This document shows positions 1-53,205 of a stretch of DNA of 53,205 nucleotides, piece by piece. Position 1 is the stretch's first letter. Each line of letters begins with the position of its first letter. Position numbers and translations under genes: made by a program. The stretch comes from a virus. A model generated the notes under the pieces. The model saw only the letters and a list, made by a program, of their open reading frames with translations. It searched no databases and had not been told where the DNA came from. The stretch is taken from IMG/VR virus record IMGVR_UViG_3300015374_000008, positions 1-53,205 of that record; one strand, 5' to 3'.

Positions 1-17
1 TGAATAAGGTCGGTCAT
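1..17 (-). CDS. Start of a downstream gene, cut by window edge
   Basis: An ATG at 15-17 overlaps the TGA stop of the replication gene at 14-16 in an ATGA arrangement, with a GGAGAG ribosome site just upstream. Only the first five codons (M-T-D-L-I) are inside the window, so nothing can be said about function. The overlap suggests translational coupling to the polymerase gene. Confidence 0.5.
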
Positions 18-3000
18 ACTAATCTCTCTCCAATAAACTCGTCGAAGTCACCGAACTTGTTGATCGCCTTGACAGCATCATCTCCGAGTTTCTCGAAGTA
101 TTTGATGTTGATCGTGTCCTTCTCCGGATCGAACAAGTTGGCTTCCTTCCAAAGGTAACCCTTAGTACCCGTGACGGCGTACTCCTTGCCCTCGTGAACA
201 CGGAGAAGCGTTCCTCCACCACAGCCTTCCTCGACCGGCACGAACCGACCGATTCGACCAACGAACCGAAGGTCATCTCCAATACGAATATGGATAGACC
301 CCTTCTGGACCTGCTTGGTCTCACACAGATCGTTAAACTCAACGTCTTCGCCGCTGAACAGATTCTTGAAGACGTATGGGTGCTGGAACTGAGCACCAGT
401 AGCCTTCCAGCAATCGATCAGACAATTGGCCTTACGAGCGATGTAGACGGCGTCGTTGACCAGAGCGAGACGATCGTACGTGTCCTCATGCTCAAAGTCA
501 TAGCCGTACTTCTCGCCAAACTTAGAGACTTCATCGATGATGAACTTGTCTGCGTTAGCGATCTTGATTGAGTCGGTCTTAATATGCGCGACAGTGTAGC
601 CCAGCGCCTTAACGTGATCCTTCAAATCGATCATGAAGAGTGCGCCACGCTTGGCTACAATGTTGTCCTTGTTGCGAGGATCTCTGAATGGATTATCAAA
701 TTTCGCCGACGTCAAGCCGTAGACGATGTTGATAACAATCTTCAGTGCGTATGCCAGATCCTTTGCGTCCTTCTCTTCCTTCAAATATGGCGCAAGCCTG
801 CCACCCAACATCTCTCGGGCCTCGCTATAACGACCGTTCTTGATTGCCAGACGTGCTTTAAGCAGGTCGTTGAAATTCCCGGTGTACGGTCCGAAGTAGT
901 TGAGCTGAACGAGAGACGTTGGATGCATGGAAGCAACATCGAGTAGCGCGACATCGTTGTAAATCCCAGGTTCTGCATAAACGTATCCACCTTCACCCGG
1001 GTCCTCGCCCTTGTATTCGGACTTTCCGAAGTTATACTTGTACCCGGGGAATTCGGTTGCGAGATCCGTGTAAACGAAACTCTTCTGTGGATGCTTGTCG
1101 TTCCCAAATATAATCTTCGCTGTGTGCTTTTGGGTCGGATCATTCACAGTCAAACCACTAAGTTCTGCCAGAATCTGCCGCGCGGTAAAATCACCCTTGC
1201 GCGCCTCGAACACCTTCTCAGTGGCTTCAACGTCATTCACACAGTACTCAACGACCTTCGGCCACATCTCCTCAGGAACAGGCTCATCCCAAGGAATATC
1301 CAGCTCCATATGCTTGATACCAAGCATAATCTCAAATTTCTTGAGACTCTCCTTAACGGAGCTGAAGTCCCAAATATCCGTATAGGACAGATGATAGGCC
1401 TCCCCGAATGCTGCATTTCGATCGTTGTCGACAATCATTTTCTGCGACAGGTTGTATAGTTGCTTGTTGTCGTAGCCCATGAATCGAGCGTACAGAATAT
1501 GATTGTCGTATCGTCTGCAGTTGAATCCGACTAGCTTGTAACCAAATAGGGATTCAACGTCCTGGGCACTCGGGTTGATCATTCGAGTAACAACATCACT
1601 GCCTTGATACTTCCAGCACACTACAAACAGGTTTGGATAGACCTCCACGTCGAAGAAGACGAGTCGATCATCCTTGACCTTGTATTCCGTTTTAGGCTGA
1701 ACCACATCCGGCGAGACAAACTTCATCTTCTGAACGATCTTCAAACACTCCATGGCCTTGTTGCTGCTGTTAGCAGCGAAGGACATGATCCGAGGTTGCA
1801 AGTCTCTGATGTCATAAACTAGACCATCAGAATATGCATCCTCGAGAATCTTGTAGATGAAGTCAATAGAAGGCTTAGTTCCGGCGTGGATCTCCTTCCG
1901 CAAATTCTTCTCGATCAAGGCACGAAGGCCCTTCTCGGATTGAATAACGTTCGGATGGAGCACCGGCTTCTTCTCTCGTTTGGGTAACCCTGAATTTATC
2001 GTCGCAATCGGCACACGATTGCACTTCGACAGTCTCCTCCGCAACGCGGCATTTCCCCGGTAGGCTTTGACTTCAATGCCGTCGCTGTATACTGGAGAGA
2101 GTTCCTCGACATCTCCATCATAGAGGTAATGCAGATGGACCCCGGAACCGGACTTGGAGAGCTCTCCGTAGGTTGCAGGCCAGACAGAAGCTGCTTCAAG
2201 GTTTCGTTCAAGGGATTTCTTTCCATTGTCACCCTTCAGATCGAAATCGATCACAATATGGTTCTCGGGGACCTTGACGAAGTGCAGCTTAGAGGTATCG
2301 ATGCTCTTCAGTGTTGTCTTAACACGCGACCAGGTAGACTTAGGGGTGCCGGCCTCTGTCGCATACTGAGCAGGGAGATCCTCGTACTCTTCGTCAAATA
2401 TAGAAGTGGTCTCGTCCAACACTAAAGAGAACGTGTTGGCTTCCTTAGCTGGCTGCTTAAACGGATGAGCCGAAAAACCCGAATAGTAGGATCGCACAGT
2501 ATGACCGTCAACTTCGGCCCGGTCCTTGAATTCAGTAAAGTAGTTGCGAAGCTCCTCCCGTACCTTGTACTGAGGTTGGACACGCTCGATTCCAGTATCG
2601 GCACAGAACTCCTTATACAGTTGGTAGGCCTGCTTGAGGGTGGTGCCATCTTGCGACTTGAAAATATCGTAGTTCGCCTCGATGAAGTTGAAGAACACAT
2701 CGGTCTGCAACATCATCTCGAGGGGGCGGTAGCCATTGTAGTAGTTCTTACCCATCTGCCTGTAAATCTCAAGGCAGTGGTTGGCAATGGCGCCTAACTC
2801 AAAATCAATTTTCCCGATCAGCGTGTGGTAGTGGTTCACTGGAATCTTCACGCCAGTAGGGTGGACGTCGATCAGGCGTCGAATAATGCCAGATTTCGCA
2901 TCCGAGATCTTTACAGGCTGGTTCGTACCCATGAACAAGAAAGCGTTCACCCGAGCTGTGTACGAAGGTTTGTACTTCTCGTTCATCGTCATGTCTTCGT

Positions 3001-3733
3001 GGGAGATGATCGAGTTGAGCTTGGTGTTGTCGTCGATCTTGCTCAGATCCCCATCGTGCTGAATCGCTACAAGCGGGTTGCCCTTGAACACTTCCGTGGC
3101 GAACGCATTTGAACTCGACCCCAGGGCCTTGGCTTCGAACGAGGTCGTGTATCCAACGAAGAGCTTCTGGATGATATCCAGCACAGTCGACTTGCCAGTA
3201 CCTGCCGGTCCATACAATACGAGGAACTTCTGAATCTTCTTGCTGTCCCCCGAAACTACTGCTCCGATGGCCCATTCGATTTTCGCCCGCTCTTCCTTAG
3301 AATATAGAACGCCCATTAGCTCGTCCCAGGCTGAAATATCCCCCGGGGCAAGAGAGTAAGGCAGCTTTCTACTTACGTAGTCGGACTTCTTAGTCTCCTG
3401 ATTCGCGAACGTAAGCTTGTCATCCAACTGATGACTGTTGTCACTGACCTGACTTACAAAGTTGCGAAATTTGTTCCAGGTGTTGCTATCAAACGAGCGG
3501 AGGTACTTAACGTTGCACGAAAGACCTTCGGCCTTCTTTTTGTCGGCGAAAGCACGCAATTCTTCATCCACCAGACGCTGCACATCGTACTCGTCTGTGG
3601 ACCACAGGCCTGCTTGCTCATCCCAGATTGCGTAGAACGATCTCGCTCGAATCATCAAATCTTGTGATCGTCCAACAATCCAGTCTGGAAAAATCTCCAG
3701 AACGCCGTTCTTAGACTCTTTCGTGCCTACCAT
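14..3733 (-). CDS. Fused SF3-type helicase, AEP-like primase and family B DNA polymerase
   Basis: This 1239-residue protein is probably most of the phage replisome in one chain. In order: a P-loop helicase segment with Walker A GPAGTGKS near residue 174, a sensor-1-like MGTNQP and an RRLID arginine-finger-like motif, as in D5/SF3 phage primase-helicases; an archaeo-eukaryotic-primase-like segment with IDFDLKG near 490 and SGSGVHLHY near 526; and a family B polymerase. The polymerase has all three exonuclease motifs (FFDVEVYP near 690, GFNCRRYDN, YCVNDVEAT near 828). Its palm motifs are DVASMHPTSL near 929, NIVYGLTSAKF near 996 and HIKTDSIKI near 1048. Motif C has KTDS where YGDTDS is usual. 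The open frame extends to a TTG at 3811 inside the upstream gene; I chose ATG 3733, which follows a GGAGGT although the spacing is long (about 19 bases). The polymerase call is secure and the helicase nearly so; primase activity is inferred from motif shape only. Confidence 0.9.
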   Translation of the reverse strand: MVGTKESKNGVLEIFPDWIVGRSQDLMIRARSFYAIWDEQAGLWSTDEYDVQRLVDEELRAFADKKKAEGLSCNVKYLRSFDSNTWNKFRNFVSQVSDNSHQLDDKLTFANQETKKSDYVSRKLPYSLAPGDISAWDELMGVLYSKEERAKIEWAIGAVVSGDSKKIQKFLVLYGPAGTGKSTVLDIIQKLFVGYTTSFEAKALGSSSNAFATEVFKGNPLVAIQHDGDLSKIDDNTKLNSIISHEDMTMNEKYKPSYTARVNAFLFMGTNQPVKISDAKSGIIRRLIDVHPTGVKIPVNHYHTLIGKIDFELGAIANHCLEIYRQMGKNYYNGYRPLEMMLQTDVFFNFIEANYDIFKSQDGTTLKQAYQLYKEFCADTGIERVQPQYKVREELRNYFTEFKDRAEVDGHTVRSYYSGFSAHPFKQPAKEANTFSLVLDETTSIFDEEYEDLPAQYATEAGTPKSTWSRVKTTLKSIDTSKLHFVKVPENHIVIDFDLKGDNGKKSLERNLEAASVWPATYGELSKSGSGVHLHYLYDGDVEELSPVYSDGIEVKAYRGNAALRRRLSKCNRVPIATINSGLPKREKKPVLHPNVIQSEKGLRALIEKNLRKEIHAGTKPSIDFIYKILEDAYSDGLVYDIRDLQPRIMSFAANSSNKAMECLKIVQKMKFVSPDVVQPKTEYKVKDDRLVFFDVEVYPNLFVVCWKYQGSDVVTRMINPSAQDVESLFGYKLVGFNCRRYDNHILYARFMGYDNKQLYNLSQKMIVDNDRNAAFGEAYHLSYTDIWDFSSVKESLKKFEIMLGIKHMELDIPWDEPVPEEMWPKVVEYCVNDVEATEKVFEARKGDFTARQILAELSGLTVNDPTQKHTAKIIFGNDKHPQKSFVYTDLATEFPGYKYNFGKSEYKGEDPGEGGYVYAEPGIYNDVALLDVASMHPTSLVQLNYFGPYTGNFNDLLKARLAIKNGRYSEAREMLGGRLAPYLKEEKDAKDLAYALKIVINIVYGLTSAKFDNPFRDPRNKDNIVAKRGALFMIDLKDHVKALGYTVAHIKTDSIKIANADKFIIDEVSKFGEKYGYDFEHEDTYDRLALVNDAVYIARKANCLIDCWKATGAQFQHPYVFKNLFSGEDVEFNDLCETKQVQKGSIHIRIGDDLRFVGRIGRFVPVEEGCGGGTLLRVHEGKEYAVTGTKGYLWKEANLFDPEKDTINIKYFEKLGDDAVKAINKFGDFDEFIGERLV

Positions 3734-3765
3734 ATAAAAATCGATTGCTCTCACCTCCTCTCGTG

Positions 3766-4302
3766 CTAATCTAATTCTAACTCTACTAAATATGCGTTCA
3801 GCTGAGCCCAAATCTCAACGTCACGCTGATCTCGTCTTGGATGCTTTAGAGGGAAAAGACCCCCAGAGCCATCCCTTGAAAATGTGCGCCATATAATTCT
3901 GTCAAGCACCTCGTCTACCTTAGATTTTGGAAACCTTTGGCGATCGGAGATATCAAGTCCTAAGTTATCAATTAGATGCCAAAACCAATCGCGAGGCTCT
4001 CCCTCACCTTGGAAAGAGAGCCGTCGCGAAAGGGCAATTAACATCTCTAGAAACGAACAATCTTCGTCCATCCAATGCGGATCGACGTCGTCATCATTAA
4101 GTTTTAAGGTCTCGATAAACTCTTCTCGCAGGAATTTGCCGTCTTCCGCACGATTATCATCGTTCGGAATAAGCCAGAAATATTCCTTGGTATACAAGTG
4201 ATGCGCCAGATGCCAATAGGTTCGGTCTGGGTTAGCTACCTTTGGATCCGCAATGAACTCGTATAACCAATTGAGATAGAGTTCGTCAAGGGTTCCGTTC
4301 AC
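3766..4302 (-). CDS. Conserved phage protein of unknown function, 178 aa
   Basis: A soluble, acidic protein without a membrane segment. It is rich in Trp/Tyr, with a central VPNDDNRAEDG-like stretch near residue 47 and a CSFLEMLIALSRR helix near 85. From memory, similar proteins with NDDNR and LEMLxAL motifs occur in many phages of Gram-positive hosts, without a known function. Its ATG overlaps the stop of the membrane protein upstream (ATGA), and GGAGAG precedes it, so it is translationally coupled. It lies directly before the replication gene. No enzyme motif is recognised. Confidence 0.85.
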   Translation of the reverse strand: MNGTLDELYLNWLYEFIADPKVANPDRTYWHLAHHLYTKEYFWLIPNDDNRAEDGKFLREEFIETLKLNDDDVDPHWMDEDCSFLEMLIALSRRLSFQGEGEPRDWFWHLIDNLGLDISDRQRFPKSKVDEVLDRIIWRTFSRDGSGGLFPLKHPRRDQRDVEIWAQLNAYLVELELD

Positions 4303-5207
4303 TCATCTGCTCTCCAGCTTCGCCGGTCCGGACGACGACGAGCGTGCGAGAGATTCGTCTCAGGGTCTGTGCCAAAGACCTGCTTCTGGTAAGACCCCTT
4401 GTCTCGCACAATCTCGAAGTCCATGTCGATCTTGTCGTTGCGAATATACACAACGTTTGGATCTCCCGAACCGTCGCCAAACCGATTGAGGTTGTCATCC
4501 CCAACTGTGTATTCGGTGTTGTCAACAGGCGTATCCTGTGAGTCCACCAGAGTGTCGTCCATCTCGTAGTAGGTCATAGTCGTCTGCTCATGACCGGGCT
4601 CGTTCTCATTGAACTCTTCGAATGAGATGGCGTACGGAACACCAGGATTCAATTCCCGATCAGCAAGTTCCGCATTGTAATCCCAATCGCGCGGATCGTC
4701 TTTCGCCTGGATGAAGACGTTCTTCGTGACATTCACTTCCTCCACGACAACATCCACAGGTGGCCGAGGGTCGACAATCGTGTCCGGCTTGTCGTACGGG
4801 ACCATCTTCTCGCGTCCCTGATACGACTGTACCGCCTCAACGACCGAATCCGGCACCAGAGCCTTTACCGCGGACTCGGGAGACTCGAACTCTCCCTCCT
4901 TCGCAACGCGACGGTGGTATTCCTTTGCCGCAGCGATCTGCTCAGTAAGCTCCTCGTCGAAACGAGCGGTCAGATACTTCTGCGTGATTTTATAGGAGAC
5001 AAAGCCTCCGATAGCAGCCCCGACTAGCAGAACACCCGCCAACACAAAAGGGTTGTTCTTTGTTACGGTGACGACGCGTTCTACCGTGTTTTCAACGGTG
5101 TCCACCGCAGATCCGACCGTGTCGACTGCATCCTCTACGAGATTGACAACGCCCTCGCTTGCACGAATCGTGAGGGCGTCGTTGTTAAGGATCTCTTTCT
5201 TAGCCAT
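4299..5207 (-). CDS. Single-pass membrane protein with long acidic tail, 302 aa
   Basis: The N-terminal third carries an amphipathic heptad-like stretch (repeats of VDTVGSAVDTVENTV type, residues 20-45). A single transmembrane helix (about residues 53-73, PFVLAGVLLVGAAIGGFVSY) follows. The rest is a soluble, acidic region ending in an Arg-rich tail. Near residue 250 there is a VVYIRNDKIDMDFEI segment; similar segments appear, from memory, beside DUF6353-like membrane proteins in other phages. ATG at 5207 has GGGAG upstream and lies 11 bases after the stop of the neighbouring membrane protein. Function unknown; topology suggests a membrane-anchored cytoplasmic protein. Confidence 0.85.
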   Translation of the reverse strand: MAKKEILNNDALTIRASEGVVNLVEDAVDTVGSAVDTVENTVERVVTVTKNNPFVLAGVLLVGAAIGGFVSYKITQKYLTARFDEELTEQIAAAKEYHRRVAKEGEFESPESAVKALVPDSVVEAVQSYQGREKMVPYDKPDTIVDPRPPVDVVVEEVNVTKNVFIQAKDDPRDWDYNAELADRELNPGVPYAISFEEFNENEPGHEQTTMTYYEMDDTLVDSQDTPVDNTEYTVGDDNLNRFGDGSGDPNVVYIRNDKIDMDFEIVRDKGSYQKQVFGTDPETNLSHARRRPDRRSWRADE

Positions 5208-5218
5208 AATTCTCCCGA

Positions 5219-6133
5219 TCAGATAAGGTCGTAGACAACGCCGTCGACGTTGAAATCAAGCCAGATTGCGCCCTCACGACCAGCCATGAAGTCGTTGAAG
5301 CGGTCCGGATTGTCGAAGATACCGAAGTCGATGAAGTTGTCACCACCGCGCTTGTTGTTCTTCACCCAGCCGACGATCTGACCGGCGGACGTAGGTTCGA
5401 AGCCGAGGTCCTTGTACACATCGTTCAGGAACACGACGCCCTTAGCATTCAGCTGATCATTCGCCCACTGCTGCTTAGCCCGAAGATAGTGCAAGTTGTA
5501 GTCGGGCTGCGGAGACCACTCGTAAGTGGTGTCTTTGGCGAACAGCTTAGAATATGGCGATCGCCCACGAGACTCGTCAATCGTCGACACAATAGTGCCG
5601 TCCTCGTTGATGATCTCTCTGGAGGCAACGCCATTTACCAGCTTCTTGTCGACCTCTGCACCGTACAGTTCCGTGACTCGACCGCGGTACTCCTTGAAGG
5701 AACGGTCCAGAGTAGCATAAGCAGCAACCGCGCTGGCGTAACGACGGTTCAGAATGACGTGCGAACCGGTCAGGGCGCCAACAGACAGCACACCAGTAGC
5801 AACACAAGGCGCATACAGGCGTGCCACGTCCTTGACGAACACGATCTTGAGAGCGGCAGATTCCTTCTTGTACTTCTTGTCCGCCGCGTCAACATCCGTC
5901 AGTCGATCGATCTGGTGCTCGTCGTCAAGTGCAAACTGTCGCTTCTCGTTCTCTTCGAGAATCTCATTCAGCTTGAGAGTCGCCCTACTAGCCAGGACGA
6001 CGGTCGCGCCGAAGCCGACCACACCGGCCACGAAAAGGATGGAAGGAGAGTGCTTCTGCGTCCTGAGAAGCGTCAGTCCTGCCTTAGATGTTGCAGCGTT
6101 CTTCACCACTGCGAGCTTATTACCGATGCTCAT
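5219..6133 (-). CDS. DUF6353-like membrane protein, paralogue A, 304 aa
   Basis: Two hydrophobic helices are visible: SPSILFVAGVVGFGATVVLA near residue 29 and a second around residue 110 (CVATGVLSVGALTGSHVILN). Between them lies a charged stretch starting LKLNEILEENEKRQ. The second half is soluble and ends in a module with VVFLNDVYKDLGF and a conserved GW. The protein is clearly related to the 271-residue protein at 8934-9749: both helices, the YAxYRGRVxE-like helix after them and the C-terminal module align. It resembles my memory of family DUF6353, an uncharacterised phage membrane family. Start has AAGGAG seven bases upstream. Role unknown. Confidence 0.85.
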   Translation of the reverse strand: MSIGNKLAVVKNAATSKAGLTLLRTQKHSPSILFVAGVVGFGATVVLASRATLKLNEILEENEKRQFALDDEHQIDRLTDVDAADKKYKKESAALKIVFVKDVARLYAPCVATGVLSVGALTGSHVILNRRYASAVAAYATLDRSFKEYRGRVTELYGAEVDKKLVNGVASREIINEDGTIVSTIDESRGRSPYSKLFAKDTTYEWSPQPDYNLHYLRAKQQWANDQLNAKGVVFLNDVYKDLGFEPTSAGQIVGWVKNNKRGGDNFIDFGIFDNPDRFNDFMAGREGAIWLDFNVDGVVYDLI

Positions 6134-6167
6134 GATTCTCCTTCAGAGAGTTGAATATGTGTTGGGT

Positions 6168-6326
6168 TCACTTGATCTTGCCTTGTCCCTTGAGGCGAAT
6201 ATAGATGGCGTGCACTTGTGCATCAGACATCTTGTTCACCTTCTGAACCCAGGGGCTTTTCTTCTTGTCGGATACCGGGGGATATGCCTCTAGGATTGCG
6301 CGACGTTCTTCCGCAGAATTAGCCAT
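6168..6326 (-). CDS. Small basic protein, 52 aa
   Basis: ATG at 6326 overlaps the TGA of the upstream 207-residue gene (TGATG), which supports it as a coupled gene. The product begins MANSAEERRAIL and ends RLKGQGKIK. It contains KKKSPWVQKVNKMSD followed by a short helix AQVHAIYIRLKGQ. It has no membrane segment and is Lys-rich. The KKSPWVxKVxxMSDxQVxAIYxRL layout is familiar from small phage proteins, but no function is known to me. Confidence 0.75.
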   Translation of the reverse strand: MANSAEERRAILEAYPPVSDKKKSPWVQKVNKMSDAQVHAIYIRLKGQGKIK

Positions 6327-6949
6327 CAGTCAAGAGGCTCAGGCGGTGGAAGCTTAATCAAATATCCTCCTCGAACATGCTGAACGCCAGAACCGCGAAG
6401 GTCGGTCCAACCGTACTTATTGTCGGTGTAGTTGCTTGACACACCACACATCTCGTAGAAGTCAGCAACGCTAACACTGTCGTACTTATCAATCCAGGCG
6501 TCCATACGGTCGAGCACTTCCTCGGCCTCTACACGCTTGTCGAGAACAATCTCGTCAAAGTTGTGTAAGCTCCGAGACCGTCTGCTCAACTCGCGGCGGG
6601 GCTCGTCCCGGTATCCCGGCCTACCACGACTAGAAGAAATGCTGTGATAGTCCGTTCGACCCGGGAGCCCTCGAGAACGTCCTCGGTGACGATGCGAGGA
6701 GTCACCAAAGATCGCTCTCTCGACACCACCCGTTAAAGCGTCTGCAATCATGTCACGTGCCGCTGGAATGAGAACTTCTCCGAGCATGTAACCCCAGACA
6801 CTCTGAGCGTCGCCACCGATGAGGTTCTGCGTCATGCGACGCCCAAGCGGGATCTTACGACGAACGACCTCGCCCTGGACGACGCGCTCTACCTTAGGCT
6901 CTTCTCGTGACCTTTCCGGTCGCTTGCTATTGCTGGGGAAATTATCCAT
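6326..6949 (-). CDS. Arg-rich protein with shared C-terminal GW module, 207 aa
   Basis: The N-terminal half is basic and low in complexity, with RSREEPKVERVVQGEVVRRK and a long Arg/Ser/Gly stretch near residues 90-125. It probably contains one weakly hydrophobic amphipathic helix (GYMLGEVLIPAARDMIADAL). The C-terminal 60 residues form a module with SVSVADFYEMCGV, a GW pair and a final GGYLIKLPPP. The same module ends both DUF6353-like membrane proteins nearby (5219-6133 and 8934-9749), so the three probably share a partner or scaffold. Start ATG 6949 follows GAGGA. Function unknown; the Arg-rich region could bind nucleic acid, which is inference. Confidence 0.85.
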   Translation of the reverse strand: MDNFPSNSKRPERSREEPKVERVVQGEVVRRKIPLGRRMTQNLIGGDAQSVWGYMLGEVLIPAARDMIADALTGGVERAIFGDSSHRHRGRSRGLPGRTDYHSISSSRGRPGYRDEPRRELSRRSRSLHNFDEIVLDKRVEAEEVLDRMDAWIDKYDSVSVADFYEMCGVSSNYTDNKYGWTDLRGSGVQHVRGGYLIKLPPPEPLD

Positions 6950-6975
6950 GAATCCTCTTCCGAAGAATATGATTG

Positions 6976-7329
6976 TTACGGGGTGGAAGACTCAGGCGTA
7001 TCCTGCTCAGCCTTCATCGACTCTTCGATCTTCTTGATCGCCGTTCGGAGCTCGTGAATATCGTTCTTCCACTCCTGAATCTTCTCGTCGACATAGGTTC
7101 CACTACTTCTGGCGACCATGTCAGAGACCACGTATGTGCCCACTAGAGTCTTGACCTTATGAATCTTGGTCACAGGCTCCGGAAGGACGCTGGTGATTAC
7201 ACCGGCGATGACAAACTTCACCGAGCTTTTCACCACAGCCTTTGCAAGACCCTTGGCGGTGAAGGTCTTCTCAGCAATTTCCTCTGAGTCGACGTTCTCG
7301 GTGTTCTCAGTGTCCATAATGTCAGTCAT
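6976..7329 (-). CDS. Small membrane-associated protein, 117 aa
   Basis: The product starts MTDIMDTENTEN. It has an acidic N-terminus, a hydrophobic helix around residues 38-55 (SSVKFVIAGVITSVLPEP), a second weaker one (VGTYVVSDMVA), then a C-terminal coiled-coil-like helix (EKIQEWKNDIHELRTAIKKI). The frame is open to 7368, but ATG 7329 has AAGGA five bases upstream and is the best start. It is the first gene after the promoter at 7411-7440, with a leader of about 85 bases. It heads the unit that runs down to the polymerase. Function unknown. Confidence 0.8.
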   Translation of the reverse strand: MTDIMDTENTENVDSEEIAEKTFTAKGLAKAVVKSSVKFVIAGVITSVLPEPVTKIHKVKTLVGTYVVSDMVARSSGTYVDEKIQEWKNDIHELRTAIKKIEESMKAEQDTPESSTP

Positions 7330-7410
7330 GTGCATCCTTAATATTTGGGTGGGCGAAAGTGAGACCACATGTAATTGCTTACATCAGCGTGAACCTGCTG
7401 GGGTATGGGT

Positions 7411-7440
7411 CTCATTATACGGCGTGTTTTTTACGCGAGA
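7411..7440 (-). promoter_or_regulatory. TCGCG-N14-TATAAT promoter, copy 1
   Basis: On the minus strand: TCGCG at 7438-7434, a 14-base spacer with an A-run, and a perfect TATAAT at 7419-7414, followed by GAG. The TAA stop of the upstream gene (7433-7431) lies inside the spacer. It should drive the unit from 7329 down to the DNA polymerase. Confidence 0.8.
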
Positions 7441-8018
7441 CCATGCCCGACTACAGGAAGATCGGCCTTCTGCTCCTGGGAGGCCTGCTTGCGCTGGAAC
7501 GCCAGCTGGATCTGCTCAGGCGTGGCTCCCTGAAGTTCAATAACGGTGGGCGCACGACCCTCAGTGATCCAAGCCGGCTCCGACGAGGACGGCGCCTCAG
7601 TGATGGCCGGCTGCTCCGACTGGGGCTTGTCGAGCCCCTGCTTCTCGATCTCCTGCTGAATATCGGCCGGCATGATGCCCTTCATGAACTGAATGGCAAA
7701 CTCAGAGTCGGTGGCAAGCTGAAGAAACAGCTCAGAATATGCCTCAGTCTGAAGGAAGTCGTCCGTGATCTCTTTGCTCTTGATGAAACGACGACCATCA
7801 TCGGATCGACGACCCACCGTCTTGACGAGGATCTCCTTGAAGAGCTCAATCAGCTTGTCAACCTGCTTGGCAGCAACGATTTGCTTGACGTGCTCCTCGA
7901 GGCCGCCGTGGTGGCTGAACTGAATCTCGAGAGCCTCGGCCTTAGTGAGGTTGAAGTAGAAGTCCTCTTCAAGAGTGTTTCCGTCGACGTCATTGAACTT
8001 GATGGTCTTCTTAAGCAT
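7431..8018 (-). CDS. Conserved phage protein, possibly chaperone-like, 195 aa
   Basis: It begins MLKKTIKFNDVDGN and then carries EEDFYFNLTKAEALE, a signature I remember from a widespread phage family, sometimes labelled tail assembly chaperone-like but not characterised. A conserved helical core (KQIVAAKQVDKLIELFKEIL) and a QTEAYSELFLQLA motif follow. The C-terminal 70 residues are Gln/Pro/Ser-rich and probably disordered. The frame is open to 8159; ATG 8018 fits the family start and overlaps the upstream gene end by 8 bases. The location, far from the tail genes and next to membrane proteins, argues for caution on the chaperone label. Its stop codon sits inside promoter copy 1. Confidence 0.8.
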   Translation of the reverse strand: MLKKTIKFNDVDGNTLEEDFYFNLTKAEALEIQFSHHGGLEEHVKQIVAAKQVDKLIELFKEILVKTVGRRSDDGRRFIKSKEITDDFLQTEAYSELFLQLATDSEFAIQFMKGIMPADIQQEIEKQGLDKPQSEQPAITEAPSSSEPAWITEGRAPTVIELQGATPEQIQLAFQRKQASQEQKADLPVVGHGLA

Positions 8019-8205
8019 TCTGAGGCTCCTTGTTGTTGTCCTGAACGCGAACCTCGATGAAGCTCTCGTAGCAGTCTTTGTCGTTGATGTGGACTTTACT
8101 GGAACAGCCGGGAGGGAAGACCTCCACCTTAGTAACTGTGGTTCGATTACCGCCATCAATGATGACGTCGCCGGGCACTACTTCGATGATGCTTTTAATT
8201 GCCAC
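8011..8205 (-). CDS. Small hypothetical protein, 64 aa
   Basis: GTG start at 8205 with AAGGAG about ten bases upstream. The product starts MAIKSIIEVVPGDVI and looks like a small beta-barrel fold (alternating hydrophobic strands around GDVI, TTVTKVEV and SFIEVRV), with two Cys. It overlaps the next gene by 8 bases and lies 6 bases after the kinase stop, so it is cotranslated with both. No function is recognised. Confidence 0.8.
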   Translation of the reverse strand: MAIKSIIEVVPGDVIIDGGNRTTVTKVEVFPPGCSSKVHINDKDCYESFIEVRVQDNNKEPQNA

Positions 8206-8211
8206 GCAGAA

Positions 8212-8778
8212 TTACTCCTTAAAATATGAAGTGGTCCAGTTTTTTAAATCTTCGAGAGTTCCGTTGTTTGAACACCAAATATCGAAGTCGTCGTGTCTGA
8301 GAGTGTTGTCGCTTGAGTGTGTATTCACAGCACTCACGCCAGCTCGTTCCACCCAAAGACTAATACCACCGAGTTCCTTGAATCGGACTAGCTCGTTCGG
8401 GTATCGAACGCCTGTAACGACGACACTCTGTCGATCGGCAAGTGCATCGGCTACTTCAACACAAACCAGATCGAGCCAAACGTCTTCTCCAAACATGTTT
8501 CGACCGACTTCAGTTCCGAGAGTCTGTAGAATACGTCGAACCTCTGGGTTCTTCTTGCTTTCGTCGTAGCCAACGTCCTTGTGCAGCTCGCTATAGCGAA
8601 TCCAATATCCACCCGAGATTGCACTACATGGAATATATGGATCTATCGTAAGAAGCGCCCGCTCAAGTGGGTAACTCATGTACGTCTTGTACCAGCCAAG
8701 CTCTTGTACGAGAATGTTTGCTACAGCATCCTTGCCTGCAGTGGCGTATCCGCCAATCACTACTAGCTGAGGCTCCAC
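8212..8778 (-). CDS. Deoxynucleoside monophosphate kinase
   Basis: A 188-residue P-loop kinase with GGYATAGKDAVAN at residues 9-21. This glycine-rich loop with Lys-Asp is typical of T4 gp1-like dNMP kinases, which phosphorylate dNMPs to dNDPs for phage DNA synthesis. Also present are a lid-type Arg-rich segment (VRRILQTLGTEVGRNMFG) and a VVVTGVRYPNE strand, usual for the family. The frame is open to 8910, but GTG 8778 has AGGAG five bases upstream and starts VEPQLVVIGG, so it is the true start. The 155 bases upstream hold no gene; they contain an AT-rich GAGTATAAAAG that could be part of a promoter of another type. Confidence 0.88.
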   Translation of the reverse strand: MEPQLVVIGGYATAGKDAVANILVQELGWYKTYMSYPLERALLTIDPYIPCSAISGGYWIRYSELHKDVGYDESKKNPEVRRILQTLGTEVGRNMFGEDVWLDLVCVEVADALADRQSVVVTGVRYPNELVRFKELGGISLWVERAGVSAVNTHSSDNTLRHDDFDIWCSNNGTLEDLKNWTTSYFKE

Positions 8779-8933
8779 TAAATCTCCTAAATATAACAGT
8801 GAAGGGGCGCATATAACACTCCGACTACGTGTTAACTGCTGTCTTTTATACTCGAGCGTTCCCACCTCGCTGAGGCCCCGCCTATTACGAGAACTGACCG
8901 TTCCGCGCAAATATACGCATGAAGCTGATGTCG

Positions 8934-9749
8934 TTAGTGAAACCTAGAGTAATCGCGGACCGGACCCGTCATGAAGTTGATCGCAACGCACGGCTGACCA
9001 TCCTCGCTCAGGACAGCGTCGAAGTTGACGTCCATCAGCTTGTCTGACGTCCATCCCAACGTGTCCGAAACGGCGGTGTGAGCGAGACCGATGAGATCGT
9101 AGAAGTCCGAGATGCTTGCGTATCCGTGCGTGTTGATCTTGTAGTTGACTTCGTTCACGGCCTTGCGGATGGTCTCGATGTCGCTTCGGAAATATCGACC
9201 GGTGTACATCTCCATAAAGAGATGATCGCCGCCGCTGACCATGAGGATGTTGCCCTCGCTCGGAGGCATCTGCCGTACCCTATCCTGAGCGATCTCGTTG
9301 CGGATCTTATCATGCTCCTTCTCACCCATCTTCTCGATGACCTTCTCGCGGTACTCCGCATAGGCCTTCTCCGAGATAGTGTAAGCTGCAGCGAGAGCGG
9401 CTGCACGCTTCGTACCGATACGGTTGGCCATGATGATGGAGCCGACGGTCAGGCTGCCTGAGATCACTGGTGGAATATAAAGCTTCCAAGTCTCCTGAAA
9501 GTGCTCTTTCTTGGAGATCGGTCGGACCTCTCCGATAAGCGTAGCAGCAGGCCTTGCGTTCTCGTCCACATACTCGGCGTTTCGCTTCTCGATCTCGTTG
9601 CGGCGCCAGATCTCAGCCTTGGTGGCAGCCCTGTGCGTCAGGACGGCCGTACCAATTACGCCAGCAACACCCACGGCGGTCAGAAGCACTGGCGAATTGT
9701 CGATCGCCAACTTCTCCAGAACCTTAGCCTTACCTGACAGAGAAATCAT
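8934..9749 (-). CDS. DUF6353-like membrane protein, paralogue B, 271 aa
   Basis: Two transmembrane helices (residues 20-37, PVLLTAVGVAGVIGTAVL, and about 90-108, ISGSLTVGSIIMANRI) separate a charged segment. The soluble part carries AYAEYREKVIEKMGEKEHDKI and ends in the module with YASISDFYDLIGL and GW. Layout and sequence match the 304-residue protein at 5219-6133, from which it probably arose by duplication. ATG 9749 has GGAG seven bases upstream. It has its own promoter (9871-9900) with an unusually long leader containing a hairpin. Function unknown. Confidence 0.85.
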   Translation of the reverse strand: MISLSGKAKVLEKLAIDNSPVLLTAVGVAGVIGTAVLTHRAATKAEIWRRNEIEKRNAEYVDENARPAATLIGEVRPISKKEHFQETWKLYIPPVISGSLTVGSIIMANRIGTKRAAALAAAYTISEKAYAEYREKVIEKMGEKEHDKIRNEIAQDRVRQMPPSEGNILMVSGGDHLFMEMYTGRYFRSDIETIRKAVNEVNYKINTHGYASISDFYDLIGLAHTAVSDTLGWTSDKLMDVNFDAVLSEDGQPCVAINFMTGPVRDYSRFH

Positions 9750-9778
9750 TCAGAGCTCCAGACTTTAGTCAGAAATAT

Positions 9779-9797
9779 AGACACCATGTAGGTGTCT
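9779..9797 (-). promoter_or_regulatory. Leader hairpin before membrane protein B
   Basis: A perfect 7-base stem (AGACACC / GGTGTCT) with a 5-base loop lies in the 126-base leader between promoter copy 2 and the start at 9749. It is preceded, not followed, by a T-run on the transcribed strand, so it is not a classical terminator. It may shape access to the ribosome site or RNA stability. Confidence 0.45.
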
Positions 9798-9870
9798 AAA
9801 AAATGAGAGGAGGCGAATGCGGTCTGGGGTTACTATAACCAGTACGGCATTCTATCCTTTCGGATCTCCG

Positions 9871-9900
9871 TCTCATCATAGGGCGTGTTTTTTTCGCGAA
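9871..9900 (-). promoter_or_regulatory. TCGCG-N14-TATGAT promoter, copy 2
   Basis: Minus strand: TCGCG at 9899-9895, a 14-base spacer with an A-run and ACACG, then TATGAT at 9880-9875 and GAG. It drives the DUF6353-like protein at 8934-9749. Confidence 0.75.
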
Positions 9901-9938
9901 AATTAGAACAAAAGAGTTTCGCAATTGTTTCGGCTTGT

Positions 9939-9980
9939 CTAAGGCTTACGGGGGCCTACGGACGTAGGCAGCGATCTCAT
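9939..9980 (-). CDS. Possible 13-residue peptide or small RNA gene
   Basis: ATG at 9980 has GGAG six bases upstream and encodes MRSLPTSVGPRKP before a TAG. The distance from the promoter at 10009-10036 (about 30 bases from its -10) matches the neighbouring microgenes. A GCCTAC / GTAGGC hairpin (9954-9969) lies inside the frame. It may be a micropeptide, a small RNA, or the remnant of a lost cassette. Confidence 0.35.
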   Translation of the reverse strand: MRSLPTSVGPRKP

Positions 9981-10008
9981 CTTGCACTCCAAAGCAAGGG
10001 ATGCTCTT

Positions 10009-10036
10009 TCTATATAGCATATGTAATTTACGCGAA
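10009..10036 (-). promoter_or_regulatory. TCGCG-N14-TATATA promoter, copy 3 (divergent)
   Basis: Minus strand: TCGCG at 10035-10031, exactly 14 bases, then TATATA at 10016-10011 and GA. The spacer (TAAATTACATATGC) is less like the others, but the framework and spacing agree. The only frame just downstream is the 13-codon ORF. Confidence 0.6.
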
Positions 10037-10065
10037 ATCGCTTCCATTTTGACCGGTCAGGCAAA

Positions 10066-10104
10066 GACTTAGAGTCTATGCTTTTTGGGCACAGACTCTA
10101 AGTC
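10066..10104 (-). terminator. 12-bp hairpin after the 81-aa gene
   Basis: GACTTAGAGTCT (10066-10077) pairs perfectly with AGACTCTAAGTC (10093-10104). It lies 9 bases after the stop at 10113. No long U-run follows, but the position after a single-gene unit suggests termination or 3' end protection. Confidence 0.65.
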
Positions 10105-10112
10105 AGGGGAAC

Positions 10113-10358
10113 CTACTCGGGGGTGGAGTCGTCGACGTAGTCGACGTCCAGGTCCGAGTCGCTCTTGCGGGCTCGGCGCGAGGCGACCACGAGGGTCGTG
10201 ACGGCGCCGGCGGCGAACGCGGGCACGGTCGTCTTCAGCTGACGGCTGAGGAACGACTTGGTGCGCACGATGCGACCGGCGACCTTCTCGACCTCCGTGA
10301 CCGACTCAGCGCGAAGCTGCTCAGCGATCGGAGTGGGGACGTTGGACGGTGTCGTCAT
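10113..10358 (-). CDS. Small membrane protein, 81 aa
   Basis: It starts MTTPSNVPTPIAEQ; ATG 10358 has AAAGGAA upstream (the frame itself opens at 10427). One hydrophobic helix near residues 45-60 (TVPAFAAGAVTTLVVASR) is followed by a basic cluster RRARK and an acidic tail, giving a cytoplasmic C-terminus by the positive-inside rule. It is a monocistronic unit between promoter copy 4 and a hairpin. Function unknown. Confidence 0.8.
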   Translation of the reverse strand: MTTPSNVPTPIAEQLRAESVTEVEKVAGRIVRTKSFLSRQLKTTVPAFAAGAVTTLVVASRRARKSDSDLDVDYVDDSTPE

Positions 10359-10382
10359 AACAATTCCTTTCTCGGGGTTGGG

Positions 10383-10411
10383 TTCATTATACCCCTTGTT
10401 TTTTACGCGAA
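10383..10411 (-). promoter_or_regulatory. TCGCG-N14-TATAAT promoter, copy 4
   Basis: Minus strand: TCGCG at 10410-10406, 14-base spacer TAAAAAACAAGGGG, perfect TATAAT at 10391-10386, then GAA. The -10 ends 27 bases before the ATG of the 81-aa gene. It begins six bases past the tRNA 3' end. Confidence 0.85.
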
Positions 10412-10416
10412 TGTAG

Positions 10417-10489
10417 TGGGGGCACACGGGCTCGAACCGTGGACCCGATGATTAAAAGTCATCTGCTCTACCAACTGAGCTATACCCCC
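10417..10489 (-). tRNA. tRNA-Lys (anticodon TTT)
   Basis: The acceptor arm GGGGGTA pairs with TGCCCCC (one G-U pair), followed by discriminator A. The D arm reads AGCTCAGTTGGTAGAGC. The anticodon arm GATGACTTTTAATCATC gives anticodon TTT. The T arm has the GTTCGAGCC core. The 3' CCA is not encoded (CTA follows), so host CCA addition is needed. It sits between a hairpin and promoter copy 4 and is probably cotranscribed with the 39-aa gene upstream. Confidence 0.95.
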
Positions 10490-10497
10490 CGGACAGA

Positions 10498-10527
10498 CCT
10501 AGAGCCCATGGGATATGGGCTCTAAGG
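10498..10527 (-). terminator. Hairpin between 39-aa gene and tRNA-Lys
   Basis: AGAGCCCAT (10501-10509) pairs with ATGGGCTCT (10515-10523), extended by flanking CCT / AAGG. It lies 23 bases after the stop at 10550 and has no U-run. It may be a processing signal for the tRNA rather than a full terminator. Confidence 0.55.
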
Positions 10528-10549
10528 CTCGAATGTTACAGCGGGTCGG

Positions 10550-10669
10550 TCAGGTGAAGAGTGCAACGACGCCGTACACGAAGAACAGCAGCATGGCGAG
10601 GATCCCGATGGGGATCAGTGCCAGCCACATGGCCGTCGTGAACAGGGTCCTGCCAGGGTTCTTCGACAT
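10550..10669 (-). CDS. Membrane microprotein, 39 aa
   Basis: ATG 10669 has AAGGAG six to seven bases upstream. The product begins MSKNPGRTLFTTAMW and continues as one long hydrophobic helix (LALIPIGILAMLLFFVYGVV) to the end. This is a one-helix inner membrane peptide with a short basic cytoplasmic tail. Size and shape fit holin-like or inhibitory microproteins, but no family is recognised. It has its own promoter (copy 5). Confidence 0.8.
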   Translation of the reverse strand: MSKNPGRTLFTTAMWLALIPIGILAMLLFFVYGVVALFT

Positions 10670-10690
10670 TGATGTCTCCTTCTGTAGGGG

Positions 10691-10719
10691 TTCATTATAC
10701 CCCTTGTTTTTCTCGCGAA
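10691..10719 (-). promoter_or_regulatory. TCGCG-N14-TATAAT promoter, copy 5
   Basis: Minus strand: TCGCG at 10718-10714, spacer AGAAAAACAAGGGG (14), TATAAT at 10699-10694, then GAA. The leader to the 39-aa gene is about 20 bases. Confidence 0.85.
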
Positions 10720-10754
10720 GACCTAGAGCCTATGGTTACATAGACTCCGGTCTT
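10718..10754 (-). terminator. Imperfect hairpin after the 61-aa gene
   Basis: Outer arms AAGACC / GGTCTT and inner arms CTATG / CATAG pair around a GTTA loop with a small internal loop. It lies directly after the stop at 10760 and abuts promoter copy 5, so unit end and next promoter are back to back. Confidence 0.55.
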
Positions 10755-10759
10755 GAGGG

Positions 10760-10945
10760 TTACTCCACGATCTCGGTGGGGGACTGGACGGGCTCGGCCT
10801 TCTTGAGCTTGTTGCCGTAGGCGATCAGACCACCCCAGAACGCAGCGGTGCCGACGATGCTGAAGATGTTGCTCCAGACGAGGGCGCGGTACTGGTTCCG
10901 GCGGTAGTGGATGACGTCCGGGCAGGTGTACTTGTAACGGGCCAT
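10760..10945 (-). CDS. Small membrane protein, 61 aa
   Basis: ATG 10945 has AAGGAG upstream. The N-terminus is basic (MARYKYTCPDVIHYRRNQYR). One transmembrane helix (about residues 23-43, VWSNIFSIVGTAAFWGGLIA) follows, then a short charged tail. Monocistronic with promoter copy 6. Function unknown. Confidence 0.8.
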   Translation of the reverse strand: MARYKYTCPDVIHYRRNQYRALVWSNIFSIVGTAAFWGGLIAYGNKLKKAEPVQSPTEIVE

Positions 10946-10975
10946 AGCGGGGTCTCCTTGAGGTAGGGGATGATT

Positions 10976-11004
10976 CTCACTATACCCCGTGTTTTCTACG
11001 CGAG
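10976..11004 (-). promoter_or_regulatory. TCGCG-N14-TATAGT promoter, copy 6
   Basis: Minus strand: TCGCG at 11003-10999, spacer TAGAAAACACGGGG (14), TATAGT at 10984-10979, then GAG. It drives the 61-aa gene. Confidence 0.8.
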
Positions 11005-11006
11005 AA

Positions 11007-11028
11007 CTAGACCCAATGAAGGGTCTAG
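11007..11028 (-). terminator. 8-bp hairpin after the 62-aa gene
   Basis: CTAGACCC (11007-11014) pairs with GGGTCTAG (11021-11028) around a 6-base loop. It lies between the stop at 11051 and promoter copy 6. Confidence 0.55.
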
Positions 11029-11050
11029 AACTACTACTGTAGAGGTGGAA

Positions 11051-11239
11051 CTAGATGGTCTTGCTGGGGTCAGCGTACTTCTTCCGGAGGTAGCGAGCGA
11101 ACAGTGCGATGCTGGTGTACAAGGCGACCTTGAACATCACGAATGATGCGAGGTTCCTCATACCCCGGCGCTTGAGCTGGGCGAGCTCCTCCGGAGTGAG
11201 GTCGTTGATGTTCTGCATGGTGACATCTTGGGGTCTCAT
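11051..11239 (-). CDS. Small membrane protein, 62 aa
   Basis: The frame opens at 11326, but ATG 11239 with AAGGAG and a seven-base gap is the start (MRPQDVTMQNINDLTPEE). An acidic-basic helical N-terminus is followed by one transmembrane helix (about residues 30-49, SFVMFKVALYTSIALFARYL) and a basic end. It is transcribed alone from promoter copy 7. Function unknown. Confidence 0.8.
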   Translation of the reverse strand: MRPQDVTMQNINDLTPEELAQLKRRGMRNLASFVMFKVALYTSIALFARYLRKKYADPSKTI

Positions 11240-11257
11240 AATTCTCCTTGGGTAGGG

Positions 11258-11286
11258 TTCATTAGAGTCCTTGTTTTTTGCGCGAC
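11258..11286 (-). promoter_or_regulatory. TCGCG-type promoter, copy 7 (TCTAAT -10)
   Basis: Minus strand: TCGCG at 11285-11281, 14-base spacer, TCTAAT at 11266-11261, then GAA. The -10 departs from TATAAT at one position, as in copies 8 and 9, which may make it weaker. It drives the 62-aa gene. Confidence 0.75.
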
Positions 11287-11289
11287 TTC

Positions 11290-11354
11290 CAGAAAAAAAC
11301 CCACCGGGAATTTTTTGGTTTTGCAAAACCTAAAGCCCTTGTCGGGGCTTAGGT
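11290..11354 (-). terminator. Tandem hairpins and T-run after the 56-aa gene
   Basis: ACCTAAAGCCC (11328-11338) pairs with GGGCTTAGGT (11345-11354) with one bulge. Next comes a GGTTTTGCAAAACC palindrome (11317-11330). Then a T-run of seven (minus strand, around 11293-11299) follows a GC-rich CCCGGTGGG. This is the best candidate for an intrinsic terminator in the array. Confidence 0.65.
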
Positions 11355-11360
11355 CTAGTC

Positions 11361-11531
11361 TTATCGGGGCTTGAGTGGGTCGTACGTCTTGCTCTTGCTA
11401 CGCATCGTCTTGATGAACTCGTAGAGCTCGACTTCTTCAGCTTGCCAGAAGTCAATCTTCTTGCGGCTCTTGCTGAGTCGTCGAGTCTGGTCGTTCTCAA
11501 GGATGAGTGCAACGCGTTCGTAGATGTCCAC
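11361..11531 (-). CDS. Small soluble protein, 56 aa
   Basis: GTG 11531 follows AAAGGACAATT; the longer frame to 11567 lacks a ribosome site. The product is a charged, mostly helical protein (starting MDIYERVALILEND and ending YDPLKPR) with no membrane segment. Promoter copy 8 lies just upstream. Function unknown. Confidence 0.75.
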   Translation of the reverse strand: MDIYERVALILENDQTRRLSKSRKKIDFWQAEEVELYEFIKTMRSKSKTYDPLKPR

Positions 11532-11552
11532 AATTGTCCTTTCGGTTGGGAT

Positions 11553-11581
11553 CTCATTAGAGCCCATGAAAAAGACGCGAA
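11553..11581 (-). promoter_or_regulatory. TCGCG-type promoter, copy 8 (A-run reversed)
   Basis: Minus strand: TCGCG at 11580-11576, 14-base spacer TCTTTTTCATGGGC, TCTAAT at 11561-11556, then GAG. This copy has T's where the others have A's in the spacer, yet the spacing is unchanged. It drives the 56-aa gene. Confidence 0.7.
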
Positions 11582-11611
11582 TTCACTTCTATTTTGACGC
11601 TCTGGAGCAAA

Positions 11612-11641
11612 AGCTTAGAGCCCTTGTTGGGGGCTCCTCGC
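11612..11641 (-). terminator. Hairpin at the end of the 89-aa gene
   Basis: GAGCCC (11618-11623) pairs with GGGCTC (11631-11636), with partial extension by AGCTTA and CCTCGCT. It directly follows the stop codon of the 89-aa gene (11642-11644). Confidence 0.5.
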
Positions 11642-11911
11642 TTAGACCTTCTTCTCGATTTCCGAGAAGTGAGTCTCCGGCAGCTCTCCGTCGACGAACT
11701 TCCAGTAGGAGTGGAAGCCGGCGCCGCTCATGACGGTGCAGGTCACGTTGTTGTGAACGAGACGACCATCGGTGATGAGGTAGTTGGGTCCGAGTTCGGG
11801 GAATTCGGGTTCTACCTCGTACCGAAGGTGGTCGAGGTTCATGTGAACGGACTTGCCCCAGTCAATGAGCTCTTCGACGTTCTCCTTGGTGATTCGAACG
11901 GCTTTGGGCAT
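11642..11911 (-). CDS. Small soluble protein, 89 aa
   Basis: ATG 11911 (MPKAVRITKENVEEL) has AAGGAG upstream; the frame extends to 12010 without support. The protein is acidic, looks globular and has several aromatic residues (FHSYWKFVDG). I see no membrane segment and no known domain. Promoter copy 9 is about 30 bases upstream. Confidence 0.8.
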   Translation of the reverse strand: MPKAVRITKENVEELIDWGKSVHMNLDHLRYEVEPEFPELGPNYLITDGRLVHNNVTCTVMSGAGFHSYWKFVDGELPETHFSEIEKKV

Positions 11912-11938
11912 AGGGGGCTCCTTCTTGATAGAGGGATG

Positions 11939-11967
11939 GTCATTAGAGGCCACGTTTTTCTCGCGAA
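11939..11967 (-). promoter_or_regulatory. TCGCG-type promoter, copy 9 (TCTAAT -10)
   Basis: Minus strand: TCGCG at 11966-11962, spacer AGAAAAACGTGGCC (14), TCTAAT at 11947-11942, then GAC. It drives the 89-aa gene. Confidence 0.75.
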
Positions 11968-11970
11968 GGA

Positions 11971-12042
11971 AAAAAACAGAGGCCATGTATCGCCGAAGAC
12001 CAGAGGGCATGTAAACGGTTTTAATGTCTACATGCCCTCTGG
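11971..12042 (-). terminator. Double-choice hairpin and T-run after the 96-aa gene
   Basis: A 14-bp perfect stem pairs CCAGAGGGCATGTA with TACATGCCCTCTGG (12000-12013 / 12029-12042). Further along the minus strand a near copy of the second arm, TACATGGCCTCTG, is followed by seven T's (around 11970-11990). The first arm could pair with either copy, so two exclusive folds are possible, the second of terminator type. Confidence 0.6.
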
Positions 12043-12069
12043 AATCGGGAATTCCTAGTGGGGACTGCG

Positions 12070-12360
12070 TTAGCGGGATGCCTTACTCAGAAAGCTCGGG
12101 AGCTTGGTGGTGATCACGGCGCCTCGTTCGTATCCGATGACGAGCACAGCGATGAGGACGTTGCCACCGACGAGCAGGATCTGGTCCTTGCTGAAGCGGT
12201 TGGAGAGAAGTTTCTCTCTTTCCGTGTTCAGCTTGGTCCATTCTGTTGTCATGTTGGCATACTTCTCATCGAACGGATCGGTGTCGGACATGTTGGCGAG
12301 GACGCGGCTGATTTCCGTGTCAAGCTCTTCGACTCTCGGGTCAGGCTTTCGTCTGAACAT
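12070..12360 (-). CDS. Membrane protein with coiled coil, 96 aa
   Basis: ATG 12360 follows TAGGAG. A long charged helix (residues 8-58, with EWTKLNTEREKLLSNR) is followed by one hydrophobic helix (about 61-77, ILLVGGNVLIAVLVIGY) and a basic tail. It is the rightmost microgene and is driven by promoter copy 10. Function unknown. Confidence 0.8.
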   Translation of the reverse strand: MFRRKPDPRVEELDTEISRVLANMSDTDPFDEKYANMTTEWTKLNTEREKLLSNRFSKDQILLVGGNVLIAVLVIGYERGAVITTKLPSFLSKASR

Positions 12361-12382
12361 AGGTCTCCTAACTTAGGGTGTT

Positions 12383-12411
12383 CTCATCATAGGAGATGTT
12401 TTTGTCGCGAG
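12383..12411 (-). promoter_or_regulatory. TCGCG-N14-TATGAT promoter, copy 10
   Basis: Minus strand: TCGCG at 12410-12406, spacer ACAAAAACATCTCC (14), TATGAT at 12391-12386, then GAG. It starts the microgene array directly after the stop of the structural-side gene at 12417. Confidence 0.75.
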
Positions 12412-12416
12412 CCCCG

Positions 12417-12812
12417 CTACTTCGGCGAACCGATAGACTTCCTAGTACAGTCTGTTACTTCTTTAAGTGTTTGATTTTCAGGAAGCTTAGCACAATATGC
12501 CGCAGCCACAATCACGTCGTTGATTGACTGCACCGTACTATCTGAAGATTGCTTGTTGTGCTGATAACACTTTCCATTTACCTCAGTGCATGAGATAATT
12601 CGGTTGGTGTTGTTTCTAGTCTCGAAGGCTCCCCAAACACTGATGGTCATACCTGCCAGCATTATAAAAGAAACCAAAACAACAAACCAACGAGCAAACC
12701 GGTTAAGCTTTACAGTATCGGCAAGATCCCTCGCGGCATTAGAAAGCTCCCCTGCCTGAGCAGCTAGCCCAGCGAGGAGAGCGTCATTTCTTCGATCTAC
12801 GGGGCGCTCCAC
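12417..12812 (-). CDS. Membrane protein with Cys-containing ectodomain, 131 aa
   Basis: GTG 12812 with GAGGAG upstream. One transmembrane helix (about residues 41-62, FVVLVSFIMLAGMTISVWGAF) follows a charged N-terminus. The C-terminal 65 residues hold four Cys (CTEVNGKCY, AYCAKL, TDCTRK), suggesting a folded external domain. It overlaps the gene upstream by 29 bases. Together with the next three genes it forms a small-membrane-protein cluster after the tail fibres, where lysis genes often lie. Holin or spanin roles are possible but not shown. Confidence 0.8.
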   Translation of the reverse strand: MERPVDRRNDALLAGLAAQAGELSNAARDLADTVKLNRFARWFVVLVSFIMLAGMTISVWGAFETRNNTNRIISCTEVNGKCYQHNKQSSDSTVQSINDVIVAAAYCAKLPENQTLKEVTDCTRKSIGSPK

Positions 12813-12969
12813 CCTTTATCTCCTCTCGAAAGGACTCAGCTGTTACTTTAACCTCTTCGGAAAGCTTCTGCATTTGTTCGGATATAAGCAGAAGTCTTTC
12901 TACCGGGTTGGGCTCAAGCGCATCATGATGGGTGCGAAGGGGTTCACTACTGCGTCTGGTAAGTCTCAT
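12784..12969 (-). CDS. Small charged helical protein, 61 aa
   Basis: ATG 12969 overlaps the TGA of the upstream gene (ATGA). The product has a basic N-terminus (MRLTRRSSEPLR) and a long amphipathic helix (VERLLLISEQMQKLSEEVKV), with no membrane segment. It is deeply nested between neighbours by overlaps at both ends, so it is translated with them. It is perhaps a regulator of the membrane proteins beside it; that is inference from position only. Confidence 0.7.
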   Translation of the reverse strand: MRLTRRSSEPLRTHHDALEPNPVERLLLISEQMQKLSEEVKVTAESFREEIKGGAPRRSKK

Positions 12970-13280
12970 CCGGCACCCCTCTTCTTAACTTTCAATTCGA
13001 CCCGAAGATCGTCTACCAGGTCTTTCATTTCCCCCATAACTTTGTTAGACTCACCCAGAGCTTCCTGAGCGCTAATCATAGATGGAATATACTTTTCCTG
13101 GATACTTAAGTTAAGGCGATTTACTTCAGCCGCATTAGCGTCTGCTCGTTCTCGTTCGCGCTTTAGAACCTGGTTACCAAAAGTAAGAAAAAGCGCTAAG
13201 ATAGCTCCAGCAACACCAAGCTGTCCAAGACCCGTAAGAAGCTGGTCGCCGCCGTCGCTTGATGCTGCAAGAATCATCAT
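12966..13280 (-). CDS. Membrane protein with coiled-coil tail, holin-like layout, 104 aa
   Basis: It starts MMILAASSDGGDQLL at 13280, just past the stop of the upstream gene; the ribosome site is weak, so coupling is likely. One transmembrane helix (about residues 14-36, LTGLGQLGVAGAILALFLTF) is followed by a highly charged coiled coil (ERERADANAAEVNRLNLSIQ) and a basic tail. This layout occurs in many small phage membrane proteins near lysis genes. No endolysin is adjacent. Confidence 0.75.
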   Translation of the reverse strand: MMILAASSDGGDQLLTGLGQLGVAGAILALFLTFGNQVLKRERERADANAAEVNRLNLSIQEKYIPSMISAQEALGESNKVMGEMKDLVDDLRVELKVKKRGAG

Positions 13281-13281
13281 G

Positions 13282-13665
13282 TCAACGCTCACAGATTTGG
13301 TTGACCTGAGGATTCTTAAGAGAAAGCAACGCTTCGCACACAGCCTCTCGTGTCTGTTGAGATGCACGAGCGCCAGCAGTTGAGTTAGGAACGATGTTCT
13401 TATCCCGATACTGCTGAATTTCAGAATCGTCGCATCTAGCTGGCTCAGACGAACCAATAGCCTTAGCTAGATCACAAAGAACGGCTCGCTGAATATAACT
13501 ACGTATAACTCCGTCTCGCTGTGTTTCTTGAATGCGCTGGTTCTGCTGAAAGTTAACAAACATCATGATAAGCATTAAAAACATGATAAACGTTAGAATT
13601 TTATCATACCACTGAATTTTGGCTTTTTCGGCTACATGGCCGAGTTCACCATCCTGAAACGGCAT
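13282..13665 (-). CDS. Membrane protein with Cys-rich ectodomain, 127 aa
   Basis: ATG 13665 has AAGGAGG upstream. A hydrophobic helix (residues 24-42, ILTFIMFLMLIMMFVNF) follows an N-terminal cytoplasmic stretch. The remaining 85 residues contain four Cys (VLCDLAK, ARCDD, AVCEALL, QICER). The one-helix plus Cys ectodomain plan matches the 131-aa protein at 12417-12812. Possible lysis-accessory or envelope protein; function unknown. Confidence 0.8.
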   Translation of the reverse strand: MPFQDGELGHVAEKAKIQWYDKILTFIMFLMLIMMFVNFQQNQRIQETQRDGVIRSYIQRAVLCDLAKAIGSSEPARCDDSEIQQYRDKNIVPNSTAGARASQQTREAVCEALLSLKNPQVNQICER

Positions 13666-13674
13666 GTAGCCTCC

Positions 13675-15696
13675 TTAGTAATAAACGCGACCGCCCTGGC
13701 GGATGGATGACTGCAGAGAGCTACCATGGCCTCTCTCTTGACGAGCATCTGTGGTTAACCCGTCGTCGCGATGACGTTGACGCATGGGTGGAGTCACAGC
13801 GCTTGTAACTTCTGGCCACATAAGAAACTTAACGCGTCCCGGTGTACATTTAGCAAACACCAACGGAGGAGTCATAGTCGGCTGGATCTCGTTTAGATCA
13901 AAGGATGCCGGTATAAACCCACCTTGTTGGCGGTGGTAGAATCCTTCAGCGCCGAACGGCGAAGGTGGGTTGAATTCAGAGCCAGTAAAATCAAGAGCGG
14001 GTCTTTCAGCCCATATCGTGAACGCTAAGTTTCTATACCCGTATATATCCGGTTCGGAGTCGAAAGCTCCGAGTTCAATCACAGAAGCCGGATCGACTTC
14101 AATATGTGTTGCGAAGGTGCCACCATACGGGTTTGTCCATGGGCTATAAACCGAACCCATATCGGGAAGCGTATGTAAGATAGGGCCTATATAATCTGTG
14201 ACTACAGAATCCGGATCGAACTTGAAATTCGAATAAGGAGAGGATGGGGCAGCTGGATTGTTATAGAAAACATAGTCAACGCGAGACAGAAACATGCTTC
14301 CAGCAAATTGATTTGCTGTTGCTCCGTAGTTTCCGCCCGTAACTGCCGGTCTACTATCCCCTTGCGATTCCTCGTACGATATGGGTTTTACAGACTCCCA
14401 CCCATAATTGTTAATGTTGTTAAATCCAGGAGTATCAAACTCTGGTAGAATTACAGCTCTATCGTAATGCCATTGCCGATAGGAGCCACCTTCCCATTCT
14501 TGAACATACCTATACTCGATAGCTCCCGGCGCCCACAATTCGGGCGGTAGTGCGTCTCCGTAATCGTCAGTTCTAGCTCCGAAAATATAGACGGGAGACG
14601 TCGCAGCAGCAGAGTAATAGACATCAAGAGAAGGTAGATTGTAAGTAATAATGTCTACAGTTGCAATGTATCCATGCGTCGAATAATACGAAGGCTGATA
14701 CGTGCCGCCACCGTATACCGTGTTTACGCCCTCATAATAAATATGGCTTGGTCCGCTTGAGAGCATTAGCGCTCTATCTTGAATTTGACTCCAAGTATCG
14801 GGAGGTTGCATAGTATCTGGAGAATAGACGGGGAAACCGACTCTTATAAGACCGGATGATGGAATTTCCTGATACGATGCTATAGGGCCCAAATCAGCAA
14901 TAGAAGAAGCAGGAGACCCATCGTACGTTTGTAAGACATTGACGTAATAGTATCCGTATCCGCCATCGCCTAGCTCAATATACAGCGTACCATGCGATCC
15001 CGAATCGACAGAAGGATATCCATACGCAAGGGTTACCCAGCCATCCTTTGGTGAGGAAGCATCGTCTATGTTGCCAGCTACTTGAAGGTAGAAACCCGCG
15101 TCATACTCGGCTGGAAAATCCATCTCGTACCACATAGAACCAACATACGGCGTCCACCAAAAATTGTCATCCGGATCCGTTGTAATGTTAGCGAGAATAT
15201 ACTCAAACGATTGGCCATTTTGAAGTTTGATTCGATTGGCAAAACTGTCGTTAACAGGATCTACTCCAGAACGCCAATTAAGATAGATCAAGCTGGGTAA
15301 TTGATCATCCCACACGTGCACCTGAAGCCAATACCTGGTTCCCGCCGTCACTGGAAGAGCAACCGCTGCTGTATTAGCGTTCCACCAAACGCTTTCGCCT
15401 TCAATAATAAATGTTAAATCACTAAAAGACGGAAACCCAGTGTTTGAGCTATACACCCGCAATGCCGTTGTAACATCGTATTCTCTACTAACCAAATGCG
15501 ATCTTGCTAAATCAAAACCAGCCACACCATCTACCGGAGCGACCCATGTGTACCAGGCTGTCGTGTAACCAGGATAAGATACAGATTCACCCGGTTCGAC
15601 TGACAGATCCCCAGGCGCCCACGCGAGAGGGCCCAACGAACCCTTCGCCCCGGTAAGAGCTTGTGCGTTCGAAAGGCTATTGTTTGCCCACGTCAC
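13675..15696 (-). CDS. Tail fibre or minor tail protein, 673 aa
   Basis: GTG 15696 overlaps the TGA of the preceding small gene. The protein is rich in Tyr, Gly, Ser and Trp with alternating beta-type sequence, as in extracellular beta-sandwich tail proteins. The N-terminal part (MTWANNSLSNAQALTG, TAWYTWVAP near residue 50, RYWLQVHVWDD near 120) resembles prepeptidase-like beta-sandwich repeats; a second such segment starts at NDSFANRIKLQ near 150. The end is basic and disordered. It is the last of the tail genes before the membrane-protein cluster, consistent with a receptor-contacting fibre. Confidence 0.75.
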   Translation of the reverse strand: MTWANNSLSNAQALTGAKGSLGPLAWAPGDLSVEPGESVSYPGYTTAWYTWVAPVDGVAGFDLARSHLVSREYDVTTALRVYSSNTGFPSFSDLTFIIEGESVWWNANTAAVALPVTAGTRYWLQVHVWDDQLPSLIYLNWRSGVDPVNDSFANRIKLQNGQSFEYILANITTDPDDNFWWTPYVGSMWYEMDFPAEYDAGFYLQVAGNIDDASSPKDGWVTLAYGYPSVDSGSHGTLYIELGDGGYGYYYVNVLQTYDGSPASSIADLGPIASYQEIPSSGLIRVGFPVYSPDTMQPPDTWSQIQDRALMLSSGPSHIYYEGVNTVYGGGTYQPSYYSTHGYIATVDIITYNLPSLDVYYSAAATSPVYIFGARTDDYGDALPPELWAPGAIEYRYVQEWEGGSYRQWHYDRAVILPEFDTPGFNNINNYGWESVKPISYEESQGDSRPAVTGGNYGATANQFAGSMFLSRVDYVFYNNPAAPSSPYSNFKFDPDSVVTDYIGPILHTLPDMGSVYSPWTNPYGGTFATHIEVDPASVIELGAFDSEPDIYGYRNLAFTIWAERPALDFTGSEFNPPSPFGAEGFYHRQQGGFIPASFDLNEIQPTMTPPLVFAKCTPGRVKFLMWPEVTSAVTPPMRQRHRDDGLTTDARQERGHGSSLQSSIRQGGRVYY

Positions 15697-15917
15697 GACG
15701 TTCCTGTTACAGGAGTGGGAGTATCAGTTACGGGAGCACCCGGCGCCGACCAAGGCGGACCAAACACAGTCGGTGCACCTGGACGACTGCGATCAACGAC
15801 CGTACTGCTACTTCTTAAAAGCGCTTCCTGACCATGCTGTTTACAAAAGTCAGTACCGTTTACCGTAGTCTCGGCCTCTACCTCATTGTTGTATAACAAA
15901 CATGCTGGACACTTCAT
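15693..15917 (-). CDS. Small Cys/His protein in the tail operon, 74 aa
   Basis: ATG 15917 with AGGAG upstream. The N-terminal 30 residues contain CPAC and CKQH, a possible zinc site (C-x2-C ... C-x2-H). The remaining part is Pro/Ser/Thr-rich and probably flexible. It overlaps the next fibre gene. It is perhaps a small tail-associated protein; no family recognised. Confidence 0.65.
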   Translation of the reverse strand: MKCPACLLYNNEVEAETTVNGTDFCKQHGQEALLRSSSTVVDRSRPGAPTVFGPPWSAPGAPVTDTPTPVTGTS

Positions 15918-15929
15918 ATGAATCTCCTA

Positions 15930-18317
15930 TTAACTAGTACCCAACGGGGCGTTGCGCAGGTATCCGGCCATTCGAGTAGACGACTCACAGTACTCAGCTA
16001 CGAACAAGAAAGGTGGACGAGAAGATTTCCAAGGCCATGACGTACCATCAAGCATCTTTCCAGTAAGCGGTCCATCCTTAGCCTCTTGACCGGGCCAATA
16101 ACCAGCGCCCTGTTCGGAGGCACCATAAGCCTGGAGCATACCAGCTTTCTCTAACTTAGCTGCTTTGTCTGACCACACGTTCGCTGTGGTTAACGGATTA
16201 CCAACCGTGTCTCGCATGAAGTTAGCAGTCACAGGTTTACTGAAGATAGCGACGCAGAACTTTTTAGCTCCGCTCAACACGCCATCGTGAGTAAACGCAT
16301 CATCAATTGTGTGAACTGTTAATGAAGTAGCGCAGACGAAGATTGTCTCATTAATGGTCCCAATTTGACCCCCAGGGATGGGATAGCAAAGCCAGAAGCC
16401 ACCCTGCAGGTTGTGCATCGGAATCTTACCGCCGCCAGCCTCGGAGTCCCAAGGAATGACTCGATCCTGACTGATCTTGGATGCACGCGTACTCTGCGTC
16501 TTACGCCGAGCTGGATCAAGAGTATTCTTGTTGCGATCACGAATAGCAGCAAGCGTCGTCATGTCATGCGCAAGGTAGGACAACTGAAGACTTACACTAC
16601 CGCCAGGATTGACCGACGCTTGACTGATGTGTAACAGCAGACCGTCACCGCCGCCAGGCTGCGTGCCGGGTCGATAGAAGAACTTCACGAAGATGTTCTG
16701 ACCGGCGCGCATCTCCCACCGAGATCCATTCTCAGGGTCCATTGTAACCGTGGCAGACCCAACCCATAAGGGATCATTGTTCTGCCTCGGCTTAATTTCG
16801 CGGCGAGCATAACCGATGCCCTCTGCTTTAGATGCCTGACCATACTCTTCGAGTCGACCAATTGCCAGCACCGAACGATCGTAATGCGGATTAGGACCGA
16901 TACGAGAGCCATCAGCACGCTCTAGATACTGAACGTTCTGCGTGATAGCCGCCAACGGAGAAATATGCGCACCAGCAAGAGAAGCGAAGTTTCCACCGAC
17001 CCCGAAGACAGTAGACCAAGTCTGACCGCCGACAATACCATCAATTGTAATGCCGGATCGCTTTTGAACGTCTCGTACTTCATCTTCGTCTCTGGCGTCG
17101 TACGTATCTCCGGAGTACATCTTGTAACCACGCGTACGCATCTCGTCAGCGAATTCGTCGAAACCGGTATGACTGCCACCTGGCGTAAACACCTGTCCAA
17201 CAGCTAAAGGATACGGCGGAGGAATCTCGATACGAATACCCGGATACCTGGCGTTGAACCAGGACTCACCGTTGGGTCCGATACCGCTACCCCAAACCAT
17301 ACCGATCATCTGCTGGAAATCATTAGTGAGTTGCAAGTCCAAACCAGGATGACCCATAGCCATGGTCCAATGATGGGTCGTTTTATCTTTGAGATGAACG
17401 TATGGCCGTCGTCCAGGAAGATTAGTGATGGTCCACTGATTAACAGTGTCTGAAGTGAACGCAGTGCTGAGCAAATCCTGTACGCCCTGCGTTAATCTCG
17501 CGCCGCCCGAGCCGCGAATATTGGTAGCAATGCCAGTATGCGGACGATTACATGCTGCATAATGCCGAGATACGGCACCATCCATAATATCAGCAATGGC
17601 TTTGCCAACGTCTCTATGCTGTGGGTACAGTTCCTGAATATAAGGGGTGTGGTCTGCCTGATACAGCGTACCGATAATTTCGAGAGTTAGCCCCGCACCT
17701 TTTCCACTGTAACTATGCGTTACAGTAAGACCCTCGAAGAGTACTTTCTTGGTTCCATTGGGCCTAACTAAATAAATCGTTACGTCCTTACCGGCTGCCG
17801 TCCAATAGAGCTCGCCAACGTTTGGTCGTTCCCACCACGAGATTTGTGGAAAGGACACCGAGGTAGCAGCGTCGCCATTCGGTTCGTTACTAGTCCAGGC
17901 GCCCATCTCAGAAGGATGCCCACGGAAATATGTTACGTCCTTGCCACCAATGATCATCTGGATAGTGCCCCAGACCTCATGGATGCTATCATACGGTACC
18001 CAGTCAATAGGCTGCTTAAATCGGCCAAACTTAGTAGGACGATTAAAGAGAAGCGACTCACGAACCAATGGCTCTTTAGTTACAGCCCAAGTCTGTGTGG
18101 TATTGATGTTTACAATTGGTTCGTTACTCTCGTTCGTGTAAACAGGAACGAGAATACCGTACTCGTCGTAATACAGAACTGTGCCAACAGGATATGGACT
18201 GTTACTGTTTGGATCAATCTGAGTTCCATCAGCGACAATGGCCCCAACCGGAACGCCCGTGTCTACAGAGGTGACTACTGACCCAGCAATAGAATATGTA
18301 ACATCTACTAGAGCCAT
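15930..18317 (-). CDS. Minor tail protein with peptidoglycan-binding-like domain, 795 aa
   Basis: ATG 18317 overlaps the TAA of the upstream gene (TAATG). The N-terminal 300 residues are beta-rich and resemble distal tail or baseplate hub proteins (FGRFKQPIDWVPY, ISWWERPNVGELYW). Around residues 410-435, EVRDVQKRSGITIDGIVGGQ matches the PG_binding_1 fold (repeat hits V-Q-K, D-G-I-V-G). This suggests contact with the host wall during infection. The C-terminal part is beta-rich with no catalytic motif I can see. Following the tape measure and other minor tail genes, it is probably part of the tail tip. Confidence 0.75.
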   Translation of the reverse strand: MALVDVTYSIAGSVVTSVDTGVPVGAIVADGTQIDPNSNSPYPVGTVLYYDEYGILVPVYTNESNEPIVNINTTQTWAVTKEPLVRESLLFNRPTKFGRFKQPIDWVPYDSIHEVWGTIQMIIGGKDVTYFRGHPSEMGAWTSNEPNGDAATSVSFPQISWWERPNVGELYWTAAGKDVTIYLVRPNGTKKVLFEGLTVTHSYSGKGAGLTLEIIGTLYQADHTPYIQELYPQHRDVGKAIADIMDGAVSRHYAACNRPHTGIATNIRGSGGARLTQGVQDLLSTAFTSDTVNQWTITNLPGRRPYVHLKDKTTHHWTMAMGHPGLDLQLTNDFQQMIGMVWGSGIGPNGESWFNARYPGIRIEIPPPYPLAVGQVFTPGGSHTGFDEFADEMRTRGYKMYSGDTYDARDEDEVRDVQKRSGITIDGIVGGQTWSTVFGVGGNFASLAGAHISPLAAITQNVQYLERADGSRIGPNPHYDRSVLAIGRLEEYGQASKAEGIGYARREIKPRQNNDPLWVGSATVTMDPENGSRWEMRAGQNIFVKFFYRPGTQPGGGDGLLLHISQASVNPGGSVSLQLSYLAHDMTTLAAIRDRNKNTLDPARRKTQSTRASKISQDRVIPWDSEAGGGKIPMHNLQGGFWLCYPIPGGQIGTINETIFVCATSLTVHTIDDAFTHDGVLSGAKKFCVAIFSKPVTANFMRDTVGNPLTTANVWSDKAAKLEKAGMLQAYGASEQGAGYWPGQEAKDGPLTGKMLDGTSWPWKSSRPPFLFVAEYCESSTRMAGYLRNAPLGTS

Positions 18318-19828
18318 TATACATCCTCTCTGTATACTAGGTAGCCATCCGCACCATCAATGGTTGGATACGTCAGCGTTACGGTGTTTTCCGTCGTCAA
18401 CGTAACGTCGACGGTCGGTGAAGGCGCGGTTGCTTGGGCGTAGCTACCTTTCCAAGCGGCATAACTGTATCGATATGTCCCGGCTGGGAGGTGCCCATCG
18501 GATGTCGTAGACGCTACAGCTACTGGCGCTACTGTAGGATCCAGAAGACCTTCAAAGTCTACTGGAGGAACCGGTGCTGGGTGTTCCGGATCCATAACAC
18601 CGGTAAGTTCAACCAAGATTTGAACAGCGCCGTCTTCTTCAGAAAGCGGTTCTAAATCAACTAAAATATAGCCAGATGCAGAAACATTAACTGGAGAATC
18701 ACCAGTAGTCCTGGATCCGGTTCGAGCGGTCGATGAAGAAGCCGAAGTAGCAGGCGCCGTTCCCGTAACACGCGTAGGGGTTACTGTTCTCGCAACCGAA
18801 GAAGAAGACACAGCAACGGGTGCGCTGCCGGTAACCGGCGGAACTTCAGTAACAGAGAAGGAAGAGAACCGAGCTGCACCACCGTAATCTCGAATGCCGT
18901 GTTTTGTATTTGTGGCAAACGTAGAATCTGTACGAGAATATACATCGACGCCGTTCTTTTTCACCGTGATTGTATTAGCTCGTAATTGAACGGTCTGCAC
19001 GTCGCCCGGAGACCAAGAAACGCCAATGGTGTCAATTAATACCGGTCCTCCACCATTATTTCGGTAGAGATAGCTCGTGCCACTATCGCATTCAGTAAAC
19101 CACAAATGAGTAGCGTCAGAAGCCCGGAAAGTAATGCCACCACCAGAACTGAGTGTGCCGTCCAACGTAACAGAAATAGAACAATCGTGAAGCGTTGAGT
19201 CAATTACTGCATACGATTGAGTGCCGGAAGAAGAGAAATATGCTTTTCCTCCAATGATACCCGCCGTACCATTGAGAACTTCCCATGTTTGTCCAGTGTC
19301 TGCAACCCCCAATACAGAAGGGTTATCAGCTCTTGCGTATGCGTCGCTGACCGCGGTTCCTGGAGGAGCAAAACCATATAACTCGAAAGGCATTTTATAA
19401 GTGGTGCCGTCCACAGCGAATGCGGCTGAGGAACTTGATCTGGTGAGAACATTTGCGTTTGTAGCAAGTACACCAGAATTTGTTGGCGCGCTCGAACAAA
19501 CGAGGTCGCAATCTCCTGTAATACAATAAGTAACTCCAGCCAGAAGTGTAACTGGAGATTCAAACTCAACCGTAACAGGATGTACACCCGATCCGGGATT
19601 TGTGGTAGAAAGACCGCTCCCAAGCCAAGGAATAGTTGTTGATCCAAGTAGATTCGGAGCAACGCCAATTCTTGTCCCTACAGGGATTCCCCCATCAAAA
19701 GGTGTTGTGAAGAGGGTGCAGCCTGTTACTTCCATGTCTGTGCTTAATGTAAATGAGGCGGCCATACGTAATGCTAAATGTGCTTGTGACCCCCCAATAA
19801 CTGCGGCTGCACGCACGCTACCCAACAT
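18317..19828 (-). CDS. Minor tail protein with DUF4082-like and lectin-like segments, 503 aa
   Basis: ATG 19828 with GAGGAG upstream. The N-terminal 150 residues (TPFDGGIPVGTRIG, VTLLAGVTYCITG) look like a DUF4082-type beta-sandwich. A concanavalin-like segment follows (SDAYARADNPSVLGVADTG, GGITFRASDATHLWF, IRDYGGAARFSSFSV), as in polysaccharide-binding fibre tips. Then come Ser/Thr/Ala-rich linkers and a fibronectin-like end (AGTYRYSYAAW). Likely a carbohydrate-recognising tail protein. Confidence 0.75.
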   Translation of the reverse strand: MLGSVRAAAVIGGSQAHLALRMAASFTLSTDMEVTGCTLFTTPFDGGIPVGTRIGVAPNLLGSTTIPWLGSGLSTTNPGSGVHPVTVEFESPVTLLAGVTYCITGDCDLVCSSAPTNSGVLATNANVLTRSSSSAAFAVDGTTYKMPFELYGFAPPGTAVSDAYARADNPSVLGVADTGQTWEVLNGTAGIIGGKAYFSSSGTQSYAVIDSTLHDCSISVTLDGTLSSGGGITFRASDATHLWFTECDSGTSYLYRNNGGGPVLIDTIGVSWSPGDVQTVQLRANTITVKKNGVDVYSRTDSTFATNTKHGIRDYGGAARFSSFSVTEVPPVTGSAPVAVSSSSVARTVTPTRVTGTAPATSASSSTARTGSRTTGDSPVNVSASGYILVDLEPLSEEDGAVQILVELTGVMDPEHPAPVPPVDFEGLLDPTVAPVAVASTTSDGHLPAGTYRYSYAAWKGSYAQATAPSPTVDVTLTTENTVTLTYPTIDGADGYLVYREDV

Positions 19829-19859
19829 CTGTTATACTCCTCAAATATGGGGGAATTAC

Positions 19860-20258
19860 TTAAGCACCAGCGTATGGGCCAACAGAGATGCTCAGAACAA
19901 TAACCGCCTGACCGGAAGGACTTTGCGTGGTGGAAAGGGTGTTACCTCGCTTATATACACCACCAGTCAAAGCGCTCCAACCGCCCCAATGAGTGTATGA
20001 TCCAGCAGGAACATCAAAAACCACCTCATTAGACCAAGCCACACCAACCGTAGCTGGCTGTAAGATAGCGCCTAGAGGTCCTACTGCGCCCGCCGCGTTA
20101 AATACAGGAGCTTTGCGTGCGTATAGAGGAGAACCGCCGGAAGCCTCGTTTGCACCGGTAGTTCCAGGGCTTGCCGTGTGTAATGATAAAGCATTAATCT
20201 GACCTGCAGAGCGATCTGCCTCTGCGTTTAGCTCGGCGTCTGTGATTAGGGTAGTCAT
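19860..20258 (-). CDS. Small tail fibre-like protein, 132 aa
   Basis: ATG 20258 with AAGGAG upstream. The sequence (LSLHTASPGTTGANEASGG, YARKAPVF, then VPAGSYTHWGGWSALTGG) is the typical pattern of a small actinophage tail protein family: short N-terminal helix, SLHT...PGTTG turn and beta-sandwich. Located among minor tail genes. Precise role unknown. Confidence 0.75.
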   Translation of the reverse strand: MTTLITDAELNAEADRSAGQINALSLHTASPGTTGANEASGGSPLYARKAPVFNAAGAVGPLGAILQPATVGVAWSNEVVFDVPAGSYTHWGGWSALTGGVYKRGNTLSTTQSPSGQAVIVLSISVGPYAGA

Positions 20259-20267
20259 TCTATCTCC

Positions 20268-20687
20268 TTAAACTGGTAATCTAATTGCAACAGTACCTGC
20301 GGGTAAAACAGGCCTGAGACCCGCAGTAATAATGTAAGGATTAAGAAGGCCATAACCCAAGAACACACCATCTACAAGAGAATCATACATGGTGTATCCT
20401 ACTACGTTACCCCAATCAATAAGAGCCAGAGGGAAACTAATAGACACATCATTTACCATCATCCGAGAACCTACACCGGATGATACCCACGAAGTGTCGT
20501 CCGCGAGGACTTCAACTCGCAGGTATTCATCCGGTGTAGGCGCTACTAGTCCCGTTCCATTATCATCACTGGGCAACTCAAGAGTCAGGCCGAAGAAATA
20601 ACTACTAGGGAGTACACTAACATCTCTAGTGACTACTGCTTTGACGATCATGTCGGCAAAGGCGTCACTAACTCGTCCACCGGCCAT
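20268..20687 (-). CDS. Minor tail protein, 139 aa
   Basis: ATG 20687 lies two bases from the stop of the upstream gene (coupled); the GTG at 20699 is an alternative. Beta-rich with a PSSYFFGLTLELPSDDNGTG stretch, in which FGLTL is reminiscent of small phage tail proteins of this neighbourhood. No catalytic motif. Part of the tail operon. Confidence 0.7.
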   Translation of the reverse strand: MAGGRVSDAFADMIVKAVVTRDVSVLPSSYFFGLTLELPSDDNGTGLVAPTPDEYLRVEVLADDTSWVSSGVGSRMMVNDVSISFPLALIDWGNVVGYTMYDSLVDGVFLGYGLLNPYIITAGLRPVLPAGTVAIRLPV

Positions 20688-20688
20688 T

Positions 20689-21126
20689 TTAGAACCCACT
20701 AACTCTATTATGCGGAACTACAAAATGAACAATTTGTGTATTAAGCTGGAGAAACTTGACGTCTAATACGCCAGCTTCTCCAAGAGCCCAGTCGGCCTTC
20801 TCGCACTGCCACGTTCCACCAAGCCCATCGAACTGCCACACCAGCATGTATCTAAACTGAGTCATAGCGTCGATAACTTCCTGCACGTCGTCCTGCAGGT
20901 TGTCTAGATCGGAAATAACGTGAACAGAGATGTTTCCGCTTCGACTGCCTTCGACAATACTTGATGGATACCTACCCTTAACCTGTGGGCTTTCTGACGT
21001 AACTCGTGTTTGGCCAGTCTCTCCTGTGCTAAAAGTTCCATCCGGAAGATATAAACGACCGGACTCGGACAGCTGAAGATCGTCGAGACCCAACGAAGTC
21101 CTGGATACTACAATTGACCTACTCAT
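20689..21126 (-). CDS. Minor tail protein, possibly distal tail, 145 aa
   Basis: ATG 21126 overlaps the tape measure stop (ATGA). It begins MSRSIVVSRTSLGLDDLQLS and has a WQFDGLGGTWQCEKADW stretch. Position directly after the tape measure is where the distal tail protein lies in siphophages, but it is shorter than typical Dit proteins. Confidence 0.7.
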   Translation of the reverse strand: MSRSIVVSRTSLGLDDLQLSESGRLYLPDGTFSTGETGQTRVTSESPQVKGRYPSSIVEGSRSGNISVHVISDLDNLQDDVQEVIDAMTQFRYMLVWQFDGLGGTWQCEKADWALGEAGVLDVKFLQLNTQIVHFVVPHNRVSGF

Positions 21127-24100
21127 GAGATCCTCTCCAATTGCGGTGAATCTCCACCCTCAGCTAAACTTAACATTCTATTTGTTGCCCGAGCACGACG
21201 AAGCAAGCTGTCGCCATCCTGAATTGTCCCGATGTGGAACTGAACCGGACGAGGAGCAACAGGAGCAGAATCAGTAGTAGACTTAGCAGCAACAGTTGCC
21301 GCCAAAGTTTTGACATCTCTCTGCATCTGCAAAGAATTAGCAACACTAGCTGTCTGGTTTGCATTGTACCCAACAGACGCAACCTGAGCCTGGGAAACCG
21401 TTGCATCGACAGCTACCGGCTTCATAGCCAGCAGATCCGAAATATAACCAGAATCTTTCTTCACACCGCTCAAATCAAATACCGGAGTAATAGTTGGAGT
21501 CATATCGAGATTTTCTGCCGTAAGGCTGGACAACGTTTCCAGACTTCCTCGAAGGGATCTCACCGCTGTCTCACCAATGTTATTCGCAGAATTACCAACA
21601 ACTCCGTGGCCGTTGTCTAAGCCGAGAGCCAAACCTAATGCTGAATAGTGCCCAAGCTCTTGGAATACCTTAGAGGGAGAATTGACGCCCAGCCAATGTG
21701 CTACCGATCCAGCAGCGTGCTTTGCCAGGTCTTTGCCCGCCCCAACAACCTTCTTGCCGGCGCCGACAATACCCTTGACCATACCTTCTGCCAGTGCGAT
21801 ACCAATGTTTACACCAGCTTCTCCAAGCGCCTCACTATTGTTCTGAATAGCATCAGCAAGACCGTTCAAGAAAGCAATAATAAGCTTAAAGGCCGCATCA
21901 ATAATATCGGGAAGCTTCTCGGCAAGTGCTGTCGTGAAGTTAACGATAATATCGGCAACAATTTCTGTAATCTCGCCAATATGATCTCTGATGGTCTTAA
22001 GGAAGTTCTGGATCATGGTGACGCCAGCTTCAAAGAACTCAGGGGCACGCCTAGTTACTTCCTGCACTAATGCGCTAAGGAACATACCAATGGTTTTAAT
22101 GCCTTCAGGAACTAATGTCTGAAGCGCCTTAAGACCATCCATAGCAAGTTTCAGCAATGCCGCGACAATCTTGCTTGAGCCTTCGCTGACTACCTGAATA
22201 AAGGTGATAAAGGCAAAGCCTGCCTGGCGCGCAATTAGTGGAAGAATAGCCAGGAAGGTGACAATCCCCGCCGTAAGAACAGCAAACCCAGCAGTTCCAG
22301 ATGCAGCCAAGACGACTAACGCGCCTGCGAAGGCCGCCATACCAAGACCAGCAAGGAACAATCCAGCTCCAAGAAGGGTAATACTCTTCGCGAAGAGCGC
22401 CATTACCACAATAACTGGTGTCAAAAGATACATGCCCGCAATAAGAATAGCTAATGCGCCGGCGAGTACTACAAGTCCATGACGAATCTCTTTCCAAGAC
22501 ATTTTTCCGAGCAAGGCAAGTGCCGGTGCAAGGACAGCAATTGCGCCAGCTACAGCAACCAGAGCAATTGCGCCCGGAAGAGCGCCTTCAACTGCAATAA
22601 CAGATGCAACAAGTAAGACAAGAGATACGCCAAGAGTAACCAAACCCTTGGCAATTTCTTTCCATGACATCTTCCCAAGAAGCATAAGTGCGGGAGCGAG
22701 AATAGCAATCGCACCAGCGACAGCGATCATAGCTACGGCACCTGGCGCTGCGCCTTCTATAAGGTACGCTGCTCCAGCAAGAAGCCCCAAAGCAATGGCT
22801 AAAGTACCAAGGCCCTTGGCAAGATTCTCATACGGAATAACACCCAGAAGAAGAATGACAGGAAGTAAGACAGCAAGAGCCGAAGCCATAATAAGCATGG
22901 CGGCTGCGCCCTTGAGTGCGCCTTCCATGCCCTTTGCTGCAAGAACTAATCCACCTAGAAGCGCGGCGACAGAACCGAGGCCTCTTGCTAATTGCTCAGG
23001 TTTCATACTACCAAGGACCTTGACGGCTCCAGAAAGAATAAGAACGGCAGACGCCATTCCAACCATGGCGGTACCAAGAGCTAAGATTTTACCAGTTCCA
23101 GCTCCAGATTTCTCAGCAGAAACCATAACGATAGCCATAGTTGTAGCTAACTGCGCAAACATAACACCCATAGCAACTAATGCTGAAGTAAGTCTCTTGG
23201 GGTCTAGTTTAGTTAGAACAAACAAAGCAGCAGTAAGAATACCCAAAGAAATTGCAATCTTCATAAGAGTATCTGCTCGGACGTTGTTTTGCATAGTCTT
23301 AATACTGCTCGTTAACTGGCTGAACGTTCCAGAAATGGTCCCAACCATCTTTGTAGTCTGATTAAATAAACCAGAAAGATTCTTCATCAACCTTCGGAAG
23401 ACCAAGAAAATGCTACCTACTAAAATAGCATCGAAAGCGGCCGTAAGAGTGTTAGCGTCTGCACCCTCGATCGCATTAACAAGTCCTGTAAAGAGCGCAC
23501 TTATAAGTTCTATAGCACCCTTGCCAATAGCTACGGCGGCATTCTTAAGGAAACTTAAAGCCGCGACAATACCAACGACAAGACCCTCAATGAGGTTTCG
23601 TCCAAGGTCAGCAAACACCGTAGACGGCGAATGAATGCCAAAGAAGTCCTTAAAAGCATTAAGAAGACGCTTGCCTACATTGACGATAGAGTTTACGACA
23701 TCAGATTCTTGGAGACCCTTGGTGAGGCCATCGATGAGCGGCTTACCAAGCTTTTCTCCCATGGCCTTAAAATTGGCAAAGACAGAAGAAAGATTCATGC
23801 TGTGCATCAGACTTGCGAAGCCGTTCCGAAGGTCATCAATAACCTTCAGAACCTTAGCAAGATTGCCCGAACCGAAGCGATCAAGGAATTGCTGACCCTG
23901 CAGTGTAGTACCAGAAAGATAATCGATTAATCCTGAAAGGAATACACTGACGGTTCCAGTAAACCGAGAAATAGCATTGGCTACCTTGGAGATAACGTTG
24001 GCAATGTCTCCAATGGCGCCGCCACTCTGCTTCGCCCGATCTGCTACACCACTGAAAAACCCTCCTATTTTGGCAAAGCCCTCGCTAAGTAGAGCGGCAA

Positions 24101-25781
24101 AGTCTCGATAGCGCCCAAGAATTCCAACAAACAGATCTTTGAAGGCGTTGCCCACCCCTTCGAGCCGTTTGTGGAATCCATCAAGATTTCCTGTAAGTAA
24201 GTCAGCGAAAGCCGCTGATACCTGTATTAAGATACCAATAATAGGCTTAAGAAGTTTGAGCGGCGAAAGAAACACAGCAAAGAACTTTTGAATCGCCTGA
24301 GTTTTGTCAAGCCACTTCTGAAGTGACGTAGCGAAATCTCCAAGTTTTGCTGTGATCTCAAGAATACTAGAAGCAGTACCGCCTGCTCCCGTAGTCAGGA
24401 TACCGAAGATGCTAAAGACGCCCTTAGCTGTTTGTCCAAGAATTGTGGTAAAGATTTTGATAATGGAGAAGACGCCTCGGAACGTCCGATGTAAGTTCTC
24501 CATCGTATCTTTACCAAGACGTAGCCCCGCAGTAAAATCACGGAACTTTTCCGTCATGTCGAAAAGCTGCTGTGCTGTTGTTCGGGGAAACACTTCTCTG
24601 AAAGCCTTAGCGACGGGACCCAGAACATCCTTTAAGGCCCACCACGCATTTGTAATACCTTCGATAAGAACGGTTCGACCGCCGAACCCCTTCCAGGTTT
24701 GAAGAAGCGCATTTCGTGCTTTGCCGGACGGTAAAATAATTCCCTGAATGGCGTTTGAAAGTCCAGTGAATAATTGCGTTGACTCGCCCACGTCGCCGAA
24801 CAGCAGTTCGAACGTCTTAGTAAACTGAGTTCCAACAGAAGCCTTCAGGGTGTCCATCATCATAGGCAAGCTGCGAACGTCCTGCGCCGCATGCTGAGCC
24901 TTTTGACCAAGAGCCGTCGTTGTGTCGCCATACTTATCAAGAACCTTGATAAGAGTGTTCGACTTAATAAACTGTTCCTGAAGACCTTCGGTGAACAGAG
25001 ACTGAGCAGTAAACGTCTTTTTTGATCCAGGGATCGAATAAAGATTTTTACCAATCTTTTTAAGATCACCAGCAGCCATTGCTGCATTAATAAGCTCAGT
25101 CTTGAATCCCTTAGTGGCAATGTTAGCCAACTCAAGAGACTTAAAGTCGATTCGACTTAAGAATCCACCAGCAAGGCTCTGCGACAGGTTGTAATATGCA
25201 ATACTTGCCTGCTCAGCACCCTGACCAGCTAACGCAGTGAGGTTACCAATACCCTTAATAGCCGGAACAGCAGTCTTCAGATCGATACCAGCATTGGTAA
25301 ACTTGGCGAAAGCCGAAGTCATATCGGACATGCGGAAAATGGTATCATCAGCATAGTCATCAAGGACGTTGAAATACTTACCAACGACAGCACTACTTTT
25401 CCCAGTGCTGTTCATAACTGTCTGAACAGAAGTCAACTTAGCGTTGTAGTCCGAGAAACCCTGGCCAAGAGGACCAATAGTAAGAGATTTAGCAATATTA
25501 AGACCGGTGTTAACTGCTTTGTTAGCAAGTGTTGCAAGGGCAGTAACGCCAGCAACTTCCATCGCACCAAACTTAGCAGAAATTCCTTCAACGTTGTGAC
25601 TAATATTTGAAAGATCTACTCTGCTGGCGGCAGTGTTTAGACTATTGAGACCCTGAACTGCTCCGCCGAAATTTAGCTTACTCTTGAGTTTGTCAAGCGT
25701 CGAGAGGGTGGTGGAAACACCGCGCTCAAAAGCGCCATTGTCAAACTTCATTTCAACTACGCGCTGGTCAACATTAGCCAT
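21123..25781 (-). CDS. Tape measure protein, 1552 aa
   Basis: The largest protein here, it sets tail length and is threaded through the tail tube. ATG 25781 overlaps the upstream gene (TAATG). N-terminal helical region with a LATLANKAVNTGL-type segment, then a long helix-rich middle. Residues about 900-1150 are a strongly hydrophobic, repetitive region with several potential membrane helices and a 56-residue period (see repeat). Further on, helical pairs such as VEGALPGAIALVAVAGAIA and a basic C-terminus with RATNRMLSLAE. At about 1.5 Angstrom per residue, 1552 residues predict a tail of roughly 230 nm. Confidence 0.92.
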   Translation of the reverse strand: MANVDQRVVEMKFDNGAFERGVSTTLSTLDKLKSKLNFGGAVQGLNSLNTAASRVDLSNISHNVEGISAKFGAMEVAGVTALATLANKAVNTGLNIAKSLTIGPLGQGFSDYNAKLTSVQTVMNSTGKSSAVVGKYFNVLDDYADDTIFRMSDMTSAFAKFTNAGIDLKTAVPAIKGIGNLTALAGQGAEQASIAYYNLSQSLAGGFLSRIDFKSLELANIATKGFKTELINAAMAAGDLKKIGKNLYSIPGSKKTFTAQSLFTEGLQEQFIKSNTLIKVLDKYGDTTTALGQKAQHAAQDVRSLPMMMDTLKASVGTQFTKTFELLFGDVGESTQLFTGLSNAIQGIILPSGKARNALLQTWKGFGGRTVLIEGITNAWWALKDVLGPVAKAFREVFPRTTAQQLFDMTEKFRDFTAGLRLGKDTMENLHRTFRGVFSIIKIFTTILGQTAKGVFSIFGILTTGAGGTASSILEITAKLGDFATSLQKWLDKTQAIQKFFAVFLSPLKLLKPIIGILIQVSAAFADLLTGNLDGFHKRLEGVGNAFKDLFVGILGRYRDFAALLSEGFAKIGGFFSGVADRAKQSGGAIGDIANVISKVANAISRFTGTVSVFLSGLIDYLSGTTLQGQQFLDRFGSGNLAKVLKVIDDLRNGFASLMHSMNLSSVFANFKAMGEKLGKPLIDGLTKGLQESDVVNSIVNVGKRLLNAFKDFFGIHSPSTVFADLGRNLIEGLVVGIVAALSFLKNAAVAIGKGAIELISALFTGLVNAIEGADANTLTAAFDAILVGSIFLVFRRLMKNLSGLFNQTTKMVGTISGTFSQLTSSIKTMQNNVRADTLMKIAISLGILTAALFVLTKLDPKRLTSALVAMGVMFAQLATTMAIVMVSAEKSGAGTGKILALGTAMVGMASAVLILSGAVKVLGSMKPEQLARGLGSVAALLGGLVLAAKGMEGALKGAAAMLIMASALAVLLPVILLLGVIPYENLAKGLGTLAIALGLLAGAAYLIEGAAPGAVAMIAVAGAIAILAPALMLLGKMSWKEIAKGLVTLGVSLVLLVASVIAVEGALPGAIALVAVAGAIAVLAPALALLGKMSWKEIRHGLVVLAGALAILIAGMYLLTPVIVVMALFAKSITLLGAGLFLAGLGMAAFAGALVVLAASGTAGFAVLTAGIVTFLAILPLIARQAGFAFITFIQVVSEGSSKIVAALLKLAMDGLKALQTLVPEGIKTIGMFLSALVQEVTRRAPEFFEAGVTMIQNFLKTIRDHIGEITEIVADIIVNFTTALAEKLPDIIDAAFKLIIAFLNGLADAIQNNSEALGEAGVNIGIALAEGMVKGIVGAGKKVVGAGKDLAKHAAGSVAHWLGVNSPSKVFQELGHYSALGLALGLDNGHGVVGNSANNIGETAVRSLRGSLETLSSLTAENLDMTPTITPVFDLSGVKKDSGYISDLLAMKPVAVDATVSQAQVASVGYNANQTASVANSLQMQRDVKTLAATVAAKSTTDSAPVAPRPVQFHIGTIQDGDSLLRRARATNRMLSLAEGGDSPQLERIS
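22490..23020 (-). repeat. 56-residue tandem repeat in tape measure
   Basis: Three units, each exactly 56 codons (168 bases), begin GSMKPEQLARGL, GVIPYENLAKGL and GKMSWKEIAKGL. A fourth (GKMSWKEIRHGL) starts the next but diverges. Each carries an amphipathic start and a hydrophobic Ala/Gly/Leu helix pair ending LxPxxxLL. The exact period indicates recent tandem duplication. Confidence 0.8.
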
Positions 25782-26151
25782 TAGTCACCGCCCTCCAAAC
25801 GTCAGCAGCAATTTGATCCATAACGGGTCGCATAGCTGGATTGATGTAGTCTCGACCGGCGACGTATCCTCCGGACCCAGTTGCATAGCCATACTGGAGC
25901 ATCACTGCAACTGGAAATCCGTTCTCAACATCACTGTTGGTCCAAATAATACTGAAACCAGCTCGTGTTGATTTAACTGTATAATCCCATGAGCTAGCAG
26001 CCAAACCAGAGTCTCGTGGAGTAGCCGCAGATAAGGCCGCAACGCCTCGACTTCCAGCGGCATTTAAGATGCTTCTTACATCGAGCTTCTGCGCTCGACG
26101 AAGAAAGTCCTCTGTTTTCTGGGTGGAGCCACTACTTGAAACGCTAATCAC
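25774..26151 (-). CDS. HK97 gp10-like neck/tail completion protein, 125 aa
   Basis: GTG 26151 with GAGGAG upstream. The pattern (AALSAATPRDSGLAASSW, MLQYGYATGSGGYV, RDYINPAMRPV) fits the HK97-gp10-like family of head-tail connector proteins, with conserved PxDSGxLxxS and NPA motifs. It overlaps the tape measure start by 8 bases. Its place between chaperone and tape measure is later than usual (normally it precedes the major tail gene). Confidence 0.8.
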   Translation of the reverse strand: MISVSSSGSTQKTEDFLRRAQKLDVRSILNAAGSRGVAALSAATPRDSGLAASSWDYTVKSTRAGFSIIWTNSDVENGFPVAVMLQYGYATGSGGYVAGRDYINPAMRPVMDQIAADVWRAVTNG

Positions 26152-26163
26152 GTACGGCTCCTC

Positions 26164-26709
26164 TCATCCACGAGTTCCGTATTGGGCCCTTCGCTGTTCG
26201 TTAAGTCTGTGTCGCTCAGCGGCAGCTTCTCTTCGATTCATCTTCTTGGACGGCGAGTTCTTTTCATTACACACTCTGACAAGCGTTAGCAAACGATTTA
26301 AATGCCAATATTGACACTCAAATGGAATAGTTAATGCCACCATCCAATAATAAATGAGTTCAGCTGTAATTGCTTCGCCGGTTCTTCGTGATGGACCGGT
26401 CTCTCGAAACCACGTCGCCGTCATCTTAGCGTTGATGTAGTTGTTGATTTCGGTGAAGTTGGTTTTTGTGAGTCTCTGGTAAACCTCTGGAGGAACGTTG
26501 GGGGTCAACGTCATGTCTTTAATATACCCCAAAATTTCTTCAGAGGTTTTCTCACTGGACCCTAAGAAGGGTTTCTCCCAGAAAGATTCCCATTTTGAAA
26601 GGGAGACCAGAGAGTGCTCAAGTTCTAACGTAAACTCTTCCGAATTAACGAATTCCTGAGTCTCTTCGTTATAAGACTCTTCGCCAATCGGCACAATAAT
26701 AGTGAGCAC
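26164..26709 (-). CDS. Tail assembly chaperone, 181 aa
   Basis: GTG 26709 with GGAGG seven bases upstream; the frame runs up to 26841, but that part overlaps the major tail gene out of frame. The start ([20 protein letters not shown]) and [15 protein letters not shown] followed by WEKPFLG match the tail chaperone family of siphophages of Gram-positive hosts. These bind the tape measure during tail assembly. Unlike lambda G/GT, the gene looks uninterrupted and I see no clear slippery site. The C-terminal Arg-rich segment ([20 protein letters not shown]) could be a fused second chaperone part. Confidence 0.85.
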
Positions 26710-26734
26710 TCTCTGGCCTCCGATCCAATTTTGA

Positions 26735-27607
26735 TTAACTGAAGTTGATCGTCCAGTCGGTGTCGGACGTGTTGGTGAACCGGTAACCAGCAGCCGGAAC
26801 AGCCGTAACGACCGTGTCCTCGGTGATCGGACCAAACGCACCAGCCGGAACAGTCACGCCATCCACCTGGTAGACAACACCAGCAACCGATGGAATTGTG
26901 ATAATGTCCGTCGAGGCGTTGTACGACGGCGCCTGTGTGGCGACCGTAGTAATAGATCCGGTGAACATCGCAATTACCTCGTCCGGCAGAGGAAGCCTCG
27001 GGTCGGCACCAACGGTGCCATAAAGAGCATCCTCCAGAGCCGCCATGTTGGTCGGATCTTCCTTAGTGCTGTCGATCGTAACCAGAGCCGTGGGCTTGTA
27101 ACCCGTAACAGCCACCGGAGTGGTCGTCAGCTCCCAGCTAAAGGCAAGAGCCTCCGGCGAGTCGTTGATCGTGGTGTACGCCCGCTCCGAGGGAGCAGCC
27201 TGGCATCCGTACACCAGGTGAAGCTTGTAGCCCAGATCGGCACCGGAAACGTCGTTACCGATACGAGTCCGATACGACAGGCCGAACATGCGACGATTCT
27301 GCTGTCCGAGAACAACACCCGCACTGACGAGAACCGAACCGTCGAACTGAGCAAACTCCACCGGATACGTGAAGGCCTCAATCGTCGCGCCGAACTCCTC
27401 GGCAGAGATGAGGTTCAGGTACTTAACGTTGTCTGCGAACTGAGGGTTGGACTCGGCGCCAGAAGGCGTCTCAGTAACGGTCGTGAGACCGTTCCAAGCA
27501 ACACCCGAATCATAGACACCCAGTTCCGTTGGAATGTAAAGGACACCGTGATCGACGCCGGTCTCGTAGAACCGCTCACCGACCTTGTCCCAATCGAGAC
27601 GAGTCAT
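26735..27607 (-). CDS. Major tail protein, 290 aa
   Basis: Phi13-type tail tube protein. It starts [19 protein letters not shown], then [11 protein letters not shown], a [19 protein letters not shown] core and [14 protein letters not shown], typical of the family. The last 65 residues form an added beta-sandwich ([14 protein letters not shown] ... [16 protein letters not shown]), of the Ig-like type often displayed on virions. A homologous module ends the capsid protein at 28268. Start ATG 27607 with GAAGGGAAG. Followed by the chaperone, as expected. Confidence 0.9.
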
Positions 27608-27618
27608 GCTACTTCCCT

Positions 27619-27945
27619 TCAGAAGTAAAGTGTGAAGACGTAATGGTTAACATTTCCAGCCGGAAAGGACCTGTCATGCGTGCACATAGGCAACGCAGCG
27701 ATCTTTTCTGGAATATCGCTATCTGGATTAAGATCAATGTACGTAACCTGATAGCGCCTGGTTAAACGATATGGGTGATTACCAGCGAACAATGTCTGTG
27801 AAGAATCCCATTGATACGTGATGCAGGGAAACTCCATTTGCACATTGGCGGGCGGCTGGAAATATACACGGGAATGATCTGCGGGATCATCTTCTGTTCC
27901 AAGAATATGAACTAGAAGATCATGAAGCTGCAGCCTTTGGCCCAT
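27619..27945 (-). CDS. Tail terminator or head-tail joining protein, 108 aa
   Basis: ATG 27945 with GGAGGTG seven bases upstream (MGQRLQLHDLLVHIL). A FPCITYQWDSSQTLFAGN segment and RYQVTYIDLNPDSDIPEKI are typical of small tail-completion proteins (gp17/tail terminator type). It precedes the major tail protein, where the terminator is expected. The start overlaps the upstream gene. Confidence 0.8.
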   Translation of the reverse strand: MGQRLQLHDLLVHILGTEDDPADHSRVYFQPPANVQMEFPCITYQWDSSQTLFAGNHPYRLTRRYQVTYIDLNPDSDIPEKIAALPMCTHDRSFPAGNVNHYVFTLYF

Positions 27946-28252
27946 TGTATACACCTCCAAGCCTAAGGGTGAGGCGGGGACTCTCTACGACGACATCATC
28001 GACGATCCAGAGAGCCCCCGCCCACTCAACGTAGCGAATGGCAAAGAAATGTTCGTTGGCATATGCGTCGGCAACAATACTAATAGAGTTGCCTACAGTC
28101 AGATCGTTGTTGACTTTCTCGGCTTCTCGAACGCCGCGAGAGTTTCGAATGACATTGCCGAAGTAGGGCTTCTCGACAATGACGTCCTCCCACACCCCCG
28201 GCGACGTCTGCGTCGAAATGCCATAACCGATCTTGCCGAAGAACTTTGCCAT
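27920..28252 (-). CDS. Head-tail connector (head closure), 110 aa
   Basis: Begins MAKFFGKIGYGISTQTSPGV, then WEDVIVEKPYFGNVIRNSR and a SISIVADAYANEHFFAIRYV stretch, the pattern of a phage connector or stopper family. It directly follows the capsid gene, consistent with sealing the neck. ATG 28252 has AGGAT upstream. It overlaps the next gene by 26 bases. Confidence 0.8.
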   Translation of the reverse strand: MAKFFGKIGYGISTQTSPGVWEDVIVEKPYFGNVIRNSRGVREAEKVNNDLTVGNSISIVADAYANEHFFAIRYVEWAGALWIVDDVVVESPRLTLRLGGVYNGPKAAAS

Positions 28253-28267
28253 GCTAAATCCTGCCTG

Positions 28268-30274
28268 TTAGCTGGTGTACGCGAAGACCCAGTCGTTATC
28301 CGAACCATGCGCGAACGAGTAACCAGTACTCGGGCGAGCCTCCACATCGGTGGTGCGCGTGATAACCGTGTCACCCGAAGACAGCAGAACGTCGTTCGTC
28401 GGGTCAGTGACGTCGTAGTACTGAACACCCGTCACGGTCGGGATCGTGATCGTGTTCGTCTCCTCATCGAAGGTCGGCGCAGTCGCAACCACAGTCGTAC
28501 CCGTGGCCTGCTTGATAACAACGGCCGACTTGAACTTCGTCAGGGCACCCGAGACACGCGTCTCAATCAGGTACTTCTGCTGGTTGTAGTCGATGTCGAA
28601 GTCCTCGAACATTGCAACAGCACCACCGCGGTCCGCACCAAGAGTGTAGTCCGCAAGGTTCACAATGATGCCGAGAATCTCAGGAGCACGCTCCATGGTC
28701 TCGACGACCACAAGCTCCTTGACTCGCATCGCCGCGGCCAGCTCAGCCTCGGTGTTGTAGAGCCGACGCTGCATCTTGTCCTTAACCAGCAGCATGTCGG
28801 TGAGGACGTCATCCGTGGTGTAGAACGTGGGCTGACCAGTACCCTTGTAGTGCTTACGGGCCCTCAGAACCGACTCGACAAGAGCGTCAGCAGAGTGGTT
28901 GGCCGCAAGAGTAACGGGGTGCGAGTAAACCTCGTTGTCGTAAGCGACAGGACGAAGCTTCTCCTCGTCAATCTTGTCCGCGTCGTCAGGCTCGCGACCG
29001 TCACCGATGAGAAGGGCGCTCGCAAGCTCCTCCTCAAGCATAACGCGCATCTCGGCCTTGAGCCAAGCAACCACGTCAAGCTCGGTGATGTCGACGATGT
29101 CGTCGCGGTCCAGCTTCTGCTTCTTGTAGATCGTGGTCGGAGTCGTAACTCGACGGAGGAGCTTGATGATCTCCTCCTTCTTCAGGTTACCACGGACATA
29201 ACCCCGCGCACGAGCCTCGTCGGCCGTGATGTCAGCACCAATCGACTTGATGCGGGAGAACGGGGACTTCTTAACCGTGTCCATGACATTCGCAACCCAC
29301 TCGTTGCGGCGCTGCAGAACATCCAGGTTGCCGGCGAGAGTAGCCTCCGGGAACAGAAGCTCGATGTTCTCAATGCCGTGCTGAAGAGCATACTGCTCGA
29401 CTGCACTCTTGAAGGAGCCGAGCTCCTTAGCGTTGGCAACAATCTGCTGCACATCGCTGTGCTCCAGCTTAATGCCCTCCGATGCCTTACCCGTGCCGTT
29501 GCTCTCGAACACGTTACCCATGTCTTCGTTTCCTTCCTGGTGGCTGAGGTCGCCCTCGTCGTTAGTCTCGCTATCGGGGGTGTCGGTAGAACCGTGCTGA
29601 ACGGCGGCGTCCTCGAGGGCCGCTCCGACCATCATGTGAACGACAGCCTTCTGCTTGTCGGTCATCGAGTCATAGACATCCTGGACAGTCTCATCCGGGT
29701 TGTCAGCCTCTGCGTGCTCAACGTCGGTCGAACCGACCTCTTCCTCGACCGCAGCGAGCTCAGTCTCAAGCTCCTCCAGGTCGGCATCATTCTCTTCCAC
29801 AGCATCGCTGCTGTGCTCAAGCTCTGCGTCCGTGAAGATGATGGCCTCATCCTCAAGAACTTCAATGTCACCATCGCTGTGAGCAATACGAACCTGCTCA
29901 ATAACCGCTCCGGGATTAGCACCCGAAAGAACCAGACTCACCTCTCGGATCATGCCGTGAAGAACGTTCTTGCTCTTCTCCACGAGCTGGTTTGCATAGA
30001 TCGAGAGCGCCTTGATGTCCCCGTGCTGAACGAGGAGCTTGGCGTTCTCACCCTGGGAGGTGCTGTTGAAAAATCCGTGAACGTACATCCCATCGGGACG
30101 TGCCTCCAGGATTCCGTGGCCCAAGATGTTGTCCGGCTTGTCGTGACCGTGCTGCCAAACAAGCGGAACGGTCAGACCGTCCATGTGCTTGAATGCCTCA
30201 GCAGTAATGGTCCGACCGTCGGAGCACTTGAGACCAGCCTTAGTGGCGTAGCCGCTGAAGTCAGCTGCTTCCAT
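28268..30274 (-). CDS. Prohead protease fused to major capsid protein, 668 aa
   Basis: The N-terminal 150 residues look like an HK97-type prohead protease: VPLVWQHGHDKP (catalytic His) and GDIKALSIYANQ (catalytic Ser), followed by REVSLVLSGANPGA. An acidic, probably disordered linker follows (about residues 150-250; EEEVGSTDVEHAEADNPDE), possibly scaffold-like. From about residue 270 it is an HK97-fold capsid protein (ALQHGIENIELLFPEATLAG, KKEEIIKLLRRVTTP, KYLIETRVSGALTKF). A C-terminal Ig-like module (TIPTVTGVQYYDV ... GYSFAHGSDNDWVF) resembles the end of the major tail protein. An internal ATG with an ideal ribosome site (29521) could make capsid alone. Confidence 0.88.
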   Translation of the reverse strand: MEAADFSGYATKAGLKCSDGRTITAEAFKHMDGLTVPLVWQHGHDKPDNILGHGILEARPDGMYVHGFFNSTSQGENAKLLVQHGDIKALSIYANQLVEKSKNVLHGMIREVSLVLSGANPGAVIEQVRIAHSDGDIEVLEDEAIIFTDAELEHSSDAVEENDADLEELETELAAVEEEVGSTDVEHAEADNPDETVQDVYDSMTDKQKAVVHMMVGAALEDAAVQHGSTDTPDSETNDEGDLSHQEGNEDMGNVFESNGTGKASEGIKLEHSDVQQIVANAKELGSFKSAVEQYALQHGIENIELLFPEATLAGNLDVLQRRNEWVANVMDTVKKSPFSRIKSIGADITADEARARGYVRGNLKKEEIIKLLRRVTTPTTIYKKQKLDRDDIVDITELDVVAWLKAEMRVMLEEELASALLIGDGREPDDADKIDEEKLRPVAYDNEVYSHPVTLAANHSADALVESVLRARKHYKGTGQPTFYTTDDVLTDMLLVKDKMQRRLYNTEAELAAAMRVKELVVVETMERAPEILGIIVNLADYTLGADRGGAVAMFEDFDIDYNQQKYLIETRVSGALTKFKSAVVIKQATGTTVVATAPTFDEETNTITIPTVTGVQYYDVTDPTNDVLLSSGDTVITRTTDVEARPSTGYSFAHGSDNDWVFAYTS
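29521..29538 (-). promoter_or_regulatory. Internal ribosome site and start within the capsid fusion
   Basis: AGGAAGGA (29538-29531) lies nine bases before an in-frame ATG (29521, MGNVFESNG) at the end of the acidic linker. Initiation here would give a 417-residue capsid protein without protease. Confidence 0.55.
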
Positions 30275-30340
30275 TTTGACTGTCCTTCCTACTTGTTGTA
30301 AGTAACCCTGCTCCGACGGAGCTGGAAATCATGGTATCGT

Positions 30341-30907
30341 TCATGACTGAAGCTTCTTAAGCTTGGCTTCAGCAGCACGAAGCCTTCGTTGCATCTCAGT
30401 TCGAACACTAGGATTTTTAATGCTCTTTATTGACTCCCGTAGACGAGTGAGTTTGGTTGTAGCCTGCTGCACTCGACGCGTTCGAGACTTTGTTGCTTCG
30501 AAAGCCTTTCGCTCTTGCGGACTTCTTTTGACCCAACCAACCTTAGGGTCATACACACGACCGTCTGAATAAACGGCCTTACCGAGACCTTTACCGTCGT
30601 AGCTTACAAGCTTTGCACCATTAGGCGAAACGGCTGGCGTTTGATCCTCTTCCATTCGCTTGCCACGCTTAGGTAAAGGCGATCCGTCGGCCGTGCGATA
30701 AGCTCTAGGATCGACCTTGCCCGTATACTTATAGTCGTTCTGGTTTGCGTTCTGTGCTTTACCCTTTTTGCGCCCTTTTAAGTGGCGAGTACGCATGTAG
30801 TATTGATGCGCCTTAATGGGATCGTAAGTGCTTCTGCCGCTACCACCATCGTTTGATGGAAGCATGTGTTGAAGGAATGATTCGATGAAATCCTCGGCCT
30901 CAGTCAT
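30341..30907 (-). CDS. KAHxYYxRTR-tagged basic protein, 188 aa
   Basis: ATG 30907 with AAGGAT upstream. Residues 27-48 carry YDPIKAHQYYMRTRHLKGRK, a motif shared with the next gene upstream (30947-31540). The rest is Lys/Arg-rich and low in complexity, with a helical C-terminus (RTEMQRRLRAAEAKLKKL). Its place between portal and capsid suggests an internal head, scaffold or ejection protein. Not otherwise recognised. Confidence 0.75.
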   Translation of the reverse strand: MTEAEDFIESFLQHMLPSNDGGSGRSTYDPIKAHQYYMRTRHLKGRKKGKAQNANQNDYKYTGKVDPRAYRTADGSPLPKRGKRMEEDQTPAVSPNGAKLVSYDGKGLGKAVYSDGRVYDPKVGWVKRSPQERKAFEATKSRTRRVQQATTKLTRLRESIKSIKNPSVRTEMQRRLRAAEAKLKKLQS

Positions 30908-30946
30908 AGAGATCCTTTCGGAGTCAGCCGATTAGTCGTTCCCAAG

Positions 30947-31540
30947 TTAAGAACCGCCAGGTGGACGACCGGCTGAAGCCGATCCTATCTTTGATGGCGT
31001 AGCCAAGCTGTGTTGCCTGATTTTCTTCAAATCAGCCTTAAGTTTTACAAGCTTGGTTTCAATCTCTTTAATTTTAGCTCGAATTTCTTCTCGCGTCTGA
31101 ACGTGGGGTTTCTTGTTTTTCTCGTAACTCTTTTTTGCACGCTCAGCGGCATCTTTCTTTTGCGTGGCGGTAAGTGGTTTACGATCTTCTTGTTTTTTCT
31201 TATCTTCAGAAGAAGCAGTACTTTTTTTCTTATGCGTTGCTGCTGCCTGTTTTTCTTTCTCAATAAGAACTTTTAAAGCTTTACGAAGCTCAGTTAAAGC
31301 CCCCTGCAAAACCATCATCTGGTGCGTGATTGCTCTGACTTTAGGGTTAACCGGCTGTACAATCGTATGCTTAGGAATCCGATGAGAAGTGTTACGGCCA
31401 GTTTTAACAACCTGACTGCCAATTCTACGTCCCTTAAGCTTTCGAGTACGAAGATAATACTCGTGTGCTTTAACTGGATCATAGTCACTAGGATTTGCTA
31501 AAAGCATGTGACTTAGAATGACGTCTTCAACTTTGTCCAT
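30947..31540 (-). CDS. KAHxYYxRTR-tagged Lys-rich coiled-coil protein, 197 aa
   Basis: ATG 31540 (MDKVEDVILSHML) overlaps the portal stop; the GTG at 31549 is an alternative. YDPVKAHEYYLRTRKLKGRR lies at residues 19-38, as in the following gene. A Lys/Glu/Gln-rich helical region (KKKSTASSEDKKKQEDRK) and a final coiled coil (REEIRAKIKEIETKLVKLKA) suggest a scaffold or internal protein. AT-rich compared with its neighbours. Confidence 0.75.
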   Translation of the reverse strand: MDKVEDVILSHMLLANPSDYDPVKAHEYYLRTRKLKGRRIGSQVVKTGRNTSHRIPKHTIVQPVNPKVRAITHQMMVLQGALTELRKALKVLIEKEKQAAATHKKKSTASSEDKKKQEDRKPLTATQKKDAAERAKKSYEKNKKPHVQTREEIRAKIKEIETKLVKLKADLKKIRQHSLATPSKIGSASAGRPPGGS

Positions 31541-32879
31541 TGTCACCACCAGTTACCGATGAAATATCGGAAAGCATGGCGTCAATGGTGGCCGTTAAAT
31601 CGTCAAAGCCCGCTGTGACAGCCGGATCCTCCGCAGGAGCCGTGGAGGTATCAATTGCTGGCTGCTGAGCATTAACTCCAGTCATATCAACAGGCATGTT
31701 GCTGTTGATAAGCTGATCCGACTTGGGGTTCGTATCGGGTTTGAATCCGATAAGTCCTCGAATCTCGTTAGAGGAAAGAACCTCGTTACGAGCAAACACG
31801 TCGGAAATCTCTGCCAGCTGAGAAACCGGAACCAGCTTAAACGGGTCTCGGAAATATAGAATAGACTGCTTCTGGGAACGCGCAGTCTTCGTCAAGAAGG
31901 ATCGACGCATGCCTTCTACAATAGCTCGAACAATCGGTTCGACCGTTCGATTGTAGTAGTTGAGCATGATCTCTTCGCTGGCCTTGCCGTCCATCAGATC
32001 CTTAGTAATACCAAGCTGAGAATATAGCATTTCAGTTAAGTACTGAATCTGAGAAAGAAGATTGTTCTCCGAAGGTCGATTAAGCTGAGTGATCTTTTCG
32101 GTGCCGTCAGCGTAAGCAATACCATACTTGCTGCCTCTGAGCTGATCCTCGATGTCTTGACGGCGCTGTGCGGCCTGAGCCTTGCGAGATTCGGTCTTCA
32201 CCACGTAGGGTAGCTGAATAATAAGGTCAAGCTTTCCAGAACCCGACTGTTCGTCAATAGCATCAAGAATATTCAGCTTTCGAATGAGCCGCTGAAGAGT
32301 TGAGTTGGGCTCATTCATGACCGAGTACAACGGGTTCTCGATGATGGCAACAAGCTTTTTGTCGAGTGTTAACTCCTCGCGACGTCCGGTCTGCTCGTTG
32401 TACAAATTGACTCGAACTTTCTGAGGATGCCACTGTACGATCGTTCCGACTCGAAGCGTCTTGATGTCGAACCCGCCAGACTTCGAAGGATCAAGCGTGG
32501 TATCCACTGGAACAATGGCAGCGACACCTTCGTTGAAGAGCGTCGATGCAATGTCCTGAATAAAAGCGCTTGCTGCCTGATCGAGATTCGCTTCTGTGGT
32601 TAAACAGTAATTTAAGCCACTGTCAATCTCTTCAGTAAATCGACCGTTATCATCTAAACGAACATGACGCAATTCAATTGATGCAACATCAATGCTCAGT
32701 CTAGTGTAGATTGAGGAGATGAGGGATCGCTCGTTCGACATGTTTCGAACAGCTCGATCAGGTCGGGTGGGATAACTCACACCATAACCTGAAAGTGAAC
32801 TACCTCCACGGATGGGATCTGGTGCAGGCTGATTCAAGAAGGCATTCCAAGCGTGTTTTAAAGTTCCAAATACAGCCAT
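31527..32879 (-). CDS. Portal protein, 450 aa
   Basis: The dodecameric channel through which DNA enters and leaves. ATG 32879 has AGGAGGGG upstream. Features: SGYGVSYPTRPDRAV near residue 29, IYTRLSIDVASIELRHVRLD, LNEQ-type loops, and the EEIMLNYYNRTVEPIVRAIV and FRDPFKLVPVSQLAEISD parts typical of Gram-positive siphophage portals, followed by an ANEVLSSNEIRGLIGFKP-like stretch and a Ser/Asp-rich end. It lies between the homing endonuclease and the tagged proteins. Confidence 0.9.
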   Translation of the reverse strand: MAVFGTLKHAWNAFLNQPAPDPIRGGSSLSGYGVSYPTRPDRAVRNMSNERSLISSIYTRLSIDVASIELRHVRLDDNGRFTEEIDSGLNYCLTTEANLDQAASAFIQDIASTLFNEGVAAIVPVDTTLDPSKSGGFDIKTLRVGTIVQWHPQKVRVNLYNEQTGRREELTLDKKLVAIIENPLYSVMNEPNSTLQRLIRKLNILDAIDEQSGSGKLDLIIQLPYVVKTESRKAQAAQRRQDIEDQLRGSKYGIAYADGTEKITQLNRPSENNLLSQIQYLTEMLYSQLGITKDLMDGKASEEIMLNYYNRTVEPIVRAIVEGMRRSFLTKTARSQKQSILYFRDPFKLVPVSQLAEISDVFARNEVLSSNEIRGLIGFKPDTNPKSDQLINSNMPVDMTGVNAQQPAIDTSTAPAEDPAVTAGFDDLTATIDAMLSDISSVTGGDNGQS

Positions 32880-32882
32880 ACT

Positions 32883-33404
32883 TTATCCCCTCCTATCTAG
32901 ATCGACATGTTCAAAGGTAAACCCACGATGAGTTTTTCTTTTTCCAGAAAGACACGAACTTATGCTACCTTGATCTCCGCCAATTGCTTCCGCGCAGGCT
33001 AATTGGCTTTCAAAAACCTCGCCTGTTTCAATAATTTTAACCGGGCTGTTGGGTTTATTTCTTAAACCAATTCTATAGGCATGATAATGATTTTTACTAG
33101 TTGTAACCCATTCAAGGTTATCAACATGGTTATTACGTTTATTGCCATCTATATGATTTACTTCAGGAGCATCCCATATGTTTGGAATGAAAGCCGTCGC
33201 AACTAATCTATGAACTGAAAAACTTTTTGAAAATCCGTTGTTGTAAAGAAGAATTACTTTATAACCATCATGAATACGAGCTTTTTTGAAACGGGCATGT
33301 CTAATATTGTAAACTCTTCCAAAACTAGAAATTTCATAATTAGGATAGCCTTGAATTGGGGCCCATTCTTCATCCTCATATTCAGTATACAAGCTATCCT
33401 CCAT
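32883..33404 (-). CDS. Free-standing HNH homing endonuclease (NUMOD4-HNH-NUMOD1)
   Basis: A NUMOD4 segment (EEWAPIQGYPNYEISSFGRV) precedes an HNH_3 core (VHRLVATAFIPN, VNHIDGNKRNNHVDNLEWVT), the usual selfish endonuclease layout. The C-terminus has a NUMOD1-like helix-turn-helix (SQLACAEAIGGDQGSISSCL). It is AT-rich with long A/T runs unlike its neighbours, which points to recent transfer. It sits between portal and a tagged head protein. The ATG at 33404 has a weak ribosome site; a TTG at 33392 after GGAGG is an alternative. Confidence 0.92.
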   Translation of the reverse strand: MEDSLYTEYEDEEWAPIQGYPNYEISSFGRVYNIRHARFKKARIHDGYKVILLYNNGFSKSFSVHRLVATAFIPNIWDAPEVNHIDGNKRNNHVDNLEWVTTSKNHYHAYRIGLRNKPNSPVKIIETGEVFESQLACAEAIGGDQGSISSCLSGKRKTHRGFTFEHVDLDRRG

Positions 33405-33412
33405 TCTTCATA

Positions 33413-33913
33413 TCAGCGACCGCTAGTAATAGCTTTTACGGGCATTTCCCAAACTTTGGCATCGAAATCGTTTACTGTCTGTGCGCCACGAGTCATAGTT
33501 GTCACATTAAAGACACCGTTTTTGCCGAACCCGGCATCAACAAAGCTTCGAGCCGCCTTTGGTGCTTTAGGCGTTCGTGTCCAAAGCGGATTGCCAACAT
33601 TCTTTGGTGTAAATGTTTTACCAGCAAACGGCGACTTTGGAAGCTTTACACCAGATCTAGGCATTCTAGTTGAGCCATACTTTTTAAGAACGTAGGCGGT
33701 AGCTACAGCACCCACAACAACAACTCCGGCGGCAGCAACTTTTGCGCCGGTGTGATTATTAGGCTTGGGTGGAGACAAGTCAAAAGTATCTCGATAATCT
33801 CCCTGATTATAGTCTTGATTATCGCGCTTCTTACGAACACCCCAATGCATACCTCGGACACCGAAGTGTTCTAATGCCTCCTCCAGAGGCGGTTTAGTTT
33901 CGTTGAGAAACAT
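33413..33913 (-). CDS. HFGVRGMHWG-tagged protein, 166 aa
   Basis: ATG 33913 overlaps the terminase stop (TAATG). Residues 13-27 contain ALEHFGVRGMHWGVRKK, a peptide tag seen in several proteins of this locus. One hydrophobic helix near residue 55 (KVAAAGVVVVGAVATAYVLK) follows, then a basic proline-rich stretch (TPKNVGNPLWTRTPKAPKAA). Probably a minor head or internal virion protein; role unknown. Confidence 0.75.
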   Translation of the reverse strand: MFLNETKPPLEEALEHFGVRGMHWGVRKKRDNQDYNQGDYRDTFDLSPPKPNNHTGAKVAAAGVVVVGAVATAYVLKKYGSTRMPRSGVKLPKSPFAGKTFTPKNVGNPLWTRTPKAPKAARSFVDAGFGKNGVFNVTTMTRGAQTVNDFDAKVWEMPVKAITSGR

Positions 33914-35658
33914 TACTCAAACGCCTCCTTGTTGGCCTTATATGCAATGTAGGCGTCCATCAAAGCCGCCACGTTGTCAATCTTTTCGTCGTTTCGTTTC
34001 TTAAGCAGCTTACGGTTTCCGTTTGTATCTTCAAGACTTATTGCATTTCCCATGGTAAACTGCATCAACTCCTGGTCGAACAAGAGAAGTCGTTCTGCAG
34101 CAAGAATCTTCAGTTCACCCAAAGGAACAGACTCGGTCTTCGCGCCCTGAATAACTTTCTCAATACCAAACGGTCCGTTCTCAGCTTCCCAGCGTTCCAC
34201 AAATTGTTTAGCGTTGTATGGGTCGAATCCCAGAGTACGAACGTCATATGCTTCGGCCTCAATATAGCGATCGAGGTCTTCATAGACATCCATCATGTCA
34301 AGAATCGTGCCCTCAAGAACATGAAGGCTTCCTTCTCGAATGAACTCTTCATACTTAGCTCGCATAGCACCTGGAAGTTTATGCAAAGTCAAAGAGGTGA
34401 TATAGCTGCGAGTCTTAATGCCAAATGCGCCACGAGGAAGTGGGAACAAGAAAGTAAACGCACAGAAGTCATCGCCCTGCGAAAGGTCTGCGCCTAGAGA
34501 ACAAGGCATGTTCCAGAAATTTCGCTTACGGTGCGGAAGTGTTTCTTCGTACGTGAAGAAGTACGTGTAGCCTTCCATGGGAATACCAAAGCGCTTGGCT
34601 AAAATATCGTTACGAGAGGCAGGAGCTTTCTCCGCTCGCTCAACGTCTAGATGATACGTCTCGTAACTGACAGTCTTACCCAGATTTGGGTTAGCCTTTA
34701 GCCAAGTCGCCGGATCAGCGACCTCCTCTAGTTCGTCCAACTTATAGTGCCAGATCGAAATATGAGGAGCAAGATAGTCGCCCTTAAGAATGTCTGCGAG
34801 CTCCATCTTGATGGTGTCACCAGATCCGTTACGAACCGTTCCCTCGGAAGAGATAGCCACGATCAAGTAATCGTCCAGCTTCGACGCACCCTGTTCAACT
34901 GCGCCTACAACGTCTTCTCGAAGATCTCCCGAGAGCCACTCGTCAATAGTGGAAACTTTCGGTCGAAGGCCCTGAAGTTTGTTGATCGACATTGGACGGA
35001 CTTCGAGAATACTTCCAGTGAGAAAGTTTTCGATGCCCTTCTTGGTCGAGGCTAGTTTCACTCGCATAGCCTTAGAGCCAGTAGTGTTTTGCAATGATCC
35101 TTCAGTAAGGAACTTGAATAGCGGACCCCGCGCGCGGACGATAGCTGTTCGAAACGGCGACATAACCTCGTCGGCCTGTTTCATCGTGGGCGCTGTGGTG
35201 ATCTGATGCGTAGTATCAGTGTCAACGTTCAAATAATATGCCTGAATGCAAGAAGCATACATGGACTTGGCGCCACCTCGTGCCAGAATTAAATATTGTT
35301 TGGTGGTGAGACGCTTCTTAATCGTCTTAGTGACGAAATGACCACCTCGGTTGTCTGGTCCCGGTTCATACACACTTCGTTCAACGAAGTAGTACCAACC
35401 GAAGATTTGCTCGGCCCACACCTTGAATGAGTCGAGCAGATGCAGATCACCTCCGTCAGTCAGTGTCAGCTCATTCTCGCAATAGAGAATAAAGCCTTCC
35501 ACAGCCATGTCGTCGTAATAAATGTTCGGGTTGGCGATGAGCGCATCGATACGATTCATCTCCATAGCAATTTCCCTGTTTACAGGAATATCGCCACGTA
35601 GAACCGCATCTCGAAACTGCCCATAATATACTGGTACTGCTTTATTGGACAGGCCCAT
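33913..35658 (-). CDS. Terminase large subunit, 581 aa
   Basis: Packages DNA using ATPase and nuclease domains. ATG 35658 has GGGAGG seven bases upstream (frame open to 35664). A Walker A-like ARGGAKSMYASCIQAY motif is near residue 125 and a TIDEW (Walker B region) near 237. The nuclease domain holds GADLSQGDDFCAFTFLF (Asp), and a final Asp lies in the DNVAALMDAYIAY helix. Usual length for a terL. Separated from the small-terminase-like gene by about 10 kb of fibre genes. Confidence 0.92.
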   Translation of the reverse strand: MGLSNKAVPVYYGQFRDAVLRGDIPVNREIAMEMNRIDALIANPNIYYDDMAVEGFILYCENELTLTDGGDLHLLDSFKVWAEQIFGWYYFVERSVYEPGPDNRGGHFVTKTIKKRLTTKQYLILARGGAKSMYASCIQAYYLNVDTDTTHQITTAPTMKQADEVMSPFRTAIVRARGPLFKFLTEGSLQNTTGSKAMRVKLASTKKGIENFLTGSILEVRPMSINKLQGLRPKVSTIDEWLSGDLREDVVGAVEQGASKLDDYLIVAISSEGTVRNGSGDTIKMELADILKGDYLAPHISIWHYKLDELEEVADPATWLKANPNLGKTVSYETYHLDVERAEKAPASRNDILAKRFGIPMEGYTYFFTYEETLPHRKRNFWNMPCSLGADLSQGDDFCAFTFLFPLPRGAFGIKTRSYITSLTLHKLPGAMRAKYEEFIREGSLHVLEGTILDMMDVYEDLDRYIEAEAYDVRTLGFDPYNAKQFVERWEAENGPFGIEKVIQGAKTESVPLGELKILAAERLLLFDQELMQFTMGNAISLEDTNGNRKLLKKRNDEKIDNVAALMDAYIAYKANKEAFE

Positions 35659-35681
35659 CGCCAACCCTCCCTTCTGTCTTT

Positions 35682-36722
35682 CTAATTAACGGAAGTTTCC
35701 GTAACTACTCTCTTTTTACGAGGAGGAAGTTTACCCTTATCAATAAGGATGTTTTCTCCCTTAAACTTTACAACGTCTTTAAGAAGCTGTTCGCCGGTGT
35801 TAATAAGCACATTATCAATAATTTTCCCGGCACGCTTACCAAGTTTCTGGCTCTTGGTCTGCTTTTTAGGAAATGCGGTGTACGCTTTCCTAAGGGTTTC
35901 GGCACGATTAGTAAGTATACGAATTTCTTCGTTACTCAGCGAATGAATGCCATGTTCCCTAGCCTTAGCCTTCAATGCTTCATAAACCACTTGATCATGT
36001 GGCGTGTGCGGTGAGTGTCCGGCAATAGAAGGCGGAGGCTTACGCACAGGGGCACTCTGCCAAGGCGGCTTTCCGCTGGAGCTTCCAGAAGAACCTCGAG
36101 AAAGTTCTGCCTTAGACCGACGAATACCCCAGTGCATACCGCGAACACCAAAATGCTCTAAGAACTCAGCGACAGAATCGTTCTGCATCATCTGCATAGG
36201 CTCTAGCGCGGTGATAAATCCATCTTCATCTCGAATAACTCGAAACACGAGTTCATCCATCGCGTGGACAACTTTATTCTTAAATTCTCTAATAGTTTTT
36301 GGATCTCCTACAAACAGATGGAAAGTATCATCCTGAAGCTTAACAAAACCATCAGTACCTCTAGGTAATACTGATTTTAAGCTAGGCATTAACCTATCAG
36401 AGAATTCTTTTTCGTACTGATCTCTCAGCTTTCCAGTTATAGGTCCTTGGCTTTTATTATGTTTTTCTCTAAAGTCCTGCGTAAATCCTGGAATTACATT
36501 ATCTTTATCAAGCTTAATAAGGAAATTATCAGCAACTTTAGTGGTCTTAATTCTTACTTTATTTTGCTCTTTTACAGTTAAAGATTTAACTCCAGGAGCT
36601 ACCAAAGCTCCTGCATGTCCTGGATGCGATCCGTTTAATGCTTCAACTCCGATTACGCCTTTACGCACTCCCCAGCGCATTCCTAAAATGCCGTGATGCT
36701 CTAGAAATTCGTCGACCTCCAT
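35682..36722 (-). CDS. Double HxG-tagged minor head-type protein, 346 aa
   Basis: ATG 36722 has AAGGAGG upstream. Two copies of the tag are visible: LEHHGILGMRWGVRK near residues 7-20 and LEHFGVRGMHWGIRRSK near 188-204. An AT-rich stretch of about 160 residues lies between (FHLFVGDPKTIREFKN, VIRDEDGFITALEPM). The second tag is followed by a basic, helical end with an SNEEIRILTNRAETLRKAY helix. It looks like two tagged proteins fused. Probable virion-internal protein; role unknown. Confidence 0.75.
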   Translation of the reverse strand: MEVDEFLEHHGILGMRWGVRKGVIGVEALNGSHPGHAGALVAPGVKSLTVKEQNKVRIKTTKVADNFLIKLDKDNVIPGFTQDFREKHNKSQGPITGKLRDQYEKEFSDRLMPSLKSVLPRGTDGFVKLQDDTFHLFVGDPKTIREFKNKVVHAMDELVFRVIRDEDGFITALEPMQMMQNDSVAEFLEHFGVRGMHWGIRRSKAELSRGSSGSSSGKPPWQSAPVRKPPPSIAGHSPHTPHDQVVYEALKAKAREHGIHSLSNEEIRILTNRAETLRKAYTAFPKKQTKSQKLGKRAGKIIDNVLINTGEQLLKDVVKFKGENILIDKGKLPPRKKRVVTETSVN

Positions 36723-36757
36723 GACACCTCCTTTCTAAAAGATGAACGTGAAAAACA

Positions 36758-37084
36758 CTAATCAATCTTTGCGGGCTCATCAATCGGATCGGTCGGACTA
36801 AGCTCATCAACCGAATCGATCGGTCCGAGAGGATCAATTCCAAGCCTTTCGCGAAGAGTTCGGTTCTCAGTAGCAATCTGGTCCATAGCTGCAGTTAAAG
36901 CAGCATTCTCATTAGTTATGTCATTGAGCAGAGCCGATTTATACACGTCACCATCTTCCAGATTTCGGATCTCCTGAGCCTTCTGATTCAGACGAGAGTT
37001 GAGCATGTTGATAATGCTCTCTGGTGAAGGGTTCCGAGAGGGGACGGGCTTATTTTCGTTCTGGTTCTCGTGGCTCTCACTCAT
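36758..37084 (-). CDS. Small coiled-coil protein, 108 aa
   Basis: ATG 37084 (MSESHENQ) has AGGAG seven bases upstream; the frame opens at 37123. A coiled coil (LNDITNENAALTAAMDQIAT and TLRERLGI) is flanked by a polar N-terminus and a Pro/Asp-rich C-terminus. No catalytic motif. Possible scaffold or fibre chaperone by position. Confidence 0.65.
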   Translation of the reverse strand: MSESHENQNENKPVPSRNPSPESIINMLNSRLNQKAQEIRNLEDGDVYKSALLNDITNENAALTAAMDQIATENRTLRERLGIDPLGPIDSVDELSPTDPIDEPAKID

Positions 37085-37123
37085 TCTTTTTCTCCTTTTA
37101 ATTTTACGAGAATGACTGCTCAT

Positions 37124-39058
37124 TTAAACACCAATGTCTTCGATCATGATGATCGGCAGGTTGCCGGTGGACGCCTCGACCAGTGAGTTGGCCGTCGGGA
37201 TCTGAGCGCTGATGCCAACGGTGTTCTGCCCGGCGTTGATCTGGCTAGTAGTGGCGCCGGAAGCTACGCACACCAACTCGATGACACAGTTAAAGCCGAT
37301 CCTCCATACAGCGGTCGCCGGGAAGGCGTTCTGGTCCGCGCCGATCTGCGCGCCCGCCGTGGTGACCGACGCGCCCGACGCCATTCGCACCCGCATCGTC
37401 CCGGTGCCCTGAGTGGCCGTGAGGTTCTGGAACTGCGCGCGCGCGGTGATCTTGTAACGCCGACCGGTGACAAAGGTGAACGTCGCCGCGAGGCCCGTCA
37501 CCATCACTTCGGTATTGGCAGTGACAGCGGTGAATGTACTACTGATTTTGGCACTGGCGACGCGGCCGCGCGGGAGCGATGCGCCGGCGACTGTGTGATC
37601 TGCGGCGTTTATCACTCCATTGCCGTCCACCGAGGCGACCGTGCTGCCACCGGAGGTCTGCCACTGCTGGGAGCTCTCTGCGGAGGCCGTTCCGGTCGGA
37701 GCCTTGGTCACCAACGACGCGGTACCGGAGGCTCCGCTCTGGATGATGAACTGCCCAGCGGGGAGGGAGTACGCCGCACCGGGAAAGGCCCCTGCTGTGA
37801 TGTCGGCAGCGGTGAGTATGACCGCACCATTTCGACCAGCAACAGTAAGAGTGTTCTGGATGAACGTGAGGTTTGTCGTTCCCAACGTGGGGAGCGTGAT
37901 GTTGGTGTTGTACCACTCCCACACCCCGGCGATGGTGCCGCCGAGGACGTGAACGTGCATCCCCCAGATCTTGGCGGCGGTGTCTGCATCTGGTGCACGG
38001 GAAGCGGCGCCAGAAGCAACCACCACATAAATACCATTTTCAGCCTGATTGGTCTGATTCTTTAATAACACTCTATCGCCAGTAGCTAGTGTTACCCCAT
38101 CCATCACCAGCCCGTTCACCAACGCAGAGGCGATGGTCACGTTAGCTGTGGATGCGGCTCGCACCGGATCTTTCCACAGGCTTGGCGGCGGGTTGGCAGA
38201 GGAGTAGACTCGGTTGCCGTTCTCGCTCAGGTTGCTGGCGGTGTTGAACGCGCCCGCGTCCGTCAGAGTGGCGATCACCGTGGTACCAGCGGACTGGACG
38301 AACTCCAGGTTGCCGCCCTTGCTGCGGACGTACTTGTTGGGCGTGGCCTGACCTGTCTTGGTATCCAGCAGGTTCAACTGCGGCGCGAACGCTGTGGCAT
38401 CGGCTTGTGCGACCAGCCCTGCGCCCCACACTGCTCCGCCGGAATCCACCTTCGCCAGGGCGGTGCCGGCGCTGCTTTGCCACTGCTGGATGTCACCGGG
38501 GGTGGTAGCCGCGGCTTTGATCTGCAGACCGATGCCGCTGGTGGCAGCCTGATGAATAAAGGCGCCTGTGGGAAACGTTCCTGCACCAATATCAGCGGCA
38601 GTTAGCGTTACAGCACCTGTACGACCCGCCACAGAAGTAACTGCACCGGCACTTCCAGCGTCAACCCAAGTACCAGGACTACCACCAGCGGTACAAATCC
38701 AAACGTGCCCATTTTGCGCAAATACAAAATCGCCTGTAAGAAATGTTCCAGACGCCGGAGCCCCAGAAGTAGTACAACCCACCCATCGACCAGCTGCCGT
38801 AGCGCCGGTTAATCCCGCGGTCGAAAAAACACCGGCCTTCCAAATTCCGTTGGAAGTTTTATCTCCGGTTAAACCGGTCTGGGTGGAATCGGTCGTTACA
38901 TAGTTGGTAGGAGCGGTGTCAATCTTGGCGACCGTTCCCGCAGGGTTCTTGCTGTAGAGAAACCCATCACTCTTGAAATATAGCATCTGACGACCCGCTA
39001 CTGGCGTCCCCGGGTCGTTCTGCTGGGGCATGTCTATTGCTCCGCCAAGTCTTGGCAT
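37124..39058 (-). CDS. Tail fibre protein with duplicated GDRVLL domain, 644 aa
   Basis: ATG 39058 with AGGAGACC upstream. Repeated beta-rich segments (VAGRTGAVTLTAADIGAGTF and VAGRNGAVILTAADITAG) suggest modular fibre repeats. Around residues 295-390 lies a domain (VDGV-type sequence: DGVTLATGDRVLLKNQTNQA, ENGIYVVV) also present in the next protein. The C-terminal 150 residues form a beta-sandwich-like receptor tip. Likely a receptor-binding fibre. Confidence 0.8.
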   Translation of the reverse strand: MPRLGGAIDMPQQNDPGTPVAGRQMLYFKSDGFLYSKNPAGTVAKIDTAPTNYVTTDSTQTGLTGDKTSNGIWKAGVFSTAGLTGATAAGRWVGCTTSGAPASGTFLTGDFVFAQNGHVWICTAGGSPGTWVDAGSAGAVTSVAGRTGAVTLTAADIGAGTFPTGAFIHQAATSGIGLQIKAAATTPGDIQQWQSSAGTALAKVDSGGAVWGAGLVAQADATAFAPQLNLLDTKTGQATPNKYVRSKGGNLEFVQSAGTTVIATLTDAGAFNTASNLSENGNRVYSSANPPPSLWKDPVRAASTANVTIASALVNGLVMDGVTLATGDRVLLKNQTNQAENGIYVVVASGAASRAPDADTAAKIWGMHVHVLGGTIAGVWEWYNTNITLPTLGTTNLTFIQNTLTVAGRNGAVILTAADITAGAFPGAAYSLPAGQFIIQSGASGTASLVTKAPTGTASAESSQQWQTSGGSTVASVDGNGVINAADHTVAGASLPRGRVASAKISSTFTAVTANTEVMVTGLAATFTFVTGRRYKITARAQFQNLTATQGTGTMRVRMASGASVTTAGAQIGADQNAFPATAVWRIGFNCVIELVCVASGATTSQINAGQNTVGISAQIPTANSLVEASTGNLPIIMIEDIGV

Positions 39059-39142
39059 TTCGGTCTCCTTTTGCGCCGATAGGTACTGCTTGAGTAATTC
39101 ATAGATAAAACAGAAATGCCAAGAACGTTTGGAGGCGAAGAA

Positions 39143-40624
39143 TTAGATCGGAACGACGATGATCTCCCACGCGTTATTCGAAACGTTAATGTCCGCAGTA
39201 ACCGTAAGAGTATTAAGCGTTGAAGGGGCGTCGATAATAGTCGGATAAACGTACTCGCCGGTGGTGGCATCACGAACCTGAGCGATACATCGCTCCGTAT
39301 TAAGACTATGAGTAACTGTAAGCGGAGTACCAGCCGTCAAAGCACCAAGAAGGCTGTAGTAACCAGCCTGCGCTGCACCAAGGTTCGTACGAGCGCCGGC
39401 AGCGGTGCTAGAACCCGTACCACCATCGGCAACGGCAACATCGGTGCCGTTCCAAACACCAGTCGTAATCGTACCAAGCGTAGTGATGCTGGACTGACCA
39501 ACGTAGGCAGCATCAATGTCAACCTGGTTGCCCGTAATCGAGATGCGGTTAGCGGTGCCAATAAGGCTCGACGGCGTTGAGAACTGGGTCCAGACTTCTG
39601 ATACGCTGGCGCCAGGTGCATTGCTGCCAACAGCTGCTGTCTGAACATAGATGCTGCCGGCCTTTGTTCCATCAGCAACCGCGACAGTAGTTCCGTCCTG
39701 AATCTCGAGCGCAGCATCTGCGTCTGTAGAACGAGTCATTGGAGTGGCAGAACCATTCCAGACGTAAATGCCGTTCTGAAGCGTAGTCGTCTGTGCTGTA
39801 AGCAGAACTCGATCGCCAGCAGACAGTGAAACACCATCAATGCTGGCGCCGGGGGTTGCTACTGTAATGTTGGTTGTAGCAACAACACGAACCGGATCCT
39901 TGGCACCGGCATAACCCTGACGCGCCGCATCGAGCTCGTTGCGGTTAACAGCATCTGTACCGGCTGAAGACGGGGCCACGCCAGTAATACGGTTGTTGTT
40001 CATAGAAACAGCAGCCGTAGGCGCTGCAATCTGATCCAGTCGAGCAACACCAGGCATAGCAGAAAGACCGCTGTAGCCCAGGGTACGCCTAGAAGCTGTA
40101 CCAGTCGCAGCGTCTGATGCCAGGTTAAGCTTAGACTCTGCGATAGCAGCGCCGGCAGCAACCATAGAATCCACAATAGAGCTGGCCGAAGGGGTGCGAG
40201 TGTCGCTAAGTCGAGAGTCGTTGCCCGCAGCTGCGTCGGTCGCGCCAGTACCTAAAGAACGAACCTGCTTGGAACCCGCCGTACCGTCAGTAAGCGATGC
40301 GGCTAAGTTGGCAAGTGTAATTGTAGTTGCCGCGATTTTGACGCCGGCGCCGGCAGTACCACCGGTGACAGAACCATCGGTGGGAACTCGCTGATCAGAC
40401 AGACGAGCATCGTTACCAACAGTATAGTTCGCTGCGCCCGTACCACCGTAAAGGTTGCAGGGCGCCCAGGCCGAACCGTCCCAAACCTTCATCAGTTTCG
40501 GCGTGACCGAAGTGTCAATCCAAAGCTGACCGTTAACGGGAGAAGATGGAGCTGTGCCAGAAGACTCCGGCACAAACCCTGTAGATGGAATTTTGTTAAA
40601 CTTAGCAATGCTAGTAATGTTCAT
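39143..40624 (-). CDS. Tail fibre protein with GDRVLL domain, 493 aa
   Basis: ATG 40624 with GAGGGG upstream. The N-terminal region contains FVPESSGTAPSSPVNGQLWI (a fibre-attachment-like segment: GQLWIDTSVTPKLMKVWDG). Then come Ala/Gly-rich repeats and the domain DGVSLSAGDRVLLTAQTTTL / QNGIYVWNGSA shared with the 644-residue fibre. The tip ends with VYPTIIDAPSTLNTLTVTAD. Likely a second receptor-binding fibre. Confidence 0.8.
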   Translation of the reverse strand: MNITSIAKFNKIPSTGFVPESSGTAPSSPVNGQLWIDTSVTPKLMKVWDGSAWAPCNLYGGTGAANYTVGNDARLSDQRVPTDGSVTGGTAGAGVKIAATTITLANLAASLTDGTAGSKQVRSLGTGATDAAAGNDSRLSDTRTPSASSIVDSMVAAGAAIAESKLNLASDAATGTASRRTLGYSGLSAMPGVARLDQIAAPTAAVSMNNNRITGVAPSSAGTDAVNRNELDAARQGYAGAKDPVRVVATTNITVATPGASIDGVSLSAGDRVLLTAQTTTLQNGIYVWNGSATPMTRSTDADAALEIQDGTTVAVADGTKAGSIYVQTAAVGSNAPGASVSEVWTQFSTPSSLIGTANRISITGNQVDIDAAYVGQSSITTLGTITTGVWNGTDVAVADGGTGSSTAAGARTNLGAAQAGYYSLLGALTAGTPLTVTHSLNTERCIAQVRDATTGEYVYPTIIDAPSTLNTLTVTADINVSNNAWEIIVVPI

Positions 40625-40635
40625 AGTAAGCCCCT

Positions 40636-41079
40636 CTATCGGAGTCGAAGACTACCGGTCATTGGAAAATAGTGTTCGACTCTGACGAGTCCAGGCGGAA
40701 ATGACACTTCGCCATAGATTAAGTTACCATCGTTGTCATACGTATCAACGTCAGGCCTATAAGCAAAAGGATTAGCGAACTCCCAAACTGTTTCTGCTGT
40801 AGCTTGAGTGTACGTAACGCCTTCGGCTGAAAGAATGGCGCCAGGAGGCCCTTGAGGCCCTGCAGGACCAGTAGACCCAGGGGGGCCGGTCGGTCCAGTC
40901 GGTCCCACGTATCCTGTTTCTTGAAATTGAACAACGATTGGCGGCAATGGCTCTTCGAGAACAACGTCTACTGGATTGTCTGAATCAAAGACTGTTGTCT
41001 CAGAAGAATCCTCTGTAAACTCGACTACAATTGGCGGGGGATTTTCAAACAGAACAGTAACGTCGAGTTGTTCGCTCAT
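40636..41079 (-). CDS. Collagen-like fibre protein, 147 aa
   Basis: ATG 41079 overlaps the upstream stop (TAATG). After an acidic N-terminus (VVEFTEDSSETTVFDS) there are six to seven Gly-X-Y triplets (GPTGPTGPPGSTGPAGPQGP), followed by a beta-rich C-terminus. Collagen-like repeats make trimeric rods in phage fibres. It lies next to the large fibres, so it is probably a short trimeric fibre. Confidence 0.8.
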   Translation of the reverse strand: MSEQLDVTVLFENPPPIVVEFTEDSSETTVFDSDNPVDVVLEEPLPPIVVQFQETGYVGPTGPTGPPGSTGPAGPQGPPGAILSAEGVTYTQATAETVWEFANPFAYRPDVDTYDNDGNLIYGEVSFPPGLVRVEHYFPMTGSLRLR

Positions 41080-41471
41080 TACGCATCACCAGAAGCAGCC
41101 GTTGTCGTCGATACAGCCTTTAAAGTAACCGTGGGCACAACTAATGCTCGAGCATCCTCGGTTCCGACGTCAGAAACAACAACGTTAAAATATCCTCGCT
41201 TTAACTCGCCCCAAGTTAATGCGTAGAGGTCTCTTGTCTGCTCACCAGTCATTGTCCAGGTGATGACTAGATCATCATCGTCGAAATCCCAAGTCATGTA
41301 GTCATGCAGATTTGCAATCAATGCGTCATTACTAGTCTTGCCAGTTCGAAGCTGAGCTCGAACCTCTAACTCCACGAGTGTAGGCCAAATGAGTTTCGCA
41401 TCCACCACTCGAATGATCTGAGATAGGGGCCTACCAGACGTCATGGTTAGATCATTATTAGTGATGGACAT
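41079..41471 (-). CDS. Baseplate/fibre-associated protein, 130 aa
   Basis: ATG 41471 has AAGGAGAG upstream. The start (LTMTSGRPLSQIIRVVDA) resembles BppU-type N-termini of upper baseplate proteins, followed by a beta-rich core with an acidic DFDDDDLVI loop. It is small and lies with fibre genes. It may link the collagen-like fibre to the tail. Role inferred from position. Confidence 0.6.
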   Translation of the reverse strand: MSITNNDLTMTSGRPLSQIIRVVDAKLIWPTLVELEVRAQLRTGKTSNDALIANLHDYMTWDFDDDDLVITWTMTGEQTRDLYALTWGELKRGYFNVVVSDVGTEDARALVVPTVTLKAVSTTTAASGDA

Positions 41472-41498
41472 GACTCTCCTTTCTACTCTCGTTGAAAC

Positions 41499-42284
41499 TC
41501 AAGCCCAAGAAAGACAAAGTTCTACCACAGTTGTGATGTCAGCAGCAAGAATTGCAGCGTCTGTGTGATTTAAACTCGTACTAACTAAATGCTTAACCAC
41601 GTTTGACCGCCCAGAAGCATATGCGTCTACTGCAGCAGACGTGCAAGCCGTGTCTGCACTACTATAGAACAAATGAATAGGCATCGTAAGCACGGCCATG
41701 TTGGCTGGATCTAAAGGTTTACCTCTGGTTGGAACTGGAGTTTGATCAGCACCACCGATGTATGAGCCGGCGGGAAGCCCCCAACCTTGACCGGCGACAG
41801 AGTTTCCAGTATTAATCTGATCTCTTAGACTAAGAACATTACGTGTTCTAAAATCCTCGATGTCAATTGCTGGAATCCAACAAATAATACCGGCAACTAG
41901 TGTGGGGTGAGCTAACGCATATCGAAAACACTCCATGGCACCCATTGACGCGCCTAAGAGAATAACTTTATCTGTCTTACAGAGCCCTGTTCCTTGCGCG
42001 TATGAAACAGCACCTTCCATGGCGGCCAACCCGGTGTCGTTTCCATAGGTGTGTGGACCACCAAAATCTCCAGCCAAGCCATATAAACCTGCGTGAGCAA
42101 GAGCAGAGATGTTTTTCGTAACACCTTTCTGACTTGCTCCGTCCATGGCTTGCATACCGTTTCCGTTTGCTCCATGAGCATAGAAAAACGGTCTATATCT
42201 ACTGCTAGGACCTCGAGGCACAAACGGTACAGAAAGTTCTGAAGGGGAATAAAGCCCTACTTTAGCCTCTGCATAGTAAGACAT
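41499..42284 (-). CDS. Alpha/beta hydrolase (esterase) in tail locus, 261 aa
   Basis: ATG 42284 overlaps the upstream stop (TAATG). Features of a serine hydrolase: nucleophile elbow LLGASMGAMECF (G-A-S-M-G) near residue 115, an Asp in YSSADTACTS near 215 and a His in STSLNHTDAA near 243. Near the N-terminus there is FFYAHGANGNG, a typical oxyanion HG motif. No signal peptide. Its place among fibre genes suggests a virion-bound esterase or deacetylase that trims surface polysaccharide or lipid. LysB-like mycolate esterase activity is possible but not supported by specific motifs. Confidence 0.78.
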   Translation of the reverse strand: MSYYAEAKVGLYSPSELSVPFVPRGPSSRYRPFFYAHGANGNGMQAMDGASQKGVTKNISALAHAGLYGLAGDFGGPHTYGNDTGLAAMEGAVSYAQGTGLCKTDKVILLGASMGAMECFRYALAHPTLVAGIICWIPAIDIEDFRTRNVLSLRDQINTGNSVAGQGWGLPAGSYIGGADQTPVPTRGKPLDPANMAVLTMPIHLFYSSADTACTSAAVDAYASGRSNVVKHLVSTSLNHTDAAILAADITTVVELCLSWA

Positions 42285-43567
42285 TAGGCATAACCCCACG
42301 ACATCCAAGATTTGAAGAACGAACCACCAGATCCATTCAAAAGTTGAGCAGCGAAAGATGTAGCACTGTTCTTATATGCATACATCGTGTACACACGAGA
42401 TGGCGTATTAGGATCAATAAAGTCGTGGCCCGAAGCCCGAGCATAACCCGTAGTGTTGCCGTTCTCAAACGAACACACATCACCACAGATAAATGCTGGA
42501 GTTCCTTGATCATCCATGATTGCAACCGAGGCTGTTCCTGTTTGGGCGGCAGCAGCCGACGTTGTCACATCAATCCAAGCAGAGCACTTAAGCCAAATAC
42601 GCTGCGTGCTTTGCGGAATTGTAAACGAAGGTCCAACCGCAGTTGGCGTTGTTGTTAACGCCATCGCTACACCGTCGTTTCGAGCTGCCACATCTTGCAC
42701 AGCACCAGGACTGAGAAGCGTCCAGTTAGCTGCGTCAAACACTGAACCAGAAGTAAAGTCAGAGATAGCAGAATATGCTAAGCCATTCTGAACAACAATT
42801 TCTCCAGCTAAATAGTCATGATTTGCAAGCCATGTGGCCGAACGACGCGCCCGGAGATTGCTTGCCGAATCAAGATCAGCAATAGCTGCCTGAACGTTTG
42901 TGTGCGTGACAACGACAAGACCAGAAGTTGTGACTGAGACTTTATCAGCAGCGTGCGCCCCAGTAGCCCCAACGTGTGTTGAAATTTCTCCTGCAACGAA
43001 GGCCGATGTAGCGATAGATGTATCATTATCGCCGGCGGAAGGAGTCGGGGCTGTTGGATTACCAGTTAGCGCAGGAGACGCAAGAGGAGCTTTGAGGTCG
43101 AGAACTGTCTGCTGCGCGGTTGAAACCGGTTTCGCGGTATCAGCAGTATTGTCGACATTCCCCAGGCCCACGTCACCTTTTACTAAAGAAAGATTGGCCT
43201 TTGCCTCGGCGACGTCTTCCAAATCAGAAAGATTGCTTGCCTTTGCTAACTTACCAGACACCGTAGTAGCTAATGCTGCTGCCGCATCTTCATCCGAGGA
43301 CAAAAGAGCAGCGAGCTCACCAAGCGTGTCCATGGTGCCCGGAGCAGAATTTACAAGATTTGAAACAGCTACGCTAATTGCTGAATCTAAATCTGCCTGA
43401 TCAACCGGTTCCTGCGCCTTAATAAGCAGAACTGAGAGATCCGACCATCGAGTTTGGCCATCGCCAAGCTTAAGGCTATTGTCGTTTAGATCAGTCGCTA
43501 AATCGTTCTTCTTAAGAATGGGATTGTAACTAATCCATTCCCTACGCCGTCTCGCATCAATGGCCAC
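42284..43567 (-). CDS. Tail fibre, Mtd-like anchor plus binding tip, 427 aa
   Basis: GTG 43567 with GAGAGGAG upstream. The N-terminal 190 residues (RRREWISYNPILKKNDLATD, LGDGQTRWSDLSVLLIKAQE, KLAKASNLSDLEDVAEAKAN, then TGNPTAPTPSAGDNDTSIAT) match the spike at 46591 nearly throughout. Then a CBM-like HDYLAGEIVVQNGLAY segment and a beta-rich C-terminal half. Likely a receptor-binding protein using the shared anchor. Confidence 0.85.
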   Translation of the reverse strand: MAIDARRRREWISYNPILKKNDLATDLNDNSLKLGDGQTRWSDLSVLLIKAQEPVDQADLDSAISVAVSNLVNSAPGTMDTLGELAALLSSDEDAAAALATTVSGKLAKASNLSDLEDVAEAKANLSLVKGDVGLGNVDNTADTAKPVSTAQQTVLDLKAPLASPALTGNPTAPTPSAGDNDTSIATSAFVAGEISTHVGATGAHAADKVSVTTSGLVVVTHTNVQAAIADLDSASNLRARRSATWLANHDYLAGEIVVQNGLAYSAISDFTSGSVFDAANWTLLSPGAVQDVAARNDGVAMALTTTPTAVGPSFTIPQSTQRIWLKCSAWIDVTTSAAAAQTGTASVAIMDDQGTPAFICGDVCSFENGNTTGYARASGHDFIDPNTPSRVYTMYAYKNSATSFAAQLLNGSGGSFFKSWMSWGYA

Positions 43568-43606
43568 GATCTCAACTCCTCTCGATGGGTTTAGATGAAA
43601 TGCCGA

Positions 43607-44062
43607 TCATGGAACCCGCCACATGTCACCGTCAGGCTCGATTAATACGTCACCCGATTTTGCACCTAATGGTACAGGGCCACCTTCGTCGATCAGGAAG
43701 GCCTCAGCAGTTGATTGAGTCAACGGACGAGTATCTACCTGAACGTTGATCCGCCACTCCAGTTCTCTAATCTGATCCTGCATCGCTTGCAGCAGGTAAG
43801 ATGTTGCCGGCGGATCAAACAGGAGTCGAACTTTCAAGTACACATACGATTTTACATTGTTCAATCGCACATCGTCCCCGAGAACGGCGGCCCATGTGGT
43901 ATCAGCATCCTCGATGGAGAAACCTTCTGCTGGACCAAGACCCAACTGGGTGAGTGTCGAGAAGGCTGTATTAATGTGCATTAGAATATCGGAATCAAAG
44001 ACCTCGTACTCTTCAGTGATACCGAGTGCCTTTTTAGTGCTCACAAGAATACTGGTGCTCAT
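43607..44062 (-). CDS. Head-tail connector-like protein, 151 aa
   Basis: ATG 44062 (MSTSILVSTKKALGI) has GGAGGTG seven bases upstream (frame opens at 44071). The helical layout with SDILMHINTAFSTLTQLG and KSYVYLKVRLLFDPP is that of gp6/gp15-type head-tail connectors, with a C-terminal LIEPDGDMWRVP. It lies among fibre genes, far from the other connectors, which is unusual. Confidence 0.65.
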   Translation of the reverse strand: MSTSILVSTKKALGITEEYEVFDSDILMHINTAFSTLTQLGLGPAEGFSIEDADTTWAAVLGDDVRLNNVKSYVYLKVRLLFDPPATSYLLQAMQDQIRELEWRINVQVDTRPLTQSTAEAFLIDEGGPVPLGAKSGDVLIEPDGDMWRVP

Positions 44063-44102
44063 GGTGGTCACCTCCCTCGAGGACGACGTGCGATTGAATT
44101 AG

Positions 44103-44309
44103 TCAGTTTACGGAATCGTCAGACTCGTCGGAACTGGTCTCAGACTCGTCAGAAGAGTCCGACTCAACAGACTCGTCATCAGGAACGCCAGAAACCGGCT
44201 CCGCGTCGGGAACCTCGGAAGTAGCCGGAGGAGTCGGGTCGACCGACTCGGGAGCGGTCTCCGGAGTAGGGTCGTCCGAAACCTCGGGCTGGTTGTCGGG
44301 CTCAGTCAT
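44103..44309 (-). CDS. Acidic low-complexity protein, 68 aa
   Basis: ATG 44309 with AAAGGA upstream. Nearly half of residues are Asp, Glu or Ser (VESDSSDESETSSDESDDSV), with Pro/Thr between. Certainly disordered and strongly acidic, possibly a DNA mimic or a flexible linker. No domain recognised. Confidence 0.65.
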   Translation of the reverse strand: MTEPDNQPEVSDDPTPETAPESVDPTPPATSEVPDAEPVSGVPDDESVESDSSDESETSSDESDDSVN

Positions 44310-44349
44310 TATGTTTCCTTTCAATGAAGTGTTGGGTTGAATGAAAGCT

Positions 44350-44493
44350 TCACCAATATCGGCGGCGAGGCCCATCAGTCGGAGCAAAGTTGAACACCAA
44401 GCCCACAACGAGAAGCACGATACCAAGCCAGAAGAGCAGCTTCACGGCCACGATTAAGCCAAGTAAGAGCAGAATGAGTCCAAGGACAATCAT
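44350..44493 (-). CDS. Membrane microprotein, 47 aa
   Basis: ATG 44493 has AGGAG eight bases upstream and translates to MIVLGLILLLLGLIVAVKL and on to GLVFNFAPTDGPRRRYW. Two hydrophobic helices joined by a single Lys form a hairpin through the membrane, with a basic C-terminus. The MIVLGLILLLLG start is typical of small actinobacterial hydrophobic peptides. Possible holin-like or envelope-acting peptide. Confidence 0.75.
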   Translation of the reverse strand: MIVLGLILLLLGLIVAVKLLFWLGIVLLVVGLVFNFAPTDGPRRRYW

Positions 44494-44510
44494 AGAAATA
44501 TCTCCTTTAG

Positions 44511-45527
44511 CTAGACGGGCGTTACGGTAACGAGATAGAGAACCGCGCTACCCTGGGTGCTACCAGGATCGCCACCCACACCACCAGCAAAGGTCGTGGG
44601 GTTAGTTAACCCAGTGTTTGCATCGATGCCGGTGATGGACTTGCCGTTGGCGTTTGCGCCTAAATCGCCAGCAGCAGTAAAGACAAGCGCAGTGCTGTCG
44701 TTGGTAACTGCAACCACTGTAGAGAATGCTGTCCCTGCGTGGGTAGCAGCACCAATTGCAGTAGTAAGTTCTGCCAACGTCGTGTACGTTCCAGGAGCAA
44801 TGGTGTAAACCACAGAGTCATACGTGAAAGTATCATTAGAGGCTGCAACAACCGTTAAGGGCAGCGTAGGAGCACTTGCAGCGGTGACAGTGGCATCAGT
44901 AGTGGCTGTAGTTCCGTCCCGGGACACAACAACCTTGATGGGATTGGCGACACGCCACTTCGCCGGGACCGCCGAGAAGCCGTTGTATGCCGCCGGACTC
45001 CCCGTCTTCACGCCCAGAGCCGGGTCGCTGCTCACCACGATCGTGTTGGGAATGTTACGGAGCGTGTGGCTCATCGCCAGGCTCCGCACCTGAGCGCCGT
45101 TTAGCAGCCCGTTCGCGCCGTAGCCACCGTCACTCTCAGCTGCGTCCATTTTTAGCGCGCTCAGACCAGCCTCGACCAGTAGCCCCTGGTTGGTATCAGC
45201 GAACGGGCCGAAGTCGCCCAGCGGCGTCGTTCCATCCCAGGCCGTATCAATCTCAATCCACGCATCCAGCAGAACGTCGCCCACGGTGGGCGTGTAAACC
45301 ACCGCACCAGTCGCAAGGTCTGGAGTATCAAAAGCGAACGGAAACTTACGAACCGTAGGCAATCCAGGAATGCTGTCAGATTCAGCAGCGGGCGGCGTGA
45401 ACGAAAGCTCTTTCCAGGTACTGACTCCGTCGCCGGTCTTAGTCTGCACCATACCAATGATCTCACCAACCTCGCCGTCTGCGAGAACTGGATTAAGCTT
45501 TTCCCAGTCTTCATACCACCTACGCAT
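44511..45527 (-). CDS. Structural protein with Mtd-like N-terminus, 338 aa
   Basis: ATG 45527 with AAGGAG upstream. The start (WEKLNPVLADGEVGEIIGM, KTGDGVSTWKELSF) matches the N-terminal domain of major tropism determinant-type fibres (NPVL ... GEVG ... GDG ... W). The rest is beta-rich, with repeated TTTDATVT-type segments and a SVVYTIAPGTYTTLAELTTA stretch. Probable fibre or decoration protein. Confidence 0.75.
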   Translation of the reverse strand: MRRWYEDWEKLNPVLADGEVGEIIGMVQTKTGDGVSTWKELSFTPPAAESDSIPGLPTVRKFPFAFDTPDLATGAVVYTPTVGDVLLDAWIEIDTAWDGTTPLGDFGPFADTNQGLLVEAGLSALKMDAAESDGGYGANGLLNGAQVRSLAMSHTLRNIPNTIVVSSDPALGVKTGSPAAYNGFSAVPAKWRVANPIKVVVSRDGTTATTDATVTAASAPTLPLTVVAASNDTFTYDSVVYTIAPGTYTTLAELTTAIGAATHAGTAFSTVVAVTNDSTALVFTAAGDLGANANGKSITGIDANTGLTNPTTFAGGVGGDPGSTQGSAVLYLVTVTPV

Positions 45528-45536
45528 CAGAACTCC

Positions 45537-45782
45537 TTAAGGGGTCGTAGCGGCGAGAGTGGCGTCGGGGCCCAGCTCGGTGAACGGCGGGTGTGGAGCG
45601 TAAGGGTCGTCGGAAGAAACGCGAGGCGTTCGCTCGCTCTCCTCACGAGCCTGAAGACGCTTCTCCTGCTCGAAGTCCAGCTGCCCATCAACCTCGGGGT
45701 AGCTGTTGTCCGGGTAAACACCAGAGAAACGGTTCTCCTCGGCGGCCGGGTTGAGGTGGTTGTTCGGGTCGGGGTTGGTCAT
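45537..45782 (-). CDS. Small Pro/Asp-rich protein, 81 aa
   Basis: ATG 45782 with AAGGAG upstream. Polar and probably disordered (DNSYPEVDGQLDFEQEKRLQ), with no hydrophobic core. Function unknown; it lies between the HNH protein and the Mtd-like protein. Confidence 0.65.
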   Translation of the reverse strand: MTNPDPNNHLNPAAEENRFSGVYPDNSYPEVDGQLDFEQEKRLQAREESERTPRVSSDDPYAPHPPFTELGPDATLAATTP

Positions 45783-45797
45783 GTCTCTCCTTGGTAG

Positions 45798-46205
45798 TTA
45801 CCAGAGTTTGGTATCGCCAACTCGCCTTGGGACGAGAGGCCGGGGAAGTTGTCTCTCGTCACCAAAGTGAATGGCGTTGTGTGTTCTGTGTGTTGTTGTG
45901 ATTAGATACTCAGGATCGATGATGCAATCATCACCATGAACAATCTCTTCTGCCGTGATTGGATTCATGTGATGAATCAAAAGACGCCCATGAATCTCGT
46001 ATCCTTCTACACCGAGATCACAACCATGGTCTCGAATAATCACGTGCTGCCTAATCTGCTTCCACTCGCGGGACGAGTAGAAATTCTGATTGATGTATCG
46101 GTCGAACCCAAACGTTGAGTAACCAACATCTGCGCCAAGAACTAGGTATTTGAACCGATCTTCGAAGGTGTCGAACTCGGCAAGTTCTGTGTACGTTTTA
46201 GTCAT
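45798..46205 (-). CDS. HNH endonuclease, 135 aa
   Basis: ATG 46205 overlaps the end of the small-terminase-like gene by eight bases. A zinc-less HNH core is visible: REWKQIRQHVIIRDHG (first part), LLIHHMNPI (His-His) and LITTTHRTHNAIHFG (final Asn/His). HNH proteins of this kind sit next to terminase genes and may nick at packaging sites. Its coupling to the 117-aa gene supports that role. Confidence 0.85.
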   Translation of the reverse strand: MTKTYTELAEFDTFEDRFKYLVLGADVGYSTFGFDRYINQNFYSSREWKQIRQHVIIRDHGCDLGVEGYEIHGRLLIHHMNPITAEEIVHGDDCIIDPEYLITTTHRTHNAIHFGDERQLPRPLVPRRVGDTKLW

Positions 46206-46551
46206 AGTCAAAGTCCGGTTGCGGTAATGGTTCGTGTCCACCATAAGCGCGCATTGCACCAAGCGCTTCGGCGTACATCTCTTCGACTCGCTTAGCCGAG
46301 GCCATCGATTCGATCTTAGCCTTAGCCAGTTCGACTTCCTGTTTCATCTTCTCTTGCTCGAGCTGCTCGCGAGAAGAGCCTAGCTTCAAGTAATGTGTAA
46401 TAACCTGAGCCGAGGCTGTTCCGTCAGCGAGCTGTTTGGCGGCAAGGTCTACGGCCGCAGCGATCAGTTGATTCTCTCGAGCTTCGGGAGTTGTGGCTGG
46501 TCTGCGAGGACTTTGCTCGGCATGCGGATGGTTGGTGCGCCGCGTAGCCAT
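46198..46551 (-). CDS. Small terminase-like protein, 117 aa
   Basis: ATG 46551 has GGGAG upstream. The sequence (RRPATTPEARENQLIAAAVD, LAAKQLADGTASAQVITHYLKL, SREQLEQEKMKQEVELAKAK) matches a phage family found directly upstream of HNH and terminase genes, a helical DNA-recognition or packaging-start protein. I call it small-terminase-like on pattern and position, not on a proven family match. Confidence 0.7.
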   Translation of the reverse strand: MATRRTNHPHAEQSPRRPATTPEARENQLIAAAVDLAAKQLADGTASAQVITHYLKLGSSREQLEQEKMKQEVELAKAKIESMASAKRVEEMYAEALGAMRAYGGHEPLPQPDFDYD

Positions 46552-46590
46552 AGTTCAACTCCCTTCAAATATTCGAAGAACTGGTTCCGC

Positions 46591-48888
46591 TTACATGCCC
46601 TGTGTTCCGGATAAATAAATCCAAGATGGTGTGTCCGTAGTGCTAATATTCAAGAAGCGGAAGGTGGAGACCTTCCCGCCGGTCAGGCCCGCGCCGGCCA
46701 GGGCAGGTGCGCCCTTGAACGTCCCCGCATCGAACGTCAACGTGCGCCCCCCGATGTTGTCCTGGGTGGCGACGACGGTGATCTCCTGCCCCGGGTAGGC
46801 GTCCCCGGCGTTCATCGCGGCAACCGCCGTGTCGCCAACCATGCGGAAGGTGAACCGCTCCGCGGAGAACGGGTAGAACGCGATGGTGCCGCTGACGTCG
46901 CCGTAGGCCGACAGGCTGTGCGCGTAGGCCCACTCGAGCTCGTTGCTCGACGGCAGCGCACCGTTCTGGAAGTGGAACAGCCGCGACCCGGCGCCCGTGA
47001 CAGCGTCGCCATAGTTGCCGATGCCGAGCCGGACGCGGTTGCCGTTGGTGGCCGCTCCGTCGTAGAGCACGCCGTACAGCCCGGCGGGGTTGTCGGCCTT
47101 GACCATCATGAGATCGAGGTCTTTGCCGGTCGCCCCGTTGTGCAGGTACAGCCCAGTGACGGAGTTGCCACCGCAGGTGTGCGCCTTGACCGAGTTGCTA
47201 GACCCGCCGTCGATCTCGACGCCGTAGCCGTAGTTGTCCTGGCTCTCGCAGCCGGTGAGCTGGTTGCCCGTCGCGGCGGGAGGAATATAGAAACCGCTTT
47301 GTAGTGTTGACGTCACCGAACGGGGATCGCCTGTCGGCCACACGTCGTTACCGCCGTACCAGGCCTTACAACCTGTCAGCTTCGCGTTTGCTGTATCAAG
47401 GTGGAAGCCATGTTGTCCGGACAGGCCTGCGGAACAATTGACGAGATTCACATCATAGCGGCGAATGTTGAACCCGTGTCGTTTCGCGCCGACCGTGTAA
47501 ACGTTGACAAGCGAGTCGCCGCCTGCGCGACTGGAGCCGGGACCGGAACCGGTGGCCTGGTCGATGCGGACGCCGTCCTGGCCGGCATAAAGCACGTGCA
47601 CATCGCGCACCTGCAGGCACGGGTCGGTGTAGCCCACGAGCGCATCGAGATCGCTGCTGTTTTGATGGTTCGGGGCGAGGAAGATACCATCGCCGGTGCA
47701 ACCCAAATCCTTGTGCCCGAGCACTGTCATGTTATTGACAAGCGCCTCGTACAGAAAGGTCGTTCCGTCAGTGGGGCTGCCCACGACATGGGTGGCGCTA
47801 CCGGGCACCGCACACAGGTGCGTGCCGCGGCCCATTCCTCGAAGGTGTACTCCATGCTTCATGACGACGTTGGCGAGCCACCAACCGCCAGGAAGAACAA
47901 CTTCTCCGAAGCCTCCAACGGAGCAGGCATCGATGGCTGCTTGGATCGCAGCACTATCATTGGTTGCTAACCACGCTTTCTTAGCGCTGACTGTTGTTCC
48001 TGCGGTAACTGAGAGAACAACCTGTGTGGGATCGATGTAGGTCTGAATCGTTCCGTAGAGCGGCACACCGGCCGTACCCGCGCCGATTACGGCGAAGTGC
48101 TTCCCCTCGTCGGCCTGAGTAAAAGCTGCTGTCGCTGACGTGAGCGTGGCACTCCCGTTAGTCATTGCTGCGTCCATGACAACACGCCTATCGCCTTTGG
48201 CGCCATAGTCACGAACATTAAGGAATGGAAGAGTAGCAGAGGGACTGGTTGAGCCGGCCAATCGTTGAATGTAGATCGAATTGTCCGCGCTATGCTGAGC
48301 AGCAATCGCGGCGTCGGCGTACGCCGTGGTAGCAACCTTAGTGCTGTTATCGCCGGCCGACTGTGTTGGAGCTGTTGGATTACCAGTTAGCGCAGGGGAG
48401 GAAAGCGGAGCTTTGAGATCTAGAGCCGTCTGCTGCGCGGTTGAAACTGGCTTATTGGCGTCTGAGGTATTATCGACATTGGCAAGACCGACATCACCTT
48501 TTACTAAAGAAAGGTTGGTCTTTGCTGTAGCAACGTTTTCCAAATCAGAAAGATTGCTCGCCTTTGTCAACTTACCAGCCACTGCAGTAGCTAGTGCTGT
48601 TGATGCATCTTCATCCGAAGCCAACTGCTCCGCCAGCTCACCAAGAGTGTCTAACGTTCCTGGAGCAGAATTGACAAGACTTTCAATTGCCGCATTAATC
48701 GCTGAATCTAAGTCGAGCTGCGTAACCGGTTCCTGAGCCTTAATGAGGAAGACTGGCAGATCCAACCATCGAGTTAGACCGTCACCGAGCCTAAGGCTGT
48801 TGTCGTTTAGATCAATCGCTAAATCGTTCTTCTTAAGGATTGGATTGTAGTTAATCCATTCCCGGCGCCTTCTGGCGTCAACGGCCAC
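46591..48888 (-). CDS. Beta-helix tail spike with shared N-terminal anchor, 765 aa
   Basis: GTG 48888 with GAGAGGAG upstream. The N-terminal 190 residues match the fibre at 42284-43567 (RRREWINYNPILKKNDLAID, LGDGLTRWLDLPVFLIKAQE). From about residue 225 a pectate-lyase-like right-handed beta-helix begins (FLNVRDYGAKGDRRVVMDAA), with repeated strands and turns to about residue 660 and a C-terminal beta-sandwich. Such spikes cut or bind surface polysaccharides. GC-rich third codon bases in the second half suggest that the spike part was acquired separately. Confidence 0.87.
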   Translation of the reverse strand: MAVDARRRREWINYNPILKKNDLAIDLNDNSLRLGDGLTRWLDLPVFLIKAQEPVTQLDLDSAINAAIESLVNSAPGTLDTLGELAEQLASDEDASTALATAVAGKLTKASNLSDLENVATAKTNLSLVKGDVGLANVDNTSDANKPVSTAQQTALDLKAPLSSPALTGNPTAPTQSAGDNSTKVATTAYADAAIAAQHSADNSIYIQRLAGSTSPSATLPFLNVRDYGAKGDRRVVMDAAMTNGSATLTSATAAFTQADEGKHFAVIGAGTAGVPLYGTIQTYIDPTQVVLSVTAGTTVSAKKAWLATNDSAAIQAAIDACSVGGFGEVVLPGGWWLANVVMKHGVHLRGMGRGTHLCAVPGSATHVVGSPTDGTTFLYEALVNNMTVLGHKDLGCTGDGIFLAPNHQNSSDLDALVGYTDPCLQVRDVHVLYAGQDGVRIDQATGSGPGSSRAGGDSLVNVYTVGAKRHGFNIRRYDVNLVNCSAGLSGQHGFHLDTANAKLTGCKAWYGGNDVWPTGDPRSVTSTLQSGFYIPPAATGNQLTGCESQDNYGYGVEIDGGSSNSVKAHTCGGNSVTGLYLHNGATGKDLDLMMVKADNPAGLYGVLYDGAATNGNRVRLGIGNYGDAVTGAGSRLFHFQNGALPSSNELEWAYAHSLSAYGDVSGTIAFYPFSAERFTFRMVGDTAVAAMNAGDAYPGQEITVVATQDNIGGRTLTFDAGTFKGAPALAGAGLTGGKVSTFRFLNISTTDTPSWIYLSGTQGM

Positions 48889-49079
48889 GATCTCGGCTCC
48901 TCTCGATGGCTTAGGTGGAGTGCCAGTCTTGTCTGCCCTCTTTGAAAAGTTTGGCTACAGTTCTGGGGAGAAGCGAAGCCTTCAACAAGACTTCTGTAGT
49001 ACTTCCCGAGACTTTAAACCCGGATTGTCTCTCTAGAAAGTCCCCCCGGGGCATTTTTGAGTGGACCGGCGATGTGAGA

Positions 49080-49111
49080 GGGGGGGGCTTTTTCGGGACC
49101 CCCCTCCCCCC
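49080..49111. other. G-run / C-run hairpin
   Basis: Eight G's at 49080-49087, a CTTTTTCGGGA segment, six C's, T, then six C's to 49111. The runs can pair in several registers, giving a very stable GC stem. A nearby CCCCCCGGGG (about 49042-49051) adds to it. Confidence 0.7.
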
Positions 49112-49185
49112 TACCGCTTTATCCCACGATGTTCTGTTGTGCTCCCTACAACTCCCGTTAGCAGCTCCAGGAAGGTTTGGATTCA

Positions 49186-49226
49186 GTTTTTTATTAACTT
49201 TTTTATTTGTTTTTTATTAACTTTTT
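49186..49226. repeat. Two 18-base AT-rich direct repeats
   Basis: GTTTTTTATTAACTTTTT occurs at 49186-49203 and 49209-49226, period 23 bases. The region is nearly pure A/T and is a candidate unwinding or protein-binding element. Confidence 0.85.
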
Positions 49227-49262
49227 ATCCAGTTAACGACCATCATTGCTATCCCCATGGCT

Positions 49263-49280
49263 GGGTGGGGTGGGGGCGGG
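49263..49280 (+). other. Canonical G-quadruplex motif
   Basis: GGG-T-GGGG-T-GGGGG-C-GGG on the plus strand: four G-tracts of three or more separated by single bases, predicted to fold very stably. It is on the template strand for leftward transcription. Confidence 0.75.
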
Positions 49281-49369
49281 TTGTTATCAACCGCCAGTTG
49301 TCAGCCATCTGTGTGCTGCTTATCGCCGCCATCCATCAACGGTTGATCAGCTACTTGTTATGCTGTTTG

Positions 49370-49648
49370 CTATGCTGATGCAGCCACCTCTTGTGGTGTT
49401 CTAGGTGCTGTATCAGTTGGTGTGATCCTGCAGTGCATGCCATACACGTTCTCTTCGATGATCTCGTCGATAGCGTTGTCAATGGCCTGGCTATAGTCAG
49501 CCTCTGATAGATCAGGGGATACTACAGCAATGCGGGCTAGGTAACCTAGTGTGTTATAGCCAGCATTCATGTCCCATGTCAACCATTCCTTGAAGTTATG
49601 GAAAGGATTGAATGGATTGTCTACAGTGGTTAGCATCTGATCGTCCAT
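49370..49648 (-). CDS. Small conserved partner of the RNA polymerase-like gene, 92 aa
   Basis: ATG 49648 has GGGAG four bases upstream; the ATG at 49663 overlapping the upstream TAA (TAATG) is an alternative. The sequence LTTVDNPFNPFHNFKEWLTW followed by GYNTLGYLARIAVVSPDLSE matches small phage proteins I remember beside large DFDGD proteins in other phages. Soluble, mostly helical. Function unknown; its conserved adjacency suggests a shared role. Confidence 0.8.
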   Translation of the reverse strand: MDDQMLTTVDNPFNPFHNFKEWLTWDMNAGYNTLGYLARIAVVSPDLSEADYSQAIDNAIDEIIEENVYGMHCRITPTDTAPRTPQEVAASA

Positions 49649-49662
49649 TACTCTCCCTTCCA

Positions 49663-52356
49663 TTACTTAAGGGCTTCTCTGACAGTGGTTGTAGACACAC
49701 CTAGGGCACTAGCAATCTCTGCCTGAGTAAAGCCTTGAGCCGACATGTTTCTAGCTCGGGCTTCCTGGGTGGGGGACATGCTGATGTGAGAGCGGGGGGT
49801 GGCAAGCTCTCTAATCTTATCAATTTCTGTGTTCGCAAGGATCTGCGTAAGTTGGTGATGCGAAATCGCTCCGGCTTGAATAGCTGCCCATTCTCTATCT
49901 GTAGGGACAACCTTAGTTTTGTTAGCACCTATCCTAGTCCGAGCCGTAGCAAGAGCCTGCCCCTTAATCTTCTTAAGTGTTGCCTGGTCCATCGTAGGGT
50001 TGGCTTCAATCTGCTTAGCCACGATGGTGTGGGCGAAGATCTGAGCCTGTCGCTCTAGAGGGGCATTAGCTTGCGCAATCTTAAGCTTACTAATGAGACT
50101 ATCAACTTCAGCTTTGTAAACCCTTTTAGCATCCAGGTTTACTCGTGGTGCCTTAAAGTTATAGAGCTCTTTACGAGCTTCATTAGCAAGACTCTTAAGA
50201 GCATTAGAGTGGTCCGCATAGACTAACTCAATACGAGTTTGTTCCTTAGAAACCAAGGTATGGGCATCGTGGGTATTGGCCAATCTAGCAACCTCTACCA
50301 AACGCCCATGAACATTACCCTGGCTATCAACCCAAGTCTTAGGCGTAGTCATCTTGTGCCCAGTCTTAGGGTCGATTGGCCCGCCTTCTGTTGCACGACG
50401 AGGCCGCGTCTCAGGAACTCGAATAGTAGAGGTGGCTCTAGAAATCAGAGTTGATGCTCCACCAGCTTTACCATGGTCCTTGCCTTGGTACTTCTCTTCC
50501 AATGCTCTAATACCGAAATCTCGATAAGACTTCTTGTAATCGAGATGATGCTTTTCGGCATCAATAACCACCATTGAATGCCTAACGGCACGAGAAAGTT
50601 CCTCATTAGAAGCACCCTTAATTGTCATGTCTGTGATAAGGTTGCTGACCTTACCCATCTCAAGACCCTTAGTTTTGGGTTTCATCTTAGGAACATCATC
50701 CGGAAGCTTGTATAGCGTGTGCGGATCGAAATTCTCAAGTTCTTTAAGTGCCGGCTCCGTCTTAATTCGACGAGGATTGTTCGGCTTGTTTGGAATCACA
50801 AGAACGAAGTCGCCGTCGAAGTCTGCACCAGAAAGCTTTTTGGCTACATCGGGGTGAATTCCGATTGCATCCTTAGCCTGCTTACCCATCATCTTAATAG
50901 CTTCACGGTTTTTGTTGTTTACCTGAAGCTCTGGAATCTCAAACTTGCCACCATGAGGATAACGAATCAGAACAACAGTTTCGCCATCTTCGTAATTCGG
51001 CGCGTACACCTGGTGCTTCTTCAGGCTTTGAACTGGAAGAATCACATGTGTAGACTGACGCGGAATGTGCGCTGCGTCGAGATGTACGGCCGAAGAATCT
51101 GCCCCATCTGCAAACTTCTCAAGAAGGTGTGCACGAACGGCGGGATTAGTGAGGGACTTAATCTCATTGAAATCCGACAGAAGCCGTTCTTTCTTAATTT
51201 CGAGCTGTTGCTTAGCGAGGGCTGGTGCCTGCTTAGAAAGAACCTGCGAAGAAATGGCGTTGTTCCAGTCTGCCCAAGATCCCTCTTCGTTCAAGAGATT
51301 CATTGCAGAAGTGGTCTTTTTGCCAGTAGGATCAAGAATCTGTCGATTGATTGTCGAACCAAACGGATTCTCTGGATCGATTCGGCCGGCCTTCTTCTCT
51401 TGCGGCTTCATAGCATCGAGATCGTTGCCTGTATTCGACTTATTAGTGTGGAATACAAGATCTTTGCCTTTTGGCATGTCGTCTTTGTAGACGGCCATAC
51501 CCTTAATGTAGTGGGTACCACCAATACCAACACGAACCTGTGCGTAAGTTGCGCCGCCAAGAGAAACGTCTTCAACACCAGGTCGAACGTGAATCAGACC
51601 GTCGGCCTTGTCGCCGCCTTCTTCTTTGTACACGACCTTAACACGCTTTGGGTCTATGTTGATAATTGGTTTCGAACCTGTGTTAAAGGTTCGACCACCA
51701 TCTTCGGAATACGATCCTGGAAGTCGAATGTTGTCTCGATTGGCCTTAGCCTGCTGATACGTTGTTCCAGGAGGTGCTAGAACCTTAACTGTAGTGAAGT
51801 TTCCTGGTGAGCCAGCTTGCGGCACCTGAACCGGATGAACAACATAACCCTGCTCCTTCAAAACGGAAACCGCGTTTTTTAACTTGTTAGCGGAAATACC
51901 GAATTCGGGAAGATGTTCAACACCAGAACCGATCTGAACGTAAGTTTTGTCGTCTACTTCTTTCTTTAAACGCTCTGCGATCGTATGAATGTTCTCAGCT
52001 CGTTCTTTCATCATAGACGACATGACAGAACGAACCGAAGACTCAGACATACCGAGTTCCTTGCCGATGGCTGATGCGCCATACTGCTTTTCGGCAAGCT
52101 TACGGACCGCATCGAATTTTTCGTTCTTTCGCTCATTGCTTTCGATAGAACGACGAGCACGAAGTTCGCTTGTTGTTATTCCAAATCCTCGAGCTACTTC
52201 AGTAGCCGGCATCTCCTTGAGAAGCTTCGATGTAATATCGAGAAAGCTTCCTTCGTATACTTTCTGATCTTTACCAGAACCCCAGGGATAACGCCCCGAC
52301 TTTCGTGGGGTGCCATAGTGAGCAAGATAATCTTCAATACGAATAATAATACTCAC
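49663..52356 (-). CDS. Two-barrel (DPBB) RNA polymerase-like protein, 897 aa
   Basis: GTG 52356 overlaps the Cas4-like gene. At about residues 500-535, AIGIHPDVAKKLSGADFDGD followed by FVLVIPNK mirrors the beta-prime active site of cellular RNA polymerase (AIQLHPLV ... NADFDGD), where three Asp bind Mg2+. Upstream, VVLIRYPHGGKFEIPEL resembles the region ahead of it. This suggests a single-chain RNA polymerase of the YonO/QDE-1 type (about 900 residues, like YonO). The N-terminus (YLAHYGTPRKSGRYPWGSGK) is a tag variant common in virion-associated proteins of similar phages. Helix-turn-helix segments lie near residue 45 and at the end (GFTQAEIASALGVSTTTVRE). Catalysis is inferred from one motif. 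Confidence 0.8.
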   Translation of the reverse strand: MSIIIRIEDYLAHYGTPRKSGRYPWGSGKDQKVYEGSFLDITSKLLKEMPATEVARGFGITTSELRARRSIESNERKNEKFDAVRKLAEKQYGASAIGKELGMSESSVRSVMSSMMKERAENIHTIAERLKKEVDDKTYVQIGSGVEHLPEFGISANKLKNAVSVLKEQGYVVHPVQVPQAGSPGNFTTVKVLAPPGTTYQQAKANRDNIRLPGSYSEDGGRTFNTGSKPIINIDPKRVKVVYKEEGGDKADGLIHVRPGVEDVSLGGATYAQVRVGIGGTHYIKGMAVYKDDMPKGKDLVFHTNKSNTGNDLDAMKPQEKKAGRIDPENPFGSTINRQILDPTGKKTTSAMNLLNEEGSWADWNNAISSQVLSKQAPALAKQQLEIKKERLLSDFNEIKSLTNPAVRAHLLEKFADGADSSAVHLDAAHIPRQSTHVILPVQSLKKHQVYAPNYEDGETVVLIRYPHGGKFEIPELQVNNKNREAIKMMGKQAKDAIGIHPDVAKKLSGADFDGDFVLVIPNKPNNPRRIKTEPALKELENFDPHTLYKLPDDVPKMKPKTKGLEMGKVSNLITDMTIKGASNEELSRAVRHSMVVIDAEKHHLDYKKSYRDFGIRALEEKYQGKDHGKAGGASTLISRATSTIRVPETRPRRATEGGPIDPKTGHKMTTPKTWVDSQGNVHGRLVEVARLANTHDAHTLVSKEQTRIELVYADHSNALKSLANEARKELYNFKAPRVNLDAKRVYKAEVDSLISKLKIAQANAPLERQAQIFAHTIVAKQIEANPTMDQATLKKIKGQALATARTRIGANKTKVVPTDREWAAIQAGAISHHQLTQILANTEIDKIRELATPRSHISMSPTQEARARNMSAQGFTQAEIASALGVSTTTVREALK

Positions 52357-52910
52357 TCGGCCTCCTCTCGAAGAATGTTGATACGCCTATCGAACGCTAC
52401 GATCTTATCCATAATCAAAGAAATGGTGACTGGATCCGCTTCATAGATTCGTACCTCATCGTTCTGGTAAATCCGAAGCTCAATCTCAATGTCGAAAGGA
52501 CGAAATCCATACTCAAGACAGAAAAGAGCAGAATAAACCTCGAGCTGCTTCTCTGATGCGTGATGAACTCCGTTTTTTAAATCATGGATACGAAGTTTAT
52601 TGTGTCTAAACGCAATCGTATCTACAGTCCCGAATGCATTCATCGAGTAGAACAAAATCTTCTCGGATTGCATACGAAAGCCAATTGCGTCATTGACATA
52701 CATGTTCATAGTCGTTGGCGTGTCCGGAAGACGAACACCAAGCGTAATCAAGTCGTGAGCGAGAGCGTGAAGTTTGGTTCCGCGCTGCGCAGCCATATTA
52801 GAGAGGAAAACTCTGTCGAGTTTGTCCTCAGGGTAGTTGAGCCAACTGTGCTTACTAGCGCTTAGAAAGGCGTGCTGGCCTGCGAGCTTCGAATTGTCGT
52901 TGAATTTCAT
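52353..52910 (-). CDS. Cas4/RecB-like exonuclease, 185 aa
   Basis: ATG 52910 with GAGG upstream, overlapping the previous gene. PD-(D/E)XK features: GTKLHALAHDL (His) near residue 44, FGTVDTIAF (Asp) near 95, IHDLKNG (D-x-K) near 109 and EKQLEVYSALFCLEYG (Gln-Tyr) near 122. No CxxC iron-sulphur cluster is visible, so it is RecB-like rather than a true Cas4. Likely a DNA end-processing nuclease for replication, recombination or host DNA degradation. Confidence 0.82.
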   Translation of the reverse strand: MKFNDNSKLAGQHAFLSASKHSWLNYPEDKLDRVFLSNMAAQRGTKLHALAHDLITLGVRLPDTPTTMNMYVNDAIGFRMQSEKILFYSMNAFGTVDTIAFRHNKLRIHDLKNGVHHASEKQLEVYSALFCLEYGFRPFDIEIELRIYQNDEVRIYEADPVTISLIMDKIVAFDRRINILREEAE

Positions 52911-53172
52911 CCAGAACCTCTTCTTCGTTCTCGGGGTAGATAAAAGCTGCGAAAGACATGTCGTTCAGCTGCTCAACGTAGTATCGCTGATTGGGCTGTT
53001 CGTCAGAATCTCTGCTAGCCTTGACCTCAAGCATCGCCCATCGATCTTCCCAGAGAAGAATCCAATCTAACATTCCCTGCATGTAACTGCTGTCATTCTT
53101 AAGCAAGATACAGCCAGGGAAGCGTAATCGAATTCTCTTGATCAGCTCAGCTTGGTACTTTCGCTCCAACAT
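52855..53172 (-). CDS. VRR-NUC or Holliday-junction-type nuclease, 105 aa
   Basis: ATG 53172 (MLERKYQAELIKRIR) has GGAGGG upstream; the frame is open to the window edge. PD-(D/E)XK pattern: MQGMLDWILLWEDRW (Asp) and MLEVKASRDS (E-x-K), with a final QRYYVEQLNDMSFAAFIYP typical of VRR-NUC/endodeoxyribonuclease folds. It overlaps the exonuclease gene by 56 bases, so the two are cotranslated. Probably structure-specific DNA cleavage. Confidence 0.8.
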   Translation of the reverse strand: MLERKYQAELIKRIRLRFPGCILLKNDSSYMQGMLDWILLWEDRWAMLEVKASRDSDEQPNQRYYVEQLNDMSFAAFIYPENEEEVLDEIQRQFEARRPARLSKR

Positions 53173-53205
53173 GAGCCCTCCAAGGTCGAAAACGGACAAA
53201 AACAA

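Follow-up and report, generated by a model that had tools for sequence, protein, structure and literature searches.

In this work we ask how a phage that carries a gene for a single-chain RNA polymerase (RNAP) would put it to use: which template the enzyme copies, which promoters it serves, and whether it is made after infection or carried into the cell within the virion. The gene lies in IMG/VR virus record IMGVR_UViG_3300015374_000008, of which we analysed positions 1 to 53,205 (the whole stretch of 53,205 bases, hereafter the window). A first-pass annotation, made from the sequence alone, had proposed a single-chain two-barrel RNAP for the interval 49663-52356; the plus strand of this interval is interrupted by stops, and the reading frame does exist on the minus strand, where it starts with GTG, encodes 897 amino acids and includes AIGIHPDVAKKLSGADFDGD, the last residue of which is residue 516. 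We consider it likely that the product is a packaged, promoter-specific, single-chain DNA-dependent RNAP for early genes, with promoter use and packaging remaining inferences from the comparisons described below.

By its sequence the protein is a new member of PHROG 4291 (1165 bits, residues 7-897 on positions 8-906 of the 909-position profile), a family that bears the label 'RNA-dependent RNA polymerase'. Relatives were recovered by tblastn from 250 isolate phage records, in 249 of which the match spans at least 80% of the length with about 36-53% identity, and from at least 596 stretches in IMG/VR. Across 96 aligned homologues G510-A511-D512-F513-D514-G515-D516 is invariant, as is the longer LSGADFDGD, and this invariance and the PHROG match together establish that AIGIHPDVAKKLSGADFDGD is not a chance resemblance. 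The loop belongs to a beta-prime-type catalytic barrel (residues 435-522; 50791-51054, minus strand), in which the Asp triad D512/D514/D516 is encoded at 50809-50823 (minus strand). Of the explanations weighed here the least probable, and in our view barely tenable, is that the protein descends from an RNAP but has lost catalysis and serves as a structural protein that binds DNA; this could draw on its helix-turn-helix (HTH) domains, on the structural label of its homologue in Lactococcus phage 1706, and on SEA-PHAGES records, in which homologues are mostly labelled helix-turn-helix DNA-binding protein because of their C-terminal HTH (Pfam HTH_23), but a triad and loop that are invariant in 96 diverse homologues would not be expected of a dead enzyme.

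The catalytic loop had initially been likened to that of beta-prime, and the protein's length to that of YonO-type enzymes. The former likeness is borne out by the invariant ADFDGD and by the YonO-family profile phrog_8308, which matches residues 441-524 within this region (25 bits, E 1.2e-5). The latter stands as far as a single chain of ~100 kDa and a distant match of the catalytic core are concerned, and fails at the level of the family: YonO itself scores 1220 bits against PHROG 8308, whereas the window RNAP has no full-length match to that profile and belongs to PHROG 4291. BLASTP aligned ADFDGD of the RNAP with FDNDGD of YonO, and hhalign of the RNAP family profile against YonO alone returned no significant match. 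Since the match to PHROG 8308 covers the catalytic barrel only, we regard the RNAP as a distant relative of YonO and not as a member of its family.

Sequence searches of the PDB were uninformative, a single RNAP query returning nothing and the family profile returning only HTH hits and sub-threshold DFDGD hits, and a fold search was therefore used. The AlphaFold model, built from the 96 homologues, has a pLDDT of 88 and a pTM of 0.77. Its best Foldseek matches are to QDE-1 (5fsw, E 1.2e-7; 2j7n, E 1.4e-7), the former with a probability of 1.00 and an alignment along the whole length, followed by P74-26 gp62 (8f5m, E 1.4e-6); all nine PDB matches at E < 0.001 are single-chain two-barrel RNAPs (QDE-1, P74-26 gp62 and plant RDR2), which upholds the class originally proposed, while crAss gp66 and bacterial beta-prime subunits rank lower. 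Against known RNAPs the global TM-scores amount to only 0.25-0.28, and we therefore take the core fold to be shared and the packing of domains to be different. A candidate beta-type double-psi barrel was delineated at residues 254-357 (51286-51597, minus strand) from model strands and invariant columns; R275, K285, D299 and K306 are invariant within it in the 96 homologues, and R275, K285 and K306 sit in the expected beta-type barrel, without a residue-by-residue superposition having been made. The second barrel is thus inferred from the whole-length match of the model to QDE-1 and not from a direct check of residues. Comparison with YonO, QDE-1 and beta-prime, which had been suggested as a check, yielded fold matches to the last two and, for the first, no significant match of the family profile to YonO alone. 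On the strength of the model, a two-barrel RNAP fold is well supported.

The fold leaves the template to be inferred. That the enzyme is an RNA-dependent RNA polymerase, as the PHROG label and some GenBank labels have it, would agree with its best solved-structure matches being QDE-1 and plant RDR2 and with a Pfam RdRP match, which is sub-threshold only. However, the phage has double-stranded DNA and a conserved promoter element linked to the RNAP gene, and DNA is the template used by YonO, gp64 and gp96, which are related enzymes of phages (PMC5467207, PMC10770324). We hold an RNA template to be very improbable, and the label of PHROG 4291 is probably wrong on this point.

Outside the barrels, the model and profile searches point to putative DNA-binding modules at both ends of the chain. 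Two HTH-like segments occupy residues 38-117 (52006-52245, minus strand), resting on model helices (38-48, 51-57, 62-89, 94-101 and 105-137) and on weak HTH profile hits; we infer that they are candidate promoter-binding modules. The C-terminal HTH (residues 862-896; 49669-49773, minus strand) matches Pfam HTH_23 with 32.3 bits, over its cut-off, and profiles of sigma70 region 4 come near their cut-off at the same place.

At its extreme N-terminus the RNAP carries a 16-residue motif, HYGTPRKSGRYPWGSG (residues 13-28; 52273-52320, minus strand), of the form H-x-G..SGRYPxGSG, which is conserved about as well as the active site. Among the 86 homologues that had not been selected by the motif, 81 carry it strictly and 3 more with one or two changes; in the remaining 2, one protein is truncated by the contig end and the other has a disrupted N-terminus. 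Residues 1-34 are nevertheless predicted to be disordered, with a pLDDT below 50 over the motif, and conservation in the absence of order fits a short linear tag. The motif had been described as head-protein-like, and this proved apt. A related motif, H-x-G-x-x-G-M-x-W-G, was found by six-frame scans of six genomes only on proteins of the terminase locus, although the stretches used for Circum and ReqiPepy6 left out the terminase region. In the window it occurs twice, as LEHHGILGMRWGVRK and LEHFGVRGMHWGIRR, in a protein encoded upstream of the terminase gene (35682-36722, minus strand) and once, as LEHFGVRGMHWGVRK, in a protein encoded between terminase and portal (33413-33913, minus strand). 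Both proteins match phrog_35934 through their tags, the former through its second tag (E 1.7e-12, 'virion structural protein'). Other carriers are HotFries gp5, a protein between terminase and portal in oengus, and 1706 orf7, which is the positional counterpart of the first window protein, likewise has two tags and is deposited as structural.

Scanning viral contigs for the tag in its RNAP form gave 80 open reading frames, all but two of them apparently RNAPs or RNAP fragments. The two exceptions, on contigs L102 and L122, are otherwise unrelated to RNAP and match its PHROG profile solely through the tag; both lie directly before the portal gene, that of L102 also directly after the terminase gene, which is the place taken in other phages by the GMxWG version (as at 33413-33913 in the window). 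These sequences support the view that the RNAP tag and the head-locus tag are interchangeable, and the simplest reading is a capsid-targeting tag; packaging itself is inferred, there being no proteomics for the window phage. No relevant literature was found for GMKWG-type tag strings.

The full-length homologue in 1706, ORF75 (36.7% identity, same N-terminal tag), is deposited as 'structural protein', and the ReqiPepy6 RNAP record carries the same note. The 1706 structural labels reportedly derive from mass spectrometry in a 2008 paper, and contamination of the virion sample could be their source. The second rival to our account holds that the RNAP is a non-virion enzyme made after infection, like P23-45 gp64, its tag serving for example as an anchor to the packaging machinery. 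In keeping with this, about half of the loci have their own promoter before the RNAP operon, and the neighbours of the RNAP gene are nuclease genes rather than structural genes; the promoter points to early synthesis, whereas late production might be expected of an enzyme destined solely for the virion. The deposited status of ORF75, and a tag held in common with head-locus proteins that include orf7 of the same phage, speak for packaging instead, and we judge a purely non-virion role to be possible and rather unlikely.

Several genes around the RNAP are conserved in the isolates compared. Directly upstream in the same operon is a Cas4/RecB-type exonuclease gene (52353-52910, minus strand; phrog_3953, E 2.4e-76), preceded at the contig end by a VRR-Nuc-type endonuclease gene with which the operon begins (52855-53205, minus strand; phrog_93, E 8.9e-12). 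On the other side lies a gene for a 97-aa protein (49370-49663, minus strand; phrog_4303, E 1.2e-32, and alignment) that adjoins the RNAP in all five isolates compared (Circum, ReqiPepy6, HotFries, oengus and 1706) and is possibly an accessory factor of it. A model of this neighbour (pLDDT 84) depicts a small helical protein and by itself yields no functional clue. Both nucleases, the RNAP, the 97-aa protein and a DNA polymerase/helicase are common to the window and 5/5 isolates, and by gene content the window phage belongs to the group of Lactococcus 1706, Rhodococcus ReqiPepy6 and Arthrobacter Circum. The contig lacks the stretch that lies between the polymerase gene and the VRR-Nuc gene in the isolates, and is on this account an incomplete genome.

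As to the promoters served, the first-pass annotation had pointed to unusual TCGCG promoters as possible targets of the enzyme. These elements are real: positions 7412 to 12410 of the minus strand hold nine copies of a 27-bp promoter-like sequence, TCGCRnnAAAAACAnGnnnTATAATGA, whose position-weight-matrix scores of 34-51 compare with 11 for the best null. They are TCGCGACAAAAACATCTCCTATGATGA (12384-12410), TCGCGAGAAAAACGTGGCCTCTAATGA (11940-11966), TCGCGTCTTTTTCATGGGCTCTAATGA (11554-11580), TCGCGCAAAAAACAAGGACTCTAATGA (11259-11285), TCGCGTAGAAAACACGGGGTATAGTGA (10977-11003), TCGCGAGAAAAACAAGGGGTATAATGA (10692-10718), TCGCGTAAAAAACAAGGGGTATAATGA (10384-10410), TCGCGAAAAAAACACGCCCTATGATGA (9873-9899) and TCGCGTAAAAAACACGCCGTATAATGA (7412-7438), and as TCGCGnnAAAAACAnGnnnTATAATGA they precede tiny early open reading frames with ribosome-binding sites. 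An N4-type hairpin promoter, suggested by the GGGGTATAATGAACCCC found at some window sites, was also considered and set aside, since other phages do not preserve its arms. A consensus scan found sigma70-type promoters in this region at no more than chance level, and host sigma70 promoters were rejected on that ground as an account of the TCGCG sites.

Beyond the window, the element pattern was found in 88 stretches of viral contigs (reversed pattern, 0) and just 5 times in 257 Gb of genome sequence from bacteria and archaea, which is near chance, and one of the 5 is itself an RNAP-bearing phage contig. RNAP is encoded by 41 of the 71 motif-bearing virus contigs and by 24 of the 28 that reach at least 40 kb; the other four carry the DNA polymerase of the lineage and are for this reason likely to be incomplete. 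Of 44 contigs picked for their RNAP, in turn, 37 carry the motif when up to three mismatches are allowed, always in one orientation per genome (reversed control, 1/44). The element or its variants occur in phages of Arthrobacter, Streptomyces, Rhodococcus, Faecalibacterium and Lactococcus, including Circum, ReqiPepy6 and HotFries; it takes the form ACGCGn..CTTTTATGG in Faecalibacterium phage oengus and TCGCATGTTTTACATATACTATAGTAG in Lactococcus 1706, and its register is fixed across phages whose hosts are of different phyla. Within 2.5 kb upstream of the RNAP gene it is found in sense in 62 of 121 loci (reversed control, 0), mostly at 0.9-1 kb, where the operon of VRR-Nuc, exonuclease and RNAP begins, a placement that points to positive feedback. 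In its -10-like part the element has TATAATRR in one RNAP clade and TTTTATGA in another, and this difference follows the RNAP tree (6 changes, as against 24 with shuffled labels). The second base of the -10 box is essential to sigma70, and many phages of the second clade have lost it.

The main rival to our account is that host RNAP, assisted by a conserved phage activator, uses the TCGCR element as its promoter, with the phage RNAP transcribing other genes, e.g. late ones. Such an activator is not excluded: the -10-like part reads TATAATGA in many phages, resembling the sigma70 -10 box that host sigma factors favour, and other proteins, such as the 207-aa and 97-aa proteins, are also kept in 5/5 isolates. 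YonO, moreover, transcribes late genes in SPbeta (PMC5467207). Several observations run against a host enzyme, however. There is no sigma70 -35 element at a suitable distance, TCGCG beginning 19 nt ahead of the TATAAT hexamer where about 23 would be expected; the sigma70 scan is at chance level; TTTTATGA dispenses in one RNAP clade with the base that sigma70 needs most; and the element, found in cellular genomes at a near-chance level, holds a single register in phages whose hosts span several phyla. We regard this rival as a minority possibility. The first-pass proposal that the RNAP is the user of the elements gains computational support from their co-occurrence, from their scarcity in cells and from a -10 part that tracks the RNAP tree, in the absence of binding data. 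Common descent of the lineage as a whole would also produce both the co-occurrence and the tracking of the tree, and as co-inheritance alone could yield the co-occurrence, direct biochemistry is needed.

Taken as a mechanism, the packaged, promoter-specific RNAP would operate as follows. Two barrels would make up the active site, in which the catalytic metal is bound by D512/D514/D516, and the built-in HTH modules would recognise the 27-bp promoter CGCRnnWWWWWACAnnnnnTWTWATRR, which fronts early mini-genes and in many relatives also the operon of the RNAP itself. The disordered tag H-x-G..SGRYPxGSG, common to head-locus proteins, would load the enzyme into the prohead, from where it would enter the cell with the DNA and begin early transcription without host sigma factors; by feeding back on its own operon it would amplify itself. 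Template, recognition of the promoter by the RNAP, the role of the HTH modules, packaging and injection are each inferred. A broader reading, which we put at only somewhat better than even as a whole, extends this to a host-independent early system throughout the lineage, in which the RNAP and its fused HTHs replace core enzyme, sigma factor and promoter specificity, the system is self-activating and tag-loaded, and one contiguous promoter block is recognisable across phages of Actinobacteria, Clostridia and Lactococcus.

The polymerase class and the database family were known already, while searchable papers appear to contain no description of the promoter code, the self-regulation or the shared head tag; no account of the PHROG 4291 tag or promoters was found there, preprints and most subscription journals being excluded from that search. 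The transcription enzymes of all cells have their simplest relatives in the single-chain two-barrel RNAPs, and promoters are known for very few of these. Hundreds of phages carry one of the present family, including culturable isolates of Arthrobacter, Streptomyces, Gordonia and Lactococcus, and the candidate promoter, found in 5/5 isolates examined, can be ordered as an oligonucleotide and tested. If the tag does load cargo, it would explain how siphophages package an enzyme that is not fused to a giant protein, and it could serve as a means of loading further proteins. The findings also correct misleading phage annotation as 'RNA-dependent RNA polymerase' or 'HTH DNA-binding protein'.

Among known systems, the closest are the PHROG 4291 members ReqiPepy6 YP_009017720, Circum gp98 and 1706 ORF75, full-length homologues that share with the window RNAP the tag, the catalytic loop and mostly the gene neighbours, and differ in nothing essential. 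QDE-1 and plant RDR2 are the closest solved folds, but are cellular RNA-silencing enzymes without tag or promoter. In T4, several packaged internal proteins share a short N-terminal capsid-targeting sequence; the arrangement is similar to that proposed here, although the sequences are unrelated. The crAss-like phage phi14:2 has a virion two-barrel RNAP, gp66 (6vr4), to which the window RNAP has a weak fold match (E 9e-3). The early suggestion of virion travel as in crAss-like phages is favoured by the structural deposit of a homologue and by the shared tag, and does not extend to the architecture, gp66 being a protein of ~2,170 residues and the window RNAP a stand-alone enzyme of 897 aa with HTH modules. 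YonO of SPbeta, which transcribes late prophage genes (PMC5467207), is likewise a single phage chain of ~100 kDa with an Asp triad in a related catalytic barrel, but represents the separate PHROG 8308; jumbo or YonO-like enzymes have also been described (PMC7824862). The P74-26 gp62 / P23-45 gp64 non-virion enzyme shares the two-barrel single-chain fold. These phages have two RNAPs, one of which, gp96, travels in the virion by fusion to the tape measure protein (PMC10770324), whereas the window phage would use one, and its packaging would rely on a short tag shared with head proteins.

The predicted single-chain two-barrel RNA polymerase (RNAP) is adjoined by a 97-aa protein (phrog_4303; positions 49370-49663), which was found to neighbour the RNAP in all five isolates compared (Circum, ReqiPepy6, HotFries, oengus and Lactococcus 1706). 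This protein, in which the motifs DNP, W..WD and GY are invariant and for which a small helical fold is predicted, could be an RNAP accessory factor. A 207-aa protein (positions 6326-6949) is also kept in all five isolates, 1706 included.

Within the early mini-gene array, the cassettes at positions 10100-12420 follow a repeated order of promoter element, ribosome-binding site, mini-ORF (often of fewer than 70 codons), hairpin and next promoter, and resemble a slot array for the exchange of small early genes. The array also contains a minus-strand tRNA-Lys (anticodon ttt; positions 10416-10489), directly followed by a copy of the 27-bp promoter-like TCGCG element.

Both the RNAP and the promoter motif were additionally observed on a phage contig (CANQZG010000021) binned into a Bacteroidales (Muribaculaceae) MAG, reflecting either a wider host range or mis-binning; the MAG carries two RNAP copies, on two contigs.

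Upstream of the terminase, two tail-fibre-like proteins (positions 46591-48888 and 42284-43567) share a near-identical N-terminus (VAxDARRRREWINYNPILKKNDLA), beyond which they diverge. A non-coding gap of 481 bp (positions 48889-49369), with A/T-rich and G-rich tracts, comes directly after the genes encoding the RNAP and the 97-aa protein. Since the genomes of Circum, HotFries and ReqiPepy6 end at the position matching this gap, a cos site may lie within it.
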